Origin: Candidatus Pelagisphaera phototrophica
GTDB taxonomy: Bacteria; Verrucomicrobiota; Verrucomicrobiia; Opitutales; Opitutaceae
Length of the DNA stretch: 64,000 nt
Assembly: GCF_014529625.1 (NCBI RefSeq)
Contig: NZ_CP076039.1
Span: forward strand, 992,001-1,056,000
Reading direction: 5' to 3'
Below, piece after piece: positions 1-64,000 of the stretch (the first letter of the stretch is position 1; each line of letters opens with the position of its first letter). The notes beneath the pieces were generated by a model that was given only the letters and a program-made list of their open reading frames with translations, searched no databases and had not been told where the DNA came from. The position numbers were made by a program, and so were the translations under genes.

Positions 1-506
1 AATGCGGAAGTGTCATAGTGTGAATGAAAGATTTCTCCGAAAGCCCAACCAGATGGGAAATCGTGTCGGGAGCAAGAAGCCTGTACTGGTTTGTTGACCG
101 GACAAGCAGATACGCGGAGCGTATCGCAATTAGACGCAGGGCCTGACTGCCGAATCAAACCTTAGAGGTTGTTTTTAAAGTCAAAAATCAGTAGGGGCGT
201 CGCGTACGGCGTCCGCAGAAGAAGCTAGAAATCTCCACACGCTGTCTCCCCAAGCAGAGCCCCACATTAGGGAGTGTATACAATCCAGAATTATTGGACA
301 TCTTCTTAAAGGGAACCTTATGATTTGAGCCAATGTATCAAGTTTGGCCACATGCCCTAGTTTCAGACGAAAAAACATTTTTCTATGGTCCGGTTAACAT
401 ATCAACAATCCGAATTTGCTAAGATAACCTTTCCCCATCAAGATTACGAAGACATTAAAAGTCAGTACTCGTCACGTCAGTAACACACACTCGAATTCCA
501 TCGATA
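1..506. other. no recognisable gene
   Basis: I see no open frame with family-like composition on either strand. Short open stretches exist but have no start-site context or recognisable motifs. The region may be eroded sequence upstream of the broken gene that follows. Confidence 0.4.
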
Positions 507-1090
507 TGTTAATTAAAGCCAGCATAAGAACCTCAATAAAGACGATTGCATTTCTTACAATCGTGCTTTGCCCCGTCCAAGGAGTTTCAGCTCAACATGA
601 GGGAGACGTAAGAGATGTTGTAACGATCGATGAACTCGATCCCTCGGGTCCTTTCAACAAAATCTGAGAGCCGCATTTCGCAAAGTGGTCCGACGATCAC
701 TACCTCTGCGCTAATGGACTCCGGGTACGGGGAAGAGGCGATTGGGGGATATGGTCGCGCCCATAAGCTTGGACAAAGGAAAGACCTGGAGCCCCAGAAT
801 CATGATATTCGATCACCAAGAACGTAAAGGCAGTGTGCAATATGCCTACAACAATGCCGTTCTGTTCCGTCCGTCCGGCTAAGATGTCATTTGGCTTTTT
901 GCGATGGACGCTCCTTTGAGCTACCGCGACAGTGAGAATGCGGATAACTTTGTCAGTTCCCGCAAGGATGGGCTAAGCGTCTTTTAAAAGGTAGAGCGGC
1001 AGGATAATTTGCACCTCTTGCATGGGCTCTATTGTTCGGAAGGATATTTGGTTATTCGGGATAAGGCGAATGGTAAATCTTAGGAGCGAT
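507..1090 (+). pseudogene. decayed BNR/sialidase-like secreted protein
   Basis: An ATG at 507 opens a plausible signal peptide (hydrophobic core FLTIVLCPVQGVSA) that runs to a TGA near 665. The coding signal then jumps frames. From about 748 the frame reads GDMVAPISLDKGKTWSPRIM, the typical Asp-box style of BNR/sialidase proteins, and continues through YNNAVLFRP to an in-frame TAA at 880. It resumes (DVIWLFAMDAPLSYRDSE) to a further TAA at about 985 and a TAG at about 1081. At least one frameshift and three stops make this a pseudogene. The original product was probably an exported exo-sialidase-like or BNR-repeat glycosidase. The exact family is uncertain because only short pieces remain. 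Confidence 0.55.
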
Positions 1091-1108
1091 GGACCCAGTT
1101 CTCGAATC

Positions 1109-1130
1109 GCGGCCTAAAGCCGCTCCTGCA
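1109..1130. repeat. REP-like palindrome
   Basis: GCGGC (1109-1113) and GCCGC (1119-1123) form a short hairpin followed by TCCTGCA. The stem-plus-CTCCTGCA tail resembles bacterial REP elements, and a similar tail recurs in inverted orientation at about 40917-40939. Confidence 0.4.
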
Positions 1131-1216
1131 ATTTGAATGCGGATGGTAGATGCTTTTCGATTTTACCCATTCCGCACTTGCCGGTCGGGAACTAAGTTCT
1201 CAACTTGCCTTGCGTC

Positions 1217-4200
1217 ATGATCATCCTTCGCGGAGCGCCGTCTCACTCAGAATTTCGTCTCAGAAAGCTACTTGCTGAACTAACAGCGATCGGCCTACCG
1301 GCTAAGGAAGTGTATGCGGAATACGTCCATGTAGCCGAGACCAATGAGCCGCTGACCAGCGACGAGCAGTTGATTCTCGAAAAGGTTCTGACTTACGGTC
1401 CCAAGGTGCAGGGGCACGAGCCGAGTGGCCTGCTCCGTGTGGTAGCGCCGCGTCCGGGAACGCTATCTCCCTGGTCGTCGAAGGCGACGGATATCGCCCG
1501 CATTTGCGGTTTGTCGAAGTTGGAGCGGGTCGAGCGGGCCATTGCCTTTTGGATTGATTTGAGTGGCGCGTCACTCACGCCGGACCAGCAGAGACTGTTA
1601 GATGGCCCGTTGCATGATCGAATGACACAGGTCGTGTTCGATAGTCAGGAAGCAATGGATTTATTGTTTCGCCACGAGCAGCCCAGGCCTTTTGCGACCA
1701 TTCCTATGAGTGCCGGGGGCCGGGATGCATTGGTGGAAGCGAACCAGTCACTAGGTCTTGCATTGGCCGATGATGAGATCGACTACCTCGCTCTCAATTT
1801 TCAGAAGCTGGGTCGTGATCCCCACGATATAGAGCTCATGATGTTCGCCCAGGCGAACTCAGAGCATTGTCGTCATAAGATTTTTAATGCCAATTGGGAT
1901 ATCGACGGCGAGGCACAGGAAAAGTCGCTCTTCAAAATGATCAAGAACACCTTCGAAATGAGAAGCGAAGGAATCTTGTCTGCCTACAAAGACAATGCGG
2001 CGGTATTCGAAGGGAGTCACGGAAACCGATATTTTGCCGATCCGAAAAGCAATGAGTATATTGCCAGTTTGGAAGAGATCGCGATTTTGTGCAAAGTGGA
2101 AACCCACAATCATCCTACGGCGATTTCGCCTTTTCCGGGAGCGGCGACCGGTTCAGGTGGAGAGATTCGAGATGAAGGAGCCACGGGAGTTGGATCCAAA
2201 CCAAAAGCCGGCCTCGTGGGTTTCACTGTATCCAATTTAAAACTCCCTGGAGCTGTTCGTCCTTGGGAAAAAGACTTTGGGAAGCCAAACCGAATAGTTT
2301 CGGCACTCGATATCATGATTGAGGGGCCCTTGGGAGGAGCCGCTTTCAATAACGAATTTGGCCGGCCCAATATTCTAGGGTATTTCCGAACCTTCGAACA
2401 GGAAGTGCCAGGAAAAGTGGCTAAAAGTGAAGAGATTGAAACCGACATCGAGGAAAGTGATGCAATGATTTCCACAGATGACGAGGTATCATCCCGCGAA
2501 CCAGATTACGTGTCAGAGATTCGCGGATACCATAAGCCGATAATGCTTGCGGGCGGTCTCGGGAATATTCGTAGAGAGCATATTGAGAAAGGGGAGGTGC
2601 ATGAAGGGGACAAGCTAGTCGTTCTCGGTGGACCGTCGATGTTGATTGGTCTTGGTGGAGGCGCGGCAAGCTCCATGGACAGTGGAACCGGAGAAGAGAG
2701 TCTAGATTTTGCCAGTGTGCAACGGGACAATCCGGAAATGGAGCGTCGTTGCCAGGAAGTGATCGACCGCTGCTGGGCACTGGGCGGAGAGAACCCTATT
2801 GCTTTTATACACGACGTAGGAGCGGGTGGGCTTTCGAATGCCATGCCCGAACTCGTCAACGATGCAGGCAAGGGCGGGCGATTCGATTTGCGCAAGATCA
2901 ACAATGATGAGCCCGGAATGAGCCCCCTAGAGATCTGGTGCAATGAATCTCAGGAGCGCTACGTAATGGCAATTCCCGCGGACCGCATTGAAACGTTTGT
3001 GTCCATCTGTGATCGGGAGCGTTGCCCTTATGCCATTATTGGAGATGCGACTGACGACCGCCAGCTGGTGCTTGATGATCCTCACTTTGGAAACCGTCCC
3101 ATCGACCTTCCACTAGATGTCCTCCTAGGGAAACCGCCTCGAATGCATCGCGATGAGACCTCAATGCAAAGAGATCTTGTGCCTTTATACCTTGGGACCG
3201 TTACATTGGAGGAAGCCGCTCGGCATGTCTTGTCTCATCCGGCGGTTGCGGACAAGACGTTCTTGATCACGATTGGCGACCGTACGGTCACGGGACTCAT
3301 TCACCGCGACCAAATGGTAGGCCCTTGGCAAGTGCCGGTAGCGGACTGCGCTGTGACTGCGACTTCTTTCGATGGATACACAGGAGAGGCAATGTCGATT
3401 GGGGAACGAACGCCCACTGCGGTTAACAGCGCTGCGGCGTCGGCCCGTCTCGCAGTCGGAGAAGCCTTAACGAATCTCGCGGCTGCTCAAATAGGACCGT
3501 TGACCGGTGTTAATCTGTCGGCCAACTGGATGGCGGCGCCATCCGTGCCAGGGGATGCGGTTGACCTTTACGAAGCCGTCAAAGCGGTAGGTATGGAGTT
3601 GTGTCCAGCGCTGGGAGTTACGATCCCGGTTGGAAAGGACTCCATGAGTATGAGCACGGTTTGGCAGGACGATTCCGGGGAGAAACGTGTGACTGCTCCT
3701 ATTTCCTTGATTATCACAGCGTTTGCCCGGTGCGAAGATATTCGTCGATCTCTCACGCCACAGCTGGATCCAAATCTAGATTCGAGTTTGATACTCATTG
3801 ATCTGGGTCGGGGCAAAAATCGCCTTGGCAGTTCCATTTTGGCTCAGACGCTGTCTCAAATGGGGGATGCTACCCCTGATGTGGACAGTGCTGAAGATCT
3901 CAAAAATTTCTGGAACGCGATCCAGCAACTCGGAAAGGAAGACAAGATTCTCGCTTATCACGATCGTTCCGATGGCGGTCTATTTACCGCGGCTGTGGAA
4001 ATGGCGTTTGCCGGTAATGTGGGAGTTAATCTTGAAGTTTTGAGTGAAGGCGATCCGTTCGCCCCTCTATTTTCAGAAGAATTGGGGGCTCTCATTCAGG
4101 TAAGCGGAAGCGATCTAGCGGATGTATTCGATATATTGAAGCGCCATGGTCTGGAAGATTGCTCGAACATAGTGGGGCGATTAAATACGCGATACCAAAT

Positions 4201-5194
4201 CCAAATTTCGGAAGCAGGTGAGGTCCTGTATGAAGAAGATCTTTCCGTTCTCCGGGCCGTTTGGTCGGATGTTACTTTCCGCATTCAGAACCTGCGTGAC
4301 AATCCCGAGTCCGCAGCTTCTGAGCATGCGATCCGGCAGGACCGAGAGAATCCAGGAATCAGCCCTAAGGTAACTTTTGAAATTGAAGATTTAAAATTTG
4401 AAATTGGAAATACTGCGGCGAAGCCACGAATCGCCATCCTCCGTGAACAAGGGGTCAACGGGGAAGTTGAAATGGCAGCTGCCTTCGATCGAGCTGGATT
4501 TTCTTGTATCGACGTTCATATGACGGATATTTTGAGCGGCAGTGTTTCTCTTGGCGATTTCAACGGTCTCGTCGCTTGTGGCGGATTCAGCTACGGTGAC
4601 GTCTTGGGAGCGGGTGAAGGCTGGGCTAAAAGTATTTTGTTCAATGAGAAGGCGAGAGAGGAATTCAGGGCGTTCTTTAATCGAGAAGAAACCTTCTCCC
4701 TTGGAGTATGCAATGGATGCCAGATGCTTAGTAACTTGAGGGAACTCATACCGGGTGCGAGCCATTGGCCGCATTTTGTTCAAAATAGAAGCGAACGCTA
4801 TGAAGGTCGGCTAGTGTCCGTCAAAATCGAGAATACCCCAAGTGTGCTTTTCAAAGATATGGAAGGAAGCGTTCTCCCTGTCGCAGTCGCCCATGGTGAA
4901 GGAAGAGCCGAGTTCAAAAGCCAAGAAGCGGCGAGTGCGTGCGATAAATCCGGCCTCGTGTCGGCCCGCTTTGTGGACAATCTTCATAATGTGACGGATG
5001 CGTATCCACTCAATCCGAACGGATCTCCGTTCGGCATTACTAGCCTGACCAGCGAAGACGGACGCGCAACAATCCTCATGCCTCACCCCGAACGCGTGTT
5101 CCGCTCATCGCAGATGAGCTGGAGTCCACGGGATTGGCCGGAGGACAGTCCGTGGATGCGTTTCTTCAGAAACGCTCGCGTTTGGGTGGGGTAG
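1217..5194 (+). CDS. purL: phosphoribosylformylglycinamidine synthase (FGAM synthase), large fused form
   Basis: Converts FGAR, glutamine and ATP to FGAM in the fourth step of de novo purine synthesis; cytosolic. At about 1325 residues it is the long single-chain type (as in Proteobacteria and eukaryotes) rather than the split PurSQL type. Visible motifs: [65 protein letters not shown]. The C-terminal glutamine amidotransferase carries the nucleophile in GVCNGCQM (Cys about 1165) and HGEGRAEF, and ends with [17 protein letters not shown] chose the ATG at 1217, which gives [13 protein letters not shown], the family N-terminus; a TTG four codons upstream is also open. There is no clear Shine-Dalgarno and no purine-operon neighbour. 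Immediately downstream lies a remnant that repeats the PurL C-terminus. Confidence 0.97.
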
Positions 5195-5307
5195 AGCCGC
5201 ATCCTGACGTAGTGCGATCGTGCGAAGATGGCATTCTTACGACTTGTTCGGAAGAAGGTTCCCGCAGGGGATGGTTTTGGTGGGTGCCCTTTGGCAGGCA
5301 AAATCAC

Positions 5308-5418
5308 AAAGGTTTCTCCGAACGACGCTACTCGGCTGAGCCCCCAAAGATTGGGGAGAAGATTCCCCCGTGGATACGAATGTTGCGAAACGCTCGAGTT
5401 TTTGTGGTCGAAAAATAG
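5308..5418 (+). pseudogene. remnant of a second purL 3' end
   Basis: Translation ends with PPWIRMLRNARVFVVEK and a TAG. This parallels the authentic PurL C-terminus about 220 bp upstream ([15 protein letters not shown]), and the preceding GFSERRYSAEPPKIGEKI matches the spacing of [17 protein letters not shown]. The nucleotide sequences differ substantially, so this is an old or independently acquired copy, not a recent tandem duplication. No upstream part of PurL precedes it. Confidence 0.6.
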
Positions 5419-5421
5419 AAC

Positions 5422-6066
5422 CTAGACAGGTATCTTGAAACACACAATTTTGTGGTTCTCGCGGTCGTTGGTCCAGAGGCATTGACCATCGAATGCGAGG
5501 GCCCGGGCGCCAAAGGGGATTTTGGCGATGTCTGTTGCCGTCTCTGAGCTGAGGCTGATTTGGGTTAGGAAGTATTTGTTGGTCTCTTCCGAATCCGTAG
5601 TTGTTAGATAGATACTTTTGTCCACAAAGACTTGGCCGCAAATTCCATGAGGAGATGAAAGTGATTTGTGAGCTTGGTCGTCAATTCCTAGTTGGAGAAT
5701 AACCTTATTATACCACTGGCTAACATAGAGACTGGATCCGTCGAAGCCAAGTTGTGACCCAGTGTCATTAGGGCAGGGCAACTTAAAGACTGTATCGAAT
5801 CCGTGTCCAGGAATGCAGCGACGAATGATACGGTTGTCCTCTTCGGTCTCTCCGCAGAGGACACGGAGCTCTTCGCCGATGGAAACCATTCCAAAGGGAA
5901 CCCCAGGTGCTTTAACTTCCCAAATAACGGTCCACATTTCGGGATCGATTTGATAGATGGTTTCGGATTCCATGGAGCCCATCCAAAGGGTGCCATTGTG
6001 CCAGGCAAGGCTCTGGGGTCTAGGAGCGGGTGAGGCGAGCCGTTTGATTTCTTCGATATGGTTCAT
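5422..6066 (-). CDS. small beta-propeller protein (SMP-30/NHL/Vgb-like)
   Basis: This 214-residue protein has no evident signal peptide and shows repeated propeller-type strands: SLAWHNGTLWMGS, GSQLGFDGSSLYVSQW, ALAFDGQCLWTNDRENHKI. It resembles the cytosolic six-bladed propellers annotated as SMP-30-like or streptogramin-lyase-like, but is shorter than most, suggesting four or five blades or a partial propeller. It lies upstream of nothing obvious and convergent with purL. Catalytic metal ligands cannot be assigned, so the substrate is unknown. Confidence 0.6.
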   Translation of the reverse strand: MNHIEEIKRLASPAPRPQSLAWHNGTLWMGSMESETIYQIDPEMWTVIWEVKAPGVPFGMVSIGEELRVLCGETEEDNRIIRRCIPGHGFDTVFKLPCPNDTGSQLGFDGSSLYVSQWYNKVILQLGIDDQAHKSLSSPHGICGQVFVDKSIYLTTTDSEETNKYFLTQISLSSETATDIAKIPFGARALAFDGQCLWTNDRENHKIVCFKIPV

Positions 6067-6159
6067 GATTTGGATTTAGATCTATGCCTACGGATTTCTT
6101 GGATTCACGCGATTAATTGAATGAAACGAGTTATCCTATATGTGCAGATCCATCCGTAG

Positions 6160-7422
6160 TTATTCAATAGCCCGATCTAGCAATTCAACTGTATGGACAA
6201 CCCGTAGAGGAGTCTCTTTATCTTTGGAATGAAATTCGATCTGGGTGAGGCATCCGATGTTACCCGTAGCGATGATGTCTGCGTCCGTAGCGTACAAATT
6301 TTTAACTTTTCTCTCACCGAGTTCTTTCGCGGTATCGGAATGTTCGATATTATAGCTGCCTGCGGACCCGCAACAAATCTCCCATTCGGCTGGTTCGAGA
6401 ATCTCTAGACCGGGCATAGATCGAAGCAGCCTCCTGGGAGCGGATCGGACTTTCTGAGCGTGAGCCAGGTGACAGGCATCGTGGTAAACGACTTTGACGG
6501 TCTCGGGATTTTCGATTTCGGGAGGCGTGAATCCGATCTGATCCAGATACTCGCAGATATCAATTACCTTGGACGCATAGTCTTTCGCCTGAGCTCTTAG
6601 AGCGTCTTCCTCTCCCGCGAAGAGCGTACCGTATTCTTTCATTCCGGAGCCGCACCCAGCTGCGGTTGAAATAATAGCATCCACATCTTCAGGAAAGGTT
6701 TCGAAATTTTTGCGTGCTGCCTTTCGGGCCTCTTCAGATTCGCCGATATGCATAGCCAGAGAGCCGCAGCATCCTTGACTTCTGGGCACAAGTACTTCGA
6801 TGCCATTTCGATTGAGTACACGAATAGCCGCCTGGTTAATTCGTGGAGCGAGTACCTGCTGAGCACAGCCTATGAGAAGAGCGACGCGACCCCTCTTTTC
6901 GCCCTGAGCCGGGTAGAATTCTTTGAATTCCTGCTTAGGCGGTAATTCGCTGGGTGCGAGCTCGAGCATCGCGCTGAAACCTTTGGGAAGATAGGGTGCG
7001 AGAGGTCTAAATAGGCTAGCGACTTTTGAGGCCGTTCGGAAGCGATCCGGATAGGGAATTGTTTTAAGAAGGGCCATTCGTTGCAGCTTTTCGCCCAACC
7101 CCCGCTTTCTCTGTTTTTCCGACCAAGCCCGGAAAGGCGAAATAAGCTCTCCGTATTCAACTCCAGAGGGACAGGAAGTGACACAGGCAAGACAGCCCAG
7201 GCAATTGTCTATGTAGGGATCAATCTCTGATGGATCAAGCTTTCCCTCTAGCGTTTCCTTCATGAGAAAGATTCTTCCGCGGGGGGAATTCATCTCGTCT
7301 CCCATTGTCAAATACGTTGGGCAGGTGGGTAGGCAAAAGCCACAATGAACGCAGGCCTCTATCGGTTCCTTCATGGAAGCGAACTCGCGTCCGAGATCTT
7401 CTTTTGAAATCTGGCTTATCAT
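6160..7422 (-). CDS. glcF: glycolate oxidase iron-sulfur subunit GlcF
   Basis: Electron-transfer subunit of the membrane-associated glycolate dehydrogenase that oxidises glycolate to glyoxylate. Two ferredoxin-type 4Fe-4S motifs are present: Cys24-x2-Cys27-x2-Cys30-x3-Cys34 (CVHCGFCLPTCP) and Cys74-Cys77-Cys80-Cys84 (CLGCLACVTSCP). Two CCG domains follow (CCGSLAMHIG, about residue 216; CCGSAGSYN, about 343), with ACHLAHAQ between them. At 420 residues it matches the family. It is the last gene of glcD-glcE-glcF and lies about 50 bp after glcE. Glycolate is a major phytoplankton exudate, fitting a marine heterotroph. Confidence 0.93.
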   Translation of the reverse strand: MISQISKEDLGREFASMKEPIEACVHCGFCLPTCPTYLTMGDEMNSPRGRIFLMKETLEGKLDPSEIDPYIDNCLGCLACVTSCPSGVEYGELISPFRAWSEKQRKRGLGEKLQRMALLKTIPYPDRFRTASKVASLFRPLAPYLPKGFSAMLELAPSELPPKQEFKEFYPAQGEKRGRVALLIGCAQQVLAPRINQAAIRVLNRNGIEVLVPRSQGCCGSLAMHIGESEEARKAARKNFETFPEDVDAIISTAAGCGSGMKEYGTLFAGEEDALRAQAKDYASKVIDICEYLDQIGFTPPEIENPETVKVVYHDACHLAHAQKVRSAPRRLLRSMPGLEILEPAEWEICCGSAGSYNIEHSDTAKELGERKVKNLYATDADIIATGNIGCLTQIEFHSKDKETPLRVVHTVELLDRAIE

Positions 7423-7471
7423 TTAGTAATAATGGCCGAAAAGAGGCGCAGAACCCGCAAATATTTTGTGT

Positions 7472-8623
7472 CTATTCATTGAAAGCGGGTAGGAGAGCGG
7501 TTGGGTATAGTTCGGTAAATTTATCTTCGGGATCGAATGCCGGCTTGAGTCTTCGGTAAAAAGACTTTTGGGAATCGGCTGCTATAAGTGGGGTCTCCGC
7601 GTCACCGCAAGCAACTTGACCCGATAAGTTGAGCTGAGTGAGGAGGGCACTCAGTTTTTCAATACTATTGTTCCAATGAAGCCAACAGACGTATCCACCG
7701 ATACTGTACCTTATTTCAGTGGAATAGGAGGCTAAAGCGCTTTCTAGGTCGAATATGGTTAAAGGATTGATGGGTATTTTGACGAGCAACCCTGATTGGG
7801 GAGGAGTCTCGAGTCTAACGCTTTCGGGCCAATAGCTATCAATACATTTTTGTGATAAGGTGTCGCTTTGGTGAGTGAGGTGGCTCTCGATCGCTTTAAC
7901 TCGCTGATCCATGGATCCTGGTTGGCCGGCCAGTTTGAGAAATAGGCGACCTTTCGAATCGAGATCTAGTATATCCAGCGTAAAACGTGAGCGCCCCAAT
8001 GAAACGAAGGCTTCGTGAGCCTCTTGAAAGCTTGGATAATTGAATACAATAGTTCGACTTTCAGGAGCGACCGGGAAGACCTTGAAAGACGCTTCAGTAA
8101 TAATGCCGAAACTTCCATAACTCCCAGACATCAGCTTTGGGATGTCAAATCCTGCGGCATTCTTAACGACTTTCCCTCCGGTATGGCTGTGGTTGCCGAT
8201 TCCGTCGATAAAGTTAACGCCGAGAATAAAATCGCGAAGAATTCCATAGCGAAAGCTTCCCGGACCCGAGAGGCCCTTGGCGATCATGGCTCCTACGGTG
8301 GTACCTTCTGCAATGAATGGAGGGTCAAAGGGAAGGTATTGGCCTTCTGCTGCTAGTGCCGCCTGAACCTCCGCTGCAGGTACTCCTGCTTGGACCGTAA
8401 TGGTGTACTCTTCGGGTAGATACTCGACGATCTGATTGAAAGCGGAAAGGGAGATATGGGTGTTTGGCGCTTCCAACTTCGGAGGACCGGGCCCTTCGAC
8501 AGAGCTCAGGGTCTCAGACAGGTCCTCCCTGCCTAAGACTCGAACCGAGTTCGATTCTCTGACGAGGACCTGCATTTCCTCGATAGAGTTTGGGGTAAAA
8601 GCCTTGTTTGGTTCGTTTTCCAT
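7472..8623 (-). CDS. glcE: glycolate oxidase FAD-binding subunit GlcE
   Basis: Second flavin subunit of glycolate dehydrogenase. It shows the FAD-binding PCMH-type fold: VQAGVPAAEVQAALAAEGQ, then PPFIAEGTTVGAMIAKGLSG, then RDFILGVNFIDGIG with TGGKVVKNAAGFD, the usual GlcE flavin-loop pattern. I chose the ATG at 8623 (MENEPNKAF), 4 nt after the glcD stop, giving 383 residues. An alternative start 8 codons upstream would overlap glcD. The tight spacing supports one operon with glcD and glcF. Confidence 0.9.
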   Translation of the reverse strand: MENEPNKAFTPNSIEEMQVLVRESNSVRVLGREDLSETLSSVEGPGPPKLEAPNTHISLSAFNQIVEYLPEEYTITVQAGVPAAEVQAALAAEGQYLPFDPPFIAEGTTVGAMIAKGLSGPGSFRYGILRDFILGVNFIDGIGNHSHTGGKVVKNAAGFDIPKLMSGSYGSFGIITEASFKVFPVAPESRTIVFNYPSFQEAHEAFVSLGRSRFTLDILDLDSKGRLFLKLAGQPGSMDQRVKAIESHLTHQSDTLSQKCIDSYWPESVRLETPPQSGLLVKIPINPLTIFDLESALASYSTEIRYSIGGYVCWLHWNNSIEKLSALLTQLNLSGQVACGDAETPLIAADSQKSFYRRLKPAFDPEDKFTELYPTALLPAFNE

Positions 8624-8627
8624 GGAT

Positions 8628-10070
8628 CTACATGCGCGAGATGACACCTGCTTTCTCCAGTGGATGGGGACCGTGAGCGGCGAGAGCAGGAGCTTCCTTG
8701 CCGGGAAGCATTTTGCCGCGATTGGAGATTTCGTTCGGGTCGATGGATCGACGAAGGCGATCGAAAGTGCCCAAGTCGATCTCTGTGAACATTTCTGGCA
8801 TGTATTCGAGCTTCTCGACTCCGACGCCGTGCTCGCCTGTGATGGATCCGCCCAGCTTCAAGCAGAGTCGCAATATTTTTCCGGCCAGAGCTTCCGCTTT
8901 CTCGAGCCCATCGGGTTGCTTGGCATCAAAAAGAATCAGCGGGTGAAGATTTCCGTCCCCCGCATGGAAGACGTTGGCAACCCGGAGACCGGCCTCCGAA
9001 CTGAGACGCGAGATTTCTTTGAGAGCTTCACCCAGTCGGGATCGGGGTACCACGCCATCTTGAACAATGTAGTCTGGGGAAAGGCGACCCACAGCAGAAA
9101 AGGCGCTCTTGCGGCCCTTCCAGATGAGCATGCGCTCGGCGTTGTCCTGGGCGATCCGAACTTCCTTGGCTCCGGTTTTGCTAATGGCGTCGGAAAGGGC
9201 GATGAATTCCGCTTCTACGGCGGCGGACTCGCCGTCCAGCTCTACGATGAGAAGTGCCTCCGCATCTTTAGGGTAACCGGCACTGACTGCGGCTTCCGCG
9301 GCCTCGATGGCCAGTTTGTCCATGATTTCCATTGCCCCTGGAAGTATCCCAGAAGCGACTACGACCGATACCGCCTCTCCTGCAGCTTCCAGACTATCGT
9401 AGCTGGCGAGCAGGGTTTGATAGGATTCGGGAATGGGTAGGAGTCTTATTTGGATTTCCAATGCGATTCCCAGAAGCCCTTCACTACCCACAAAGAGTCC
9501 AACGCAGTCCGGCCCTGCATTCTCTAAGCTGTCATTCCCCAATTCGACCACTTCACCATCGGGAAGGGCGACTTTGATGCCCAGAATGTGATTGGAGGTC
9601 ATTCCGTATTTCAGGCAATGAGCCCCGCCAGAATTAAAGGCAAGATTGCCGCCAATTGTGCAAACAGTTTGGCTGGACGGGTCTGGCGCAAAGTAGAGTC
9701 CGTGCGGAGCGGCAGCGACACTGATATTGGAATTGATCACTCCAGGCTGTACACGGGCTGTTCGATTGTCGGGATCAAGTTCGAGGATTTGGTTGAGCTG
9801 GTTTAAGCTGATGACAATGCCTTCATCGATCGGCAATGAACCTCCAGACAGACTGGTTCCGCTCCCGCGGGCGACGAAGGGGACCTGGCACTCGTGGCAA
9901 ATCTTAAGGGTCTCGACGACTTCCTCGTTGTTTATTGGCATGACTACCGCGATCGGTTTTTGCCGGAAAACCGTGAGACCGTCCGAAACGTAGGGTGTCA
10001 GTCTAGCGTCGTCTTCGTACAGCCGACTAGATGGGTAGAGCTTTCTCAGATGAGCGATGAAATCGGACAT
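8628..10070 (-). CDS. glcD: glycolate oxidase catalytic subunit GlcD
   Basis: FAD-linked glycolate dehydrogenase catalytic subunit of 480 residues. Visible features: the flavin pyrophosphate loop [15 protein letters not shown], the [20 protein letters not shown] segment, and the C-terminal [17 protein letters not shown] with [12 protein letters not shown] upstream, all diagnostic of the GlcD/D-lactate dehydrogenase family. With GlcE and GlcF downstream, glycolate is the expected substrate and D-lactate is a weaker alternative. First gene of a three-gene operon. No glycolate permease or glyoxylate-handling gene is visible nearby. Confidence 0.94.
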
Positions 10071-10526
10071 GGGGATTTAGCTAAACAAAGAAGTTGGAAT
10101 GTGGGTGGGAGTAAAGCCTCTAGGGAGTAGAATATTGGAAATTGTGCGATTCGCTGGCTCCTCGCTCGCAGTTTGACGTGATGCGTGAATTGGGGTAGGG
10201 TGATTGGGCTATTATGTCGCCGCGACCGCAATCGGAAAGAGATCTGGCTGCCTCGGTGTGGCACATCGGCGTCAACCTAACTCTATTGCTGGAAATTGTT
10301 GCAGAATCCACGACTAGGTCTCGGTTTAGCTACGTCGCAAGGCGGTGTGGTTTAGCTTCGCCATTCACTTAATGACCCCGAATCGTCGTCGGCTCCGCTC
10401 CGACAGAGGATTTTTTGGTTGCACTGATCCCGATGGGCGGGACGCCATCGGCCTAGGTAGTCTGCCCTCAACAAACGCTTTGTGATTGAGTGATCCGAGA
10501 GAGTAGTCTTTCTAGTAACAGAAATT
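10071..10526. other. intergenic region with one palindrome
   Basis: Divergent spacer between glcD (minus) and a sulfatase (plus). It contains a 7-bp inverted repeat, CCGATGG (10430-10436) and CCATCGG (10445-10451), with an 8-nt loop. This may be a REP unit or an operator. No gene is recognised. Confidence 0.45.
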
Positions 10527-11987
10527 ATGTTCCCAAAACCCATTAACCTCTTGCCCAAGTTCCTTGTGACTTTGGCGTTGATCTTAACGGTCGCTTTGAC
10601 GGCTGCAGCGGATCGTCCCAATGTGCTTTTTATCGCAACAGACGACATGAATTGCGATTTAGGAAGCTACGGGCACCCACTCGTCAAATCCCCCAATATC
10701 GATCGGCTTGCGGCTCGTGGCGTGAGGTTTGAACACACCTACTCACAAAACCCGGTATGCAATCCTAGCCGGACCTCGTTCATGACGGGTCTTTACCCGG
10801 AACAGACGAATATCAACACCAACGCCGGGCACTTTCGGGAATTTATTCCAGAAGTTGTTACGATGGCCCAGCATTTTCGGAACAACGGATACTATGTAGC
10901 TCGGATTGGAAAAATCTATCATTACGGGGTACCGGATAACATTGGCGAAAATGGTAACGACGATGCCCCTTCTTGGGAGGAAGTTCGCAATCCAATCGGT
11001 GTCGACAAGGTCGTTGAACCGAATCTGAACATAATCGTTCCCGGCAAAAGTCCTGGAGGCACCTTGAGTTGGTTGAAGGTCCCCAGCAAAGACGAGGAAC
11101 ATACGGATGGCATTGGTGCCAGCTACGCGATCGAAATGCTCGAGAAGAACCATCCCGACAAAACAGGACGCCCCTTCTTTTTGGCGATGGGTTTCTATCG
11201 CCCGCACACGCCCTACGTTGCACCTGAGCACTATTTCGATTGGTATCCAAAAGAATCGATCGATCCGGTCATGCTTCACCCAAACGACCGAGATGACATT
11301 CCCAAAGCAGCGTTGCCCGACCGCCCGAATCAGCTCGATCTGACGGTCGATGAGCGAAAGGAGATCATCCAAGCCTACTATGCTTCTATCTCGCTGGTGG
11401 ATTCTCAAGTGGGCCGACTTCTGGACGCGCTGGACGACTTGAAGCTAGCTGAAAATACGGTTGTGGTTTTCGTATCGGATCACGGCTACCATCTGGGAGC
11501 CCATGGATTGTGGCAGAAGAGTGACTTGTTTGAAGGCTCTGCTCGCGTGCCCCTTATAATCGCCTCGCCCTTTGAAGATGCGGCACGTGGTGAGACCACA
11601 AAGTCTTTGACCGAGCTGGTGGATCTCTACCCAACCTTGAGCGAATTGTGTGGGATCAAAGCGCCGCCGCATGTGGCCGGTCGGAGTGTCGTTCCTGTTC
11701 TGCAAAACCCGGGTCAGTCCATACGCGATGAAGCCTACAGTGTGACCGACTGCCGCACGGTCAGGCGTTGGGACAATTCTAATTTTCTAGGACGCTCGAT
11801 TCGAACTGACCGCTACCGGTACACGGAATGGGACGAAGGCTCTTTTGGGGTAGAGCTTTACGACTATGAGCGGGATCCCGAAGAGTTTACCAATTTAGCA
11901 TATAATCCTGAATATGCCGATCTAATGGCCTCGCTAAGGAGAAGGCTACACGAGCGTCAAAGCGAGGCTAACGTTGATCGATTGTAG
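10527..11987 (+). CDS. secreted sulfatase, iduronate-2-sulfatase-like
   Basis: Type I sulfatase that hydrolyses sulfate esters through a formylglycine; exported. It has a signal peptide (LPKFLVTLALILTVALTAAA), then RPNVLFIATDDMN with metal-binding Asp39-Asp40. The maturation signature is Cys78-Asn-Pro-Ser-Arg (CNPSRTSFMTG). The second metal/active-site block is VVFVSDHGYHLGAHGLWQK. The GFYRPHTPYVAPEHYFDWYP segment and GRLLDALDDLKLAENT resemble iduronate-2-sulfatase subfamily members (SulfAtlas S1_7-like, from memory). Length of 486 is normal. Divergent from glcD and followed by the DUF1549/DUF1501 pair. Confidence 0.88.
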   Translation: MFPKPINLLPKFLVTLALILTVALTAAADRPNVLFIATDDMNCDLGSYGHPLVKSPNIDRLAARGVRFEHTYSQNPVCNPSRTSFMTGLYPEQTNINTNAGHFREFIPEVVTMAQHFRNNGYYVARIGKIYHYGVPDNIGENGNDDAPSWEEVRNPIGVDKVVEPNLNIIVPGKSPGGTLSWLKVPSKDEEHTDGIGASYAIEMLEKNHPDKTGRPFFLAMGFYRPHTPYVAPEHYFDWYPKESIDPVMLHPNDRDDIPKAALPDRPNQLDLTVDERKEIIQAYYASISLVDSQVGRLLDALDDLKLAENTVVVFVSDHGYHLGAHGLWQKSDLFEGSARVPLIIASPFEDAARGETTKSLTELVDLYPTLSELCGIKAPPHVAGRSVVPVLQNPGQSIRDEAYSVTDCRTVRRWDNSNFLGRSIRTDRYRYTEWDEGSFGVELYDYERDPEEFTNLAYNPEYADLMASLRRRLHERQSEANVDRL

Positions 11988-12070
11988 AAAACCTCCAGGA
12001 TAGGAACAATGAATTCGCAAGATTGTCAGAGCTCTATTGTTTGATTTTATTAATTACCGCAATTAGTTTT

Positions 12071-14821
12071 ATGATATTTCGCACTTTCGGTTTTCTTGCA
12101 TTGGTCTCGGTACCCGCAACATTCGCTGTCGACTTTGAGAAAGATATTCTCCCGATTTTCGAGGAGCATTGCTTTTCCTGTCACGGACCTAAAAAGCAAA
12201 AGGGAGAAATCCGATTGGATCGGCGAGCCCATCTGTTGCGAGGCGGAGATAGTGGCATCCCGAGTGTGATACCTGGGGATTCTGCGGAAAGCTACCTGAT
12301 CGAGCTTTTCGAGGATCCGGATCCGGAATTTCGGATGCCCTTTGAAGAGGATCCCCTCTCGAGCTCGCAGATTGCGTTGATCGAGGAATGGATCGATGAA
12401 GGTGCAAATTGGCCGGGTCAAATGGACGAGGTGATCGCGGAGGCCGAGGAGTCGGACCATTGGTCTTTTCAACCGGTAGAACGTCCAAAGGTTCCCATCA
12501 TGGAGGCGGCATCGGGAGCGATTGATGCATTTCTTTTGGCGAAGTTGGACGAAAGCGGTCTAACGCCAAACTCGGAAGCAGACGCGCGTTCACTCATAAG
12601 GCGGGCATCCATCATCCTAACGGGACTGCCCCCCGTTTCGGAGAAAGTAACCTTATTCCAACAAGCGTTTGTGGCAAATCCGGATGGGGCTTACGAAGCA
12701 CTCGTAGATGAACTGATGGCTTCTCCCCATTTTGGGGAACGCTGGGCGCAGCATTGGCTGGATGTCATTCGTTGGGCGGAGACGAATGGCTCCGAGGCAA
12801 ATCTCTATCGGAAGAACGCGTGGGTTTACCGCGACTACGTCACGAATGCGTTCAACGAGGACAAGCCGTATGATCAGTTCATTCGAGAGCAGATTGCAGG
12901 GGATTCTTTAGATGCCGGTGAAGCAACAGGCTTTTTGGTGGCGGGTCCTCATGTTCCTGCGGCAACGGTCGGTAGAGAAGAATCTGCTATTCGGCAGGCG
13001 AGGGCGGACCGAATGGACGAGATTATGCAGACCGTGGGGGCATCGATGATGGGTATGACACTCGGGTGTGCGCGTTGTCACAATCACAAGTTTGATCCGA
13101 TAAGTATCACAGATTACTATTCCATGACCGGAGTTTTCCAGGATATCGAGTTTGGCGGACGAACTCCAGAGTTGCCTGAATCCCACCCGAAGCGACTTGC
13201 GGCCAATCCTCTCTGGCAGACAATTGCCGAAAGTAGGGCGATACTAGTGCCAACCGGTAATTGGGAAGAAGACTGGGGCGCCTATCGAGAATTGCATTTT
13301 GAATCTGTAGTTACAGATAGGATACGAGTGACCTTCTTGTCGAAGCGGACTAGGCTCGACGAATTGGAGGTTTTTGGCCCGAAAGAGCCAATGAAGAACT
13401 TTGCCTTGTCGAAATACGGGACTAAAGCAGATGGCCCCGTCCATTTGAGAGGTGATGTCCGGCATGCCGAGTCCTACGTCAATGATGGAGAGTACGGAAC
13501 CATGGTGTGGACAGCGGCGAAAAAGGAGGACAGCGATGAGCAACCCTGGATTCAAATAAACTTGTTAGAGCCGGCCGAGATCAATCGTCTAAGGATGAGC
13601 TCGAATCGGGAATACTATTACGATGTCGACTACTTGAGCATCAACGAATCCATAGGTTTCGATGATTATCGACTGGAAGCCTTGAGCCCCTCAGGTGAAT
13701 GGATTGAATTGGCCGCGATTCAAAAGATAAAGCAGGCGGACAGGGAGAATCCCAAGCGCCAGGAGGCACTAGCGGCAATCTCAGAAGCGATTTCCCAGCT
13801 CGAAGAGGTGGGTCCAAAGGTTAGCTTTGTGGGCCGGTTTATTGATCCAGCTACCACTCGCGTTCTTAGTAGAGGCAGTCCGGAGAATCCGCGCAATGAA
13901 GTCTCGCCAGCGGCTCCGCTTATTCTCGGGGGTGACTTGGGCCTAGATTCGAGCTTTACGGGAAGTGAGCGCCGCACTCGGTTTGCGGAATGGGTTGCTA
14001 GCCCGGAAAATCCACTCACGTCACGTGTCATGGTAAATCGGATATGGCACCATATTTTTGGAATGGGGATCGTTCCAACGACGAGCGACTTTGGTAAAGC
14101 GGGAATGACACCGAGCCACCCTGAACTTTTAGATTGGCTCGCATCGGAGTTCGAAGAGCCCACGGTTACGGATGGAGAGCCTTGGTCAATGAAGTCGATG
14201 ATTCGACTGATTGTGATGTCTGATGCGTTCCGACGGTCCAGTGCTCCAAGTGAAGAGAGTCTTGTAGTAGATGCGGGGGCCAGTCTGCTGTGGCGTTTTC
14301 CTCCGCGACGTGTTGAAGCAGAAGTCATTCGCGATGGGGTGCTGCTTGCGTCTGGGAAGTTGGATACATCTGTTGGTGGGCCAAGCTTTCGGATTCACAA
14401 CGTAAAGAAAACCTACGCCCAATGGGAAGTAGTGAACAATTACGGACCTGATACCTGGCGTCGCATGCTTTATCAGGAACGGATGCGACGGGTGGATGAC
14501 CAAATATTTACCGCGTTCGACTTTCCGGATTGTGGACAGGTTCGAGCAATGCGTCCTGTATCTACTACTCCATTACAGGCACTAAACTTGCTCAATAGTC
14601 CCTTTGTTCGGGAACAGGCGGAACAGCTTGCGAGCCGAGTGAAAAAAGAAGCATCCAGCGACGATACAGAAGGGCAAATTCGTCGAAGCTTTCAAATACT
14701 GCTTAATCGCGAACCCGATCGAGAGGAACTCGCGGCTTGCAAGGAAGTCGTCAAAGAAACGAGTCTGGCACTGGTTTGTCGCACACTTATCAACTCAAAC
14801 GAATTCGCCTTCCTTCCTTAA
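12071..14821 (+). CDS. PSCyt1-DUF1549-DUF1553 secreted protein with inserted discoidin-like domain
   Basis: Large exported protein (about 916 residues) typical of Planctomycetes and Verrucomicrobia; its exact biochemical role is unknown. Order: signal peptide (IFRTFGFLALVSVPATFAV); planctomycete cytochrome c domain with haem motif CFSCHG near residue 37; DUF1549 (ending near MGMTLGCARCHNHKFDPI, a second CxxCH); a central region with F5/8 type C-like features (VTFLSKRTRLDELEVFGP, PWIQINLLEPAEINRLRMSS); and DUF1553 (VNRIWHHIFGMGIV, RAMRPVSTTPLQALNLLNSP). I prefer the ATG at 12071 because it starts the signal peptide; an in-frame TTG lies upstream. The partner DUF1501 gene starts 15 bp downstream. 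Confidence 0.88.
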   Translation: MIFRTFGFLALVSVPATFAVDFEKDILPIFEEHCFSCHGPKKQKGEIRLDRRAHLLRGGDSGIPSVIPGDSAESYLIELFEDPDPEFRMPFEEDPLSSSQIALIEEWIDEGANWPGQMDEVIAEAEESDHWSFQPVERPKVPIMEAASGAIDAFLLAKLDESGLTPNSEADARSLIRRASIILTGLPPVSEKVTLFQQAFVANPDGAYEALVDELMASPHFGERWAQHWLDVIRWAETNGSEANLYRKNAWVYRDYVTNAFNEDKPYDQFIREQIAGDSLDAGEATGFLVAGPHVPAATVGREESAIRQARADRMDEIMQTVGASMMGMTLGCARCHNHKFDPISITDYYSMTGVFQDIEFGGRTPELPESHPKRLAANPLWQTIAESRAILVPTGNWEEDWGAYRELHFESVVTDRIRVTFLSKRTRLDELEVFGPKEPMKNFALSKYGTKADGPVHLRGDVRHAESYVNDGEYGTMVWTAAKKEDSDEQPWIQINLLEPAEINRLRMSSNREYYYDVDYLSINESIGFDDYRLEALSPSGEWIELAAIQKIKQADRENPKRQEALAAISEAISQLEEVGPKVSFVGRFIDPATTRVLSRGSPENPRNEVSPAAPLILGGDLGLDSSFTGSERRTRFAEWVASPENPLTSRVMVNRIWHHIFGMGIVPTTSDFGKAGMTPSHPELLDWLASEFEEPTVTDGEPWSMKSMIRLIVMSDAFRRSSAPSEESLVVDAGASLLWRFPPRRVEAEVIRDGVLLASGKLDTSVGGPSFRIHNVKKTYAQWEVVNNYGPDTWRRMLYQERMRRVDDQIFTAFDFPDCGQVRAMRPVSTTPLQALNLLNSPFVREQAEQLASRVKKEASSDDTEGQIRRSFQILLNREPDREELAACKEVVKETSLALVCRTLINSNEFAFLP

Positions 14822-14836
14822 GCTAATTTTTAGACA

Positions 14837-16342
14837 ATGGACAATCGAGCTGAATATATTTCTTCACATGGTCAGTCGCTATTAAACCGGCGGGACTTTC
14901 TGCGTCAAAGCGGAATGACCTTAGGTGGAATCGCCTTAACCCAATTACTCGCCCAAGACGGGCTCCTGGCCTCAGACGCCCAGACCTTTAGCGGGAAAGC
15001 TCCGATTCGACCCTACATCGATCCGGACAACCCGTATCTCCCCCGTTCTCCTCACTTCGCTTCTGAGGCGAAACAGGTTTTGGTTATATACTGCCCTGGA
15101 GCGGTGAGCCACGTCGACACGTTTGATTATAAACCCGAGCTGATCAAATTTCATGGGCAAAAACCGCCTGGAATGCCTGCGGTTACGTTTGAAGGACCAT
15201 CTGGGAACATTGCCAAGCCGTTCTGGGACTTTAAGCCTCGTGGGAAAAGCGGCAAGATGGTTTCGGATTTGTTGCCTAACCTGGGAGGGCTTGTGGACGA
15301 CTTTAGTTTTTTTCACTCGCTCCACACACAAACGAGTGCGCACCCGCAAGGTGAGAATTTTTTCAATACAGGTTTTACGATGGAAGGGTTTCCTTCATTC
15401 GGGGGTTGGGTAACCTATGCTTTGGGCACTGAGAACCAGGAATTACCCGCCTTCGTAGCGATTAACGACCCGCGTGGATTAGCTCGGTCGGGTAAGAATA
15501 ATTTCGGAAGCGGTTTTCTACCGGCAGCCTATCAAGGAACGGATTTTAATGCGAAAAATCCTCCCTCTAATCTTGCCCGTCCAGATAAGTACACAGAAAA
15601 GGATGACAAGGCGACGGTTGATCTTTTAAATCGGTTGAACGCAAAACACCTCGAGCAGTTTCCGAACGATGCCGATTTAGCGGCCCGCATTGCTAGCTAT
15701 GAATTGGCGGGTAAGATGCAGGTTTCTGTTCCGAATGTTATGGATATCGCAGGAGAGCCTGAGAGTATCCACAAGGAGTATGGAACGGATACGGGTACGG
15801 ATTTGAAGCGCGAGTATGCTAAGAATTGTATCCTCGCTCGCAGACTGGTGGAAAAGGGAGTCCGTGTGGTTCAGCTCTTCAATGGCAGCGATCCCTCAGG
15901 TGGAAATGGAATCACTAATTGGGACTCGCACAGTAACATACACAAGACCCACGCTATGCAGGCAGAGATCATGGACCAGCCTACTGCGGCTCTAATCAAT
16001 GACATGAAGCGTCGCGGACTTCTCGATCAAACCCTCATTGTTTGGGCGACTGAGTTTGGTCGTATGCCATTCTTACAGGCCAATGGAACCGGTCGCGACC
16101 ATAATCCAGATGCGTTCACCTGTTTCTTGGCCGGTGCTGGAGTTAAGAAAGGCTTCAGTTATGGCGAGAGTGACGAGTTCGGTTTCAAAGCTGCTGTGGA
16201 TCCGGTAAGTGTTTATGACTTCAATGCGACCATCCTGCATCTCATGGGCCTCGACCATGAACGCCTAACCTATTATCACAATGGCCTCGAGCGTCGATTG
16301 ACGAACGTGCATGGACATGTGGTGAAGGAAATTTTGGCGTAG
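14837..16342 (+). CDS. DUF1501 protein, Tat-exported
   Basis: Alkaline-phosphatase-superfamily-like protein of unknown activity, almost always encoded beside DUF1549/DUF1553 proteins. The N-terminus carries a twin-arginine signal (NRRDFLRQSGMTLGGIALTQ). Conserved blocks: KQVLVIYCPGAVSHVDTFDY, GLVDDFSFFHSLHTQTSAHP, TLIVWATEFGRMPF, GRDHNPDAFTCFLAG and DFNATILHLMGLDHERLTY. Length of 501 is normal. Likely co-transcribed with the upstream gene. Its clustering with sulfatases points to periplasmic polysaccharide processing, but that is contextual inference. Confidence 0.88.
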   Translation: MDNRAEYISSHGQSLLNRRDFLRQSGMTLGGIALTQLLAQDGLLASDAQTFSGKAPIRPYIDPDNPYLPRSPHFASEAKQVLVIYCPGAVSHVDTFDYKPELIKFHGQKPPGMPAVTFEGPSGNIAKPFWDFKPRGKSGKMVSDLLPNLGGLVDDFSFFHSLHTQTSAHPQGENFFNTGFTMEGFPSFGGWVTYALGTENQELPAFVAINDPRGLARSGKNNFGSGFLPAAYQGTDFNAKNPPSNLARPDKYTEKDDKATVDLLNRLNAKHLEQFPNDADLAARIASYELAGKMQVSVPNVMDIAGEPESIHKEYGTDTGTDLKREYAKNCILARRLVEKGVRVVQLFNGSDPSGGNGITNWDSHSNIHKTHAMQAEIMDQPTAALINDMKRRGLLDQTLIVWATEFGRMPFLQANGTGRDHNPDAFTCFLAGAGVKKGFSYGESDEFGFKAAVDPVSVYDFNATILHLMGLDHERLTYYHNGLERRLTNVHGHVVKEILA

Positions 16343-16414
16343 GTGGAGCTAAATTGTCACTAGCAGTGGCGTTGCTGGCGGCGACCGTATTGGATACTAT
16401 TAGATTATCGCAGG

Positions 16415-16439
16415 GCCAGCGCTCGTGCTGGCTCTACAA
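16415..16439. repeat. REP-like palindrome
   Basis: GCCAGC (16415-16420) and GCTGGC (16426-16431) with a 6-nt loop, followed by TCTACAAG. The stem with a pyrimidine-rich TCTACA tail is REP-like. It lies in the 283-bp spacer between the DUF1501 gene and the aldo/keto reductase. Confidence 0.45.
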
Positions 16440-16625
16440 GAACTCGGTCGCTGCCCCCTGCTTGTTTTCGAGTTTGCGAACCGGGCGGTTGTCGTTATAT
16501 CTCTTGTTTGCATGAGATCTCGTTTGTTTCCCTTTTTTGTTCGCTTTGGGGGTTATGCGTGTTGTGTTCTCGATATGAAAAGCTCCTTCCATGAGGAATT
16601 TTATAACGAGTTTAGATGACAAGAA

Positions 16626-17534
16626 ATGAGCGAAAATAGTGACCACCTACGTTATGATCTTGGCGACTTCGCCTACGGTACCTGGCGCATCCTCGATGGC
16701 GAGCAACCCCCTTCTTGCGAAGCGTTGGTTCGGCGGTTTCACAAGTGTCTGGAAAATAGTATCAATACTATAGATACGGCAGAAATTTATGGAGGTTACC
16801 ATGTCGAGGAAGCTGTGGGTAATACTTTGAAGTCTGACCCAGAGCTACTCAACCGATTTAAGATTGTTACGAAAGCGGGGATAAATGTTCCTTCGTTAGA
16901 AAAGTCCCATGCGTCGATTCCACAGTACGACGCGTCGAGCAAAAACCTCGTTCATTGCGCGGAAAAATCTCTCCGATTGCTGGGGATCGACACGATCGAT
17001 CTCTTTCTGGTGCACCGGCCTGATTGGTTGACCCATCCTGAGGATATTGCTCGTGGGTTGCAGCAACTTCTCGATGAAGGAAAAGTTAGAAAAGTCGGTG
17101 TATCCAATTACACGATATATCAATTAGAAACGTTGGACCAGCTGATGGATGGAAAGCTCGCAACCAATCAGGTTGAGTTTAGCCCACTATGCATGGACCC
17201 GCTCTACGATGGGTCTTTTGACCAGTGTCTGCAGAAAAAGGTGCGCCCCATGGCTTGGTCGCCTCTAGGGGGAGGGGCCCTTTTTAGCGGAAAAGGTGGA
17301 GCTCCGAAGCGACTAAGGGACAAGTTGACCGAGCTATCGCCAAAATATGGAGAGGCTCCCTTGGATGCCCTGGTCTATGCGTGGGTCTTGGCTGTTCCCG
17401 CTAACCCGACTGTTATCCTTGGAACGAACAAAATCGACCGAATTGTCAGCGGCGCCAAAGGAGGAGCGATCCAATTAGAACGCGAAGACTGGTACGCGAT
17501 CTGGGAGGCAGCTAAAGGCCAGTCGGTACCGTGA
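16626..17534 (+). CDS. aldo/keto reductase
   Basis: NADPH-dependent oxidoreductase of the AKR TIM-barrel family (302 residues), closest in style to YdhF-type reductases. The catalytic tetrad can be placed: Asp50 and Tyr55 in IDTAEIYGGYHVEEAVG, Lys83 in IVTKAGIN, and His130 in IDLFLVHRPDW. GKVRKVGVSNYTIYQLETL and the C-terminal PTVILGTNKIDRI cofactor segment are also present. No signal peptide, so cytosolic. It sits between polysaccharide-related genes and may reduce a sugar aldehyde or ketone; the substrate is unknown. Confidence 0.88.
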   Translation: MSENSDHLRYDLGDFAYGTWRILDGEQPPSCEALVRRFHKCLENSINTIDTAEIYGGYHVEEAVGNTLKSDPELLNRFKIVTKAGINVPSLEKSHASIPQYDASSKNLVHCAEKSLRLLGIDTIDLFLVHRPDWLTHPEDIARGLQQLLDEGKVRKVGVSNYTIYQLETLDQLMDGKLATNQVEFSPLCMDPLYDGSFDQCLQKKVRPMAWSPLGGGALFSGKGGAPKRLRDKLTELSPKYGEAPLDALVYAWVLAVPANPTVILGTNKIDRIVSGAKGGAIQLEREDWYAIWEAAKGQSVP

Positions 17535-17585
17535 TTGCAGAGTAGGTTCTGTTTCTAGTTTTTTCAGAGGTTTGGTATCGTGGGT

Positions 17586-17690
17586 AGAGCTCGACGGTCC
17601 GTCGAGCCGTAGCCTGGGTCCCATCTCCCACATCATCCCCAAACCTTAGCTCGACCTCTTCGGTTCGCCGGGCCGTCGAAGCCCTACCTT
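17586..17690. repeat. inverted pair of REP-like units (BIME-like)
   Basis: The first unit contains a perfect 9-bp palindrome, GCTCGACGG (17589-17597), T, CCGTCGAGC (17599-17607), preceded by GGTA. Read on the opposite strand, the second unit (about 17661-17688) gives GGTAGGGCTTCGACGG followed by CCCGGCGAACC, the same arrangement with a few changes. Two units head to head in one intergenic spacer form a BIME-like arrangement. Confidence 0.55.
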
Positions 17691-17792
17691 TGCGACTTCC
17701 CAATGGAAAAATGATCTAGGTGCGTCATTTTAGAGACAGGGTTGATCTCTTTTGAGGATTGATTCGACGGGTGAAAACCTTACGATTTAGCT

Positions 17793-19232
17793 ATGGTAAA
17801 GTTTCGTTCTCTCACCCTTTCGTTATCAGTAGCTCTTACCATTGGGTTCCTTGCTTCCCTCTCTAGAGCTCAGTCCGATCGGCCCAATATCCTCTTCGCC
17901 ATTGCGGATGATTGGGGCTGGCCGCATACGAGTGCATACGGGGACAGTGTCGTCAAAACGCCCACTTTCGATAGTATTGCAGCGAATGGCGTTTTATTTA
18001 CCAACGCCTTTATTTCCTCACCCTCGTGCACTCCTTCACGGAATGCGATTCTCACGGGCCAGTATCATTGGCGTTTAAAAGAGGGAGGCAATCTCTGGAG
18101 TAATTATCCGGAAGGTTTTCCCACTTACGTTCAAGCCCTGAAAGAGGCGGGCTACTTTGTCGGGTCGTATCGAAAGGCGTTCGGCCCAGGATCCGATCAC
18201 GGAAAAGAGGTCGCTGGCAAGAAATTCCAGGGCTTGGACCAGTTTCTTAAGGAACGTCCCAAGGACCAGCCCTTCTGTTTCTGGTTTGGGACCTCGGATC
18301 CCCATCGGTCTTACAAGTGGCAATCTGGGTTGCGCTCGGGTATGAAATTGGAAGACGTGGAGGTGCCCCCGTTCTATCCTGACTCGGAAACGATCCGCAC
18401 TGACATTCTAGACTATTATTGGGAGGTGCAGCGTTTTGATCGTCAGGTCGGAGAAGCCCTGTCCTTGCTAGAGGAAAAAGGGGAATTGGAAAATACTATT
18501 GTGGTGATGACCGGTGATCATGGCTGGCCTTTTCCGCGCGGGAAATCGAATTTGTATGACTATGGGGCCCGGGTTCCTCTAGCTGTGAAGTGGAATAAAT
18601 CGATTCCTGAAAACCGAGTTGTGAGCGACTTTGTTAGCACCACAGATCTAGCACCGACCTTTTTGGAAGCGGCGGGATTAAGGGCGTTGAAAGGAACAAC
18701 GGGTCGATCTCTGCTTTCAATTTTGAGGTCTGGCAAACAGGGTCGCGTTGAGACAGATCGGGATTATGTTTTAACGGGAAAGGAGCGGCATACGCTAGCT
18801 CAGATGGACCACCCCGGTGGTACGCCCATGCGAGCCATTCGCACGGATGATTTTTTATACATCCATAATTTCAAACCCGAGCGGTGGCCCGCGGGGCACC
18901 CCGATGGCAGCTACAACGGCCCCATATTTATGGATATTGATGCGAGCCCGACTAAGTCCTACATCATAGACCACAAGGATGATCCGGATATGGAGATTTA
19001 TTATCAACTATCGTTTGGTTTGCGGCCGGCCGACGAACTTTACGATATTCGCCTCGATCCTTACCAAATGCACAATGTAGCAGATCGTCCTGAATACGCG
19101 GATACGATGAAGCGTTTGAAATCAAAGCTTTTCAGAGAGCTCAAGGAATCAGAAGACCCACGAGTGCTCGGCGGGGGTGACGCGTTCGACAGTTATGAGT
19201 ATCTCGGTCGATTGAGACGTAAAGTGGAGTAG
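17793..19232 (+). CDS. secreted sulfatase, heparan N-sulfatase-like
   Basis: Exported type I sulfatase (479 residues). Signal peptide (SLTLSLSVALTIGFLASLSRA), then RPNILFAIADDWGWPH with the metal-binding Asp pair. The formylglycine signature is Cys79-Thr-Pro-Ser-Arg in SCTPSRNAILTGQYHWRL. FCFWFGTSDPHRSYKWQSG and VVMTGDHGWPFPRGKSNLYDYG resemble the N-sulfoglucosamine sulfohydrolase (SGSH) subfamily. The C-terminus (LYDIRLDPYQMHNVA) is complete. The following propeller gene is on the same strand about 90 bp downstream. Confidence 0.87.
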   Translation: MVKFRSLTLSLSVALTIGFLASLSRAQSDRPNILFAIADDWGWPHTSAYGDSVVKTPTFDSIAANGVLFTNAFISSPSCTPSRNAILTGQYHWRLKEGGNLWSNYPEGFPTYVQALKEAGYFVGSYRKAFGPGSDHGKEVAGKKFQGLDQFLKERPKDQPFCFWFGTSDPHRSYKWQSGLRSGMKLEDVEVPPFYPDSETIRTDILDYYWEVQRFDRQVGEALSLLEEKGELENTIVVMTGDHGWPFPRGKSNLYDYGARVPLAVKWNKSIPENRVVSDFVSTTDLAPTFLEAAGLRALKGTTGRSLLSILRSGKQGRVETDRDYVLTGKERHTLAQMDHPGGTPMRAIRTDDFLYIHNFKPERWPAGHPDGSYNGPIFMDIDASPTKSYIIDHKDDPDMEIYYQLSFGLRPADELYDIRLDPYQMHNVADRPEYADTMKRLKSKLFRELKESEDPRVLGGGDAFDSYEYLGRLRRKVE

Positions 19233-19320
19233 ATGAGATATTTAACCAGGGATGACACGGATATCACAGATTATAAAATTTTGAAATCACCTATTGGTCC
19301 TCGCCAAATCCACTAACAAT

Positions 19321-20265
19321 ATGCCTCAAAATAGAGAATATAAGTTCCTCTTTGGTCATAACTCTAGTAGGATTTTCGTATTGATTGTTACCGTTTTACT
19401 TTTCGCAAGTTCTTCGTGGAGTCATCAAAAAAGTGAATACGGAATACGGCATTCGGTTGTCATTAGTGGACCCAAGACATTTGAATTTAACGAAAACGAC
19501 GAGATTGTTTGGGAGTTCGATGGTCGTTCCAAAGACATATCGAAGCTAGACAGTGGGAACTACCTTGTGACCTACCGTGACCAGGTGATCGAATTAGACC
19601 CCAGCAAGAAAACGGTTTGGAGCTATACTCAATTGATTAATGCAGAGATCATGAGTGCCCAACGTCTTACTGACGGGAATACACTCGTGACAGAGCTTGG
19701 CGAGCACCCACGACTCGTAGAAGTAGATCAGGGATCAAAGGTAACGGCCATAATACCGATCCAGCCTGAGACAGACAATATCCATATGCAGACGCGTATG
19801 GGTCGAAAGCTGTCAAGTGGGAATTATTTGGTTCCACACCGAATTATGCCCTTTGCCAAGGAGTATGACGGGAGAGGCAACGTGGTTCGCACGTTTCGCG
19901 TCGATCTTCCGGAATTGGGGGGAGCTGAAGCTAAAAACGGGACGTTCGCCGCAGTGCGTCTGGATGATGGATCGACCGTCGTTACATGTGCTTCTGGGAA
20001 TAGAATGGTAATCTTTGATTCTAACGGAAAACTCGTATGGCACCTTTCGAGCGAGGAGTTGGGTGGAATCCTTAATGATGTATGTGGGCTGCAAGTACTG
20101 AAGAGTGGAAACTTTGTCGTGTCTTGTTATGGGAACCAGGCAGAGGATGGACTAAAGTTGATTGAGATTACGCCCGACAAAAAGATCGTTTGGACGTACC
20201 AGAACCAGACTGTTAAGTATGTCCACAATCTTCACGTACTATCGACTAACGGACAGCCTGAGTAG
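19321..20265 (+). CDS. exported PQQ-like/ASST-like beta-propeller protein
   Basis: About 314 residues. The ATG at 19321 begins a signal-type N-terminus with hydrophobic stretch IFVLIVTVLLFASSSW. Repeats of the type DEIVWEFDGRSKDISKLDSG, KKTVWSYTQL, GKLVWHLSSEELGG and KKIVWTYQNQ mark a propeller of the PQQ-like/arylsulfotransferase-like superfamily. No catalytic residues can be assigned. It lies between a sulfatase and a dehydratase. The protein ends abruptly after HVLSTNGQPE, so a short C-terminal truncation is possible. Confidence 0.65.
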   Translation: MPQNREYKFLFGHNSSRIFVLIVTVLLFASSSWSHQKSEYGIRHSVVISGPKTFEFNENDEIVWEFDGRSKDISKLDSGNYLVTYRDQVIELDPSKKTVWSYTQLINAEIMSAQRLTDGNTLVTELGEHPRLVEVDQGSKVTAIIPIQPETDNIHMQTRMGRKLSSGNYLVPHRIMPFAKEYDGRGNVVRTFRVDLPELGGAEAKNGTFAAVRLDDGSTVVTCASGNRMVIFDSNGKLVWHLSSEELGGILNDVCGLQVLKSGNFVVSCYGNQAEDGLKLIEITPDKKIVWTYQNQTVKYVHNLHVLSTNGQPE

Positions 20266-20434
20266 CCTGATAGAAAAGGGCTTCATCTAATTGGAAGCAT
20301 TCGTTTGGATAGTTGCGGATGAAGTAATCTAGGTTTTTGTCGAATTGATTCGATACTTTCGGAAAAAGGATCTAGGTAGTCTCTCGTTCACCTTTTGCTA
20401 CCCTTTGACCAATCCAAACGGAAGGAGCCTCATT

Positions 20435-21643
20435 ATGCCAGAAAACAATATCAATCGTCGCTCTTGGTTACAGAACATGCTCTACGGAGGCGGGGCCCTT
20501 GTCGGCCTCAGCGCCGCTAGCCCAATCGTTCGTGCCGCCCCTATTAGCCCAAAGGACAAGATAAAGGTGACCAAGCTGGAGACGTTTGTCCTTAAGAATT
20601 CCTGGGTGTTTGTGAAAATATCTACAGATGCGGGGATCACCGGTTGGGGTGAGATGCTAAAGGACGATGCTAAGGCGTGCGCCGCGGGAGCGTTGGAAGT
20701 AGGAGACTATCTAATTGGTAAGGACCCTCGTCCGGTACTCCATCACTGGCAAGCGATCCATCGTGGCGCTTTCTATAGAGGGGGGCCGATTAAGTCCGCG
20801 ATTTCATCGGGGATTGATCAGGCTCTTTGGGATATCGCAGGTAAGTGCTATGATGTACCCGTCTATAAACTACTTGGAGGGCCGACTCGCGAGAAAGCAT
20901 TTGTATATGGGACGCCGGATAAGAAGACCGGCGTTAGGGCTATGAAGGTGGGCCCATCTACTGAAATGCGCAAAGCCCACAAATACCTGGAAGGGAACAA
21001 GGTGGTTGAGGAAGTTGCAGAACGTTTTGGAGCGTTGCGTAAGCGATACCCCGGCGTCGACATCGGAATCGACTTCCATGGGGCGGTGCAACCGACTACA
21101 GCAGCCTTGCTCATCAAAGCATTGGAGCCGCATAACCCATGGTTCTTTGAAGAAATCATTCAGGCTCTCAATGTAGATGTCATGGCAGATCTGGCCGCAA
21201 AGACTCATATACCCATTGCAACAGGCGAGCGTGTGTTCCTTAAATGGGGCTTCCGAGAAATTCTTGAGAAAAAAGCAGCTATGATTCTGCAGCCCGACGT
21301 AAACTACGCAGGTGGCATTACTGAATTGAAAGTCATCGCTGGTATGGCTGAAGCCTACTACGCTCCCCTGGCTCCGCACAACCCCAATGGGCCCTGCTCG
21401 CTTGCGGCCAGTTTGCAAGTGGCGGCCTGTATTCCAAACTTCTTGGTTCAGGAGCGTGGCGATCGTGAGCACGATCTACTGGCTGAGCCTTTGCCGCCTG
21501 TAAGAGATGGATACCGACCCATTCCAAAGGGACCTGGACTCGGCATTACGATCGATGAAAACCGTATCGACGAGGAAATCGGTGAGCCCCGAGAGTATCT
21601 GCCGCAATACGATGCAGATGACGGCTCGGTCGTGGATTGGTAG
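20435..21643 (+). CDS. enolase-superfamily dehydratase, D-galactonate dehydratase-like
   Basis: Mandelate racemase/muconate lactonising family member (402 residues), probably dehydrating an acid sugar. I chose the ATG at 20435 because AAGGAG lies at 20422-20427 with good spacing, whereas a TTG 30 codons upstream has none. The N-terminus has a Tat-like motif (NRRSWLQNMLYGGGALVGLS) and export is likely. Metal and catalytic blocks: DIGIDFHGAV (Asp, then His two later), PWFFEEIIQ, PIATGERVFLKWGF, and PLAPHNPNGPCSLAAS with the second His, the D-galactonate/D-gluconate dehydratase arrangement. Export is unusual for this activity. Neighbours are sulfatases, fitting sulfated galactan or uronate use. 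Confidence 0.78.
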   Translation: MPENNINRRSWLQNMLYGGGALVGLSAASPIVRAAPISPKDKIKVTKLETFVLKNSWVFVKISTDAGITGWGEMLKDDAKACAAGALEVGDYLIGKDPRPVLHHWQAIHRGAFYRGGPIKSAISSGIDQALWDIAGKCYDVPVYKLLGGPTREKAFVYGTPDKKTGVRAMKVGPSTEMRKAHKYLEGNKVVEEVAERFGALRKRYPGVDIGIDFHGAVQPTTAALLIKALEPHNPWFFEEIIQALNVDVMADLAAKTHIPIATGERVFLKWGFREILEKKAAMILQPDVNYAGGITELKVIAGMAEAYYAPLAPHNPNGPCSLAASLQVAACIPNFLVQERGDREHDLLAEPLPPVRDGYRPIPKGPGLGITIDENRIDEEIGEPREYLPQYDADDGSVVDW

Positions 21644-21751
21644 TTGTTAATGTTGGGATCGAATATTTTTGTATCTGTAGGAGAGGTTTTACAATATTAG
21701 GTGGCTGTTGGTTAAAATCGTCTTCTCAAACGAAATTGGTTCTTATTCAGC

Positions 21752-23284
21752 ATGCTTAGATATATCTCCATGATATTGTTGGCTATTTGTATAGCCGGAT
21801 GTAGCGATCAGCCTGAGGAAGGGCGGGAGGCTTCTCATAAGAAACCCAACATTCTATTCATTTTTACCGACGACCAGTCGCACCGAACCATTTCTGCCTA
21901 CGAGGACGCTCTCCAATGGGCAAAGACACCCCATATCGATCGCCTGGCTGAGGAAGGAATTCGTTTCAAACACGCTTTCGCGGGTCCCTGGTGCGCCCCC
22001 AGTCGGGCTATGGTTCTAAGCGGGCGGTATTTGCACGGAATCGAAGGGCTCGATTTCACGGATTATCCTAAGATCCGGGAAGACCAAGAAACGTTTCGCA
22101 TGTGGCCTCAAGTGTTTCGAGAAAACGGATACACTACGGCGGTCATCGGAAAATGGCATTTGGCCTCCGACTATCGTCACGGGACGGTTTGGGATCACTC
22201 CATTATTTGGGAACGCTTGGGAGGTGCAAAGTCGGGCGACTATTTTCGAAATCAGAAACTCCGATTTGATGGAGGCGATTTTACGCCGGTAGGTGGACAT
22301 TCGACAGATAACTACACGGAGTACGCGCAGGACTTTATCAATCGAGATCATGAGAAACCTTGGATGTTGTGGCTGTGCTACGATGCGGTTCACGCTCCTT
22401 TCACTCCGGCAGATCGGCATCAGGAAAGTTATGTCAATGCGGGTCCGATCGAAACTCCCGCAGATATTTACCCGCCTCGTCCCGATAAGCCGCGCTACAT
22501 GCAGAATTACTCTATGTTCGAGCCAGCCCCAGATGGAGTACCAGTGGACGAGCGCCAGCAGTTGCCGCTTCCGAAACTAGTGCAGAAGTACCATAGTGGT
22601 GTGCTCTCGTTGGATGAAGGAGTACGGGACTTAGTGGATACGCTTGAAAAATCAGGTCAGCTAGACAACACTATCATCGTATTCACGTCGGACCAGGGTA
22701 TCGCCATGGGACATCATGGAATGGAGATTAAAGTAGCCCCCTATGACGATAACATTCGGGTGCCTTACATCGTTCGGTTGCCGGATGGCCAGTCTTCGGG
22801 AACTGCGATTGACATGCCAGTCAATGTGATCGATTTGATTCCCACGTTCTTTGACTATGCGGGTATCGATTTGCCGTGGGAAATGCATGGTACTAATCTT
22901 CGGCCCATTCTAGAGAACCCGAGTTTAGCCTGGGATCGTGGACTTCTTCAGGAGAATTTCAGCCGTAGCTTTGGTTCGCAGACGGATGTCGGCCTAACTA
23001 TTGTGGATCTAAATGAAGGATTGCCTAACCAGAATGTGGACTGGTGGATTTTTATGAGGCATGGGAATCTCAAATACATCACAACCCTCGTTCCAGACGA
23101 AATTGAAGAGCTCTACGATATAGAGAAGGATCCGAGGGAATTGAAGAATTTGGCGCTAGACCCCGAGAATTACCAGAGGATGGATCAGATGAGAAAGATG
23201 ATGTTGGAAGAGCTCCAGAGAACGAATGCGGGTCTTGTAGAAAATCTGCCGGCACCAAAGCGATTGTTGATCTTTAACCCCTAG
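21752..23284 (+). CDS. lipoprotein sulfatase
   Basis: Type I sulfatase (510 residues) anchored as a lipoprotein: the N-terminal hydrophobic segment ends in the lipobox IAGC with Cys17. Core: KPNILFIFTDDQSHRTISAY, signature Cys81-Ala-Pro-Ser-Arg (CAPSRAMVLSG), VIGKWHLASDY, and IIVFTSDQGIAMGHHGMEIK. The insert between about 150 and 260, with PPRPDKPRYMQNYSMFEPAP, suggests a less common subfamily; substrate unknown. It converges with the minus-strand operon beginning at 27769, its stop lying only 15 bp from that of the unknown protein. Confidence 0.87.
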   Translation: MLRYISMILLAICIAGCSDQPEEGREASHKKPNILFIFTDDQSHRTISAYEDALQWAKTPHIDRLAEEGIRFKHAFAGPWCAPSRAMVLSGRYLHGIEGLDFTDYPKIREDQETFRMWPQVFRENGYTTAVIGKWHLASDYRHGTVWDHSIIWERLGGAKSGDYFRNQKLRFDGGDFTPVGGHSTDNYTEYAQDFINRDHEKPWMLWLCYDAVHAPFTPADRHQESYVNAGPIETPADIYPPRPDKPRYMQNYSMFEPAPDGVPVDERQQLPLPKLVQKYHSGVLSLDEGVRDLVDTLEKSGQLDNTIIVFTSDQGIAMGHHGMEIKVAPYDDNIRVPYIVRLPDGQSSGTAIDMPVNVIDLIPTFFDYAGIDLPWEMHGTNLRPILENPSLAWDRGLLQENFSRSFGSQTDVGLTIVDLNEGLPNQNVDWWIFMRHGNLKYITTLVPDEIEELYDIEKDPRELKNLALDPENYQRMDQMRKMMLEELQRTNAGLVENLPAPKRLLIFNP

Positions 23285-23298
23285 CGGGTGTTGCGTCC

Positions 23299-24696
23299 TT
23301 ATTCAACTTCTGAACTTCGCACTACCTCGCCCAGTGCGTCTAGTTTCTCGTCGGTCAAATAGGCGTAGCGATTGATCCATAGTCGCTTTTTGGAAACGGA
23401 GAATACCGCTTTCGCCCTTTTTGCGAAATCATTGCAAGGACCGTAGCTGTGAGTGATTGGCCAGATAGGGGCGTTGGTGGACTCCGCTTCGACCTGAACT
23501 TGCTTTTTCCCTAGGGCAACAGTCGATACCGGATGATTTTCCTCAGGCTCCGGATAGTGGAACGAGTCTGATGATTCGGGAGTAGGGGAAACAGCGTCAA
23601 AGGCGGCACAGAGACACTTTGCCAAGAGGGATTTGGAAAGCCCCGGATTATTACGAGTAAGCGTCTCGGTGTAGTTCTTTAGCATCATGGGCCAATGCAT
23701 GGTATAGTATTTGCAGCTAATCGCGTTGGCGATCTCACCGTTCGACTGATAGTCAAATCCGCTGAGCCGGTTCCAAGGAATCGGAAAGGCAGAGGGGATG
23801 AGCTCCTTTTCGTTGCCGCCAACACTATCCAAGGCGTTTCTATATCGTAGCAATAAATTGGTTACGATCTGAGACTTCAGGCGAGCCCGATCAGGGCTTA
23901 CTTGCAAATCAGTGATAAGCTTTTCAGGAGTCTTGACATACTCCTTGAGGTGATCGTTGTTCAACGCTTGAAGGAAAAATCGGTATTGGGAATCTGAGGA
24001 TTCTCGAATACTTTGGAAATCAAATCCGTGCTCTTTGGCAAACGACTCTACGTGTGGACCAAAGTCCGTAAAAATCGATTCGAAGAAGTAGGGCGGAAAT
24101 TCCGGCCAATCGATTCGAACTCCATCGATTTTTGGGTACTGCTGGATCAAATCTTTGATGAGCGCCTCGCCATACCCTAGGATATGGGGGCTTGCGATAG
24201 ATCCATTGTTGTCCAAGCAGTTCTCCGGTCTCGAGCCGTCGGGCAAAAGCGAAATATCGTCACCTATCGGCCCTCCGAACTGCACGCGATATCCGGGGGG
24301 TATAGCAGACTGGATTTGGAAGTAGACTTTGATTCTTCGGGATTGAGCCGCCTCAATGAATTGATCGATGATATGACCTTCTTTTTTTGTGGAGGCATCT
24401 CCCTTCGATGGTTGATACCTAAGCCTCTGGTAGAGTTCGAGATTCGGTTCGAAACTGGGGGCTGTCTTTATCCAGACTTCCTTTTTCCCCCACAAGGGTC
24501 TTTCAAGCAATCGCGTCAGTCCTTTGTCGGCATCTGCCGGTGGTTCTCTATGACCCCCTTGATCAGCGGGACATTCTCTCATTATATAGGGAGAGATGGA
24601 AACTGCTGAAACCGGTGCTCGATTCATGAGGTTGTCGAGCAAAGGTTCAACTCCTTCGCTTTGAATGTACTCTGGAAATACTGTAATCCCTAACAT
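23299..24696 (-). CDS. unrecognised protein, glycoside-hydrolase-like TIM barrel suspected
   Basis: No family is recognised with confidence in this 465-residue protein without a signal peptide. The pattern suggests an alpha/beta barrel. Strand-like segments end in acidic or catalytic-looking residues: MLGITVFPEY at the start, KVYFQIQSAIPPGYRVQFGG, and PKIDGVRIDWPEFPPYFFES, with a strand ending in Asp that resembles the catalytic strand of GH families. The C-terminal third (HWPMMLKNYTETL) is helical. It is the last gene of a minus-strand run (gluconolactonase, broken sulfatase, Nramp-like transporter), 15 bp after the transporter. Possible role: intracellular sugar or sugar-acid processing; this is inference. 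Confidence 0.55.
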   Translation of the reverse strand: MLGITVFPEYIQSEGVEPLLDNLMNRAPVSAVSISPYIMRECPADQGGHREPPADADKGLTRLLERPLWGKKEVWIKTAPSFEPNLELYQRLRYQPSKGDASTKKEGHIIDQFIEAAQSRRIKVYFQIQSAIPPGYRVQFGGPIGDDISLLPDGSRPENCLDNNGSIASPHILGYGEALIKDLIQQYPKIDGVRIDWPEFPPYFFESIFTDFGPHVESFAKEHGFDFQSIRESSDSQYRFFLQALNNDHLKEYVKTPEKLITDLQVSPDRARLKSQIVTNLLLRYRNALDSVGGNEKELIPSAFPIPWNRLSGFDYQSNGEIANAISCKYYTMHWPMMLKNYTETLTRNNPGLSKSLLAKCLCAAFDAVSPTPESSDSFHYPEPEENHPVSTVALGKKQVQVEAESTNAPIWPITHSYGPCNDFAKRAKAVFSVSKKRLWINRYAYLTDEKLDALGEVVRSSEVE

Positions 24697-24711
24697 TTGA
24701 ATAAAGTAAGG

Positions 24712-26151
24712 TTATCCGAAAAATTTAAAATACATGCCGATTGCTCCAAAGGTCAGCAATGTCGCCCCTGATGTGAGTAGTCCCCAGAATAGGAAAGCAT
24801 TCATTCGCAATTCAGCAGGTAGGTTGCGCCTGTCAGCCCAGGCGACGCCAAAGCACCAGACGCCGCAGCCTATGGTGCCTCCAAGCATCGCGGGAATCTG
24901 GACGATGGAAATGGGATTCGACAAGGGTTTCCAAACGTAGCCCAGCCAAATGACTCCGATACCCACTGTGGAGGTCGTAATTATTAGAATTCGTTTTAGT
25001 TTCGAACTATCCAGTGACTTCTCGGTCTCGAAAAAGGGTATGAGCCCTTCATAAACTGTTTTAGTCCAAACGTCAAAAGTTGCGAAAAGAGTACCTCCAA
25101 TTGCCGTAAAAATCCCAATTCTATAAAGAACGAGCAGGGAGGGATGCAAAGAGGTTAGAAAGGATTCCTGGTGAGAAAGAAGGTTCAAATTGTCAGGGAT
25201 CTGCTGACCTTCATGCAGGATCACGGCCCCGAGTACCATGAAGGCGGCGGAAAAAATGAATACGGCTAGGAAAGAGCCCGCGACATCTACCTTTACGGCT
25301 TTGAGCCAGTCTCTTCCTTTGCTTAAGTTGCTTTCGTTTGTATCGATCGAAGCGAACCCCGTTTTAGTGGAACTCCTAAAGACGTCTTGATCTTCGAATA
25401 GTCCCCATCGCTTTTCTCTCAGAAAGCTGAAGTAGCCGATATAGGCGGGAAGCCCTCCACCGATAATTCCAATGTAGGAGACGATTTCGATCCAGGCAGA
25501 CTTTTCAGCGATCTTTGGATAAACTGTGTGTATCCAATCTTTATATTCAGGGATGATAGGAATGAATAATCCGCTGAACAGCTTTCCGAGATGGGGTTGA
25601 CAGGCGATCGCTGCCGTCAGAATGCAAATCAGTAGCAGTCCGACGACGACCATCTGGGTTTTCTCGAGCCGTTTGTAGCCTTGTCCCCAGCTGAAGATCG
25701 CGGCAACGACAATGAGACCGGTAGACCATGATCGAACCGAAATTTGCTGGTCTCCCCCTAAATTCAGTATCCACGAAATAAGCGATCCGACCGAAAGCGA
25801 TAAGGATGCGAGTAAGAAGGGCAGACAGATAGCTGTCATTACAAGCAAGCCCATGGGAAACCATCCTCGCGGGCCGGGCAGCATGACCCAGCTTTGCATT
25901 GGGTGCTCGCCGGATAGCAGCATGTATCGTGCGGAGGCGTAGATTTGAGTTCCCTTCAAAAAGATCCCAAGAAAGAAACACCATAGGATAGCATAGCCGA
26001 ATATCGCTCCTCCCCGGGATGCAAATACGGTTTCACCGTTTCCGATCGATACTGATGCGATAATGATCCCGGGCCCCAGGAAACCAATAGCCTTCCACCA
26101 CTTCTTTTCCTGAAGGACGCTAGGAGGAGAGGGGTATTGAATGGGTTTCAT
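24712..26151 (-). CDS. Nramp-like integral membrane transporter
   Basis: The 479-residue protein has 10-12 hydrophobic helices and Nramp/APC-fold features. Helix 1 reads FLGPGIIIASVSIGNGETVFAS, which corresponds to the Nramp helix that normally carries the metal-binding Asp-Pro-Gly-Asn, here replaced by an IGNGE-type sequence. Later helices include VDVAGSFLAVFIFSAAFMVLG and TAIGGTLFATFDVWTK. Loss of the canonical metal ligand suggests it is one of the Nramp-related proteins found next to carbohydrate genes in Verrucomicrobia and Planctomycetes, so its substrate may not be a divalent metal. Located between a truncated sulfatase and an unknown barrel protein. Confidence 0.72.
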   Translation of the reverse strand: MKPIQYPSPPSVLQEKKWWKAIGFLGPGIIIASVSIGNGETVFASRGGAIFGYAILWCFFLGIFLKGTQIYASARYMLLSGEHPMQSWVMLPGPRGWFPMGLLVMTAICLPFLLASLSLSVGSLISWILNLGGDQQISVRSWSTGLIVVAAIFSWGQGYKRLEKTQMVVVGLLLICILTAAIACQPHLGKLFSGLFIPIIPEYKDWIHTVYPKIAEKSAWIEIVSYIGIIGGGLPAYIGYFSFLREKRWGLFEDQDVFRSSTKTGFASIDTNESNLSKGRDWLKAVKVDVAGSFLAVFIFSAAFMVLGAVILHEGQQIPDNLNLLSHQESFLTSLHPSLLVLYRIGIFTAIGGTLFATFDVWTKTVYEGLIPFFETEKSLDSSKLKRILIITTSTVGIGVIWLGYVWKPLSNPISIVQIPAMLGGTIGCGVWCFGVAWADRRNLPAELRMNAFLFWGLLTSGATLLTFGAIGMYFKFFG

Positions 26152-26197
26152 GTATTAGGGTGAAAGAGCCATTGAGAAGCCACATTGATATCGGATG

Positions 26198-26779
26198 TTA
26201 CGCCATCCGATATACTCTGAAACAGTTCAAAATGAATTGGCGAGAGTATATGTCAGCGTGAGGATCCCCCGCTTGGCCCACGTCGCCTGCAGTGTGATGG
26301 AGACATTCTTCAAACCCTTTGTCAGAAGGCCGTACAGGAAAGTTGTCTCCAAGGTGCCACTTACCGAAAATCCCAGTTAGGAAACCCGCGGCTTTGAGAT
26401 TCTCAGCGATAGTAATTTCTTCTCCGCGGATGATACTTTGGCCGTAGTTCACTTCGACGGCACCCGTCCTTTCCGGATAGCGACCCGTGAGAAGGGCCGC
26501 CCGAGTGGGTTTACAGAGGGTCTGGACATAGAAGTTGGTGAACTCCACGCTCTCGCTAGCTAGGCGGTCTAAGTTTGGAGTGTTAAGTTCGGTATTTCCA
26601 TGAAAGCAGACGTCGCCAAAGCCTTGGTCATCCGTCATAATAAGAACGATGTTGGGACGTTTTACGGAGTTTGTCTGGGCGAGCGACGTTTCGCTAAATC
26701 CCATTACGAGGATTGCGGCCGCGAACAATACGGACCACCGTGATGAAAAGTTAAGTCGGTCTGTCATATTCTTATTCAT
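26198..26779 (-). pseudogene. C-terminally truncated sulfatase
   Basis: The intact N-terminal third of a secreted sulfatase: signal peptide (WSVLFAAAILVMGFSETSLA), RPNIVLIMTDDQGFGD and signature Cys89-Lys-Pro-Thr-Arg (CKPTRAALLTG), then GIFGKWHLGDNFPVRP. After GEPHAD-like sequence at about residue 175 homology ends, and the frame closes 18 codons later. At 193 residues it lacks the second metal-binding half, so it cannot be active. It starts 3 nt after the gluconolactonase stop, within an otherwise intact operon. Confidence 0.8.
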
Positions 26780-26782
26780 TGT

Positions 26783-27769
26783 TTAACTCCTTGCCGCTTC
26801 ATCAATTGATGCGCCGGCGACTGCGAGTTCAACCGAATAGAGCGAGGTGTCCCCTGCGACGTAGAGGGTCTTTCGGTCGGGTCCGCCAAAACAGCAGTTG
26901 GCGCAACTGAGTTCGGGGATCAGAATCTTACCGAGGAGTGCCGCATCTGGCGAGAAACACTGGATTCCATCGCCCGCACTGGTCCAGACGTTGCCGTGAA
27001 CATCGCAGCGGAATCCGTCGGATACACCGGGTGAAAGTTTTACAAATTCCCTTTGATTCTGGATACGAGTGCCGCAGTCTTTCACATCGAATAGAGAAAT
27101 ATTCCCGGGTAATCCTGTATCCGATACGTAAAGTCTCGATTCATCTGGAGAGAAGCCGAGCCCGTTGGGGCGGTCCATCGAGTTGGCGACGATGCTTAGG
27201 TCGCTCGTTTCCGGATCGAGCCGATAGACAAAGTTGCCCTCCAGTTCGGAATCTCGTTTTTCGCCCTCCCGATTAGACAAAATTCCATAAGGCGGGTCCG
27301 TGAACCAGATAGTTCCGTCGGACTTAACGACGACGTCGTTGGGCGAGTTGAGTCGCTTCCCTTTGTAGCGGTCAACTAGGATTGTGATAGATCCATCGTG
27401 TTCGGTTCTGGATACGCAATGGGTAAGATGGGTAGCGGTGACGAGGCGACCCTCTCGATCGATGGTGTTTCCGTTAGTGAAGTTCGATGGTTCCCGAAAG
27501 ACCGTCGTCTTGTTGGATTCTGGATCGAATTGGAGCATTCGGTTGTTAGGAATGTCCGACCATACGATAATGTTTTGCTGGGGAAGATAGACAGCTCCCT
27601 CCGACCACTCGGCTCCTTTCCAAAGTCGACGAACTTCGGATACTTCGGAAACGAGTTCGCGAAAGCGTTCGTCGATTACTTCAATTCCAGATTGAAGTTG
27701 CTCCTCATTGGCAAGCTCGTGTTCAGGAAATGTTTTGGGGATAGCGGACATAGCAACAGCATAGAGCAT
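26783..27769 (-). CDS. SMP-30/gluconolactonase/LRE family protein
   Basis: Six-bladed propeller lactonase-like enzyme (328 residues) that probably hydrolyses a sugar lactone. Family blocks: WKGAEWSEGAVYLPQQN (metal-ligand Glu), GNTIDREGRLVTATH, RLNSPNDVVVKSDGTIWFTDPPYG (Asn and Asp metal-site region), MDRPNGLGFSPDESRLYVSDTG, and GVSDGFRCDVHGNVWTSAGDG. No signal peptide. The start could be the ATG six codons further in (27751). It heads a four-gene minus-strand run with the truncated sulfatase, transporter and barrel protein, and is divergent from the sulfatase at 27924. Confidence 0.85.
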   Translation of the reverse strand: MLYAVAMSAIPKTFPEHELANEEQLQSGIEVIDERFRELVSEVSEVRRLWKGAEWSEGAVYLPQQNIIVWSDIPNNRMLQFDPESNKTTVFREPSNFTNGNTIDREGRLVTATHLTHCVSRTEHDGSITILVDRYKGKRLNSPNDVVVKSDGTIWFTDPPYGILSNREGEKRDSELEGNFVYRLDPETSDLSIVANSMDRPNGLGFSPDESRLYVSDTGLPGNISLFDVKDCGTRIQNQREFVKLSPGVSDGFRCDVHGNVWTSAGDGIQCFSPDAALLGKILIPELSCANCCFGGPDRKTLYVAGDTSLYSVELAVAGASIDEAARS

Positions 27770-27923
27770 TCAATATTTGGGACAAGTCGGAATGTGCGAT
27801 CTGAGGGCTTTGGACACTCTCTTAGGGAAAGATCCTATTCAACGGGTTGCCTTTTACGCCGCGCAAGGTAGCTTGCCAGAAACGATGGGGTTGTTAGACA
27901 AGATAATTAGTGAAGCGAGAGAT

Positions 27924-29483
27924 ATGAGGAAATTTGGAATTGTCACCTTAATTATAGTGCAGGGGCTTTTTCCTGAAATAAGCCTTTCAATGTTGGCAGC
28001 CAAGCAGCCCGATGTGCTGTTTATCGCGATTGATGACATGAATGACTGGATTGGGCCGTTAGGAGGATTGGAAATCGCTAAGACGCCAAATCTGGACCGA
28101 TTCGCGGCGGAGTCCGCCACATTTGCCAATGCTCATTGTGCATCGCCTGCCTGCGCGGCTTCTCGGCTGGCCAACATGTCAGGAGTGCAACCCTCGAAGA
28201 CAGGAGTGATGCAAAATGTTTGGTACGATGGGCCTCAATGGCGCGAAATACCGATGCTGAAGGACATCGAGACCGTAGAGCAGTTTTTCAAGAACCGTGG
28301 ATATGAAACTCTGGCTGGCGGAAAGATATACCATTCGTTGGCTCCACCTTGGCTAACGTCGAATCAAGCTGACCCTGATGGATGGGACTTTTACTATCCC
28401 AGTCTTGCGGTGCCGATGCCTTACCAGATGAACGCGCCGGAAAAGGTGATTAATCCGGACTCATGGAAGGGGGGACGACACAAGTGGTTTACGTGGGGTC
28501 CCATTCAGGTCCTAGACGAGAAAATGGCCGACCACCAAACTGTGAGTTGGGCTCGCTATGAGCTGATGCGGAAACGCGACAAGCCACTTTATCTGGCTTG
28601 TGGAATTTTTCGTCCTCACATGCCATGGGAAGTGCCGCAAAAGTATTTCGACCTGTATCCAATCGAAGATATACCGGATTTGGAGATTGAGGAAAACGAC
28701 TTACAAGATGCTCTTGTTCACACGCGTCGTGGCTGGCACAAGTTCGTTCTGGAAAACCAGCAGTGGAAACACGTGGTTCAAGCGTACCTGGCTTCGATTA
28801 GTTTCGCGGATGCCCAGATTGGGAGACTGCTGGAGGCCCTTGATGAGTCGGGGAAAGCTAATGAGACGATCGTCGTTCTATGGTCGGATCACGGAATGCA
28901 CATTGGCGAAAAGGAAAACTGGGAGAAGTTCACCCTTTGGGAGGAATCTACCCGTGTGCCCTTCTTTGTTCGAGCACCAGGAGTGAGCGAGCCAGGGTCA
29001 GTGGTTACCCAACCCGTCAGTTTATTGGATGTGTATCCTAGTTTAGTCGATCTGGCGGGTTATGATACCCCTGAGCATTGTGATGGGGTCAGCGTAGTCC
29101 CCTTGTTGAGGAACCCCCATTCAAAAAGAAAGCACAGCGCTTTGACCAGTTTCACATTTCCTCGAAATGTAACGGGTCATACCCTCAGAGGGGAGCGGTA
29201 CCGCTATATCTATTACGAGTGGAATAGCCTCGAGGAATTATATGACCACAGAAATGACAAAGGGGAATACACGAATCTTGCCTACGATCCGAAGCACGTG
29301 AAAATAGTGAGGCAATTTCGAGAAGAGCTTGTCGCCCGAGTTGATCGGGTGAAACTCGAGGAAATTGAAAAAGCGCCTGATGGATACACACTTTCAGGAA
29401 ATCGTATCTTAGCGGACGACTTCGTACCCATAGCGAAAGTTCTATTGCCCCCCGTCCGTCCGAAGGTTTCGGGGATTCGATAA
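27924..29483 (+). CDS. secreted sulfatase with Cys-Ala-Ala-Ser-Arg signature
   Basis: Type I sulfatase of about 519 residues. I chose the ATG at 27924 because it begins a signal peptide (RKFGIVTLIIVQGLFPEISLS); the longer open frame from 27777 has no export signal. Core: QPDVLFIAIDDMNDWIGP and signature Cys77-Ala-Ala-Ser-Arg (CAASRLANMSG), where the usual Pro is Ala, a variant the formylglycine-generating machinery accepts (C-x-[PA]-S-R). VVLWSDHGMHIGEKENWEKF and LACGIFRPHMPWEVPQKYFD resemble the choline/iduronate sulfatase group. The C-terminal tail (DDFVPIAKVLLPPVRP) is complete. Confidence 0.86.
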   Translation: MRKFGIVTLIIVQGLFPEISLSMLAAKQPDVLFIAIDDMNDWIGPLGGLEIAKTPNLDRFAAESATFANAHCASPACAASRLANMSGVQPSKTGVMQNVWYDGPQWREIPMLKDIETVEQFFKNRGYETLAGGKIYHSLAPPWLTSNQADPDGWDFYYPSLAVPMPYQMNAPEKVINPDSWKGGRHKWFTWGPIQVLDEKMADHQTVSWARYELMRKRDKPLYLACGIFRPHMPWEVPQKYFDLYPIEDIPDLEIEENDLQDALVHTRRGWHKFVLENQQWKHVVQAYLASISFADAQIGRLLEALDESGKANETIVVLWSDHGMHIGEKENWEKFTLWEESTRVPFFVRAPGVSEPGSVVTQPVSLLDVYPSLVDLAGYDTPEHCDGVSVVPLLRNPHSKRKHSALTSFTFPRNVTGHTLRGERYRYIYYEWNSLEELYDHRNDKGEYTNLAYDPKHVKIVRQFREELVARVDRVKLEEIEKAPDGYTLSGNRILADDFVPIAKVLLPPVRPKVSGIR

Positions 29484-30031
29484 GTTTCTCTAAGAGTCTT
29501 TGAAATATTGGACAGCTTCAAAGGCCGAGCTGCTTTTCCAAAAATGGAACAGTTTTTCGCCATTAGGGTTCGTTTGGGCTCATGCTGTTTAGATGTTGGT
29601 CGCCCGGTTGTCGGTAGGGTTCACAGGTGTTTCCCGAACCAGTGATAAGTACTGAGAACTAGTCGGGTGATGATTGTCACGGAGCGTTCGGTGATGTACA
29701 TCTTGACGATCGGAATGCGGATTGCGCCGTTTTGCGATTCATTGTCTTCTGAGCAATTTACTTGGGGGAAAGGTAGTGAGACTGATCGGTTTGCAAAACT
29801 GGGTTTCCGACAAGAAGAAATTTCATTGAACTCATTAAAATGACATGTGTTAAGGTTTTCCTCTTGGGCAAGGGCTGAGAACGGGATTGCAACAATGAGA
29901 GAAAGGGAGAGGAGAAGGAAGGCAAGTTTCATAGAAATTGTATCCAAAGGGGTGCCGCAATTGGATTGGCGGCATCGCGACGTGAAGCTGCTCCTACAGA
30001 TGCCAATAGCTAACTGCCAGCCGCCCTAAAA
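29484..30031. other. intergenic region with a possible decayed exported ORF
   Basis: On the minus strand, 29932-29621 encodes a clear signal-peptide-like N-terminus (MKLAFLLLSLSLIVAIPFSA). About 80 residues without recognisable motifs follow, ending in TYHWFGKHL, which could be the C-terminus of an alpha/beta hydrolase. This is probably an internally deleted gene. A short sequence near 29971-29999 (GACGTGAAGCTGCTCCTACA) has the REP-like CTCCTACAG tail. Nothing else is recognised. Confidence 0.35.
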
Positions 30032-31405
30032 CTATACATTGCTCAAACGACCCGTTGAATCGCCAAAGCGGGGGAGATCCCTGACACCCATGCGATCGGC
30101 CATACTGAGAAAGAGATTCGCGGCCGGTGTAGAACCGTTTTGATTGAAGCGCCCCGGATTGAGCGTTCCGCCCCCATGACCCGCGAGGATAACAGGCAGA
30201 TTGTCATGGGTGTGGCGATTGCCGTCCGCGTTGCCGCTTCCGTAAACAATCATAGAGTTGTGCAGCATAGATTTGCCGTCGATATCGTCTATCGAATCTA
30301 GGCGAGTCAGGAAGGATGCCAATTTTTGAACGTACCATTGATCGATTTTGGCGACCTTGGCGATCCTGTCCGCTTTGTTCTGGTGGTGCGTCAACTCGTG
30401 ATGTCCCTCAGGGATTCCGATTTCATCGTGGGAGCGGTTATCCCCATCATGGGCGAGGAGAAGGGTGGCGACTCGGGTGGAATCGGTTTGGAACGCCAGT
30501 AACGCCATCTCGAACATGATATCAATGTGTTCACCGTGACTGAATGGAATTCCGTCCGGAGTAGCGATGTCTGGATCAATGCCCACGCCAAAACGTTCCA
30601 AATTTTCGATACGAGTTTCGACTTCCCGAATACCAGTCAGATACTGGTCTAGCTTTTCTCGGTCACGATGATCGAGGTTTTTCTGCATTCGTTGGGCATC
30701 CGACATGACGAAATCAAGAATGGAACGCCGATTCATCATGCGGCGTTGCATATTTTCGGTACGCTCTCCGTGGGAACCCTCGCCGAATAGACGCTCGAAA
30801 ACCTTGCGGGGGTTCGACTCTGGAGTCATCGGATTAGTCGCGGTTTTCCAGGAAAGATTGTACTGGTAGGCGCAAGAGTAGCCCGTGTCACAAGCTCCTG
30901 AGCGTCGCGCGGGATCGCAGCTTAGCTCCAGGGAGGGGAAACGTGTCATGTGCCCGACTTCATTTGCGATCGCTTGATCGATCGATGTACCGGCTCTAAA
31001 ATCAGTAGCGCTTTTTTTGATACGAACACTGGTAAGGAATACGCTGTTGCCGCGAGCGTGGTCGCCTCCACCGTCTTTTCCCGCAGTGGCATTAAGCTGG
31101 TCCAGTCCTCCCATGACCTGTATGGAGTCGCGAATGGGCTCAAGCGGCGAGAGGGTGTCCTTAAAAGAGAAATTGGCTCCATCCCCCTGAGGCCACCAAA
31201 GATCGGGAATCGCTCCATTGGGGAAGAATACGTAAGCGGCTCTGAGGGGCGCGCCAGTACGAGTGGTGGCGAGCTGCTTTACGGGTCCGGCCGCGAGCAA
31301 GCCAGTCGGCACGATTGATTGAAGTGCGGGAAGCACTAGACTGGCCCCTATCCCTTTGAGAAAGCGGCGTCGATTGAGTGGATTGTTGAAGGCGGGCGGG
31401 TTCAT
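30032..31405 (-). CDS. DUF1552 protein, Tat-exported
   Basis: 457-residue protein of the DUF1552 family, unknown activity, characteristically paired with DUF1592 proteins in PVC bacteria and myxobacteria. Twin-arginine signal NRRRFLKGIGASLVLPALQS. Family blocks: RAAYVFFPNGAIPDLWWPQG, MGGLDQLNATAGKDGGGDHA, SLELSCDPARRSGACDTGYS, and LLAHDGDNRSHDEIGIPEGHH, ending in NLPVILAGHGGG. The upstream DUF1592 gene is separated by 3 nt, so the two are one transcription unit and probably one exported complex. Confidence 0.88.
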   Translation of the reverse strand: MNPPAFNNPLNRRRFLKGIGASLVLPALQSIVPTGLLAAGPVKQLATTRTGAPLRAAYVFFPNGAIPDLWWPQGDGANFSFKDTLSPLEPIRDSIQVMGGLDQLNATAGKDGGGDHARGNSVFLTSVRIKKSATDFRAGTSIDQAIANEVGHMTRFPSLELSCDPARRSGACDTGYSCAYQYNLSWKTATNPMTPESNPRKVFERLFGEGSHGERTENMQRRMMNRRSILDFVMSDAQRMQKNLDHRDREKLDQYLTGIREVETRIENLERFGVGIDPDIATPDGIPFSHGEHIDIMFEMALLAFQTDSTRVATLLLAHDGDNRSHDEIGIPEGHHELTHHQNKADRIAKVAKIDQWYVQKLASFLTRLDSIDDIDGKSMLHNSMIVYGSGNADGNRHTHDNLPVILAGHGGGTLNPGRFNQNGSTPAANLFLSMADRMGVRDLPRFGDSTGRLSNV

Positions 31406-31408
31406 GGG

Positions 31409-33919
31409 CTAGTTCGAGTTAACGTTTAGGTTTCGACGTTTTTGAAAGGGAGCTGAATGCACGATTGCAGCCAGCAGAGCGGAAGGGCGGCCTTCGCTTT
31501 GTTTGAGCGCTTCGACGAGTTGGTCGATGGTTGCAGTGTCGTAGTATTCCATACCTCTACCAAGGGCGTAAGTTAGCAGTTTTTCGCTGAAGCAATAATA
31601 AAAGTCTTTTATTCGCTCATTGGCAAGAATTCGCTTCATTTCCTGGATTGAGGAAAAGGACTCCCCGGTAATCAACACTCCATCGGTTTCAATGGCCTGG
31701 TTGAGCTCGGCGTCCCGCCAGATGCCCATGGCATTGAAGTTTTCCAAGGCGAGCCCGAGCGGATCCATGCGATTATGGCAGGAGCGGCAAAGCGCGTCTT
31801 CGCGGTGCAGAGCCAGCGTTTCGCGCAGGCTAATCGCTTCAATGTCTTTGCCGTTCGCGACGTCTTCCAAAGCGGGGATGTTTGGTGGCGGGGCTGCCGG
31901 GGGCGTACCCAGAATATTCTCCAAAATGAAAACGCCGCGTTTTACCGGAGAAGTGCGAGTCGGGTTGGAGGTGTAAGCTAGGATCGTACCTTGGGTCAAA
32001 ATCCCCCCGCGTGGACTGCCAGGAGCGAGGGATACCTTGCGAAACTTGGAACCTTTGACACCTTCGATAGCGTAGTGGGTGGCGAGCCGGTCGTTGAGGA
32101 AGGTGTAGTCGCTATCGAGCAATTCGGATAGGCTCCGATCTTCCCGAATAATGTGCTCGAAATAGAGTTCGGTTTCTTGGCGCATGGCCCGCTGCAAGGG
32201 ACGTTTTAGCTCGGGGCGCTCTCCACTGGAGAGGGCTCGAATCAACGCCCGTGTTCGGGTGTAAGCTTCTTTCTGCTCAGGAGTACGAAGCGCATTTGGA
32301 ATTTCCCGAAGGCGGGAGTATTCCTCCCTCGCTGCCATCGCCTCAGGGTTTGGATGGTCGCGGAGCCAGACATCCAAGGAACTGATGTTTACGGATTCAA
32401 TGTCCCGAGCGTGGAGCCACTGCCCGGAGAAGTTTTTGATGAAGGCGTCCGACCGTTTGTCAGCCATCATTCGCTTGAGTTGCGTATCCAGATTTTCTCT
32501 GAGCCTGCCTTTCCGTGCCAGCCGAAATAGCTCTTCGTCGGGCATGGAGGACCAGAGGAAGTAGGAGAGTCGGGAGGCGAGGGAGTAATCGTCAATTAGA
32601 GGATATTTACCTGGGGCGGTATTCGGGAGAACCTCTTCCTCGCGGAAAAGAAATCGGGGAGACGCGAGGACGGCGACCATCGCCTGGGAAATCCCCATCT
32701 CGTAAGTGTACCCTTTTTGAGAGGCGACTTGCTCCGATAGCCGAGTCAGTTGATCCACCGTTTCTTCGTCGACGGGTCGGCGATAGGCACGAGACGCGAA
32801 GTCGCTTAGCAAATTACGTGTGTATTTGGTTCGCAAGGATTCGTCGTGGGGGACTTCCCCTGGGAAAAAACGATCATAATTTTCTGGTTGTATCCAGTGT
32901 TCGCGTGCGAAGGGACCACGTACGGTCAGCTTTTCAATTCGCATCTTGAGGCGTTTGATCTTTTCCAAACCGAATGTGAGAGGCTCTACCTCGAATTCGA
33001 AACGTTTATCTCCCGGTTTCCAGTCGTGTTCGAACGTGTACTCGAAAGTCTTTCCAGAGATATATTCAAATTCCTGTTCGATCTTCGTTTCGCCGTCGAT
33101 TTTGAAAACGAGCCGACAGCGATTGTAGTCAAAGCCGCTGAAGCTCGAAAAACTGACGGGCTTAAGGCTCAGAACGACCTGGTATTTCCCTGGTGTCTTG
33201 ATTGCGTAGCTCGCGGTGCGGTTGGAAGGGGAATAGAAGGAGAGCTGGAGGTCGTCATTCGACGCGTCGTCTTCGATGGTGGGATGGCTAAAGAGATCAA
33301 CCAGGGCTTCGTCTGCCAGGACGTGTTCGGGCAATATTCTGGGCGTGGTCGGTACGGCCTTGCTGATGATTTGATTGGCGGCATCGAGGTACTTCTCGAT
33401 TAGCATGGGGGAAAGCGTTAAAATATCCCCGATGTTGTCGAATCCCTCACCAGAGTCATCTGCCGGAAACGCGTCCGCCGCGACAAATTCCACTCCAATC
33501 AGATCGCGGATGGTGTTCTGGTACTCGTTTCGATTAAGGCGCTGGACTGTTAGCTTTCCTGGATCAGGATTCTCAAGGTCCAGCGCGAAGGGGCCGGTTT
33601 TGATCCAGGTCAGCAAGCGATTTCTTTCCTCTACGGAGGGCTGGAATTCCTCTTGGGGCGGCATAATGTGGGCTCGGGCATTTTTTAGAACGCGAAGCCA
33701 AAGTTCGTGGTCTTGAATCGTCTCTGAAGAGAATTCGTCCAAAGTGACCCCTCCCTTGCTCGTCCCAAAACCATGGCAGTCATAGCAATAGCTATCTAGG
33801 ATTGGTTCCGCTTCGCTCTGGAAGGACTTAAATAATCGATCGCCATCGCCTGCGCTAAGTGGCTGGTTAACAAGAGCTAATCCCCAAAATAGACAGAATT
33901 TGGAAACGTGGAAATGCAT
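31409..33919 (-). CDS. PSCyt1-DUF1587-DUF1595-DUF1592-DUF1588-DUF1585 protein
   Basis: 836-residue exported multidomain protein with a cytochrome c-like domain. N-terminal signal (FCLFWGLALVNQPLSAGDG); haem motif CYDCHG; DUF1587 (VQRLNRNEYQNTIRDLIGVE); a mid carbohydrate-binding-like region (FSGFDYNRCRLVFKIDGETK); DUF1592 (YSLASRLSYFLWSSMPDEELF); DUF1588 (GGILTQGTILAYTSNPTRTS) with CRSCHNRMDPLGLALENF, a second CxxCH; and DUF1585 (KLLTYALGRGMEYYD). Function unknown; two haem motifs suggest redox activity. First gene of a two-gene unit with DUF1552. Confidence 0.88.
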   Translation of the reverse strand: MHFHVSKFCLFWGLALVNQPLSAGDGDRLFKSFQSEAEPILDSYCYDCHGFGTSKGGVTLDEFSSETIQDHELWLRVLKNARAHIMPPQEEFQPSVEERNRLLTWIKTGPFALDLENPDPGKLTVQRLNRNEYQNTIRDLIGVEFVAADAFPADDSGEGFDNIGDILTLSPMLIEKYLDAANQIISKAVPTTPRILPEHVLADEALVDLFSHPTIEDDASNDDLQLSFYSPSNRTASYAIKTPGKYQVVLSLKPVSFSSFSGFDYNRCRLVFKIDGETKIEQEFEYISGKTFEYTFEHDWKPGDKRFEFEVEPLTFGLEKIKRLKMRIEKLTVRGPFAREHWIQPENYDRFFPGEVPHDESLRTKYTRNLLSDFASRAYRRPVDEETVDQLTRLSEQVASQKGYTYEMGISQAMVAVLASPRFLFREEEVLPNTAPGKYPLIDDYSLASRLSYFLWSSMPDEELFRLARKGRLRENLDTQLKRMMADKRSDAFIKNFSGQWLHARDIESVNISSLDVWLRDHPNPEAMAAREEYSRLREIPNALRTPEQKEAYTRTRALIRALSSGERPELKRPLQRAMRQETELYFEHIIREDRSLSELLDSDYTFLNDRLATHYAIEGVKGSKFRKVSLAPGSPRGGILTQGTILAYTSNPTRTSPVKRGVFILENILGTPPAAPPPNIPALEDVANGKDIEAISLRETLALHREDALCRSCHNRMDPLGLALENFNAMGIWRDAELNQAIETDGVLITGESFSSIQEMKRILANERIKDFYYCFSEKLLTYALGRGMEYYDTATIDQLVEALKQSEGRPSALLAAIVHSAPFQKRRNLNVNSN

Positions 33920-34034
33920 ACGAGTTAAAGCTAGATATAAGCGGCGAATTTAGCAATGATTACCGGAAAGACTCCCTTGATGGACTCCTCGAGAATCAAT
34001 ATGCAAGTTCATTGGCGGATTCCGCTGCGTCTAT

Positions 34035-34514
34035 TTGACGGTACTTGATTTGGGGCCCGGCTTGCTGGGTTACTATGGGCAGGAGCTGATTAAGACGCCG
34101 CACATCGACCAGCTGGCTCAGCAGGGGATCAAATTTAACAATTATTACGGTGGTGTCTTTTGTGCCCCAGCGAAATGGACCTTGCTCACCGGTCTTCACG
34201 ATGGGCGCATGGGCGGGTGGAAGCACAACCAGGCAGGTTTGCCGAGTCGTCGGGATCGGGGAGAAATCGCGGAGGCTGAGCACGACTATATTGTCGTCAA
34301 CAACCTGTTCGACCGGATGGGGAGTAGTGCTTTGATAGCCCAGGACGGGTGGAAGCTCATAGAGATCGATCGAAAGAAAAACCATTTCCAGCTCTACAAC
34401 ATCCTTGACGACATCGAAGAGCGAATCGAGCTTTCCTCTCAGTATCCAGAAATCACTTCTCGTTTGAAAGAAGCTCTCTATTGGGAGCTAGATTCGGCTC
34501 GTCCCGATTTGTAA
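34035..34514 (+). pseudogene. sulfatase remnant with internal deletion and altered active site
   Basis: The translation joins two ends of a sulfatase. An N-terminal piece (LLGYYGQELIKTPHIDQLAQ, then FCAPAKWTLLTGLHDG) is followed after about 25 residues by the C-terminal block AQDGWKLIEIDRKKNHFQLY. The middle 300 or so residues are missing. The maturation motif is Cys-Ala-Pro-Ala-Lys instead of C-x-P-S-R, so no formylglycine could form. The N-terminal DD strand is also lost upstream. Clear pseudogene. Confidence 0.8.
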
Positions 34515-34746
34515 TCAGATTCTCACAGAAGCAGTGTCTTCCATTTCGAATCACCGCTTCGGAAGTAGCTTAATTTAGGCGAATATCCAAACAACCTGGT
34601 GGGAGCTTCCAATTGGATGCGGCATGGACATGAGGCTTCGCACGACGAAGCCCAGTCAAGGTCGTGTGAACTCGATAAGAGGTTTTCTCACCGCTGCTTC
34701 GACTATTTGTTTTGAAATGGCCTAGTCAATGAGATAGGCGATTTGA

Positions 34747-36303
34747 ATGTTAAAGTGTGCGATTTTAGTATTGATCTGCCAATTGGCGGTATACGCGAAG
34801 GCGGAACAGCGCAACTTCGTGTTTTTCCTCGTGGATGATCTCGGTTTTGGAGACTTGGGGTACAATGGCAGTGAGTTTTATGAAACGCCGCACATTGACG
34901 CCTTAGCCGCTTCTGGGATGCGATTCGATAATGGATACGCGGCCTGCCAGGTATGCAGTCCTTCTCGAGCCAGTATTATGACAGGCAAGGCCCCGCCCCG
35001 ACATGGCATTACTGATTGGATTGGAGCGAAAACGGGGATGGATTGGCAACGGGATGACCTTGTACTGCCAGCGGAGTATGTCTGGAACCTTCCTCATGAG
35101 GACATTACCGTTGCTGAGGCCCTCAGGGATGGGGGCTACACGACGTTTTACGCCGGGAAGTGGCATATCGGTACTAAGGGATCGTGGCCTGAGGATCACG
35201 GCTTCATGATCAACAAAGGAGGCTGGGACAAGGGCTCCCCAATGGGTGGCTATTTCGCTCCATGGGACAATCCGAGATTGGAAAGCGGCCCTGATGGAGA
35301 GCTCCTCACGCTGCGTTTGGCCAATGAAACTGCGTCATTTATTGAGTCGAGTCAGGACGAGCCGTTTTTAGCCTATCTCTCTTTCTATACTGTCCACGGA
35401 CCCATCCAAACGACGGAAGCGCTCCGCAACAAGTACGTCGAAAAGGCGGAAAAAATGGGCCTTACCGGAAACGATACTCGCTTTAAGTTCGATCGTCGGC
35501 TTCCCGTGCGTCAGGTACAGGACAATCCGATTTATGCGGGGATGATGGAATCGCTTGATACGGCAGTGGGTATTGTGATGGCGAAGTTGAAGGAGACGGG
35601 GCTTGATAAGAATACGGTCGTCATTTTCACCTCCGATAATGGGGGAGTAACAACGGGTGACGCCTATTCAACGAGCCTTTTGCCCTTTCGCGGGGGCAAA
35701 GGAAGGCAATGGGAAGGAGGTATTCGCGAACCTTATATTATTCATGTTCCGGGTCTGACAAAGCCGGGTACCTCCTCCGATGTACTTGCCATTGGGATGG
35801 ACTTCTATCCCACTATCTTGGAGTTAGCCGGTTTGCCGCTGAGGCCCGAGCAACACGTGGATGGGGTGAGCTTGGTCCCTGTGTTGAGCGGAAAGAACAT
35901 TCCCGAGCGGGCTCTCTATTGGCATTATCCGCATTACGGAAACCAGGGAGGGGAGCCGTCATCGATCATTCGTTCGAAAGAGTGGAAGCTAATCTACTAT
36001 CATGAAGATGGCCGGGTTGAGCTGTATAATCTCATAAATGATATGGGCGAGGTCAATAATGTCGCCGCCGCGTACCCAGAAAAAGTCAGCGAAATGCAAA
36101 AACGACTCAATCATTGGTTGGCGGATACGGGAGCGAAATTTCCCGCCCGTGATCCTCGTTACAGTCAGGAGCGGTTCGACCAGAAGATCGAGAATACCCG
36201 AACAGCAAAGATGGAGGCGCTCGAAAAGCAGCATGCTGAGTTTCTCGATCCTGAATGGGAGCCTGCAGGCAATGCTCGGTGGTGGGGCAGTGCAGAGGAT
36301 TAG
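34747..36303 (+). CDS. secreted arylsulfatase A-like sulfatase
   Basis: Type I sulfatase (518 residues). Signal peptide LKCAILVLICQLAVYAKAE; QRNFVFFLVDDLGFGDLGYN; signature Cys70-Ser-Pro-Ser-Arg (CSPSRASIMTGKAPPRHGIT); FYAGKWHIGTKGSWPEDHGF; IFTSDNGGVTTGDAYSTSLLP and LPFRGGKGRQWEGGIREPYI. The last two are typical of the large arylsulfatase-A-like subfamilies. The C-terminus extends beyond the core with a Lys/Glu-rich tail. It stands alone after the sulfatase remnant. Confidence 0.88.
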   Translation: MLKCAILVLICQLAVYAKAEQRNFVFFLVDDLGFGDLGYNGSEFYETPHIDALAASGMRFDNGYAACQVCSPSRASIMTGKAPPRHGITDWIGAKTGMDWQRDDLVLPAEYVWNLPHEDITVAEALRDGGYTTFYAGKWHIGTKGSWPEDHGFMINKGGWDKGSPMGGYFAPWDNPRLESGPDGELLTLRLANETASFIESSQDEPFLAYLSFYTVHGPIQTTEALRNKYVEKAEKMGLTGNDTRFKFDRRLPVRQVQDNPIYAGMMESLDTAVGIVMAKLKETGLDKNTVVIFTSDNGGVTTGDAYSTSLLPFRGGKGRQWEGGIREPYIIHVPGLTKPGTSSDVLAIGMDFYPTILELAGLPLRPEQHVDGVSLVPVLSGKNIPERALYWHYPHYGNQGGEPSSIIRSKEWKLIYYHEDGRVELYNLINDMGEVNNVAAAYPEKVSEMQKRLNHWLADTGAKFPARDPRYSQERFDQKIENTRTAKMEALEKQHAEFLDPEWEPAGNARWWGSAED

Positions 36304-36375
36304 GACTCGTAAGCGATCCGTTTAAACGCGGAAGACCGATATTTTGTATTCAGAAAAAAGATACGAAAGTTCAAT

Positions 36376-36404
36376 GAACGTCTTATTCGAATTATTAGAC
36401 GTTC
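36376..36404. repeat. 8-bp inverted repeat downstream of sulfatase
   Basis: GAACGTCT (36376-36383) and AGACGTTC (36397-36404) with a 13-nt AT-rich loop. It may be a terminator without a strong U-tract, or a dyad operator. It lies between the sulfatase and a short hypothetical ORF. Confidence 0.4.
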
Positions 36405-36419
36405 TCGAATAAAGATTGC

Positions 36420-36629
36420 ATGAGAAAATGTTTGTTTAGCTTACCCTTCGCCGCCCCAGCGGCCACCTTCGCTTTCATGTACCTTAATATGGGCGAACAC
36501 ATGAGCGAATCTGGAGGTACCCCACTAAACCCAGACGATGAAGAGAGTCTAAACAAACGCGCTGATGGAACCTGCTGGGAGCCGATCTTTCGCACCCATT
36601 TCTGGCTAGATAAGCGACTGGCCAATTGA
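36420..36629 (+). CDS. short hypothetical protein
   Basis: This 69-residue ORF begins with a hydrophobic N-terminus (LFSLPFAAPAATFAFMYLNM) and continues with an acidic, polar stretch. No family is recognised. It converges with the cdaA-like gene, leaving 8 bp between stops. It may be a spurious ORF. Confidence 0.25.
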   Translation: MRKCLFSLPFAAPAATFAFMYLNMGEHMSESGGTPLNPDDEESLNKRADGTCWEPIFRTHFWLDKRLAN

Positions 36630-36637
36630 AAAATGCA

Positions 36638-37840
36638 CTAGTTGTCGGGTTTTGGAGTTTCCTTTTCCGCTTCGCCAACGACGATCTCGACCAAGTTGGG
36701 TTCGATGGTTTCCAGTACTAGATTTTTGGGAAAAGACATCTGGCCCAGTCCCAGCCGCACTCTTTGGGGGCCTTTTTCGGGTTTCAAAGGTACACTGATT
36801 TCGATCTGGTTCTGTCGGATGAAGTAGAATGAGCGGCGTACGCCGCGAAAGGTAACGTCGACGTCCTGAGGGAGTACTGCGTCAACCTCGAGCCCAGCAG
36901 GTAGATCACTGTATTCAATTGGTATGGACAAGGTTCGATAGGCGGTTTTTGAACCATTGACGAGAACGAACCAAAGGGCGACTGAAAGGGAAAGAGCGAT
37001 TAGCTTGTCACGCCAATTCTTCTGAAAGGGGTGCTCCCATTCCTTCGGATCGTTCTTAGGGTTGATGTCCCGATAGAATTCCTCGAGAATCTGTGCCAAC
37101 TGCTCGGGTTTGTGAATCTCGGTAAGTTCCCCGTTCCGAGTTATGGAAATGGTGCCTCTTTCTTCTGATACTACGACACACAAGGCATCGCATAGTTCAG
37201 TCAGTCCCAGTGCCGCTGCGTGGCGTGTGCCTCGGTTGCCAAGCTTTTTCATATTCTTGGAAAGGGGTAGTTGCACCGAGAATTTTGAGATTAGATTTTC
37301 TTTCACCACCACAGCCCCATCGTGCCCGATAGAATGGGAGTCAAATAGGCTTTTTAAGAGAGCCTCGCTCAACCTGCCACCGCACTCTTGGCCGCCTTCA
37401 AGGTGACGAACCATCATGTCGTTGCCACGAATTACGACCAGGGCGCCGGTTCGGTCTCTGGCTAGATCGGTCAAAGTGCGAACGAGTATTTCGACTTCCT
37501 CCCGTGTGAGGCGAACCATCTCTTTTCTGAGGATTCTTCGATTGAGACTCCAAACCGCAATTCGCTCGAAGAAGTATCGTAGCTCCCCTTGAAAAATGAC
37601 GACGAGGGCGATTAGGATAACCGCAAAGAATTGCTCAAATATAGCTGCCGTTAGATTGAGACTGAACTGGCGGGCTAAAAGATAGACGCCTGCCACGATC
37701 AGTATACCTGTCAGGACGAATGCGGCTCGCGTGCGCTTGGACCATACCAACAAGGTGTAAATCAGCAGCGTCATGAAAATGATATCGAGAAAACCGGAAA
37801 AACCGATTTCTTTAAATGGAAGTAGAAGACTTTGTAGCAT
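36638..37840 (-). CDS. cdaA: CdaA-type diadenylate cyclase fused to a YbbR domain
   Basis: Membrane enzyme making c-di-AMP from two ATP. Three N-terminal helices (about 15-33, 38-55, 68-85) precede the DAC domain (about 95-245), with HDGAVVV (Asp174-Gly-Ala) and GTRHAAALGLTE (204-215), the two nucleotide-binding motifs. The usual CdaA motif is GTRHRAALG, and here the second Arg is Ala. A fourth hydrophobic segment (about 278-295) leads to a C-terminal YbbR-like domain (about 298-390: TLSIPIEYSDLPAGLEV, VDVTFRGVRRSFYFI). In Firmicutes CdaA and the YbbR regulator CdaR are separate proteins; here they are one chain of 400 residues. Upstream is a decaying gene, not folP or glmM. Confidence 0.85.
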   Translation of the reverse strand: MLQSLLLPFKEIGFSGFLDIIFMTLLIYTLLVWSKRTRAAFVLTGILIVAGVYLLARQFSLNLTAAIFEQFFAVILIALVVIFQGELRYFFERIAVWSLNRRILRKEMVRLTREEVEILVRTLTDLARDRTGALVVIRGNDMMVRHLEGGQECGGRLSEALLKSLFDSHSIGHDGAVVVKENLISKFSVQLPLSKNMKKLGNRGTRHAAALGLTELCDALCVVVSEERGTISITRNGELTEIHKPEQLAQILEEFYRDINPKNDPKEWEHPFQKNWRDKLIALSLSVALWFVLVNGSKTAYRTLSIPIEYSDLPAGLEVDAVLPQDVDVTFRGVRRSFYFIRQNQIEISVPLKPEKGPQRVRLGLGQMSFPKNLVLETIEPNLVEIVVGEAEKETPKPDN

Positions 37841-37846
37841 GGAAAT

Positions 37847-38317
37847 TTAAGTTTTGGATACAGCTTGTCTAAATGGGTAGTAGTTGGCCTCCCTTGCCGA
37901 AACGCGTAGTCGTTTGCAGGGCCGCTTTATCAAGGTTTCTTCGGCATTTTCCCATTCTCCGGGTGAAGCGTTTTCTCCCACTTCAAAACTGCCTCCTACT
38001 ATGACGCTGTGCTCTCCTGTCTCGCCACGATTTTCAAAAATGTTGCACAGAATATTTCCCGCATTTGTTACGGTTCGGTCGAGTCTGAGTGGAACATTAA
38101 GCCTTCCCATGAATCTTCGCTTGCAGAGCGACCTCCGCCTGCGGCGGTAAGTTAGGAGAACGTCAGCAACCTGAGAGACAAGATCAGGATTTTTCAATTC
38201 GTCGAGATGAGCGGAGATAAGACCTTTGTTGGCAATCGCTTTTTGAAGTCCTGCTCGAAGAGCTGTAAAAAACGGTCGTGACCTGAATGGGTTTTGAATA
38301 TGAGCCAGGGCTTTCAT
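37847..38317 (-). pseudogene. probable decayed fragment, weakly M28-peptidase-like
   Basis: The open frame of 156 residues ends 6 nt before cdaA. The C-terminal half reads NILCNIFENRGETGEHSVIV then GGSFEVGENA, which resembles the substrate-strand region of M28 aminopeptidases (N-x-x-x-x-x-G-x-x-x-x-x-VVVGGHFD), but the metal-ligand His-Asp is absent (GGSFEV). The N-terminal half is Arg-rich and unlike a globular domain. The ATG overlaps the stop of the next upstream fragment (ATGA). It is more likely a degenerate gene than a functional one. Confidence 0.4.
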
Positions 38318-38642
38318 GTCGAATTGGGGATCAATTTGAGATAGGCTTGGATGATCTCGGGCCGATTGGCTCGATAGAGGTTCATGTTATTGGAAATAAT
38401 GATGTAGGCTAGTGCCTTAGCCAAGGCGGTAGGAATTTCTAGGTTTAACTGGAGCAGCACTTTGGCGACGATCACTACGTACTGGGCGATAGGTTTGGTC
38501 TTGGAATGATGCTGATTGGTTATAAGAGTCGCCCGCCGGTCTCCCGGAAAGGAATTGTTTTCAATGGCGGGAGTAGCTGATAAAACAATCCGGCAGCCAC
38601 GCTGTTTTTGATAAAAGCACGTCGTTCAATTTTATTCTTCAT
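38314..38642 (-). pseudogene. frameshifted Tat-signal protein
   Basis: From the ATG at 38642 the frame reads MKNKIERRAFIKNSVAAGLF, a typical Tat signal, and continues to about GGR. There the frame must shift to recover a coherent second part (THE run QYVVIVAKVLLQLNLEIP and NNMNLYRANRPEIIQAYLKL), which ends at the TGA at 38314-38316. The family is not recognised. The frameshift lies near 38535. Confidence 0.45.
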
Positions 38643-38860
38643 GGGGCGAAGTGAGCTGATTCGATTTGCGTTTCTGCGGCAAAGCAAAAATCATCCTTTT
38701 GGGTTAATAGATCGGATCTCTCGATCGCCCGCCACCGTAACATGGCCATCTGCTCTTTCTGAGTATCTCGGAGCAACCCAATATAATTCGCTTTCGAAAA
38801 TCTGGTAGAGTACAGAAAATCTTTTCGTATCGAATAAAAGGATGCGTCTTATGTCATTTT

Positions 38861-39088
38861 TTAAAATTTCGTTTCGGAATGACTGACGAGTTTGGTTTCG
38901 GAGAGGTTGAAAACGAAGTACAAGTCCCCTTTCTCCATCTCTTTGGGATAGATCACGTAAAATTGACCTATCGCCATCAGGGTCGCGATTTTGTATGACT
39001 TGATGTTCATGGACGCGTGGTGCACGAGATCATAGCATAGTCTTTCCCTGTAGTCGGAAACAGCTAAACCGCATAGCTTAGTCCGGGT
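38861..39088 (-). pseudogene. unidentified C-terminal gene fragment
   Basis: About 70 codons of protein-like sequence ([38 protein letters not shown]) end at a TAA at 38861-38863. Upstream the frame closes immediately at a TGA. No family is recognised. It lies within a 1-kb stretch without intact genes and is probably the end of a lost gene. Confidence 0.35.
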
Positions 39089-39214
39089 TCACCGATCCGA
39101 TGCTTCTCTTACCTGATTTTTTGTTAAATGACAGTAAGTCAACTATTGACCAAATAATGGGTCGAAAATTACGGGGACTGTTTCAGCGTACAGGGATCAA
39201 GAGAGGAATAGAGC

Positions 39215-39352
39215 CCGGCCATTACCGAGTACTTCCCGAACTATGGTGAGACCAATACGAAGGATTTAAAAAAGTATGGGGTAACGACCACCGATAAGTT
39301 GCAGGAGGATTACGAGCGTATGTGGAAATATGTGGGGTCGCATTTCGAATGA
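39215..39352 (+). pseudogene. unidentified C-terminal gene fragment
   Basis: Forty-five codons of coherent sequence (PAITEYFPNYGETNTKDLKK, then QEDYERMWKYVGSHFE) end at a TGA. A different frame just upstream (KLRGLFQRTGIKRGIEPG) may be the preceding part after a frameshift. The style resembles the C-terminal helix of sugar-phosphate isomerase-like enzymes, but I cannot assign it. The rest of 38643-39611 holds nothing I recognise. Confidence 0.35.
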
Positions 39353-39611
39353 TGTGCGTTAGTGTAATGGTAGAATTAGCCGGGATTCAGGCTTTGGAAG
39401 TCATGGATTCCGATTCATTAATTAATTTGGTAGTGGGCGATCTCCGAGCATCACATTCTATCTCTATCTTTGGGCGTTCGGAGATTGCCCGGTGCCTTTG
39501 AGAATTATGATTTTAAGACAGTGACATGAACTGCGATTTACGCCGTAATGGGAATCGTTCGATGCTACTTTTCGAATTTCACAACGAGTTAAGACCAAAG
39601 CCAGTTTATCA

Positions 39612-40844
39612 ATGATCAATCAGCGCAGAAATTTCATCAAAAGCAGCTTGCTTGGAGCAGGGGCTCTCATGCTAGGCCAGGAAACGCTATTTGGAGATAT
39701 TCAATCTGGTATTAAGATCACCAAGATCAGCCACTATCGGGATCCCGAATACCTGAAGCCGACGTTTGCCCAAGCAAGAGATATCGTGGTCGTCGAGACG
39801 AATGCGGGGATAACAGGGATTGGGGAAGGCGGCTCAAAGGAGATGATCCAGAATTGCGCCGAGATGCTAATCGGGGAGGACCCTTTCCGGATCGAGCATT
39901 TGTGGCAGAAGGTGTATCGGCAGTACTTCTATCCGTCGGGCAGGGAACGGCTTCATGCGATGGGAGGGCTGGACATGGCTTTGTGGGATATCAAGGGAAA
40001 GTACCTTAAAACTCCGATATACGAGTTGCTGGGCGGTCTTACTCGAAACTACCTACCCTGTTACTCGACCGGATTTCCAGATCAAGGCTCGGTCGAGGAA
40101 ACCGCGCGGGCCTGTATCGAAGCAGGATTTTATGCCTATCGGGTAGGTACCGTTTCTGATGGAAGAGTATTCGATTCGCACAAGTTTCTCGACCAGAACT
40201 ACCGTTTCTATGAGCAAGTAAGAGAAGGTGTCGGTGAGAAGGGTCAATGGTGTACCGATTTCCATACCCGTTTCGACACGGCAGAGGCGGTCACCATGGC
40301 TCGCATGATCGAGCCTTTGAAACCGCTGTTTGTAGAGGATTTGATTCGTTCCGAAAACCCAGGAGTCTACCGAGCGCTGAGAGATCGGATCAATGTTCCC
40401 ATCGCGGTTGGCGAGCATTTTGGCGATCGATGGGACATAAACGAACTGATTGAGGAGAACCTGATCGACCACTCCCGAGTGACGCTGCCAAATGTGGGTG
40501 GCATTACGGAGATGAAGAAGATCGCGGCGCTTTGCGAAACGCATTATGTCGGAATGATTCCGCACTTTACGGGACCAATTTCTACAGCGGCCTTGGTGCA
40601 TGTGCTGGCATCGTCTTCGGGCTTTGTCATGGCCGAGTTAACCAAAGACGGTCCTGCGGAAATCTCCTATCTCAATGACGACTATCTGTCCTTTAAGAAC
40701 GGGAAGCTGTATCCAAATGAGAGGTCAGGATTAGGGATAGAGCTCAAACCTGAGAAGATCGAATTGGTAAATGTGATCACGAAGGGATCTGACTACGACC
40801 ACCCTGTCTTTGAGAGAGGGGATGGCTCCATTACCAATTGGTGA
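39612..40844 (+). CDS. enolase-superfamily (mandelate racemase/muconate lactonising) protein
   Basis: 410-residue MR/MLE member, probably an acid-sugar dehydratase or racemase. The N-terminus has a Tat-like signal (NQRRNFIKSSLLGAGALMLG). Blocks: AMGGLDMALWDIKGKYLKTP, QWCTDFHTRFDTAEA (first metal Asp with the His two on), PLFVEDLIRSENPGVY, PIAVGEHFGDRWDINELIEE, and MIPHFTGPISTAALVH. The His pair and Glu/His arrangement match the galactonate/mannonate-dehydratase-like subgroup. It is a paralogue of the gene at 20435, and the two are clearly diverged. Substrate unknown. Confidence 0.78.
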   Translation: MINQRRNFIKSSLLGAGALMLGQETLFGDIQSGIKITKISHYRDPEYLKPTFAQARDIVVVETNAGITGIGEGGSKEMIQNCAEMLIGEDPFRIEHLWQKVYRQYFYPSGRERLHAMGGLDMALWDIKGKYLKTPIYELLGGLTRNYLPCYSTGFPDQGSVEETARACIEAGFYAYRVGTVSDGRVFDSHKFLDQNYRFYEQVREGVGEKGQWCTDFHTRFDTAEAVTMARMIEPLKPLFVEDLIRSENPGVYRALRDRINVPIAVGEHFGDRWDINELIEENLIDHSRVTLPNVGGITEMKKIAALCETHYVGMIPHFTGPISTAALVHVLASSSGFVMAELTKDGPAEISYLNDDYLSFKNGKLYPNERSGLGIELKPEKIELVNVITKGSDYDHPVFERGDGSITNW

Positions 40845-40986
40845 GCGCTGAAGGTTTTCGTAACGATCGAACGCAAAACATTGGAAACGAAGCGACCAGC
40901 GATGATTGCATTCAATTATAGGAGCGGCTTTCGTGAGTCTTCCGTAGTATTTGCGAAGGACGGAACGCCGCGATATTCTTCTTGAA

Positions 40987-41259
40987 ATGAAAGTGCTCGT
41001 TGCAGGTGCCGCCTGACGTTTGGGAAGTTGTGTTTGCCACATTCTTTGCGAGGCGGGTATTGAGTTTCTGGCAGTCGACAAAGTCGCGGGTGACGGGACA
41101 GCGTACCCAGTTGAGGTGGTCGACTTGCTCGATTGGCAAGCGTGCGTTGATCTAATAGTCGGAGTGGATGTCCTGGCACATTTCGCCAATCTTGCTAATC
41201 GAATACAAAGCGGAAGACCGCAGTACACTAGGCACGTCGCAGAAAAACGACGGTCCTGA
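40987..41259 (+). pseudogene. NAD-dependent epimerase/dehydratase remnant
   Basis: Starts MKVLVAGAA, the beginning of a Rossmann Gly-motif. An in-frame TGA at 41014-41016 then stands where a Gly codon (GGA) is expected, followed by RLGSCVCHILCEAGIEFLAV and DLIVGVDVLAHFANLANRIQ. After about 75 codons homology fades. This is the N-terminal part of an extended SDR with a nonsense mutation and no C-terminus. Confidence 0.7.
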
Positions 41260-41307
41260 GTTCTGGCCAGAGCTGGAATGGATGGACGATTAGGTATTCC
41301 AACATCA

Positions 41308-41324
41308 TTGATAGGAAATTCAAT
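41308..41324 (+). repeat. IS-end-like sequence, copy 1
   Basis: TGATAGGAAATTCAATT, identical over 17 bases to ends found near IS3-family remnants further right. The sequence diverges immediately after, so only the tip remains or matches. Confidence 0.5.
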
Positions 41325-42055
41325 TCATTGGTTACGACGATTATCATACGAATGTTAATCCTTTCCGGTTGCCTGGTCAAACACATGGTGAACTAGTCCT
41401 ACAAGTATTTTTAACTGTCTGAATACAGTAGCCGTCTCCTTCGGGATTAATCTGAGATACTTTCTCCTGCTCCTGTACATTTAACCTGAAATCAGCTACT
41501 CCAATCCAAAGGTAGTCTGCTTAATCGCTACCAGTTAAATGTTGTTTCTGAAGAAAGTCGGCAGGACTGGTGTCTGGTGTGATCGAATTGAGATCTAACT
41601 CCGCTAGCTTTACGCACAGAGGGTACATTCTTACTATTGAGGCTCTTTCCGCAGGCGAAAGAATTGAAGGTCGAATGGTTGGACCTCTGACACTCATTTT
41701 CGAAGGCATAAATGTGGACTATTAGTCCGGAAATTTGCATTCAATTTGCTCCAGGCGAATACTTTTGTAATTTTAAAGCAAATACCGTAAACCCTCGCGA
41801 AGATGCGACTGGCTAAATATTGTTCCTTTGGGGATTGAGAGAGCTAAACTTATTCAAATAGCTAGCTTTGCGTAATCGTCATCTCAAAAATTGGGCAAAA
41901 ACTAGATTTTATCTACGTTTTTGGCCGTTCCTTTCTGGCTCGATAGGGTTCTATAAAAAATTGGAATACAGCGTTTTAAATCAGAAAAAAACGCATTATA
42001 AAACCAAATACGTGAAATCGAAACGATTGTGCGGAGTGACGGTTCGGCTCAGCAG
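41325..42055. other. gene-poor region with one possible fragment
   Basis: On the minus strand, 41709-41521 encodes 62 codons of protein-like sequence (PSILSPAERASIVRMYPLCV, ITPDTSPADFLQKQHL). The MYPLC..LAELDL pattern is reminiscent of the C-terminal end of alkaline-phosphatase-superfamily phosphodiesterases, but this is weak. Nothing else is recognised. Confidence 0.3.
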
Positions 42056-42826
42056 TCATTTCATTGCGGAAAAATTGGTCGGAACAATCAATTCGCCTGT
42101 CACGCCCCCTTCTACCACCATTCCGCCACCAGCTCGTTCCCTTGAAGCGGCTGCAGCCGACTTCCAGTCTTCATCTGCCCGCTGATTCTCGAAGGCCTCT
42201 TCACGCCCTCCCTCACTTTCGTGGGCTACGATATATATTAACGTGCTCGTTCCGCCATCTTGGTCGGCCATCGGGTGGAAATAGGCTATATTCTCAATTC
42301 CATGCTTTTCAAAAAGGCCTATCGTATGATCTCTAAAACGTGCATCAAGATGACGTCGCATGCCATCTTTGCAGATGTAAGTTCGGAGTTCAAAAAGACG
42401 CTCCGGATCGGCCTGGATTTTTTTTACCGGCATCGAATATTCCGTTGTCTGCATAAAAACAGCCTCTATCTTTTCTATGAGCCTTCCATTTTTAGAAGAT
42501 GCCTTAGCCGCCGCTTTCCAATCGGGGTCCGCTTGGAAGGATTTCCACATCGACTCCTGATCCAGCCTGCTCGGGAAGGCTATGATGTAAATCAACTTGT
42601 TGTCGGGATTATCCTTCGGAACCCAATATCCCACATTCTCAATGCCGTGCTTGGCAAACAAGCCAGTGGTATGATCTCGGAATCGAGCTATCAAGTCGTC
42701 CAGTTTGCCCTCATTCGCGTAGTAGGTTCGCATTTCGTAAACCCGCGTGTCATGGGCCTTGATGGACGCCAAAGGGACGACGGTTGCGAAGAGGAAGAAA
42801 TATACAAATGAGCGTAACCTATTCAT
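42056..42826 (-). CDS. exported NIPSNAP-family protein, two tandem domains
   Basis: About 256 residues from the ATG at 42826, which begins a signal peptide (VYFFLFATVVPLASIKA). Two NIPSNAP ferredoxin-like domains follow: VYEMRTYYANEGKLDDLIAR, HGIENVGYWVP and ELRTYICKDGMRRHLDARFR, HGIENIAYFHP. The family has no settled enzymatic role; members often sit beside catabolic genes. Last gene of the nine-gene minus-strand run that begins at the DASS transporter, 77 bp after a sulfatase. Confidence 0.8.
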   Translation of the reverse strand: MNRLRSFVYFFLFATVVPLASIKAHDTRVYEMRTYYANEGKLDDLIARFRDHTTGLFAKHGIENVGYWVPKDNPDNKLIYIIAFPSRLDQESMWKSFQADPDWKAAAKASSKNGRLIEKIEAVFMQTTEYSMPVKKIQADPERLFELRTYICKDGMRRHLDARFRDHTIGLFEKHGIENIAYFHPMADQDGGTSTLIYIVAHESEGGREEAFENQRADEDWKSAAAASRERAGGGMVVEGGVTGELIVPTNFSAMK

Positions 42827-42903
42827 AAAAATAATCGAATATTCTGAAACGGGATTTGCGAGCAAAATCGCCTCTGTCATTCAGAATAGTTTTTCTTTCA
42901 AAA

Positions 42904-44655
42904 CTAATTTGGTAAATGAGCCAAGGTTGCGTAAAAGGCTCCCGAAAGTTGTTTGCCTGAGTCGTCGTGGAACCAAGCTTGAAGCGTTTGCCTGCCGAGA
43001 GGCATTTCAATCGTGAGCTCAATCAGAGTGCCCTCGTGATTCGGCTTAGCCACCATGCGGGCTCCCCCGTTCAAGCTCAGCGTTCCTAAAGCAATCGGCA
43101 TAGCGACGCCCAAATCAATAGGCATTCCCCCAATGGTTTCGCCAGGACCGATGGCCGAAAGAGGACGATTCATGTAAAAAGGCCAACGACTAAGTTGTAC
43201 CCTATAATTACCCTCTTTTTCTACTTCTATATGCCAAGGTCCGCCCATAGAATCTGCCCCCGCAACTTTATCGCGGTTATCAAAATCCGCATCCAACCAG
43301 TTGGAACAGGCAAGATGCGTTATGGGCTCTGCTGAATTGCCGACAACAATCGGCTCTATTACATCGATAGATGCCTCAATCGATGCCCAATATGCGTCGT
43401 AATAACCCTTCAGCTCGCGAGCGATATCGGGATACTCCGCGAAGACATTTGCCGCCTGGCTAGGATCATTCTCTAGGTTGTAGAGTTCAGAATCACCCTG
43501 CAATCGCCAATCTTTCCACATAACAGAGCTCCTGAAGTACTTCTCTGGCTTCGTCCTGCCGCCAAACTGAACAATGGCCTTTCTTTCGTCTAAAGCAGCT
43601 GCGTCTTTGAAGACGGGTACAAGAGAAAGTCCATCGAATGGCTCCGCAGTAGCTGGCACTTTGAAATTCAACAAATCAACGAATGTCGGGGCGAGATCCA
43701 CAACATGAGAAACCGTTCCGATAGTTCTCGGTGAGCCCAGATCACCATTGGGCCAGCGAAGAAAGCAGAAGGCTCGATGGCCGCCTTCATATCCGGACCC
43801 TTTTTTGCCTCTCATGCCCGCATTGTAAATGCCATCACCGAGGGCGGTTCCATTATCATTCATAAAGAGGACAATCGTGTTATCTTTTGCGCCCCTTTGT
43901 TCGAGCCATTCCTCCAACCTGCTAAAATTCTCGTCTGCGTTCCCGATGAGACCGTAGAATTTCGCAATTCTCTCGTCCTCGACCTTGTGCTTGTATTTCT
44001 CAAAATCCTCTTCAAGAGGGTGGAAAGGACTGTGAGGCGTATTGAGAGCTATGTAGGTGAAAAACGGTTGTTCAGCTTCCAGCTTCTGGTCCATCCATTT
44101 CATAGCTTCATCAAACCATAGGTTTGCGCAAAAACGGTCGGAGTATTTTACCTCAGTCCCATCCAAATACCGGGTGTAGTAATAATCATTGTCGTATTCG
44201 TTTTCTGATGCCAATCCCCAGCCTTTGTGCCAAATTGCATGCACGAAACCACGATCCATGGGCCGGTTGGGATAGGCATCCCCAAGACCCCACTTACCGA
44301 ATAATCCCGTAGCGTATCCATTAGCCAAAAAGGTCTCTGGCATGGTCACGATGTCGCGTCTCATCCAATTGCGGGCGGATGGTACCGTGCTTGCTTTGTT
44401 GCGAAGTGCATACAGACCAGTCATTAGTTCGCTCCGAGTTGGCGTGCAGACAGGTGCGACGTGGAAATTACCCAAACGAACGCTCTCCCTGTGTAACGCA
44501 TCGAAGGCAGGCGTTTCAAGTATGGGATGTCCGTGACATGAAAGGTCACCGAAGCCTTGATCATCGGTAATAAGAATTATGACGTTCGGACGGTCTGCTG
44601 CCGAAGCGGTCAAAACCGTCATTAAGATTGCAAAAGTCAGTTTTTTCACGATCAT
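42904..44655 (-). CDS. secreted sulfatase with C-terminal accessory domain
   Basis: Type I sulfatase, about 583 residues from the ATG at 44655 (signal VKKLTFAILMTVLTASA); seven codons further upstream are open. Core: RPNVIILITDDQGFGDLSCH, signature Cys70-Thr-Pro-Thr-Arg (CTPTRSELMTG), LFGKWGLGDAYPNRP, VLFMNDNGTALGDGIYNAG. After the catalytic domain an extra 130 residues (GGPWHIEVEKEGNYRVQLSR, TLIELTIEMPLGRQTLQAWF) form a beta-rich accessory region seen in some verrucomicrobial sulfatases. It is 52 bp downstream of the esterase, on the same strand as the gallate-type genes. Confidence 0.86.
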   Translation of the reverse strand: MIVKKLTFAILMTVLTASAADRPNVIILITDDQGFGDLSCHGHPILETPAFDALHRESVRLGNFHVAPVCTPTRSELMTGLYALRNKASTVPSARNWMRRDIVTMPETFLANGYATGLFGKWGLGDAYPNRPMDRGFVHAIWHKGWGLASENEYDNDYYYTRYLDGTEVKYSDRFCANLWFDEAMKWMDQKLEAEQPFFTYIALNTPHSPFHPLEEDFEKYKHKVEDERIAKFYGLIGNADENFSRLEEWLEQRGAKDNTIVLFMNDNGTALGDGIYNAGMRGKKGSGYEGGHRAFCFLRWPNGDLGSPRTIGTVSHVVDLAPTFVDLLNFKVPATAEPFDGLSLVPVFKDAAALDERKAIVQFGGRTKPEKYFRSSVMWKDWRLQGDSELYNLENDPSQAANVFAEYPDIARELKGYYDAYWASIEASIDVIEPIVVGNSAEPITHLACSNWLDADFDNRDKVAGADSMGGPWHIEVEKEGNYRVQLSRWPFYMNRPLSAIGPGETIGGMPIDLGVAMPIALGTLSLNGGARMVAKPNHEGTLIELTIEMPLGRQTLQAWFHDDSGKQLSGAFYATLAHLPN

Positions 44656-44707
44656 CCGAAAAAAACATGCGATCAAAGCTATTTGGAAGTCAATCGCTTT
44701 ACCCGGT

Positions 44708-45826
44708 CTATTGGGTGATTATAAAGGCAGCAATGAGATCGTTGGCTTGACTGGAGTAGGGGGCCAGGCCGTGTGATTCGGAGATCACTTTGTAGTGGAC
44801 GACATCGCCGTCGAGGTAGCTGTATTTGATAATATCAGCGGGTCGATTCGTACCGTTTCCGGGGATGCCTTCAGCGTCCGCGAGCTGGGGTCCTTTTTCA
44901 CCCATGGCTTGGGCAAAGCGGAAGATGCTTTCTTGGGCAGAGTGAAAAGTCGTGCCGACTCCGTTCCCACCTTTGTAGGGAATGACCGGATCGTTTTGGG
45001 CACCGATGTTGAGGATCTTTCGGCCGCTCGCGGGTACGATGACTTGGTCGTAGTCATTCGTACCTGATGCATTGAAACGGAATGTTTCATTTTGATACAT
45101 CTTGGAGATCATTTGGGAAACTCGCCCAGCCGCTTTTTGGAAAGCGGCTCCGTCTAACTCAATCAAGAGTCGGTTGACCATGCCTGATCCGTTCGAGCTG
45201 CCGTACAGCGATAGGTTGCCCGCATCCACATTGTCGTAGGTTTTAATCAGAGTGATGAGATCCCGTATGAAAGCGACGTCAGGAGTTTTTGAAGCTTCCT
45301 TGTCGATATTCCAACTTTTCAAATAGCCATTAGGAGCGATGCGGATGATGTCGTCGAGGCGACCGCCCATGCTGTTGATAAAGTTCGAGTTGCCTCCATT
45401 TCCGTGAAGCATGATGACCACAGGGAAGGGCCCGTCGCCGGAAGGGACGCGGACTGCGGCGGTTCGATCGAATCCTCCAGGCTCCTGTTCCCAGGTTTGA
45501 TTGATGGTGAGCGTTTCCCCATCTGCGAGAGTGCCGTTGCTGGCTTCAATTTTGCGAACGCGATAGAAGTGATTGGGCTTCGATTCGAAATCGATGCTCT
45601 GTTTGAAAACCAGCGAGGAGACATTTGCTGAGAGCGTTGAAATGGGTTGCCAGACGCCGAAGGAAAGGTCCGAGCGGCTTTGAAACTCATAGCTTTTACC
45701 TGTTTCCGAATCGAGAGTTAATCTCACCTCCCTAGCAGAATTGAGGTCTACGGAAAGAATCTGGGCGTTCGAAGTGAAGGGGATGGCGATAACGAAGAGT
45801 GAAATGAGGGGAAGTGGGCTCGACAT
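44708..45826 (-). CDS. secreted esterase, alpha/beta hydrolase of the PHB-depolymerase/feruloyl-esterase type
   Basis: 372 residues. Signal peptide (LPLISLFVIAIPFTSNA), then a 90-residue beta domain (EFQSRSDLSFGVWQPISTLS, ending FYRVRKIE) common in verrucomicrobial exported proteins. The catalytic domain reads VVIMLHGNGGNSNF (oxyanion region), NLSLYGSSNGSGMVNRLL with the nucleophile Ser in Gly-Ser-Ser-Asn-Gly, IGAQNDPVIPYKGG (Asp region) and ISESHGLAPY (His). LpqC-like esterases split ferulate, acetate or polyester bonds. Its position between two sulfatases downstream of aromatic ring-cleavage genes suggests phenolic esters; that is inference. Confidence 0.78.
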   Translation of the reverse strand: MSSPLPLISLFVIAIPFTSNAQILSVDLNSAREVRLTLDSETGKSYEFQSRSDLSFGVWQPISTLSANVSSLVFKQSIDFESKPNHFYRVRKIEASNGTLADGETLTINQTWEQEPGGFDRTAAVRVPSGDGPFPVVIMLHGNGGNSNFINSMGGRLDDIIRIAPNGYLKSWNIDKEASKTPDVAFIRDLITLIKTYDNVDAGNLSLYGSSNGSGMVNRLLIELDGAAFQKAAGRVSQMISKMYQNETFRFNASGTNDYDQVIVPASGRKILNIGAQNDPVIPYKGGNGVGTTFHSAQESIFRFAQAMGEKGPQLADAEGIPGNGTNRPADIIKYSYLDGDVVHYKVISESHGLAPYSSQANDLIAAFIITQ

Positions 45827-45885
45827 GCTACCGTTAGATTGTTCAATGTTAAGGGTTCGCGTTTAACTTCATTATGCTTCTCCAG

Positions 45886-47529
45886 CTACTCGAATGCGAC
45901 TCCGACTTCGCGCGCATAATTGAACCATCGCTTTACCAGGTCTTCCTTCCGATCCGGGTGTTGATTTGAGAGATCGTGTCGCTCACCTGGATCTTTATCC
46001 AGGTTATACAGTTCCCATTCGACAGACTCTCCTCCAGAAGAATAAATCTTCCAATCGCCTTTAACCAATGCGCGTTGGTCATGCAACTCCCAGCCAATAG
46101 CTTCATCACCGTGGACATCAAGATGCCTATTTTCTAGGTGGGCAAAAAACGATTTACCGCGCACTGGGTTGACGGTATCTCCACGGTGCGTTCTACCAGG
46201 ATGGCTGATCCCCGCGACGTCGAGCAAAGTTGGCAACACATCTTGCACGGTCAAATACTCCTGACTGACATAGCCGTGGTTATCCAATGAAGAAGCATTA
46301 ACAATAGCGGCCGCTCGAGTCCCTCCCTCGTATAGAGAATATTTGGCGTCTCGAAAGGGTGCCATACTGGCTGAGGCCCAACCGCGGCCGTAGACCGTAA
46401 ACGAGTTATTGTTACCGATACTTTCTAAGGTTTGTTCATAGCCTTTTGCGAGCGGTGGAGGGAATCTGAATGCGGCACCATTGTCTGACATAAACAGGAC
46501 AAACGTATTTTCTCGTTCCCCAATAGCTTCAAGGTAATCAAGGACACGACCGATATGAAAATCCATGTTCTCCACCATGGCCGCATAGATCTCCATCTTA
46601 CGACTTAGTATTAATTTCTCGTCATCAGAAATACTGTCCCAGGAATCGGCACCAGACTCATAAACGCTCATATTAATGTTTTCTGGAAGTACACCCTGTT
46701 TCATCGCCCGTTCAACACGTTGGGCACGCAAAACATCATAGCCCTCATCATATTGATTCTTATAACGATCACGCCAAGCTTGAGGAACTTGTATTGGGAA
46801 ATGAGGTGCAGAGAAAGCGAGGTATGCAAAGAACGGCTGTTCACTGTCTTTGTTACCACCTATGTATTCAATTATCTTATCCGTGAACGTTTTCGTTGAA
46901 AAATAATCCTTCGGTAACTCCTTAACCACTTCCCAGTTCTCCCTATAAATGAAGGGTTCCGCACGGGCAATTCCGCCATGGGCACCACCATCCGGCGGAA
47001 TTAGATGTAAGGCAGTACCCGTCAACTGGGCAAAGGACTGATCAAAACCACGGCCTGCCGGGATGTGCTCTTCAACCAAGGCCCGACCAAGGTCCCATTT
47101 GCCTGTCATATAAGTGTGGTAACCCGCATCCTGAAGGATTTCCGGTAAAGCCGCAACGCGCTGACTCAAGTATCCGGCGTACTCCGGTGTGCCGTAACCA
47201 ATGGCTTCTCTGTTCGGTGCTAAGCCATTATCAAATACGCGCATGAGCTCCATGGAACCTATTCCGGCTTCGTGATTGTCCATTCCCGACATGAGCATAG
47301 CCCGGGTTGGTGCACATACCGGTGCCGTATGAAAGTTGGCCAGGCGTATACCGGATTCTGCCAAGTCATCAAGGTGAGGTGTTTTAATTTCGCCGCCAAA
47401 CGATCCAATATCGGTGAAGCCCATGTCATCGGCTACGATTAGTAAAATATTTGGGCGTTGATTTTGTGCACCAGCACAAATCCCAATGGTCCAGACAATC
47501 AGAATCAGAATTAGTTTTTTAAGGTACAT
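45886..47529 (-). CDS. secreted arylsulfatase (AtsA-like)
   Basis: Type I sulfatase of about 547 residues from the ATG at 47529 (signal YLKKLILILIVWTIGICAGA). Core: RPNILLIVADDMGFTDIGSF, signature Cys72-Ala-Pro-Thr-Arg (CAPTRAMLMSGMDNHEAGIG), YMTGKWDLGRALVEEHIPAG, VLFMSDNGAAFRFPPPLAKG, and GEAIGWELHDQRALVKGDWK-type C-terminal block (starting at DEAIGWELHDQRAL). The DNHEAGIGSM segment is typical of the AtsA/PAS arylsulfatase subfamily, which accepts aryl sulfates. It lies 58 bp after the PrpF-type tautomerase gene, at the junction between the ring-cleavage genes and the exported enzymes. Confidence 0.86.
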   Translation of the reverse strand: MYLKKLILILIVWTIGICAGAQNQRPNILLIVADDMGFTDIGSFGGEIKTPHLDDLAESGIRLANFHTAPVCAPTRAMLMSGMDNHEAGIGSMELMRVFDNGLAPNREAIGYGTPEYAGYLSQRVAALPEILQDAGYHTYMTGKWDLGRALVEEHIPAGRGFDQSFAQLTGTALHLIPPDGGAHGGIARAEPFIYRENWEVVKELPKDYFSTKTFTDKIIEYIGGNKDSEQPFFAYLAFSAPHFPIQVPQAWRDRYKNQYDEGYDVLRAQRVERAMKQGVLPENINMSVYESGADSWDSISDDEKLILSRKMEIYAAMVENMDFHIGRVLDYLEAIGERENTFVLFMSDNGAAFRFPPPLAKGYEQTLESIGNNNSFTVYGRGWASASMAPFRDAKYSLYEGGTRAAAIVNASSLDNHGYVSQEYLTVQDVLPTLLDVAGISHPGRTHRGDTVNPVRGKSFFAHLENRHLDVHGDEAIGWELHDQRALVKGDWKIYSSGGESVEWELYNLDKDPGERHDLSNQHPDRKEDLVKRWFNYAREVGVAFE

Positions 47530-47587
47530 ATTTATATAATGTTGGAACAACCAGACATTGAAAAGAAATGTTCACAGGATAACCAGC

Positions 47588-48673
47588 TTACGGAATATAT
47601 ACTTCTCCCTTACTAATGATACGAGCGGTGCGAATGGCTCCCGTCTCATGAATTTCCAATTCGGAATTTTTCGAGGAAGATTTCAGACTCAGGGTAAATT
47701 GCCCAGATGGATGCTCTAGGATAACAGAGGCGAAGTCGTTTGGCACGTTAGCAATGCCCTCCGCAATTGACCCCGGAAGTAAGCCAACCACAGCGACTGA
47801 AAACGCGCCCATGACACCGATGGCCGCATGGCATTGATGGGGTATGAAGGTCCGAGTGTTCATCAAGCCGCCTGACCGTGGCGGTGAAAGCAAACACATC
47901 TTGGGCACGGTTAAGTGTGATACATCGCCTAAGTTCATTTTCGGACCCATTTGCAAGCGAATGGACTCGAGACGTTCCTTTAGGTCTTCATTGGAATCTA
48001 GCTCTTCTTTGCTTTCATAACCGGTGATTCCGAAATCCGTCACCCTGAGTGCCACGACTGGCATGCCGTTGTCGACGCAGGTAACCTGCACACCATCCAC
48101 TTCATCCAAGACACTCCCAGTAGGTAGCAATTTTCCGCAGTTTATGCCAACGGTCTCGAGGTAGTTACAAATCACCGGTGCGCCTATTCCCTGAACCGCA
48201 TCGACCTTCGCAGATCCCGCGACAGCAAGTTTGAAATCTGGAGTCTGTACCGTGACTTCGCACAATCCACCGTTGTTGACCATGTGGACAACTGCCTTGG
48301 TGGTCGGATCCGTTGGTGAAAGCATTCCGCTCTCGATTGCAAAATGAAGTAGCCCGGCAAGGATATTGCCACAACCTTGGGCTGCAGAAAGTCGGCCCTC
48401 TCCAACAACCACTTGCAAGAAAAGGTAATCCAAATCGGCGTCCTCACGTGCTGAGCGGCTCACCAATGCGACTTTAGCGGTCAGTAGATCGCCACCACCC
48501 AGTCCATCGATCTGCCGAATGTCACCAGGCCTGAGTCCTTCCATGGCTGCGAGGATAACTTTATCCCTCTCTTCACCAGATTCCGGAAGGTCGGCCGTAT
48601 CGAAAAAGATGCCTTTGGAGCTACCACCCCGGATTTGCATATATGGAATTCGCGACGCCACTCTAGTACCCAA
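47588..48673 (-). CDS. galD: PrpF-family 4-oxalomesaconate tautomerase (GalD-like)
   Basis: PrpF/GalD fold isomerase (361 residues, cytosolic). In the gallate pathway GalD interconverts tautomers of 4-oxalomesaconate. Visible: RIPYMQIRGGSSKGIFFD, IDGLGGGDLLTAKVALVSRS, DADLDYLFLQVVVGEGRLSA then QGCGNILAGLLHFAIE with the active-site Cys, and PPRSGGLMNTRTFIPHQCHA. The pattern from DLDYLFLQV onward is very close to Pseudomonas GalD as I remember it. The start may be TTG at 48673 (overlapping the aldolase stop by 11 nt) or GTG at 48661; no ATG precedes the conserved N-terminus. Methylaconitate isomerase is the alternative, disfavoured by the neighbours. Confidence 0.82.
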   Translation of the reverse strand: MGTRVASRIPYMQIRGGSSKGIFFDTADLPESGEERDKVILAAMEGLRPGDIRQIDGLGGGDLLTAKVALVSRSAREDADLDYLFLQVVVGEGRLSAAQGCGNILAGLLHFAIESGMLSPTDPTTKAVVHMVNNGGLCEVTVQTPDFKLAVAGSAKVDAVQGIGAPVICNYLETVGINCGKLLPTGSVLDEVDGVQVTCVDNGMPVVALRVTDFGITGYESKEELDSNEDLKERLESIRLQMGPKMNLGDVSHLTVPKMCLLSPPRSGGLMNTRTFIPHQCHAAIGVMGAFSVAVVGLLPGSIAEGIANVPNDFASVILEHPSGQFTLSLKSSSKNSELEIHETGAIRTARIISKGEVYIP

Positions 48674-49289
48674 ACTTTTTATCCCACTCGTAAATCTTTA
48701 AGGAGGTTTCCCCGGCATTGAGCCGGACTCTCACAGCGGCCTCCTTGTCCTCGCGGGCCTGGGCCTTTTCAATGGCTTCTTCAACTCTGTCCTGTGGAAC
48801 AATGACCACTCCGTCCCTGTCGCCTACAGCAATGTCGCCCGGATGAATTGATATGTCTCCAATTGTAATCGGTTCGTTTAAACACCCTTCCGGGTCCTTA
48901 CCTGTTCCTTTGATGCACAACCCTCGACAAAAAATAGGGAAGCCTAATTCTTCTATTGCATCAGCATCACGGATACAGGAGTCAATAACCAAGCCTGCCA
49001 CGCCTTGTTTCATAGCTCCAGAGGTAAGCAAGTCTCCCCAGTAGCCCGCATCATAGGCGCCCGAGCAATCCGCCACAATGACGTCACCTGGTCTCGCGTA
49101 AGCATAGGCTCGGTGAAGATTAATATTCATGTGGGCCTTGCACTTAACTGTATAGGTCGGACCGCAAATCCGCATGGCGGGATGAAGCGGTTTAATCTGG
49201 CAAGGCAGGTCCCCGATTTGACCGAGAGCCTCGTGGAGAGTGGCCGTTCCGAATTGAGACAGTGTTTTTATTTGTTCGGCGGTTATCAT
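48663..49289 (-). CDS. galC: RraA-type 4-carboxy-4-hydroxy-2-oxoadipate aldolase (GalC/LigK-like)
   Basis: Class II pyruvate aldolase of the RraA-like fold, 208 residues, splitting CHA to pyruvate and oxaloacetate. I chose the ATG at 49289 (MITAEQIKTL), 4 nt after the upstream stop; a longer in-frame extension is not protein-like for this family. Blocks: ARPGDVIVADCSGAYDAGYW with WGDLLTSGAMKQGVAG, then DSCIRDADAI, where Arg107-Asp108 match the substrate/metal-binding Arg-Asp of HMG/CHA aldolases, and GDIAVGDRDGVVIVP. RraA itself (an RNase E regulator) lacks this context. Overlaps the tautomerase gene; same operon. Confidence 0.82.
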   Translation of the reverse strand: MITAEQIKTLSQFGTATLHEALGQIGDLPCQIKPLHPAMRICGPTYTVKCKAHMNINLHRAYAYARPGDVIVADCSGAYDAGYWGDLLTSGAMKQGVAGLVIDSCIRDADAIEELGFPIFCRGLCIKGTGKDPEGCLNEPITIGDISIHPGDIAVGDRDGVVIVPQDRVEEAIEKAQAREDKEAAVRVRLNAGETSLKIYEWDKKFGY

Positions 49290-49293
49290 GCTA

Positions 49294-50037
49294 CTAGTCG
49301 AAATGAATGTCAGGGACGATAGTATCCAGAATGACAGGAACTTTGCTTTGAAAGGCCTCCGCGAATTTGACCGGTTTCTTCCCGGAAATTCGGCGAGCGT
49401 GGTTTCCGCGTCTGTCGCCCAATTCAGTGTAGTAGATTTGCAAATATGTCTGCGCTCGCATACAGGCCATGGCCGCCTTCTTTTTTTCGAATACCGAAGT
49501 GATATCGACATAGGTGTCGGGAACAAAGCCTGACAGTTCAGGTTGATGCGGCTCAAAGCTATACCAAAGAGGAGGAGTGATGGTTTTAAATGCTGCGTCG
49601 ACACCGGCACCCGCTGAAAGCAATCGTGCCTTTTCCACTGTCTGACAGGTCAAGGGATGATCGGGATTAAAAGGATCTTTTGCGGAATGGGTCAGGATAA
49701 CATTCGGTTCAAATTCGCGAATGATATCCGCCAATTGCTGAACGCGTTCGTCATTCACGACCATAGGGTAGTCGCCCCAATCCAGGCAGCGAAATTCGCA
49801 GCCTAATATTTCAGAAGCCTCGGCTGACATTTCATGTCTCAGTTGCTTCACATCTTCAATTGAACGATTGGGGTCCTCCTTCCAGAGTACCCCCGATTCC
49901 CCTCGCTCACCGTAGGAAAGAGTCAGGTTCAACACTTCGCCGCCCTGCTCCGCCGTTTTGGCAATGGTTCCGCCAGCTCTCCATACGAAGTCCGCAGCAT
50001 GCGCTCCGACGACCAGTAGCTTTCTTTTGGTTTCCAT
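49294..50037 (-). CDS. galB: 4-oxalomesaconate hydratase, PIG-L family (GalB-like)
   Basis: Zinc hydratase of the PIG-L/LmbE fold, 247 residues, adding water to 4-oxalomesaconate to give CHA. The PIG-L metal motif (usually AHPDDE) is GAHAADFVWRAGG, the version I recall from Pseudomonas putida GalB, with His13 and Asp16. Further GalB-like blocks: LSYGERGESGVLWK, CLDWGDYPMVVNDERVQQLA, ILTHSAKDPFNPDHPLTCQT, YSFEPHQPELSGFVPDTYVD. These extend far beyond generic deacetylase similarity, so GalB is a confident call. Third gene of the operon, 21 bp after the dioxygenase. Confidence 0.88.
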   Translation of the reverse strand: METKRKLLVVGAHAADFVWRAGGTIAKTAEQGGEVLNLTLSYGERGESGVLWKEDPNRSIEDVKQLRHEMSAEASEILGCEFRCLDWGDYPMVVNDERVQQLADIIREFEPNVILTHSAKDPFNPDHPLTCQTVEKARLLSAGAGVDAAFKTITPPLWYSFEPHQPELSGFVPDTYVDITSVFEKKKAAMACMRAQTYLQIYYTELGDRRGNHARRISGKKPVKFAEAFQSKVPVILDTIVPDIHFD

Positions 50038-50058
50038 AATATCGATCAGGCTCCAGGT

Positions 50059-51030
50059 TCAGACATTGTTCTCGGAATCTTCCGGCATCGGTGAGCCGCG
50101 GGTGTGAAAACTCTTAACGGTTTGCAGGCCCCAGGCCTGTCCTTTTTTGCGTTCGTCAAGGGACCAGACAATTGGTTTGTAATCGGGGTCCAAAACCAGG
50201 CGGGCCGTACTGTTTGCTATCTCCACTCTGTGGCCTCCTGGTTCAAAGAGGTATAGAAAAAAGGTTTGCTGAATAGCATGCTTGTGGGGCCCGGTTTCGA
50301 TAGTAATACCATTTTCCAATGCAATATCCGCAGCAATCAGGACTTCTTCCCGGCTGTTGACCGCAAAAGTCACATGGTGGAATCTGCCTTTTGCTCCCTG
50401 CAGGTGATCTTCTGTAACAGCCAGGTCGTAAGACTTGGAATTGACCGAAAACCAGGCTCCCAATACCCTGTCCTCATCGGAAATAATGGTTTCCGTCAAT
50501 CGACCTCCCAAGGTGTTGAGCTGGAAATCTTGAAAGGCAGCTACATCGGGAGCCAACAAATTTAAGTGATCGAGACGCCGCACATTCATACCTCTGCCGG
50601 GAAATTTGGAAGCGGTGTTTTTCAGAGCCGATGCGTCTTCCTTACTGGATTGGTATTTCTCAGATTCAAAATAGATTTCCGTCAACTGACCACTTGGCAT
50701 TCTGAACTGGAAGCTGCGGCCTTGACCCAGATCTCCTTCCGTCCAGCCCAGACCGTGCCCTGTCGCTTCAATCGCCTTTGCTTTACATTCCAGAATCTCA
50801 GAACTTCTTAAACGCCAGGCATAGTGCCCCAGATCCGCATGGGTGTGCGCCGTCAATTTTAAAGTATGATGTTCGTAATCGTCGTAGGCACGCAGGTATA
50901 CAGAATCACCTTTCTCATCGCTAATAGACATACCCATGATCTCTGAAAAAAAGCGGACGCTTTCCTCAAGTTTCGGCGTTAACAATTCCACATGTGCCAT
51001 GTGGGCAATATCCCATTGAATCGTATCCAT
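50059..51030 (-). CDS. type I extradiol dioxygenase, catechol-2,3-dioxygenase-like (VOC fold)
   Basis: Two-domain vicinal-oxygen-chelate dioxygenase, 323 residues, expected to open a catecholic ring next to the diol using Fe(II) or Mn(II). Metal ligands by alignment from memory with C23O: His155 (RRLDHLNLLAPD), His219 (RFHHVTFAV) and Glu270 (GGHRVEI). Active-site His251 (GPHKHAI) and Tyr260 (FFLYLFEPGG) match His246 and Tyr255 of the mt-2 enzyme. The residue at the C23O His199 position appears to be Tyr201 (KSYDLAV). The N-terminal domain is the usual non-catalytic copy. It sits where GalA would be in a gallate operon, so gallate, or a related hydroxylated benzoate or catechol, is the likely substrate. 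Confidence 0.83.
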   Translation of the reverse strand: MDTIQWDIAHMAHVELLTPKLEESVRFFSEIMGMSISDEKGDSVYLRAYDDYEHHTLKLTAHTHADLGHYAWRLRSSEILECKAKAIEATGHGLGWTEGDLGQGRSFQFRMPSGQLTEIYFESEKYQSSKEDASALKNTASKFPGRGMNVRRLDHLNLLAPDVAAFQDFQLNTLGGRLTETIISDEDRVLGAWFSVNSKSYDLAVTEDHLQGAKGRFHHVTFAVNSREEVLIAADIALENGITIETGPHKHAIQQTFFLYLFEPGGHRVEIANSTARLVLDPDYKPIVWSLDERKKGQAWGLQTVKSFHTRGSPMPEDSENNV

Positions 51031-51077
51031 TTTTATAATTCAGTTTATTAATTATCTGATATTTATCGAAATCCCCC

Positions 51078-52481
51078 TCAAGGAACCAGCCCAAGCCAAG
51101 GCACTACCACAAGCATCAAAGCGGTAAGAATAATCACCCAAAATACGCTTATCACCAAACCGGGCCAAAGCATGTCAGTCATTCGATAATAACCTTTTGA
51201 ATAGGTTATTAAGGCTACGGCGTCCAGAGGAAGTAGGAAGGCGCACGAGGCAGTAAAAATAACGGGTAGCGCCAATAAAATAGGCGGTTGACCGATTGCG
51301 ATTGCGAGGGCAACGATAGGCGGAATCATCACCGCGTTTACCACGGGCCCAATCGGCACCACAAAGTGAATTAGAACTGTAAAGGTGCTGATCGCAATAA
51401 TGAGCCAGAGAACGCTTATCCCACCGGCTCCATCGAAAATAGAGGACACCACCCAGGTTGCGAGGCCGGTATCACGACTGGCCAGGCCGATCGAGGAAAC
51501 GGCTCCGATCATTAAAAGAATATCCCAGCCAATACCCTTGGATACCTCTTTCCAGGTTGAAACACCAATTCCCGGCAGAAAAAAAACAACCGAACCAATC
51601 AGCGCGATCATGGTCACATCCAAAGCCTTTGGATACCAGTTACTTAGTATCCATAATATTATTACGGTACCAAAAATTACCATCACCTTTTTCTGGCCAG
51701 TGCTAAACGGCTCTTTCGATGGGTCTTTTTCTCCCGGATTCTCTGATATGTTCGAAATCTCGGGTGGAAAGAATTTCAGGAGTACGAACCAGGAAATAGG
51801 AATAAGTAACACAACCATGGGAATGCCAATAGCCATCCATTTTAAAAATGGAACCTCTCCCCCACCCAGATCCGCGAGCATGACCAGTCCCATGATGTTA
51901 ATCGAACTGCCCGCCGGAGTGGCAATGCCACCAATAAACGCGGCGATCGTTATACCGAGCATCAGGACTTTTCCGAAATTGGAGGACCCTGGTTTCAAAT
52001 TCTCTTGCTGAAGGATTCCTAACCCGAGAGCCATCCATAGTGCGCAGGCCGGCACGTCCGACATAACCGACGAAACAACCGCAGTTCCAATCATGAAAGC
52101 CAGCAGTATTTTTCGCGTATCGGTTCCAGACTTGGATAAGAGCCACTGCGCAAAGCGACTATCCAATTTGGTTTCTCTCACTACCGCTGCGAAGACAAAC
52201 ATGGCTAGGACAAAGAAAAATACTGGACTGATAAAATTGCTTGAGGCCTGACGTAACGTTGCCGATCCGACCAATGCCTGACCGCCTATTGCCAGTATCG
52301 ACGTGACAGGAATAGGTAGTGCTTCAGTCACCCACAGAATAAGACAAGCAACAGTCAGAGCCATCAAGCGATGGCCCTCGCTGCTCAGAGAATCGGCTAC
52401 TGGCAGGAAAAGGATCAGGAAAAATGCTGCCAGGGCAATGATACAACCTTTCAAAGAACTTGTAGTTTTCTGTATAGACAT
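51078..52481 (-). CDS. DASS-family (SLC13-like) anion transporter
   Basis: Integral membrane transporter, 467 residues, with 11-12 hydrophobic helices. Divalent anion:Na+ symporter features: LTVACLILWVTEALPIPVTSIL (N-terminal family block), FVLAMFVFAAVVRETKLDSR, ASSNF and GIATPAGSSINIMGLVMLAD (SNT-like substrate loop), and PIGPVVNAVMIPPIVALAIA. Known members move succinate, citrate, sulfate or tartrate. As first gene of the operon it is the likely importer of the aromatic or dicarboxylic substrate, replacing the MFS permease GalT of Pseudomonas. An IS-end-like sequence lies about 40 bp upstream of its start. Confidence 0.85.
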   Translation of the reverse strand: MSIQKTTSSLKGCIIALAAFFLILFLPVADSLSSEGHRLMALTVACLILWVTEALPIPVTSILAIGGQALVGSATLRQASSNFISPVFFFVLAMFVFAAVVRETKLDSRFAQWLLSKSGTDTRKILLAFMIGTAVVSSVMSDVPACALWMALGLGILQQENLKPGSSNFGKVLMLGITIAAFIGGIATPAGSSINIMGLVMLADLGGGEVPFLKWMAIGIPMVVLLIPISWFVLLKFFPPEISNISENPGEKDPSKEPFSTGQKKVMVIFGTVIILWILSNWYPKALDVTMIALIGSVVFFLPGIGVSTWKEVSKGIGWDILLMIGAVSSIGLASRDTGLATWVVSSIFDGAGGISVLWLIIAISTFTVLIHFVVPIGPVVNAVMIPPIVALAIAIGQPPILLALPVIFTASCAFLLPLDAVALITYSKGYYRMTDMLWPGLVISVFWVIILTALMLVVVPWLGLVP

Positions 52482-52521
52482 AGCATCTGTAATCTTTTAT
52501 TTAAGTTGCTTGGAGGGTGAT

Positions 52522-52537
52522 TGATAGGAAATTCAAT
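52522..52537 (+). repeat. IS-end-like sequence, copy 2
   Basis: TGATAGGAAATTCAAT followed by TTTG, oriented toward the IS3 OrfA remnant at 52697-52935. It lies in the promoter region of the DASS-led operon. Confidence 0.5.
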
Positions 52538-52696
52538 TTTGTTTAGGAAAATTGAATGGAGGTCACGAATTTCTTATACGGATGGCGATATTGTTGATGC
52601 TCTTATTGAGCGCAACTGTTATCTCTATGAAACAAAGAATACGAAGTTTATTGTTTAGATATAGTGAATAAGGCTTTTCCAAGAGTGGATCTGTGG

Positions 52697-52935
52697 CTAT
52701 GCCGCGATTGTCTGTTCCATCTGCCCCCGGATACAAGCTTTTCGGCGATCTGGCGCTTGTGCCAGGGGCTCACAGCTTTTTTCCAGAGTCTCCTTTAAAG
52801 GCTCTTTGCTCAGCATCTCGTCTGCGAACATTCGCTTGAGCCTAGCGTTCTCCTTCTTAAGCTCTTTGAGCTGTTCGGCCTGATCGACCTCCATAATGCC
52901 GAGCTCCTTCTTCCAGCGGTGGGTACACCATAGGC
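52697..52935 (-). pseudogene. IS3-family OrfA remnant
   Basis: Translation gives HRWKKELGIMEVDQAEQLKE followed by LKKENARLKRMFADEML, the leucine-zipper C-terminal half of IS3-family OrfA (usual form YYRWRKEYGGM...LKELEKENARLK). The HTH half is missing and no OrfB follows. The fragment begins exactly where the adjoining pilus-subunit fragment (52936 on, opposite strand) ends, marking a rearrangement junction. Confidence 0.8.
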
Positions 52936-53184
52936 CTAAGTCCAGGCAATGGAACCTATAAACAGCGTCGCATGAGTAGTGGCACTAACACGCTCAACTA
53001 TAATCTCTATACTGCCGCTAGCCGCGAATTTGTTTGGGAAGATGCTACTACTAGTAGAGCCACAGTAAGTGGCAGTGGTACAGGTACGAGCACAAATCAT
53101 GTGGTTTACGGACGCATACCAGCCCGCCAGAACATACGCGCAGGAAGTTACAGCGACACTGTCAATTTAATTGTAACTTTTTGA
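52936..53184 (+). pseudogene. spore coat protein U (SCPU/Csu pilin) C-terminal fragment
   Basis: From 52936 the frame reads LSPGNGTYKQRRMSSGTNTL, then NYNLYTAASREFVWEDATTS, and ends GRIPARQNIRAGSYSDTVNL with IVTF before a stop. This is the C-terminal half of an SCPU domain, the subunit of Csu-type chaperone-usher pili. The N-terminal half and the chaperone/usher genes are absent, and the break coincides with the IS3 OrfA remnant. The family is mostly proteobacterial, so this piece was probably acquired. Confidence 0.85.
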
Positions 53185-53328
53185 TAAAATATCTATTTAA
53201 AAATATGTGATTCGCGAGAGAGTATTTTATTTTGGTATGGATACATTACATATAGATTTTTTCGAATTATTCAGAAAACTTTGCGTGTGTTTCCAGTCGA
53301 TTTTTGATTTACTTAGTCTGACAACACC

Positions 53329-54303
53329 CTACTTTTGATTATGCTGTTGTGAATTCTGGGAATTAATCCAAGCATAAGTAACTTCCATTCCTGCTCTTAA
53401 AGTTTGCGAAGGCGCCCAACCCAAAACTTCAGTGATCAAACGATTGTTAGAATTTCTACCACGCACACCCTCTGGACCTGCAATGTTGGCAATGTTGATA
53501 TTCTTGCCAGATATGCTAGCGATCAATTTGACTAAATCATTTACTGAGATCATTTCATCAGATCCAATGTTGACTGGAAAATCGACATCAGAACGCATTA
53601 GGCGAATTGTGGCTTCAATGCACTCGTCTACAAATAGGAATGATCTAGTTTGAAGGCCGTCACCCCATACTTCAATTGCGTCACCGTCCTTGGCCATTGC
53701 CACTTTACGACATAGGGCAGCGGGAGCTTTTTCTTTGCCACCCTCCCAAGTGCCATTTGGCCCAAATATATTGTGATAACGCCCAACGCGGCATTTCATG
53801 TCAAAGTTGCGGTTGTATGAAAGATACAGACGTTCCGAGAATAGTTTTTCCCAGCCATACTCGCTGTCTGGATTGGCGGGATAAGCACTGTCCTCAGCGC
53901 AGTTGGGATTGTTTGGTTCCAACTGATTATGCGTTGGGTAAATGCAGGCGGAAGACGAGTAAAACACATTTTTGATATCGCACTTAAGACTGGCATCAAG
54001 TACGTTAAGATTAATCATCGCCGAGTTGTGCATTACATTGGCATCATTCTCACCAGTAAATAAATATCCGGCCCCTCCCATATCGGCTGCTAACTGATAC
54101 ACCTCATCAAAACGGCAATCGAAAATTGATCGTACAAATTTCTGATCGCGAAGATCACCGACGACAAAATCGTCAGCCTTGGTTTGCGCGTGCTCATGTA
54201 ACTTAAGGTCAACGCCGCGAACCCAAAAACCTTCAGACTTCAGGCACTTTACCAAGTGTCCGCCTATAAAACCACCAGCGCCAAGAACCAAAGCTTTTTT
54301 CAT
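53329..54303 (-). CDS. NAD-dependent epimerase, GDP-mannose 3,5-epimerase-like
   Basis: Extended SDR, 324 residues, making a nucleotide sugar for surface glycans. NAD motif GAGGFIGGHLVKCL; QLAADMGGAGYLFTGENDAN (GME-like); YSSSACIYPTHNQLEP; catalytic EYGWEKLFSERLY with Tyr-x3-Lys; YHNIFGPNGTWEGGKEKAPA; and WGDGLQTRSFLFVDECIEAT. The MGGAGY and ACIYP blocks favour GDP-mannose 3,5-epimerase over UDP-galactose 4-epimerase. First intact gene of the AT-richer glycan island. Confidence 0.8.
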   Translation of the reverse strand: MKKALVLGAGGFIGGHLVKCLKSEGFWVRGVDLKLHEHAQTKADDFVVGDLRDQKFVRSIFDCRFDEVYQLAADMGGAGYLFTGENDANVMHNSAMINLNVLDASLKCDIKNVFYSSSACIYPTHNQLEPNNPNCAEDSAYPANPDSEYGWEKLFSERLYLSYNRNFDMKCRVGRYHNIFGPNGTWEGGKEKAPAALCRKVAMAKDGDAIEVWGDGLQTRSFLFVDECIEATIRLMRSDVDFPVNIGSDEMISVNDLVKLIASISGKNINIANIAGPEGVRGRNSNNRLITEVLGWAPSQTLRAGMEVTYAWINSQNSQQHNQK

Positions 54304-54384
54304 GATCGTCTTCCCAAACTATAGGTCATCCGGATTTACCAGATAATTATGAAATCATAATTTTAGCCGTGGGCTTTTAAACTT

Positions 54385-54531
54385 TCAAGGCAAATTCCTA
54401 AAATAATTAATAAAAAGGAGTTTTTTGATTCCATTAGCCACAACGGCTACGGCCTTGCCTGTGAAATATTCCGGGCGCACACTGCCAGGGATGATGACGA
54501 TCCTTATTCCTTCTTTTTTATTTTCATTCAT
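54385..54531 (-). pseudogene. NADPH-dependent FMN reductase N-terminal fragment
   Basis: The ATG at 54531 overlaps the end of the glycosyltransferase gene by 8 nt and gives IRIVIIPGSVRPEYFTGKAV then AVVANGIKKL, matching the start of flavodoxin-like NADPH-dependent FMN reductases (VIPGSVRPGNFTGKAL). After 48 codons the frame stops. The rest of the domain is missing. Confidence 0.55.
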
Positions 54532-55435
54532 GGGACCTTCTTCTCATAAATTCCTTGGTAATATTGATAACCTGCTGATCGGGATTGAAGAAACTGCAGG
54601 CTAAGGAAAGATTGGAATCGGTTCTAATGAGTTTTTCGCATTGGGATAATAATAAACAATCAATCAAGGCGTCTTCTCCGATTTTGTACATGGAGTAGTT
54701 GTTTATTCTATTGTGCAGGGCTGTTCCGTTATCGCTGCGGATGGCATTGTAAAAGCAGACTCTCTTATGAAAATGGTCCTGCATTGCGTTTAAGAATTGG
54801 CTTTCATCGGAAGCTAGGAAGAAGAGATATTCTGGGCCATAACCTTCTAAATGTTGGGTGATGTATTCATAGGGGACTCTATCTGATTCCTTCCGCTTTC
54901 CGCTTACTTTGTCTGTGCCGCGGTAATGAATTCCGATGATTTTCTTATCTTTGAAGTTTTTTTCTGCAAATGTGGATACTTTTGATGTTAATTCTCTCTT
55001 GATCTTTATTTGAGAGACGATCTTATTCGCCTCTTTGATTGGTAGATTGCGTCCATAATTTGAGAATAAACATTGTTCTTCTCTGTCTGTGATTTCAAAG
55101 ATTCTGGCGTGTTGTTGATTGAAACGAAAACTGTCTGATTCAAAATAGTAAGACCACCAATTGATTCCCTTCTCTCTTTCTACATAAGGACCGGTGTTGA
55201 AATTGATGGTGAGATTGCTGCCACGTTCTTCACAGAACTTGAGTGCTCCAACCACTTGAAAAAAGAGTGAGAAAAATCCGGCATTTCTGTCTTCCATGAC
55301 GAATGATGTAGGCATTCTGTTTTTGTACCTTGGAGGAAGCTGGTTCTCTAGATTCTTTTCTAATAGGTAGCTATAGATGGGTGGGCTAATTTTTTTAAGG
55401 CTGTCTTTAACGATTTTTCTGGTTCTTGTTTTCAT
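54524..55435 (-). CDS. fucosyltransferase-like glycosyltransferase (NodZ/O-FucT superfamily)
   Basis: 303 residues, cytosolic. Central motif IGIHYRGTDKVSG (His170-Tyr-Arg-Gly-Thr-Asp-Lys176) corresponds to the GDP-fucose-binding HxRxxD region of the GT23/GT65/GT68 superfamily. FFLASDESQFLNAMQDHF and the C-terminal KIGEDALIDCLLLSQCEKLI, RTDSNLSLACSFFNP complete the donor-binding half. It overlaps the upstream small protein gene by 4 nt (ATGA), so they are translationally coupled. A fucose donor would fit a GDP-mannose-derived sugar pool, but neither donor nor acceptor is certain. Confidence 0.7.
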   Translation of the reverse strand: MKTRTRKIVKDSLKKISPPIYSYLLEKNLENQLPPRYKNRMPTSFVMEDRNAGFFSLFFQVVGALKFCEERGSNLTINFNTGPYVEREKGINWWSYYFESDSFRFNQQHARIFEITDREEQCLFSNYGRNLPIKEANKIVSQIKIKRELTSKVSTFAEKNFKDKKIIGIHYRGTDKVSGKRKESDRVPYEYITQHLEGYGPEYLFFLASDESQFLNAMQDHFHKRVCFYNAIRSDNGTALHNRINNYSMYKIGEDALIDCLLLSQCEKLIRTDSNLSLACSFFNPDQQVINITKEFMRRRSHE

Positions 55436-55701
55436 GATTGGAACCTCTGTTTGATGTTCTCTTCGTACTCAGAAAAATAACTTTGGATCACCGGAAGGTC
55501 AAATTGGCTAAGGATCATGGTGTTGCTTTCGCGCTCTAATAGGAATTCGAATGACTTCTTTATGAGGACCTCTTTGGAAACGGGCTGGTTTGTGAGTTTT
55601 TTGTAGTATTGGTCAGAGACGCTGACTTGATGGGCTGAATTCGAAGCGGCTTTGACTTCGACCTCGAATGTATTTTCATTAATTTTTGTGACTTTGATCA
55701 T
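55432..55701 (-). CDS. small conserved protein coupled to glycosyltransferase
   Basis: 89-residue cytosolic protein, no assigned function. It reads as one compact domain: TKINENTFEVEVKAASNSAH, QVSVSDQYYKKLTNQPVSKE, and SFEFLLERESNTMILSQFDL then PVIQSYFSEYEENI. I recall similar small proteins with the SFEFLLERE/FDLPVI.RYFPEYE pattern in many bacteria, generally unannotated. Its 4-nt overlap with the glycosyltransferase gene suggests linked expression. Confidence 0.65.
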   Translation of the reverse strand: MIKVTKINENTFEVEVKAASNSAHQVSVSDQYYKKLTNQPVSKEVLIKKSFEFLLERESNTMILSQFDLPVIQSYFSEYEENIKQRFQS

Positions 55702-55725
55702 GTTTTTATCAAAAATAACCCATTA

Positions 55726-56139
55726 TCAGCTTTGCTTTCTGCTGTATGTAATGATCGTGCTGCGGAATTCTTCACCGTTTTCATCTGCGGTGTAGGTTTC
55801 GTAGGTGTAGTTGTCCGCATCTTTGAAATTTGTTATGGAACGATATGTGCGCTTGCCACCGGTCATGGGATAGGAATAGTCTCCTGATTTTGTTAAGATT
55901 TTGGCGGCTTGGTCGTATTTGCCCGCGACCTTCATTATGCCGGTTCCCATGTTATCAATCCAGATTGAGGTGTGTTGTTTTTTGATATTGTCGTAACCGA
56001 TGAGACCTAATCCTTCGAAGGGTTGCGGCATGGATGCTTCGGGTTCGCCGCTGGCTTTATGTTGAACGAAGCGATTGCCCATGACCCAGGAGGTTTTACT
56101 CGTACCCTTTGAGCTATGCACTTCGCCTTTGGGAGACAT
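55726..56139 (-). pseudogene. DUF1579 protein truncated at an IS end
   Basis: The 137-residue remainder of a DUF1579-family protein: TSKTSWVMGNRFVQHKASGE, PFEGLGLIGYDNIKKQHTSI, WIDNMGTGIMKVAGKY. The usual N-terminal part (signal and GEWE...W strands) is missing. Coding similarity extends upstream of the ATG as HQWKMSPKGE and stops at 56150, exactly where the 70-bp IS-end repeat begins. It may still be expressed from the internal ATG but is truncated. Confidence 0.75.
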
Positions 56140-56149
56140 TTTCCATTGG

Positions 56150-56219
56150 TGAGAGGAAATTCAATTGTTCCGATTTGATTCGGAGGGGAGAGTCAGAAGT
56201 TGGTTTTGCGTTATCAAGC
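56150..56219 (+). repeat. 70-bp IS-end repeat, copy 3
   Basis: Begins TGAGAGGAAATTCAATTG and is nearly identical through about 70 bp to the copy at 57722, including the stretch GTCAGAAGTTGGTTTTGCGT. It directly abuts the truncated DUF1579 gene. The start (TGA) and length suit an IS3-family right end. Confidence 0.7.
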
Positions 56220-56273
56220 TATAGATATTGTTTTTTCATGAATCGATATATTTGTTGGTAAAAATTGCATCTC

Positions 56274-57086
56274 TTAGACTGGTTTGGGTCTGGTGAATCG
56301 ACGCAGGCATCTCATGAACTTGCGCAAGATGGAGCGCAGTTTACCGCTATCCCCTTGTTCTGCATGTTCGACTCTCCCAGGCCAAGCGCGTCTGGGTGGC
56401 CACGCGCTCTCATATTCATTGATTTTTTCAGGCATGCTACCATGGGAGTGCCAAATTCGAACATCACCACTTATAAATTCTCCAAAACCGCGATAATTAT
56501 ATGATATGGAAAGTGTGTACGGGTTGAATTCGAGCTGCTCCATCGCCAAAGTGAAAAAGGGTTGATCATTCGTAAACTCATCTTGATATGAGCGCCCAAG
56601 CAGACCCCATTTTTTGAAAACCTCTTTCACCCTGGGTTTGTTCTTAAAGAAAATCACGCCCGTGTTGTATTGCAGCTGCCCGATCGTTGAAACACCCTCT
56701 TTCTTCATAACAAGGTCGAAGCCCCAAAAATGATCCAGACTGTAATGCGGCGCTGGACTAGCGGCTATTCCATGAATCTCGGCCTTTTTAAAACCAAGAG
56801 AAATATCTTCAACAATAACCGTATCACTATCGAGCAGTAAATACCCTGCATATGTATCTGGAAGATATTCATGTAATTCGGTTTTTCGAAGTAAGCCCTG
56901 TTGTTTGAATTCTGCCCTGATTACATGAGTAAATTGTCCATCATTATCGTCAATATGCGTATCCCCATCCGTAATCAAAACCTTATCATATCCAGCCAGA
57001 TATTTTTCACTCTTCGTAATGCAAGAGTATACTTCTTTGATGTATTGCTCCCCCCAGGTAAGGAAAACAACTGCGTATTGATTCAT
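56274..57086 (-). CDS. GT-A glycosyltransferase (GT8-like)
   Basis: 270-residue glycosyltransferase. The N-terminus (YAVVFLTWGEQYIKEVYSCI) and DKVLITDGDTHIDDN form a Rossmann-like start. The metal-binding DxD is Asp86-Ser-Asp88 in GYLLLDSDTVIVEDISLGF. YNTGVIFFKNKPRVKEVFKK and DEFTNDQPFFTLAMEQ are the acceptor-side blocks common in GT8 and related nucleotide-diphospho-sugar transferases. No membrane segment. It lies between two copies of the IS-end repeat. Confidence 0.7.
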   Translation of the reverse strand: MNQYAVVFLTWGEQYIKEVYSCITKSEKYLAGYDKVLITDGDTHIDDNDGQFTHVIRAEFKQQGLLRKTELHEYLPDTYAGYLLLDSDTVIVEDISLGFKKAEIHGIAASPAPHYSLDHFWGFDLVMKKEGVSTIGQLQYNTGVIFFKNKPRVKEVFKKWGLLGRSYQDEFTNDQPFFTLAMEQLEFNPYTLSISYNYRGFGEFISGDVRIWHSHGSMPEKINEYESAWPPRRAWPGRVEHAEQGDSGKLRSILRKFMRCLRRFTRPKPV

Positions 57087-57167
57087 GATTAGTGTTAACG
57101 GCTATAAGTTTTTATAATAGCTTAGCATAGAAAAATGCTATGAACTACGTTGCTTTTTCAGCATCAA

Positions 57168-57407
57168 TCATGACAGAGGATAATCCAACCGGCACAAATC
57201 GTCAGCGAGAACTTCATTGAAAAGCTTTTGCTGCTTTTTGCTCAGCCCTTCTCGCCACTGCTCTTTTTTTCCTGCTTTCATGAAATTTGCCCGGTAAGTT
57301 TCTCCCATCTTTTCAAACTTTTCTTTCTTCCTCTTGAAAGACTGTTTTTCAATGGCCTCTGATATTTGCCGGTCGTCTCTCTCTACCCCAAGAAAGAGGT
57401 GATTCAA
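57168..57407 (-). pseudogene. sulfotransferase C-terminal remnant
   Basis: 79 codons: AIEKQSFKRKKEKFEKMGET and KKEQWREGLSKKQQKLFNEV, the pattern of the C-terminal end of carbohydrate sulfotransferases (the GxWxxxL..EQ..F element). No PAPS-binding part is found upstream; 57408-57720 is closed in all frames beyond short pieces. Confidence 0.5.
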
Positions 57408-57721
57408 TGTTCAAAAAGGAGATTCAACATACAACTGAGTCAATACTTAATTGGCGTCATTCTGAGCCGTTTGCATAATTGGCCATATACGCTGCTCGTG
57501 AGGATGAACCTGCTCATTCCATTGGGAAGAGACCATTGGATACCGCAAATTCACTATTTCAAGTACTCATCTAACACCCCCCCAAAAAATCCAAGTCATT
57601 CCCTTTGAATCATTGCAGCAAGGGGTATCCGAACTTTTGGGAAGACAAGTAACCCTTCCCCGGATTAACGAGCAATCCACTGCCTTCAAGCACAGCTCAA
57701 CTTCCATAGGCTCCATTAAGT

Positions 57722-57791
57722 TGATAGGATATTCAATTGTTCCGATATGATTCAGAGGGGAGGGTCAGAAGTTGGTTTTGCGTTATCAAGT
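57722..57791 (+). repeat. 70-bp IS-end repeat, copy 4
   Basis: Direct repeat of 56150-56219 with a handful of substitutions; forms the left boundary of the IS-like unit. Confidence 0.7.
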
Positions 57792-57873
57792 TATAAACTC
57801 CGTGGATTATTTAGGACAGCAAGGCTTTATTTCGTTAGTGATGGTGCCAATTGCACATGGGCGTTAGGCCCAA

Positions 57874-58706
57874 TTAGGATTCAAAGGTGTTGATTATCCT
57901 AGATATTGCGTTTGTTACGAACCGTGAGAGCTGAGAACGCGTTTTGTTTTGAAATGAATAGGGGACTTCATTTTTACTAAGGTACTTCAATGTTTTTTTA
58001 TAACTTGGAATCATTTTCCGAATATCTGTTGACTTAGTCACCCCCTTTTTTAGGCGAAGTTGAGCAAAGCTTACTTTTTCATCAAGGGCTCCATATATGC
58101 CCATACTGCTAAAGATATACTCTATGTATGTTTTTCGAGACATCTCACACTCTTGATATAATTGTTCAAATTCAATGAGTAGAGGCGATGATTTTTTTGA
58201 ATATGCTTGTACATAGTTTCACTGAGGTGCTGGTCCGATTGCATTTTTCTACGGCAGGCATGATCATTTGGAATTGTGAGCTTCTTCTCACGATTTAGAT
58301 AAGGAGCATAGCGGGCCGATTGTTTCGGTCCCCACACATTTTTAGCTTGCGAGAGAATAAGGGACATTGTTCGAGCTGCTTGATTCGACCGGTACAGAAA
58401 TATTTGATTATAACCGAGCAGTTGAGTTGCTTTAAGTATATTCAGATTTATCTGTTCTGGAATAATTTCAAAGCAGTGTTTGATATTCGGTTTGTTTTTT
58501 AAAATCTGATAAATTTTATCGACGGTACTTTCTTCACCTGCGTGGTATTTATGGGTGATGTAACCATACACTCTATTTTTATTGAAGGGTTCATGCTCCA
58601 GTGAAGGGTAGGATGAGAGGTTATCTAAAAGGCTCGTGAAGCTTGTGCCTCCAGTACGCCGTATTGTCCAAATGATGTAGGGAGGCATTAGGTTATTTTT
58701 TTCCAT
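57874..58706 (-). pseudogene. sulfotransferase (LPS/Nod-type) with a frameshift
   Basis: The first reading frame (58706 to about 58192) starts MEKNNLMPPYIIWTIRRTGG and contains the PAPS 5'-phosphosulfate-binding region IRRTGGTSF near residue 15, ICFEIIPEQ-like block KHCFEIIPEQINLNIL, and IFLYRSNQAARTMSLILSQA (3'-phosphate block). The coherent sequence then continues in another frame, LLIEFEQLYQECEMSRKTYI, to the stop at 57874. The shift falls in a T7 run (A7 on the coding strand) at 58192-58198. The joined product would be about 275 residues, like NodH/Stf0-type enzymes. It could be a sequencing indel, phase-variable tract, or real mutation. Confidence 0.7.
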
Positions 58707-58773
58707 TGTGACCTTCCCCTCAAATTTCCTTCAGAGAGTGTATAAATTATTGGTATGCTAGTTATGCTGCTTT

Positions 58774-59395
58774 TTAAAGGTTGTAGAGTAGCTCTTGAAA
58801 CTGCACTGGTGATAGATTGCCTAGTGATGCGTGCTTGCACCTTGAGTTGTAGAAGCCCTCGATATGTTGGAAAATGGCTACTAGGGCTTCACGCCGAGTT
58901 TCAAAATAGCCGCTATCTGGCATTAGTTCGCGCTTGAGAGAGCAAAAGAAGCTTTCACAGCAGGCATTGTCATAGCAGTTACCTTTGCCAGACATCGACT
59001 GATCCATACCCCACCTCTCAAGCTGGTTTCGTAATTTGTGGCTGGTGTATTGAGTGCTTCGATCCGCGTGGAACCTGGTTGATTTCGTATCTAACACTCA
59101 ATCCGATACCCCTTGCTCCAAGCTCCTCGTTACTATTTCTGCTGGCATAGCAGAAGCTGTCTGATGGCCAATGATTGTGCGTGAGAAGAGATCCATAACA
59201 ACAGCAAGATAGAGCCAGCCTTCTTTGGTTCTAATGTAGGTGATATCCGCGACTAGAGTCTCTCAAAACCTTGAAGCGTGCTGAGATTCTAGTTTGTTGG
59301 CACTATGCTTTGCGGCATGATCTACCTTGGTTGTTTTGGGTTTAATAGGCTTTGCCCTTCGCTAGGCAGAGGCTGGGATAAGAGCTTCTTCAGAA
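58774..59395 (-). pseudogene. IS3-family OrfB transposase remnant
   Basis: The DDE domain is recognisable: LVADITYIRTKEGWLYLAVV with MDLFSRTIIGHQTASAM (first Asp), then after an in-frame TGA near 59100 RFHADRSTQYTSHKLRNQLE (HSDRGxQY block, here HADRST) and SMSGKGNCYDNACCESFFCS with the catalytic Glu, ending RCKHASLGNLSPVQFQE. Another stop lies near 59262. OrfA and the N-terminal part of OrfB are lost. Inactive. Confidence 0.88.
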
Positions 59396-59674
59396 GTCCT
59401 TTGGGAAATAATTTTTTTGGGGAAAATCGGAACAATTGAATTTCCTATCAACAATCATAGACCCTCGCAGAACCGTGCGAATGGTTCTTTTGGCTTCCAA
59501 TCGTGAGAGTGCTTTTCGGATCGCTGCATCGCTACCGAGGTCCAAAAAATCATTTTTAGAAAATGCCCAACCCGTCTGGTTGCCATATATTCTCGATACA
59601 AGCTTATTATCAATCGATTGCATCCTTATAAGGTAGACTATTTTGTCACAATTAGAGGGGTATTTGTGTGACAA
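59390..59674 (-). pseudogene. AbiEi/DUF6088-like antitoxin N-terminal fragment cut by an IS end
   Basis: Starts SHKYPSNCDKIVYLIRM; the core LVSRIYGNQTGWAFSKNDFL and DLGSDAAIRKALSRLEAKRT, IRTVLRGSMI match the winged-helix N-terminus of DUF6088/AbiEi-type antitoxins (GWAFTPxDFLDLGSR..V.KALSRL...G.IRRL.RGLYDYP). From residue 75 the frame is the IS end itself (IVDRKFNCSDF), so the native gene is interrupted at 59450. No toxin partner is visible. Confidence 0.75.
59424..59450 (-). repeat. IS-end-like sequence, copy 5 (inverted)
   Basis: Read on the minus strand from 59450: TGATAGGAAATTCAATTG then TTCCGATTT. Inverted relative to copies 3 and 4 and adjacent to the OrfB remnant, so it marks the other terminus of the element. 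Confidence 0.7.
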
Positions 59675-59888
59675 AATTTAGTGCCGAAAAAGGGTTCGAA
59701 CGCAAATTATCAAGATTTTATTACGTTCCGTATTCGTTGCGTTGGCGCAGACTGCGATGAACGAGTCTTCGTTCTTGATGCGGCATACGGTGCACTTGCG
59801 AGGTCCTTTGGGTTGTGGAATTGCTTCCAGTCCCGAGGAAGAAGTTTGAAGTTTGAAAAAAAAGGAGGGGCGTGGGGGCGACGTGGCA

Positions 59889-59937
59889 CGGCGACGGAGC
59901 ACCGTGGCTACAACAGAGCGGCGACGGAGCACCGTGG
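59889..59937 (+). repeat. 19-bp direct repeat, 30-bp period
   Basis: CGGCGACGGAGCACCGTGG occurs at 59889-59907 and again at 59919-59937. It is GC-rich within an AT-rich region and contains an imperfect palindrome (CGGAGCACCG). It lies just upstream of a glycosyltransferase start and is probably an intergenic REP-type repeat. Confidence 0.6.
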
Positions 59938-59981
59938 ATAAAAAATTTGACATCGGACGTGGAGGACTGGTTCATGCCAAC

Positions 59982-60980
59982 ATGTATAAAGGCTTTCGCG
60001 TGATCTGTGTCACTCCTGCCGGGAGGAGGAGATACATGAAACTATTAGCCCCTTATATTTTATCGGCCGCGGAAGTGGATCGTTGGGATGTATGGGTTAA
60101 CACGGTCGACACTGATGATATTCAATTTATTGATAACCTTGCCAGTGAATTTGATAAAGTTAACCCTATCCGAAAAGAAGATGGAGTGATCAATGGATTT
60201 AAAACCATCGGATGGTTTTTTTGCACCGCTACAGAATCCAACACCATCTATATACGATTTGATGATGACATCGTTTGGATTCAAGATGGTTTCTTTGAAA
60301 CATTCTTGGACTATCGAATTAATAATCCCGATCACTTTCTAGTATTTCCGATCATCATCAATAATGCGATCGGCACGCACTTACTGCAACAGTACAAATT
60401 TTTCAGCTACCCTCAATACATAACGGCGCACGTATATGACGACTGGGGATGGCGTTCTCCTGAATTTGCCCTAAAATTGCACGAATGGTTTTTTGAGCAG
60501 TTGAAAAATGACAATATAAATTCAATTAAATTCAACTCAACTCTCATTTCATTGAATAGAATGTCTATTAACTGTATGTCATGGATGGGAGATGAATTTT
60601 CAAAATTTGATGGATCCGTGACTGAAGAGGAGGAAGACTTTTTAACGGTTATAAAACCAAGAGAAATGCAAAAAACGAACTCCATTTGCGGAAACACAAT
60701 CGTTTCTCATTTTGCGTTTGGCACTCAACGGGAGTTATTGGACCGCAGTGATCTTTTGCAACGCTATGAATTATTGATTGAATCTAATAGTAGTCATGAA
60801 ATCGCAACTATACTCAATATCCTGAAGAAAATATCTCCTAAACAGTCTGAGCCTGAATCTAAAATGGGATTGAAGGAACGACTCAAAGCATGGAGTAGAG
60901 TAATCCCCCTACCTTGGCTAACTTGGATATCCTTGGGAGAATGTTATCGGAAATTCAAACATCTAAGGTTTAAAAATTAA
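59982..60980 (+). CDS. putative glycosyltransferase with DDD motif
   Basis: 332 residues from the ATG at 59982 (MYKGFRVICVTPAGRRRYMK). The open frame extends 43 codons upstream but through the GC-rich repeat, which does not look like protein. IYIRFDDDIVWI (Asp94-Asp95-Asp96) is a GT-A metal/nucleotide-sugar motif. The later HVYDDWGWRSPEFALKLHEW and NSICGNTIVSHFAFGTQREL are unassigned. Cytosolic; family not securely identified. It sits in the glycan island, plus strand, followed by a GT90-like gene. Confidence 0.6.
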   Translation: MYKGFRVICVTPAGRRRYMKLLAPYILSAAEVDRWDVWVNTVDTDDIQFIDNLASEFDKVNPIRKEDGVINGFKTIGWFFCTATESNTIYIRFDDDIVWIQDGFFETFLDYRINNPDHFLVFPIIINNAIGTHLLQQYKFFSYPQYITAHVYDDWGWRSPEFALKLHEWFFEQLKNDNINSIKFNSTLISLNRMSINCMSWMGDEFSKFDGSVTEEEEDFLTVIKPREMQKTNSICGNTIVSHFAFGTQRELLDRSDLLQRYELLIESNSSHEIATILNILKKISPKQSEPESKMGLKERLKAWSRVIPLPWLTWISLGECYRKFKHLRFKN

Positions 60981-61074
60981 TCTTTCTCTAAGAAGCGAAT
61001 TCCTATCAGTAAAATGAAAACTCCCTTATTTTTGGCTTGATCCAATCGGTGGGGTTGCAAATGTTGCTCTTATA

Positions 61075-61992
61075 ATGAGGATGATAAAAAAGTGCGTAAA
61101 GAAATTGCTGATTAAAAATCGTTTTCGAATCGCTTACTCGCATATTCCTGATAGTTCTAATTTTCTAACTTATAAAAAAAACAGGGCTAGAAGAAAAACA
61201 AGAATCTATAGTAATTGGGATTTCAGGGCTGAATCATATATTCATTTACTGGATGAAACTATCAATTTCTGTGAAGAGTTAAGGGGGAGGAATTTTGACA
61301 TAAGGTTATTTGCATCTGATAAACCGCCAGCCAAAGAGTATTGTAGTGAGCGTTCTATTAACTTGTGTTCTATAGGAGAATGCGGGCATCAGCATTACAG
61401 GCTATTTTCAGATTTTGTATTTGATAGATGGCCAGAAACTGGGATTGATGACTATAGTGTGTTTACTAAAGAGCTCAGTGAAACTAAAGAGCGTTCAATT
61501 ACAAATGAGAAGCTATTTTGGATAGGAGCTAATTTATGCAAATCAAGGGAGAAAGCTTATGAGATTTCAAAGGGTAATGATTTACTAGACATTAACTTTA
61601 TCGATTGGAGCAAGGTTGACCCATTAACTGGGAAGCCTATTGGCTTCCAGGAAATGAGTGATTTAGCGCAGAATTTAGCGTTACTTGATCTGGAAGGAGT
61701 TGGTTATTCTGGTAGAACAAAGCTTCTTTTATTTATTGGGAGGCCAGTTGTTATACAACAACCAAAATACAAGGAATTTTGGTTTGATGATCTAGAACCT
61801 TGGGTAAATTACATTCCATTAAAGCATGACTTATCGGACTTGAGTGAAATAGCATCATGGATTAAGAGCAATTCACTTGAAGCTCTGAAGATTGGTGAAA
61901 AAGGAAGGGCTTTTGCTATTGAAAATCTAAGTAGAGAGAAGGCTATCGAATATAACCGAGAAACTCTATTGAATATATTGGGTGATCTATAG
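61075..61992 (+). CDS. GT90 (CAP10/LpsA-like) glycosyltransferase
   Basis: 305 residues. The C-terminal half carries the family signature LLDLEGVGYSGRTKLLLFIG, RPVVIQQPKYKEFWFDDLEP and WVNYIPLKHDLSDL, as in LPS core glycosyltransferase LpsA and CAP10 proteins. KLFWIGANLCKSREKAYEIS is the preceding donor-site strand. Strongly AT-rich codon usage compared with the first 50 kb, suggesting acquisition. The next ORF begins 2 bp after its stop. Confidence 0.75.
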   Translation: MRMIKKCVKKLLIKNRFRIAYSHIPDSSNFLTYKKNRARRKTRIYSNWDFRAESYIHLLDETINFCEELRGRNFDIRLFASDKPPAKEYCSERSINLCSIGECGHQHYRLFSDFVFDRWPETGIDDYSVFTKELSETKERSITNEKLFWIGANLCKSREKAYEISKGNDLLDINFIDWSKVDPLTGKPIGFQEMSDLAQNLALLDLEGVGYSGRTKLLLFIGRPVVIQQPKYKEFWFDDLEPWVNYIPLKHDLSDLSEIASWIKSNSLEALKIGEKGRAFAIENLSREKAIEYNRETLLNILGDL

Positions 61993-61994
61993 TT

Positions 61995-62360
61995 ATGGAA
62001 AATTTGATAATCATAGCGACTGGAGATAAAGGACCTCAGGATATTTGGTATGATGTTGAGAGGGAGTACGATATTTGTATTGTTGATTACACAGAAGAGC
62101 GAGCTCTCGAAGATGAAAATTTGTTTGACTACTATTTCGATAAAAGAAGACCGTAATGGTATCTGTTGAAGTATTCAATTATTGAATTAGGCGATACGTT
62201 TAAGGAATATAAGTATGTATGTTTTCCGGATGACGATCTCTACATTACTCCAACTAACATGAGTGCTTTATTCCGTATTATGAAAGAGCAGAATTTTAAA
62301 ATTGCTCAACCAGCACTCACACCAGGAAGTTATTATTCTTATGAAAGCTTCAATAAATAA
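61995..62360 (+). pseudogene. DUF707-like glycan biosynthesis protein with nonsense codon
   Basis: ATG at 61995 gives ENLIIIATGDKGPQDIWYDV and EREYDICIVDY to an in-frame TAA at 62154-62156. The same frame continues with WYLLKYSIIELGDTFKEYKY, VCFPDDDLYITPTNMSALF and ends at about 62360 before the domain is complete. The CFPDDDL block is typical of DUF707. A nonsense mutation and a 3' truncation are therefore both present. Confidence 0.65.
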
Positions 62361-62483
62361 GCCTTGTCAACCTTGAGAGGAAGCAAAGTTCCGGACAACT
62401 CTGGAAGTCTAGTTGGAGACTTTTGCTGTCACTCAAATTGTACTGATTTTTAAAACTTTACAGAAGATTTTAAAAGTAACACC

Positions 62484-63296
62484 CTAATCCCATAAAATTT
62501 TTTTTATGAACCTATTATTTATAATAGCAAGTCTTTTTTTTAGGATAGCAAGTCCCATAATATATATTATTTTAGAAAAACCTATTTTTTTTCCTTTAGA
62601 TTCAGTTGTCGCGTGAATATCTATCCAACCAAGTTTTTCTATTGCTAATAAAATTAATAAAGAATCCCTATCATACCAATTTCCGTTTATATCATTGCCA
62701 AATGGTCCAGCCGAATGAAAAGGAAAATTGTAATAAATATACCTATTCAAATATTTTGAGAAAATTTTCGTTTTCCCATAAGTATCACTAACACTACAAC
62801 CTTTAACAAGTTTAAAAGACTTATATCCAAATTTCTCAGACAAGGTACAAAGAATATCTAATTGATGGCTTTCTGCAGAAATATATTTAGGCTTGTATTT
62901 AGCCTCATGCAGTTGCAAAAGGAATATTTTATCAGCACCTTCAATATCAATTTTTATATAGTCAGGTTTACCATATTTTTCTAAAAGGTCATTGCATGAA
63001 ATAGTCTTTATTTTAATTTGCTCCCAGTTGTCTAAATTCTTATTACTTGGAGGAAAGATACTTGATATAACATGACTTATTTTAGAAATATAAAAATTTG
63101 TTTTTTCTTCATTAGAATCAGTAATAACTGCATTTTCAATAAATAATCTTTTATCTCTGATTTCCGATTTGAATCTTTTGGAAATTATTTCGCATAAATT
63201 AGGATTTGCCTCAACAGCAACAACTATATCAGACTTATGGAGATAATATGGAATGTCATCACCATTATTACTACCGATGTCAAAAATTAATTTCAT
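62484..63296 (-). CDS. FkbM-family methyltransferase
   Basis: SAM-dependent methyltransferase, 270 residues. Motif I IFDIGSNNGDDIPYYLH; VVAVEANPNLCEIISKRF; the FkbM block PDYIKIDIEGADKIFLLQLH; YISAESHQLDILCTLSEKFG. It probably methylates a sugar hydroxyl in surface polysaccharide. The C-terminal 70 residues (IIYIMGLAILKKRLAIINNR) are Lys-rich and hydrophobic. Among the most AT-rich genes in the window. Confidence 0.83.
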   Translation of the reverse strand: MKLIFDIGSNNGDDIPYYLHKSDIVVAVEANPNLCEIISKRFKSEIRDKRLFIENAVITDSNEEKTNFYISKISHVISSIFPPSNKNLDNWEQIKIKTISCNDLLEKYGKPDYIKIDIEGADKIFLLQLHEAKYKPKYISAESHQLDILCTLSEKFGYKSFKLVKGCSVSDTYGKTKIFSKYLNRYIYYNFPFHSAGPFGNDINGNWYDRDSLLILLAIEKLGWIDIHATTESKGKKIGFSKIIYIMGLAILKKRLAIINNRFIKKILWD

Positions 63297-63610
63297 CTTC
63301 TCTTTTGATATATATAAGTTGGGAAAACACTCAAAACTTTTATCAAGACTATGATATGGTTACTATAATATATTGATAAATAATTAAAATATGCTTTGTG
63401 TGAGTATATTCACGAGTCTTTCTCAATAGAACCCAGAGGAGTCCATTTTCCATAGACTCGCAAGTGTTTCTCGTGGCTGTGACCAAGAAGTTAGGCTGCT
63501 GTTCTTGTATCTAATTTGCTCATATAGTCTTGGTGGGTATGCAGTCTCTAACAGTAACCATGCCTGAAAGAATAAACTTTTACATCCTTTTGCTTACTTA
63601 ATTTATTCAC
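63297..63610. other. non-coding region
   Basis: No protein-like frame. AT-rich at the left, less so toward 63420-63560. Nothing recognised before the IS-end sequence at 63611. Confidence 0.4.
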
Positions 63611-63627
63611 AATTGAATTTCCTATCA
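63611..63627 (-). repeat. IS-end-like sequence, copy 6 (inverted)
   Basis: Read on the minus strand from 63627: TGATAGGAAATTCAATTG, then diverging (TGAATAAATT). It lies 16 bp beyond the stop of the sulfotransferase at the window edge and is inverted relative to the copy at 52522. Confidence 0.55.
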
Positions 63628-63643
63628 ACAATTCTTGTACAAA

Positions 63644-64000
63644 TTAAAATCTGTAATCAAATTTATCGAGAATAAGCCGTTCGCGACTCTCGACGATTTC
63701 AAGACACTCTTGGTCATAGTAGTATGCCAAATCTCGCCCCCGTGATGAGGTGTTTCTCCTAGACATGGAGAAAAGCTTCTCTTCAATTCCTCGGGGATCT
63801 TTTAGTTTAAGTTTTGTAATAATATCCACAAGATCGATCTCAAGAGATTCTTGCCTAATAAAGTGGTCGACATGGAGATTGTGTTTTTCAAACTCCTTGA
63901 TCTGTCTATCTGTCCTCAAAGAAGTGAACTTGTCGTTTGTATCTACCGTAGAACAGAATAGTTTTAGGTAACGAAAAGTCATCAGTCCGACGAATCCACA
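63644..64000 (-). CDS. sulfotransferase, C-terminal part (gene continues beyond window)
   Basis: In-frame codons run to the window edge (CGFVGLMTFRYLKLFCST), so the start lies outside. Visible: LHVDHFIRQESLEIDLVDII and SSRGRDLAYYYDQECLEIVE, then SRERLILDKFDYRF at the end. This is the C-terminal pattern of the sulfotransferase family 2-like proteins (DHFIRQE..E.DL...YYD.....V......D...F.YRF). Probably sulfates a surface glycan, in keeping with the two other sulfotransferase loci nearby. Confidence 0.7.
   Translation of the reverse strand, partial: CGFVGLMTFRYLKLFCSTVDTNDKFTSLRTDRQIKEFEKHNLHVDHFIRQESLEIDLVDIITKLKLKDPRGIEEKLFSMSRRNTSSRGRDLAYYYDQECLEIVESRERLILDKFDYRF

Follow-up and report, generated by a model that had tools for sequence, protein, structure and literature searches.

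A putative gallate-type meta-cleavage operon with a type I dioxygenase as proposed ring-opener in Candidatus Pelagisphaera phototrophica

Several known systems resemble the locus in part. The gal cluster of Pseudomonas, represented here by P. oryzihabitans, combines GalB, CHA aldolase and 4-oxalomesaconate (OMA) tautomerase with a ring-opener of the LigB–LigA type (PF02900, PF07746) and an MFS carrier. The locus described here shares those three enzymes and, like the gal cluster, would cleave the ring directly to oxalomesaconate, whereas its proposed ring-opener belongs to the type I dioxygenases and its carrier to the DASS family. The LigAB protocatechuate 4,5-cleavage cluster of Azospirillum also contains relatives of GalB, the aldolase and GalD, but its LigAB, amidohydrolase and Gfo/Idh dehydrogenase are all missing from our locus. 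On the pAt plasmid of A. tumefaciens and in Bacteroidota, type I cassettes combine a dioxygenase of the sub-family seen here with GalB, aldolase and GalD. These cassettes use ABC or MFS carriers, and have a tannase or carboxylesterases where our locus has a PAS-like sulfatase. Most of the Bacteroidota cassettes additionally include a DUF1932 dehydrogenase, which is absent here. We propose that the locus is probably an acquired catabolic operon through which a trihydroxybenzoate, most likely gallate, is imported and then meta-cleaved to pyruvate and oxaloacetate.

The operon lies on the minus strand of the 64,000-nucleotide stretch that was analysed (the window). The preliminary description had named five tightly packed genes, and all five are present in the place and with the families it gave. 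The close-set run is longer, however, and comprises nine genes. From the carrier to the tautomerase the gaps are 47, 21, 4 and −11 bp, and four further open reading frames continue past position 47588 with gaps of 37, 59, 31 and 23 bp. In transcriptional order, and preceded by an upstream remnant, the features are:

52697..52984, minus strand: transposase-like remnant upstream of the operon (HTH_Tnp_1, 23.2 bits, just below the cut-off of 24.1)
51078..52481, minus strand: DASS-family carrier (TIGR00785; Na_sulph_symp, CitMHS)
50059..51030, minus strand: putative type I (VOC) extradiol dioxygenase, the proposed ring-opener (TIGR03211; alignment to 1f1x, 3lm4, 7q2a and 9wgj)
49294..50037, minus strand: predicted GalB-type 4-oxalomesaconate hydratase of PIG-L fold (5cgz match; motif)
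48663..49289, minus strand: predicted CHA aldolase, GalC/LigK type (NF006731; 3noj match; Arg-Asp pair)
47588..48673, minus strand: very likely 4-oxalomesaconate tautomerase, GalD/LigU type (NF033377; 6p3j match; Lys67, Cys101)
45886..47550, minus strand: arylsulfatase resembling P. aeruginosa PAS (1hdh match; Pfam Sulfatase)
44708..45826, minus strand: esterase-like protein (weak 9j07 and NF050058 matches)
42904..44676, minus strand: second sulfatase (Pfam Sulfatase; 6bia match)
42056..42880, minus strand: NIPSNAP protein, final gene of the run (PF07978, 102.3 bits)

No RNA families or tRNAs were found in the window. Promoter and terminator prediction gave 9 and 14 sites, respectively, close to the 14.5 and 13.0 obtained in shuffled sequence, and is therefore uninformative. 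Placing the host in the PVC group would agree with the PSD and ‘Planctomycete cytochrome C’ domains present in proteins of the window.

The three enzymes predicted to act after ring opening are well placed at the level of sequence and catalytic residues. The closest solved chain to the PIG-L protein is GalB (5cgz, E=2.1e-58), with a deacetylase as the runner-up (2.9e-10). PIG-L sugar and thiol-precursor deacetylases carry their catalytic Asp within an AHxDD motif. The corresponding motif here is AHAAD, and A-H-x-(A/G)-D-F is found in 34/34 aligned rows, placing Ala or Gly at the position of the deacetylase Asp. A role as a deacetylase was rejected on both the scores and the missing Asp; the gene thus groups with GalB, as first suggested, and not with the sugar deacetylases. 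The RraA-type aldolase scores above the cut-off of NF006731 (182.6 bits against 179), matches 3noj (E=2.2e-36) and keeps the Arg-Asp pair found in 36/36 rows; its start is likely the ATG at 49289 rather than the mechanical ORF start at 49610. The PrpF/GalD protein falls just below the cut-off of NF033377 (434.7 bits against 440), matches 6p3j (E=8.7e-94) and retains Lys67 and Cys101, and is very likely a 4-oxalomesaconate tautomerase. The aldolase assignment of the preliminary description is thereby upheld, and its tautomerase assignment is very likely correct.

The dioxygenase is a two-domain VOC protein, in keeping with the type I family to which it had been assigned. Like the homoprotocatechuate and catechol 2,3-dioxygenases 1f1x, 3lm4 and 7q2a, it has a 2-His-1-Glu metal site (H155, H219 and E270 in the alignment that also includes 9wgj), which is kept in 88/88 aligned sub-family members, as well as equivalents of His251 and Tyr260. 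It differs from these enzymes at the second-sphere catalytic His, His200 of homoprotocatechuate 2,3-dioxygenase (1f1x) and likewise His in 3lm4 and 7q2a. This residue is Tyr201 in the window enzyme and Tyr in 88/88 rows, and the Lys two residues before it is invariant in the sub-family. The preliminary description, which spoke of a catechol-2,3-dioxygenase-type opener, had passed over this exchange. Because the catalytic His is replaced, extradiol cleavage by this enzyme is regarded as putative.

If the enzyme were a plain catechol 2,3-dioxygenase standing by chance next to gal-like genes, this would agree with the name given in several database records and with the TIGR03211 score of 303.8 bits, although this score lies below the equivalog cut-off of 320.2. 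An intradiol-type enzyme could likewise be read from the closest solved chain, 9wgj (E=3.6e-93), which is labelled catechol 1,2-dioxygenase, and the exchange of His for Tyr could alter the cleavage mode. We consider both versions very improbable, given the recurrent linkage to GalB, GalC and GalD across several gene orders and lineages. Dioxygenase, GalB, aldolase and tautomerase occur together in 22 of 87 loci, distributed over Bacteroidota, Alpha- and Gammaproteobacteria and Acidobacteriota, and none of these 22 matches GalA, LigB, LigI or LigC. In 12 of the 30 plasmid records listed, the GalB and dioxygenase genes lie no more than 100 bp apart. The sub-family is nevertheless not tied to the set, since GalB occurs in 2 and GalD in 0 of 34 Bradyrhizobium loci within 10 kb, in neighbourhoods compared with the query proteins only. 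When 14 regions were retrieved with GalB, neither type of ring-opener lay within 5 kb in 9 of them, and 3 had the LigB type.

A LigB-type enzyme (PF02900) has no match in the organism's own genome, in a search whose control was positive in 4 of 14 genomes, consistent with the earlier suggestion that the usual GalA is replaced. LigB matches do occur in 14 of 24 genomes or records carrying the dioxygenase. The four examined are open frames of 292–319 residues that resemble 4,5-DOPA-dioxygenase types, and comparing them with the 87 loci at E 1e-3 gave no match.

The absence of LigC and LigI had been taken to disfavour protocatechuate 4,5-cleavage. Neither the dehydrogenase nor the lactonase is found among the nine genes, but the genome has six Amidohydro_2 matches, so this argument holds for the operon and less firmly for the organism. 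If protocatechuate were 4,5-cleaved by the dioxygenase, enzymes encoded elsewhere would oxidize the aldehyde and open the lactone, and GalD, GalB and the aldolase would finish the route, as LigB-type protocatechuate clusters such as that of Azospirillum also use GalB, GalC and GalD. The neighbourhoods of relatives provide some evidence for this: at least 20 of the 31 loci analysed, most Bacteroidota copies among them, carry a DUF1932 dehydrogenase, LigI-like genes lie near three relatives (L003, L042 and L074), and a 4-hydroxybenzoate 3-monooxygenase lies near the Thermus copy. The dehydrogenase in most Bacteroidota copies and the LigI-like genes keep protocatechuate in consideration. DUF1932 genes also adjoin GalB, GalC and GalD in Pantoea and Sodalis, however, without this dioxygenase within 5 kb. 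DUF1932 gave no match in the own genome in a search without a positive control, and among the Amidohydro_2 proteins two look like fuconolactonases, with scores below the cut-off. Moreover, two relatives have tannases nearby: in A. tumefaciens one follows the set (438 bits), and in Methylobacterium a second is separated from the dioxygenase by 4.1 kb; no tannase matched in the own genome, again without a positive control. On balance, we judge protocatechuate to be an unlikely substrate. In a pure gallate route, the DUF1932 dehydrogenase would be unnecessary.

Among other neighbours of relatives, the carboxylesterases and BD-FAE proteins were set aside, their closest solved chains being general esterases. 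MFS proteins beside the Bacteroidota copies are closest to the aromatic acid/H+ symport family, the two scanned both scoring below that model's cut-off.

The carrier of the window exceeds the cut-off of TIGR00785 (201.7 bits against 198.6), in agreement with its earlier naming as a DASS transporter. Beyond the tautomerase, the PAS-like arylsulfatase (1hdh, E=4.1e-133) begins after 37 bp, and the second sulfatase (Pfam Sulfatase, 153.8 bits) has 6bia as its top solved chain (E=1.6e-41). The esterase-like protein between them resembles a feruloyl esterase (9j07, E=4.8e-6), scores far below the cut-off of the PHA-depolymerase-like model NF050058 (27.6 bits against 150) and matched no family in Pfam; by eye, its N-terminal stretch resembles a signal peptide. 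The PAS-like sulfatase, the esterase-like protein and the sulfatase-rich genome (151 sulfatase matches) would suit a dioxygenase substrate other than gallate, either a different acid with three hydroxyls or with methoxy groups (3-O-methylgallate, for example) or a phenolic from sulfated algal or plant compounds. Yet no demethylase is seen among the nine genes, and sulfatases are so common in this genome that their position may be due to chance; we consider such a substrate improbable. With 150 of 357 candidates scored, 15 places in the genome match the PAS-like sulfatase at E≤1e-30, its own included, the next best at 43, 35 and 34% identity. Given the 151 matches, sulfatase adjacency was downgraded as strong evidence.

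The gene set looks acquired in this lineage, since in trees all four genes (dioxygenase, GalB, aldolase and tautomerase) group with Bacteroidota and the window's genome is the sole carrier of the dioxygenase among 286 genomes of its class. The pathway had been suggested to be new in a PVC bacterium; this dioxygenase type also accompanies GalB, GalC and GalD elsewhere, and the set extends beyond this lineage. Of 387 genomes of the phylum, 3 have an OMA tautomerase at E≤1e-60. One is the window's own, and tblastn found no further gal gene at the other two loci. The one of these two that comes from the same family, 37% identical, adjoins apparent tripartite tricarboxylate carrier genes, as judged by eye.

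In the gallate route that we favour, the DASS protein, the presumed importer, would bring in the aromatic acid, and the type I dioxygenase would open the ring beside the vicinal hydroxyls to give 4-oxalomesaconate directly. Since cleavage of a ring with three hydroxyls leaves an acid in place of an aldehyde, neither a dehydrogenase nor a lactonase would be required. GalD would then tautomerize the ring-opening product, GalB would hydrate it to CHA, and the aldolase would split CHA. More speculatively, sulfated or esterified precursors may be the source of the acid, which the arylsulfatase and the esterase-like protein would release. While we infer gallate as the substrate, the ring-opening role and the import step, the core idea of the preliminary description is supported by the GalB, aldolase and tautomerase assignments, the metal site, the absence of LigB, the linkage in 22 loci and in plasmid records, the tannases near two relatives and the MFS proteins beside the Bacteroidota copies. 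It is weakened by the exchange of His for Tyr, the DUF1932 and LigI-like neighbours, the Thermus monooxygenase, the GalB regions mostly without a ring-opener, the Bradyrhizobium loci, the 9wgj label and the tannase search of the own genome.

The literature searches listed no paper that describes a gallate dioxygenase of type I. We tentatively suggest that the enzyme may belong to a widespread, mislabelled sub-family of such dioxygenases, in which Tyr replaces the catalytic His. In this sub-family, gallate ring opening could have evolved a separate time, with the gene then moving between phyla together with GalB, GalC and GalD and here becoming coupled to an arylsulfatase for sulfated phenolics. 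The Tyr is perhaps tolerated because the third hydroxyl of gallate handles part of the proton transfer, and the exchange would offer a naturally occurring way to ask to what extent the second-sphere His is needed for ring cleavage. If this is true, a second family of ring-opening enzymes serves the degradation of gallate and tannins, and because records label it catechol 2,3-dioxygenase or VOC family protein, Bacteroidota, rhizobia and agrobacteria that use gallate may go unrecognized. For Candidatus Pelagisphaera phototrophica, the operon suggests that phenolics in sulfated or esterified form may serve as a carbon source for a bacterium rich in sulfatases.

Reading of the open reading frames bore out the five minus-strand genes of the preliminary description, each in its place, and extended them into a run of nine genes from 52481 to 42056 with a largest gap of 59 bp:

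52481 end, minus strand: DASS carrier, first gene of the run
minus strand: two-domain VOC dioxygenase, second gene
minus strand: PIG-L protein, third gene
likely ATG at 49289 (mechanical start 49610), minus strand: RraA-type aldolase, fourth gene
minus strand: PrpF-type tautomerase, fifth gene
37 bp past the tautomerase, minus strand: first sulfatase
59 bp past the first sulfatase, minus strand: esterase-like protein
31 bp past the esterase-like protein, minus strand: second sulfatase
23 bp past the second sulfatase, minus strand: NIPSNAP protein, last of the run (42056 end)

The first five genes are spaced by 47, 21, 4 and -11 bp, while the later spacings are measured from mechanical ORF starts. 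The gap between the tautomerase and the first sulfatase contains no terminator-like site in a scan that overall yields no more sites than shuffled sequence. We infer that the nine genes are co-transcribed.

In the solved-chain search, the PIG-L protein matched GalB (PDB: 5cgz) with E=2.1e-58, and the best deacetylase only with 2.9e-10. Its motif is AHAAD, whereas the aligned deacetylases carry AHxDD or PHPDD; the absent Asp, the deacetylase base, gives way to Ala or Gly in each of the 34 aligned sequences. The best NCBIfam match is a deacetylase model scoring far below its cut-off (70.6 versus 182.5 bits), with no GalB model among the matches. The 5cgz score and the missing Asp place the gene with GalB, as proposed, and not among the sugar deacetylases. 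The aldolase scores above the NF006731 cut-off (182.6 versus 179), and its Arg-Asp pair is kept in 36/36 sequences. The tautomerase (GalD) reaches 434.7 bits against an NCBIfam cut-off of 440. Its Lys67 and Cys101 occupy the positions that distinguish LigU entries 6p3h and 6p3k from 6p3j; Cys101 is present in 23/23 sequences and Lys67 in 22, the remaining one being gapped there.

The dioxygenase falls below the catechol 2,3-dioxygenase cut-off (303.8 versus 320.2). Alignment to homoprotocatechuate 2,3-dioxygenase (PDB: 1f1x) shows that the metal ligands H155, H219 and E270, as well as H251 and Y260, are all kept. Tyr201 aligns with His200 of that enzyme, whose equivalent in the type I enzyme BphC is presumably His194. 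This position is His in the related structures 3lm4 and 7q2a and Tyr in the nearest solved chain, 9wgj, a deposit which indicates that a relative has already been studied. Tyr201, Lys199 and the metal ligands are identical in all 88 aligned sequences (the window, 7 plasmid loci and the best 80 of at least 584 confirmed genome matches), a figure that hence describes the near sub-family; the enzyme of the Agrobacterium pAt plasmid, outside these 88, likewise has Tyr. His200 is described as a proton source in one account of homoprotocatechuate 2,3-dioxygenase (PMC11264262). For the gallate dioxygenase DesB, another account reports that exchange of His192 for Phe abolished measurable activity, and that His192 is placed like the catalytic His194 of BphC (PMC3962378). 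Given these published roles, Tyr201 is an anomaly bearing on mechanism.

The closest relatives of the dioxygenase among the matches listed are from Bacteroidota (65-77% identity); a plasmid search returned 295 records with relatives, every one below 60%. Conserved co-occurrence, suggested earlier as a check, was found for four of the five families: dioxygenase, GalB, aldolase and GalD stand together in 22 of 87 loci (7 plasmid and the best 80 of at least 584 genome loci, queried with the window proteins). Of these 22, 17 belong to Bacteroidota, three to Alphaproteobacteria (Agrobacterium vitis, Roseibium, Thioclava), one to Gammaproteobacteria (Phytohalomonas) and one to Acidobacteriota. Because gene order varies among these lineages, the linkage reflects more than shared ancestry. 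On a 62-row tree the gene-set label requires 8 changes, compared with 18.8 on average after shuffling (0/500 as low), although near-copies among the rows favour clustering. GalB occurs with 21/21 Bacteroidota dioxygenases among the loci listed, with aldolase and GalD also present in 17/17 loci whose contigs do not end first. On plasmids, at least 12 of 30 records listed have GalB no more than 100 bp from the dioxygenase, using 60 of 76 GalB plasmid records. Bradyrhizobium loci mostly lack these partners within 10 kb (GalB in 2/34, GalD in 0/34); the sub-family therefore probably covers a broader range of functions. Among 14 regions fetched by GalB, two hold this dioxygenase with the full set (Agrobacterium pAt and Rhizobium etli), three hold a LigB-type enzyme (Azospirillum, Pseudomonas and Vibrio), and nine hold neither ring-opener type within 5 kb. 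In Flectobacillus (L023, 13294-14357), the tautomerase gene was matched in two overlapping pieces and may be frameshifted or misassembled.

GalB, GalC and GalD without a dehydrogenase or lactonase follow the logic of a trihydroxybenzoate pathway. A tannase (PF07519, 437.9 bits) lies directly after GalD in A. tumefaciens pAt, and Methylobacterium (L047) has a second one, sharing 51% identity with the first, at a distance of 4.1 kb from its dioxygenase. A carboxylesterase occurs in the A. vitis locus and three Bacteroidota loci. MFS proteins of one cluster occur in 12 of the 31 loci analysed, the two members scanned being nearest the aromatic acid/H+ symport family, below its cut-off. Against gallate we counted a DUF1932 dehydrogenase in at least 20 of these 31 loci, LigI-like genes near relatives in three loci (L003, L042, L074) and a 4-hydroxybenzoate 3-monooxygenase near the Thermus copy. 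DUF1932 genes also stand beside GalB, GalC and GalD in Pantoea and Sodalis (L109, L115), and with GalB and the aldolase in R. daejeonense (L116), where a tautomerase begins about 3 kb further on. Within 5 kb, none of these three loci has either type of ring-opener; DUF1932 genes are therefore no marker for the type I enzyme. Judged from gene content, gallate is moderately likely to be the substrate of the pathway. In Thermus oshimai (L002, 10588-11508), a gene for a DUF6282 protein, possibly a lactonase, separates the dioxygenase gene from that of the GalB relative in a cluster without a tautomerase.

Within the class, the dioxygenase was matched at E<=1e-20 in one of 286 genomes, the window's own, and not in the two congeners included. 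The window groups with 17 Bacteroidota in the GalD tree (100/99), within a Bacteroidota clade in the GalB tree (99/99), and beside Saprospiraceae L009 (100/96) inside Bacteroidota (100/100) in the dioxygenase tree. The aldolase tree places it with L019 and L009 (97/100), the two of 17 Bacteroidota loci in which the DUF1932 gene was not found; L019 is not nearest to the window in the dioxygenase tree. Together with the single occurrence in the class, these placements suggest that the set was acquired. Upstream of the DASS gene, a gap of 847 bases holds a transposase-like remnant (52697-52984, minus strand; 23.2 bits, cut-off 24.1) and a spore-coat-protein-U fragment (52897-53184, plus strand).

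DNA of the congener G256 aligns to window 36002-38734 and 39201-41006 with 91-93% identity; the alignment resumes only at 45651-45843, with 85% identity (L123 9456-9648), a segment that covers codons 1-57 of the esterase-like gene. This relic implies that the esterase gene, matched in only 2/120 family genomes (the window's own and G256), was present at this place before the two diverged. In G256 it adjoins an MLE-type gene where the window has the operon, and no gal genes were found in the 19-kb G256 stretch. The breakpoint, 17 bp before the esterase-gene start, fits the sulfatase and gal genes having arrived together in a single block, and it fits G256 having lost DNA on both sides just as well. 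The relic is also flanked by a nitric oxide synthase oxygenase-domain protein (L123 8013-9134), and short repeats, about 40 bases long, are common to G256 and window 56145-56187, 57720-57759 and 59424-59456.

The first sulfatase matches the P. aeruginosa arylsulfatase PAS, an enzyme of small aryl sulfates, with E=4.1e-133. The 4.09-Mb genome, that of a sulfated-compound specialist, has 151 sulfatase matches, of which 15, itself included, match the first sulfatase at E<=1e-30 (next best 43, 35 and 34%). Since sulfatases are so numerous, their adjacency to the operon could be due to chance. No PAS-like match occurs in full-set loci elsewhere; weak matches are present in L021 (24%) and L023 (23%), of which the L021 protein was scanned and proved to be a sulfatase carrying an SGSH_C domain. 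We hypothesize that sulfated phenolics are the source of the pathway substrate.

The absence of a LigB-type ring-opener, as proposed, extends to the whole genome, in which no LigB match was found (control positive in 4/14 genomes). Of the 24 genomes or records from which dioxygenase loci were taken, 14 have a LigB match, all of them Bacteroidota genomes, whereas six genomes and four plasmid records have none; inside the 22 full-set loci, GalA, LigB, LigI and LigC have no match. AromaDeg places gallate dioxygenases under LigB, and gallate is unnamed among its type I substrates in the available part of its description (PMC4250580). Among the titles and abstract openings listed, a literature search covering neither preprints nor most subscription journals found none on a type I gallate dioxygenase, and prior work may exist. 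A LigB-type GalA is a defining feature of the classical gal cluster; the window set lacks it but would otherwise work like a gal pathway. Plausibly, the usual ring-opening enzyme family has been replaced by this dioxygenase, and not in this bacterium alone.
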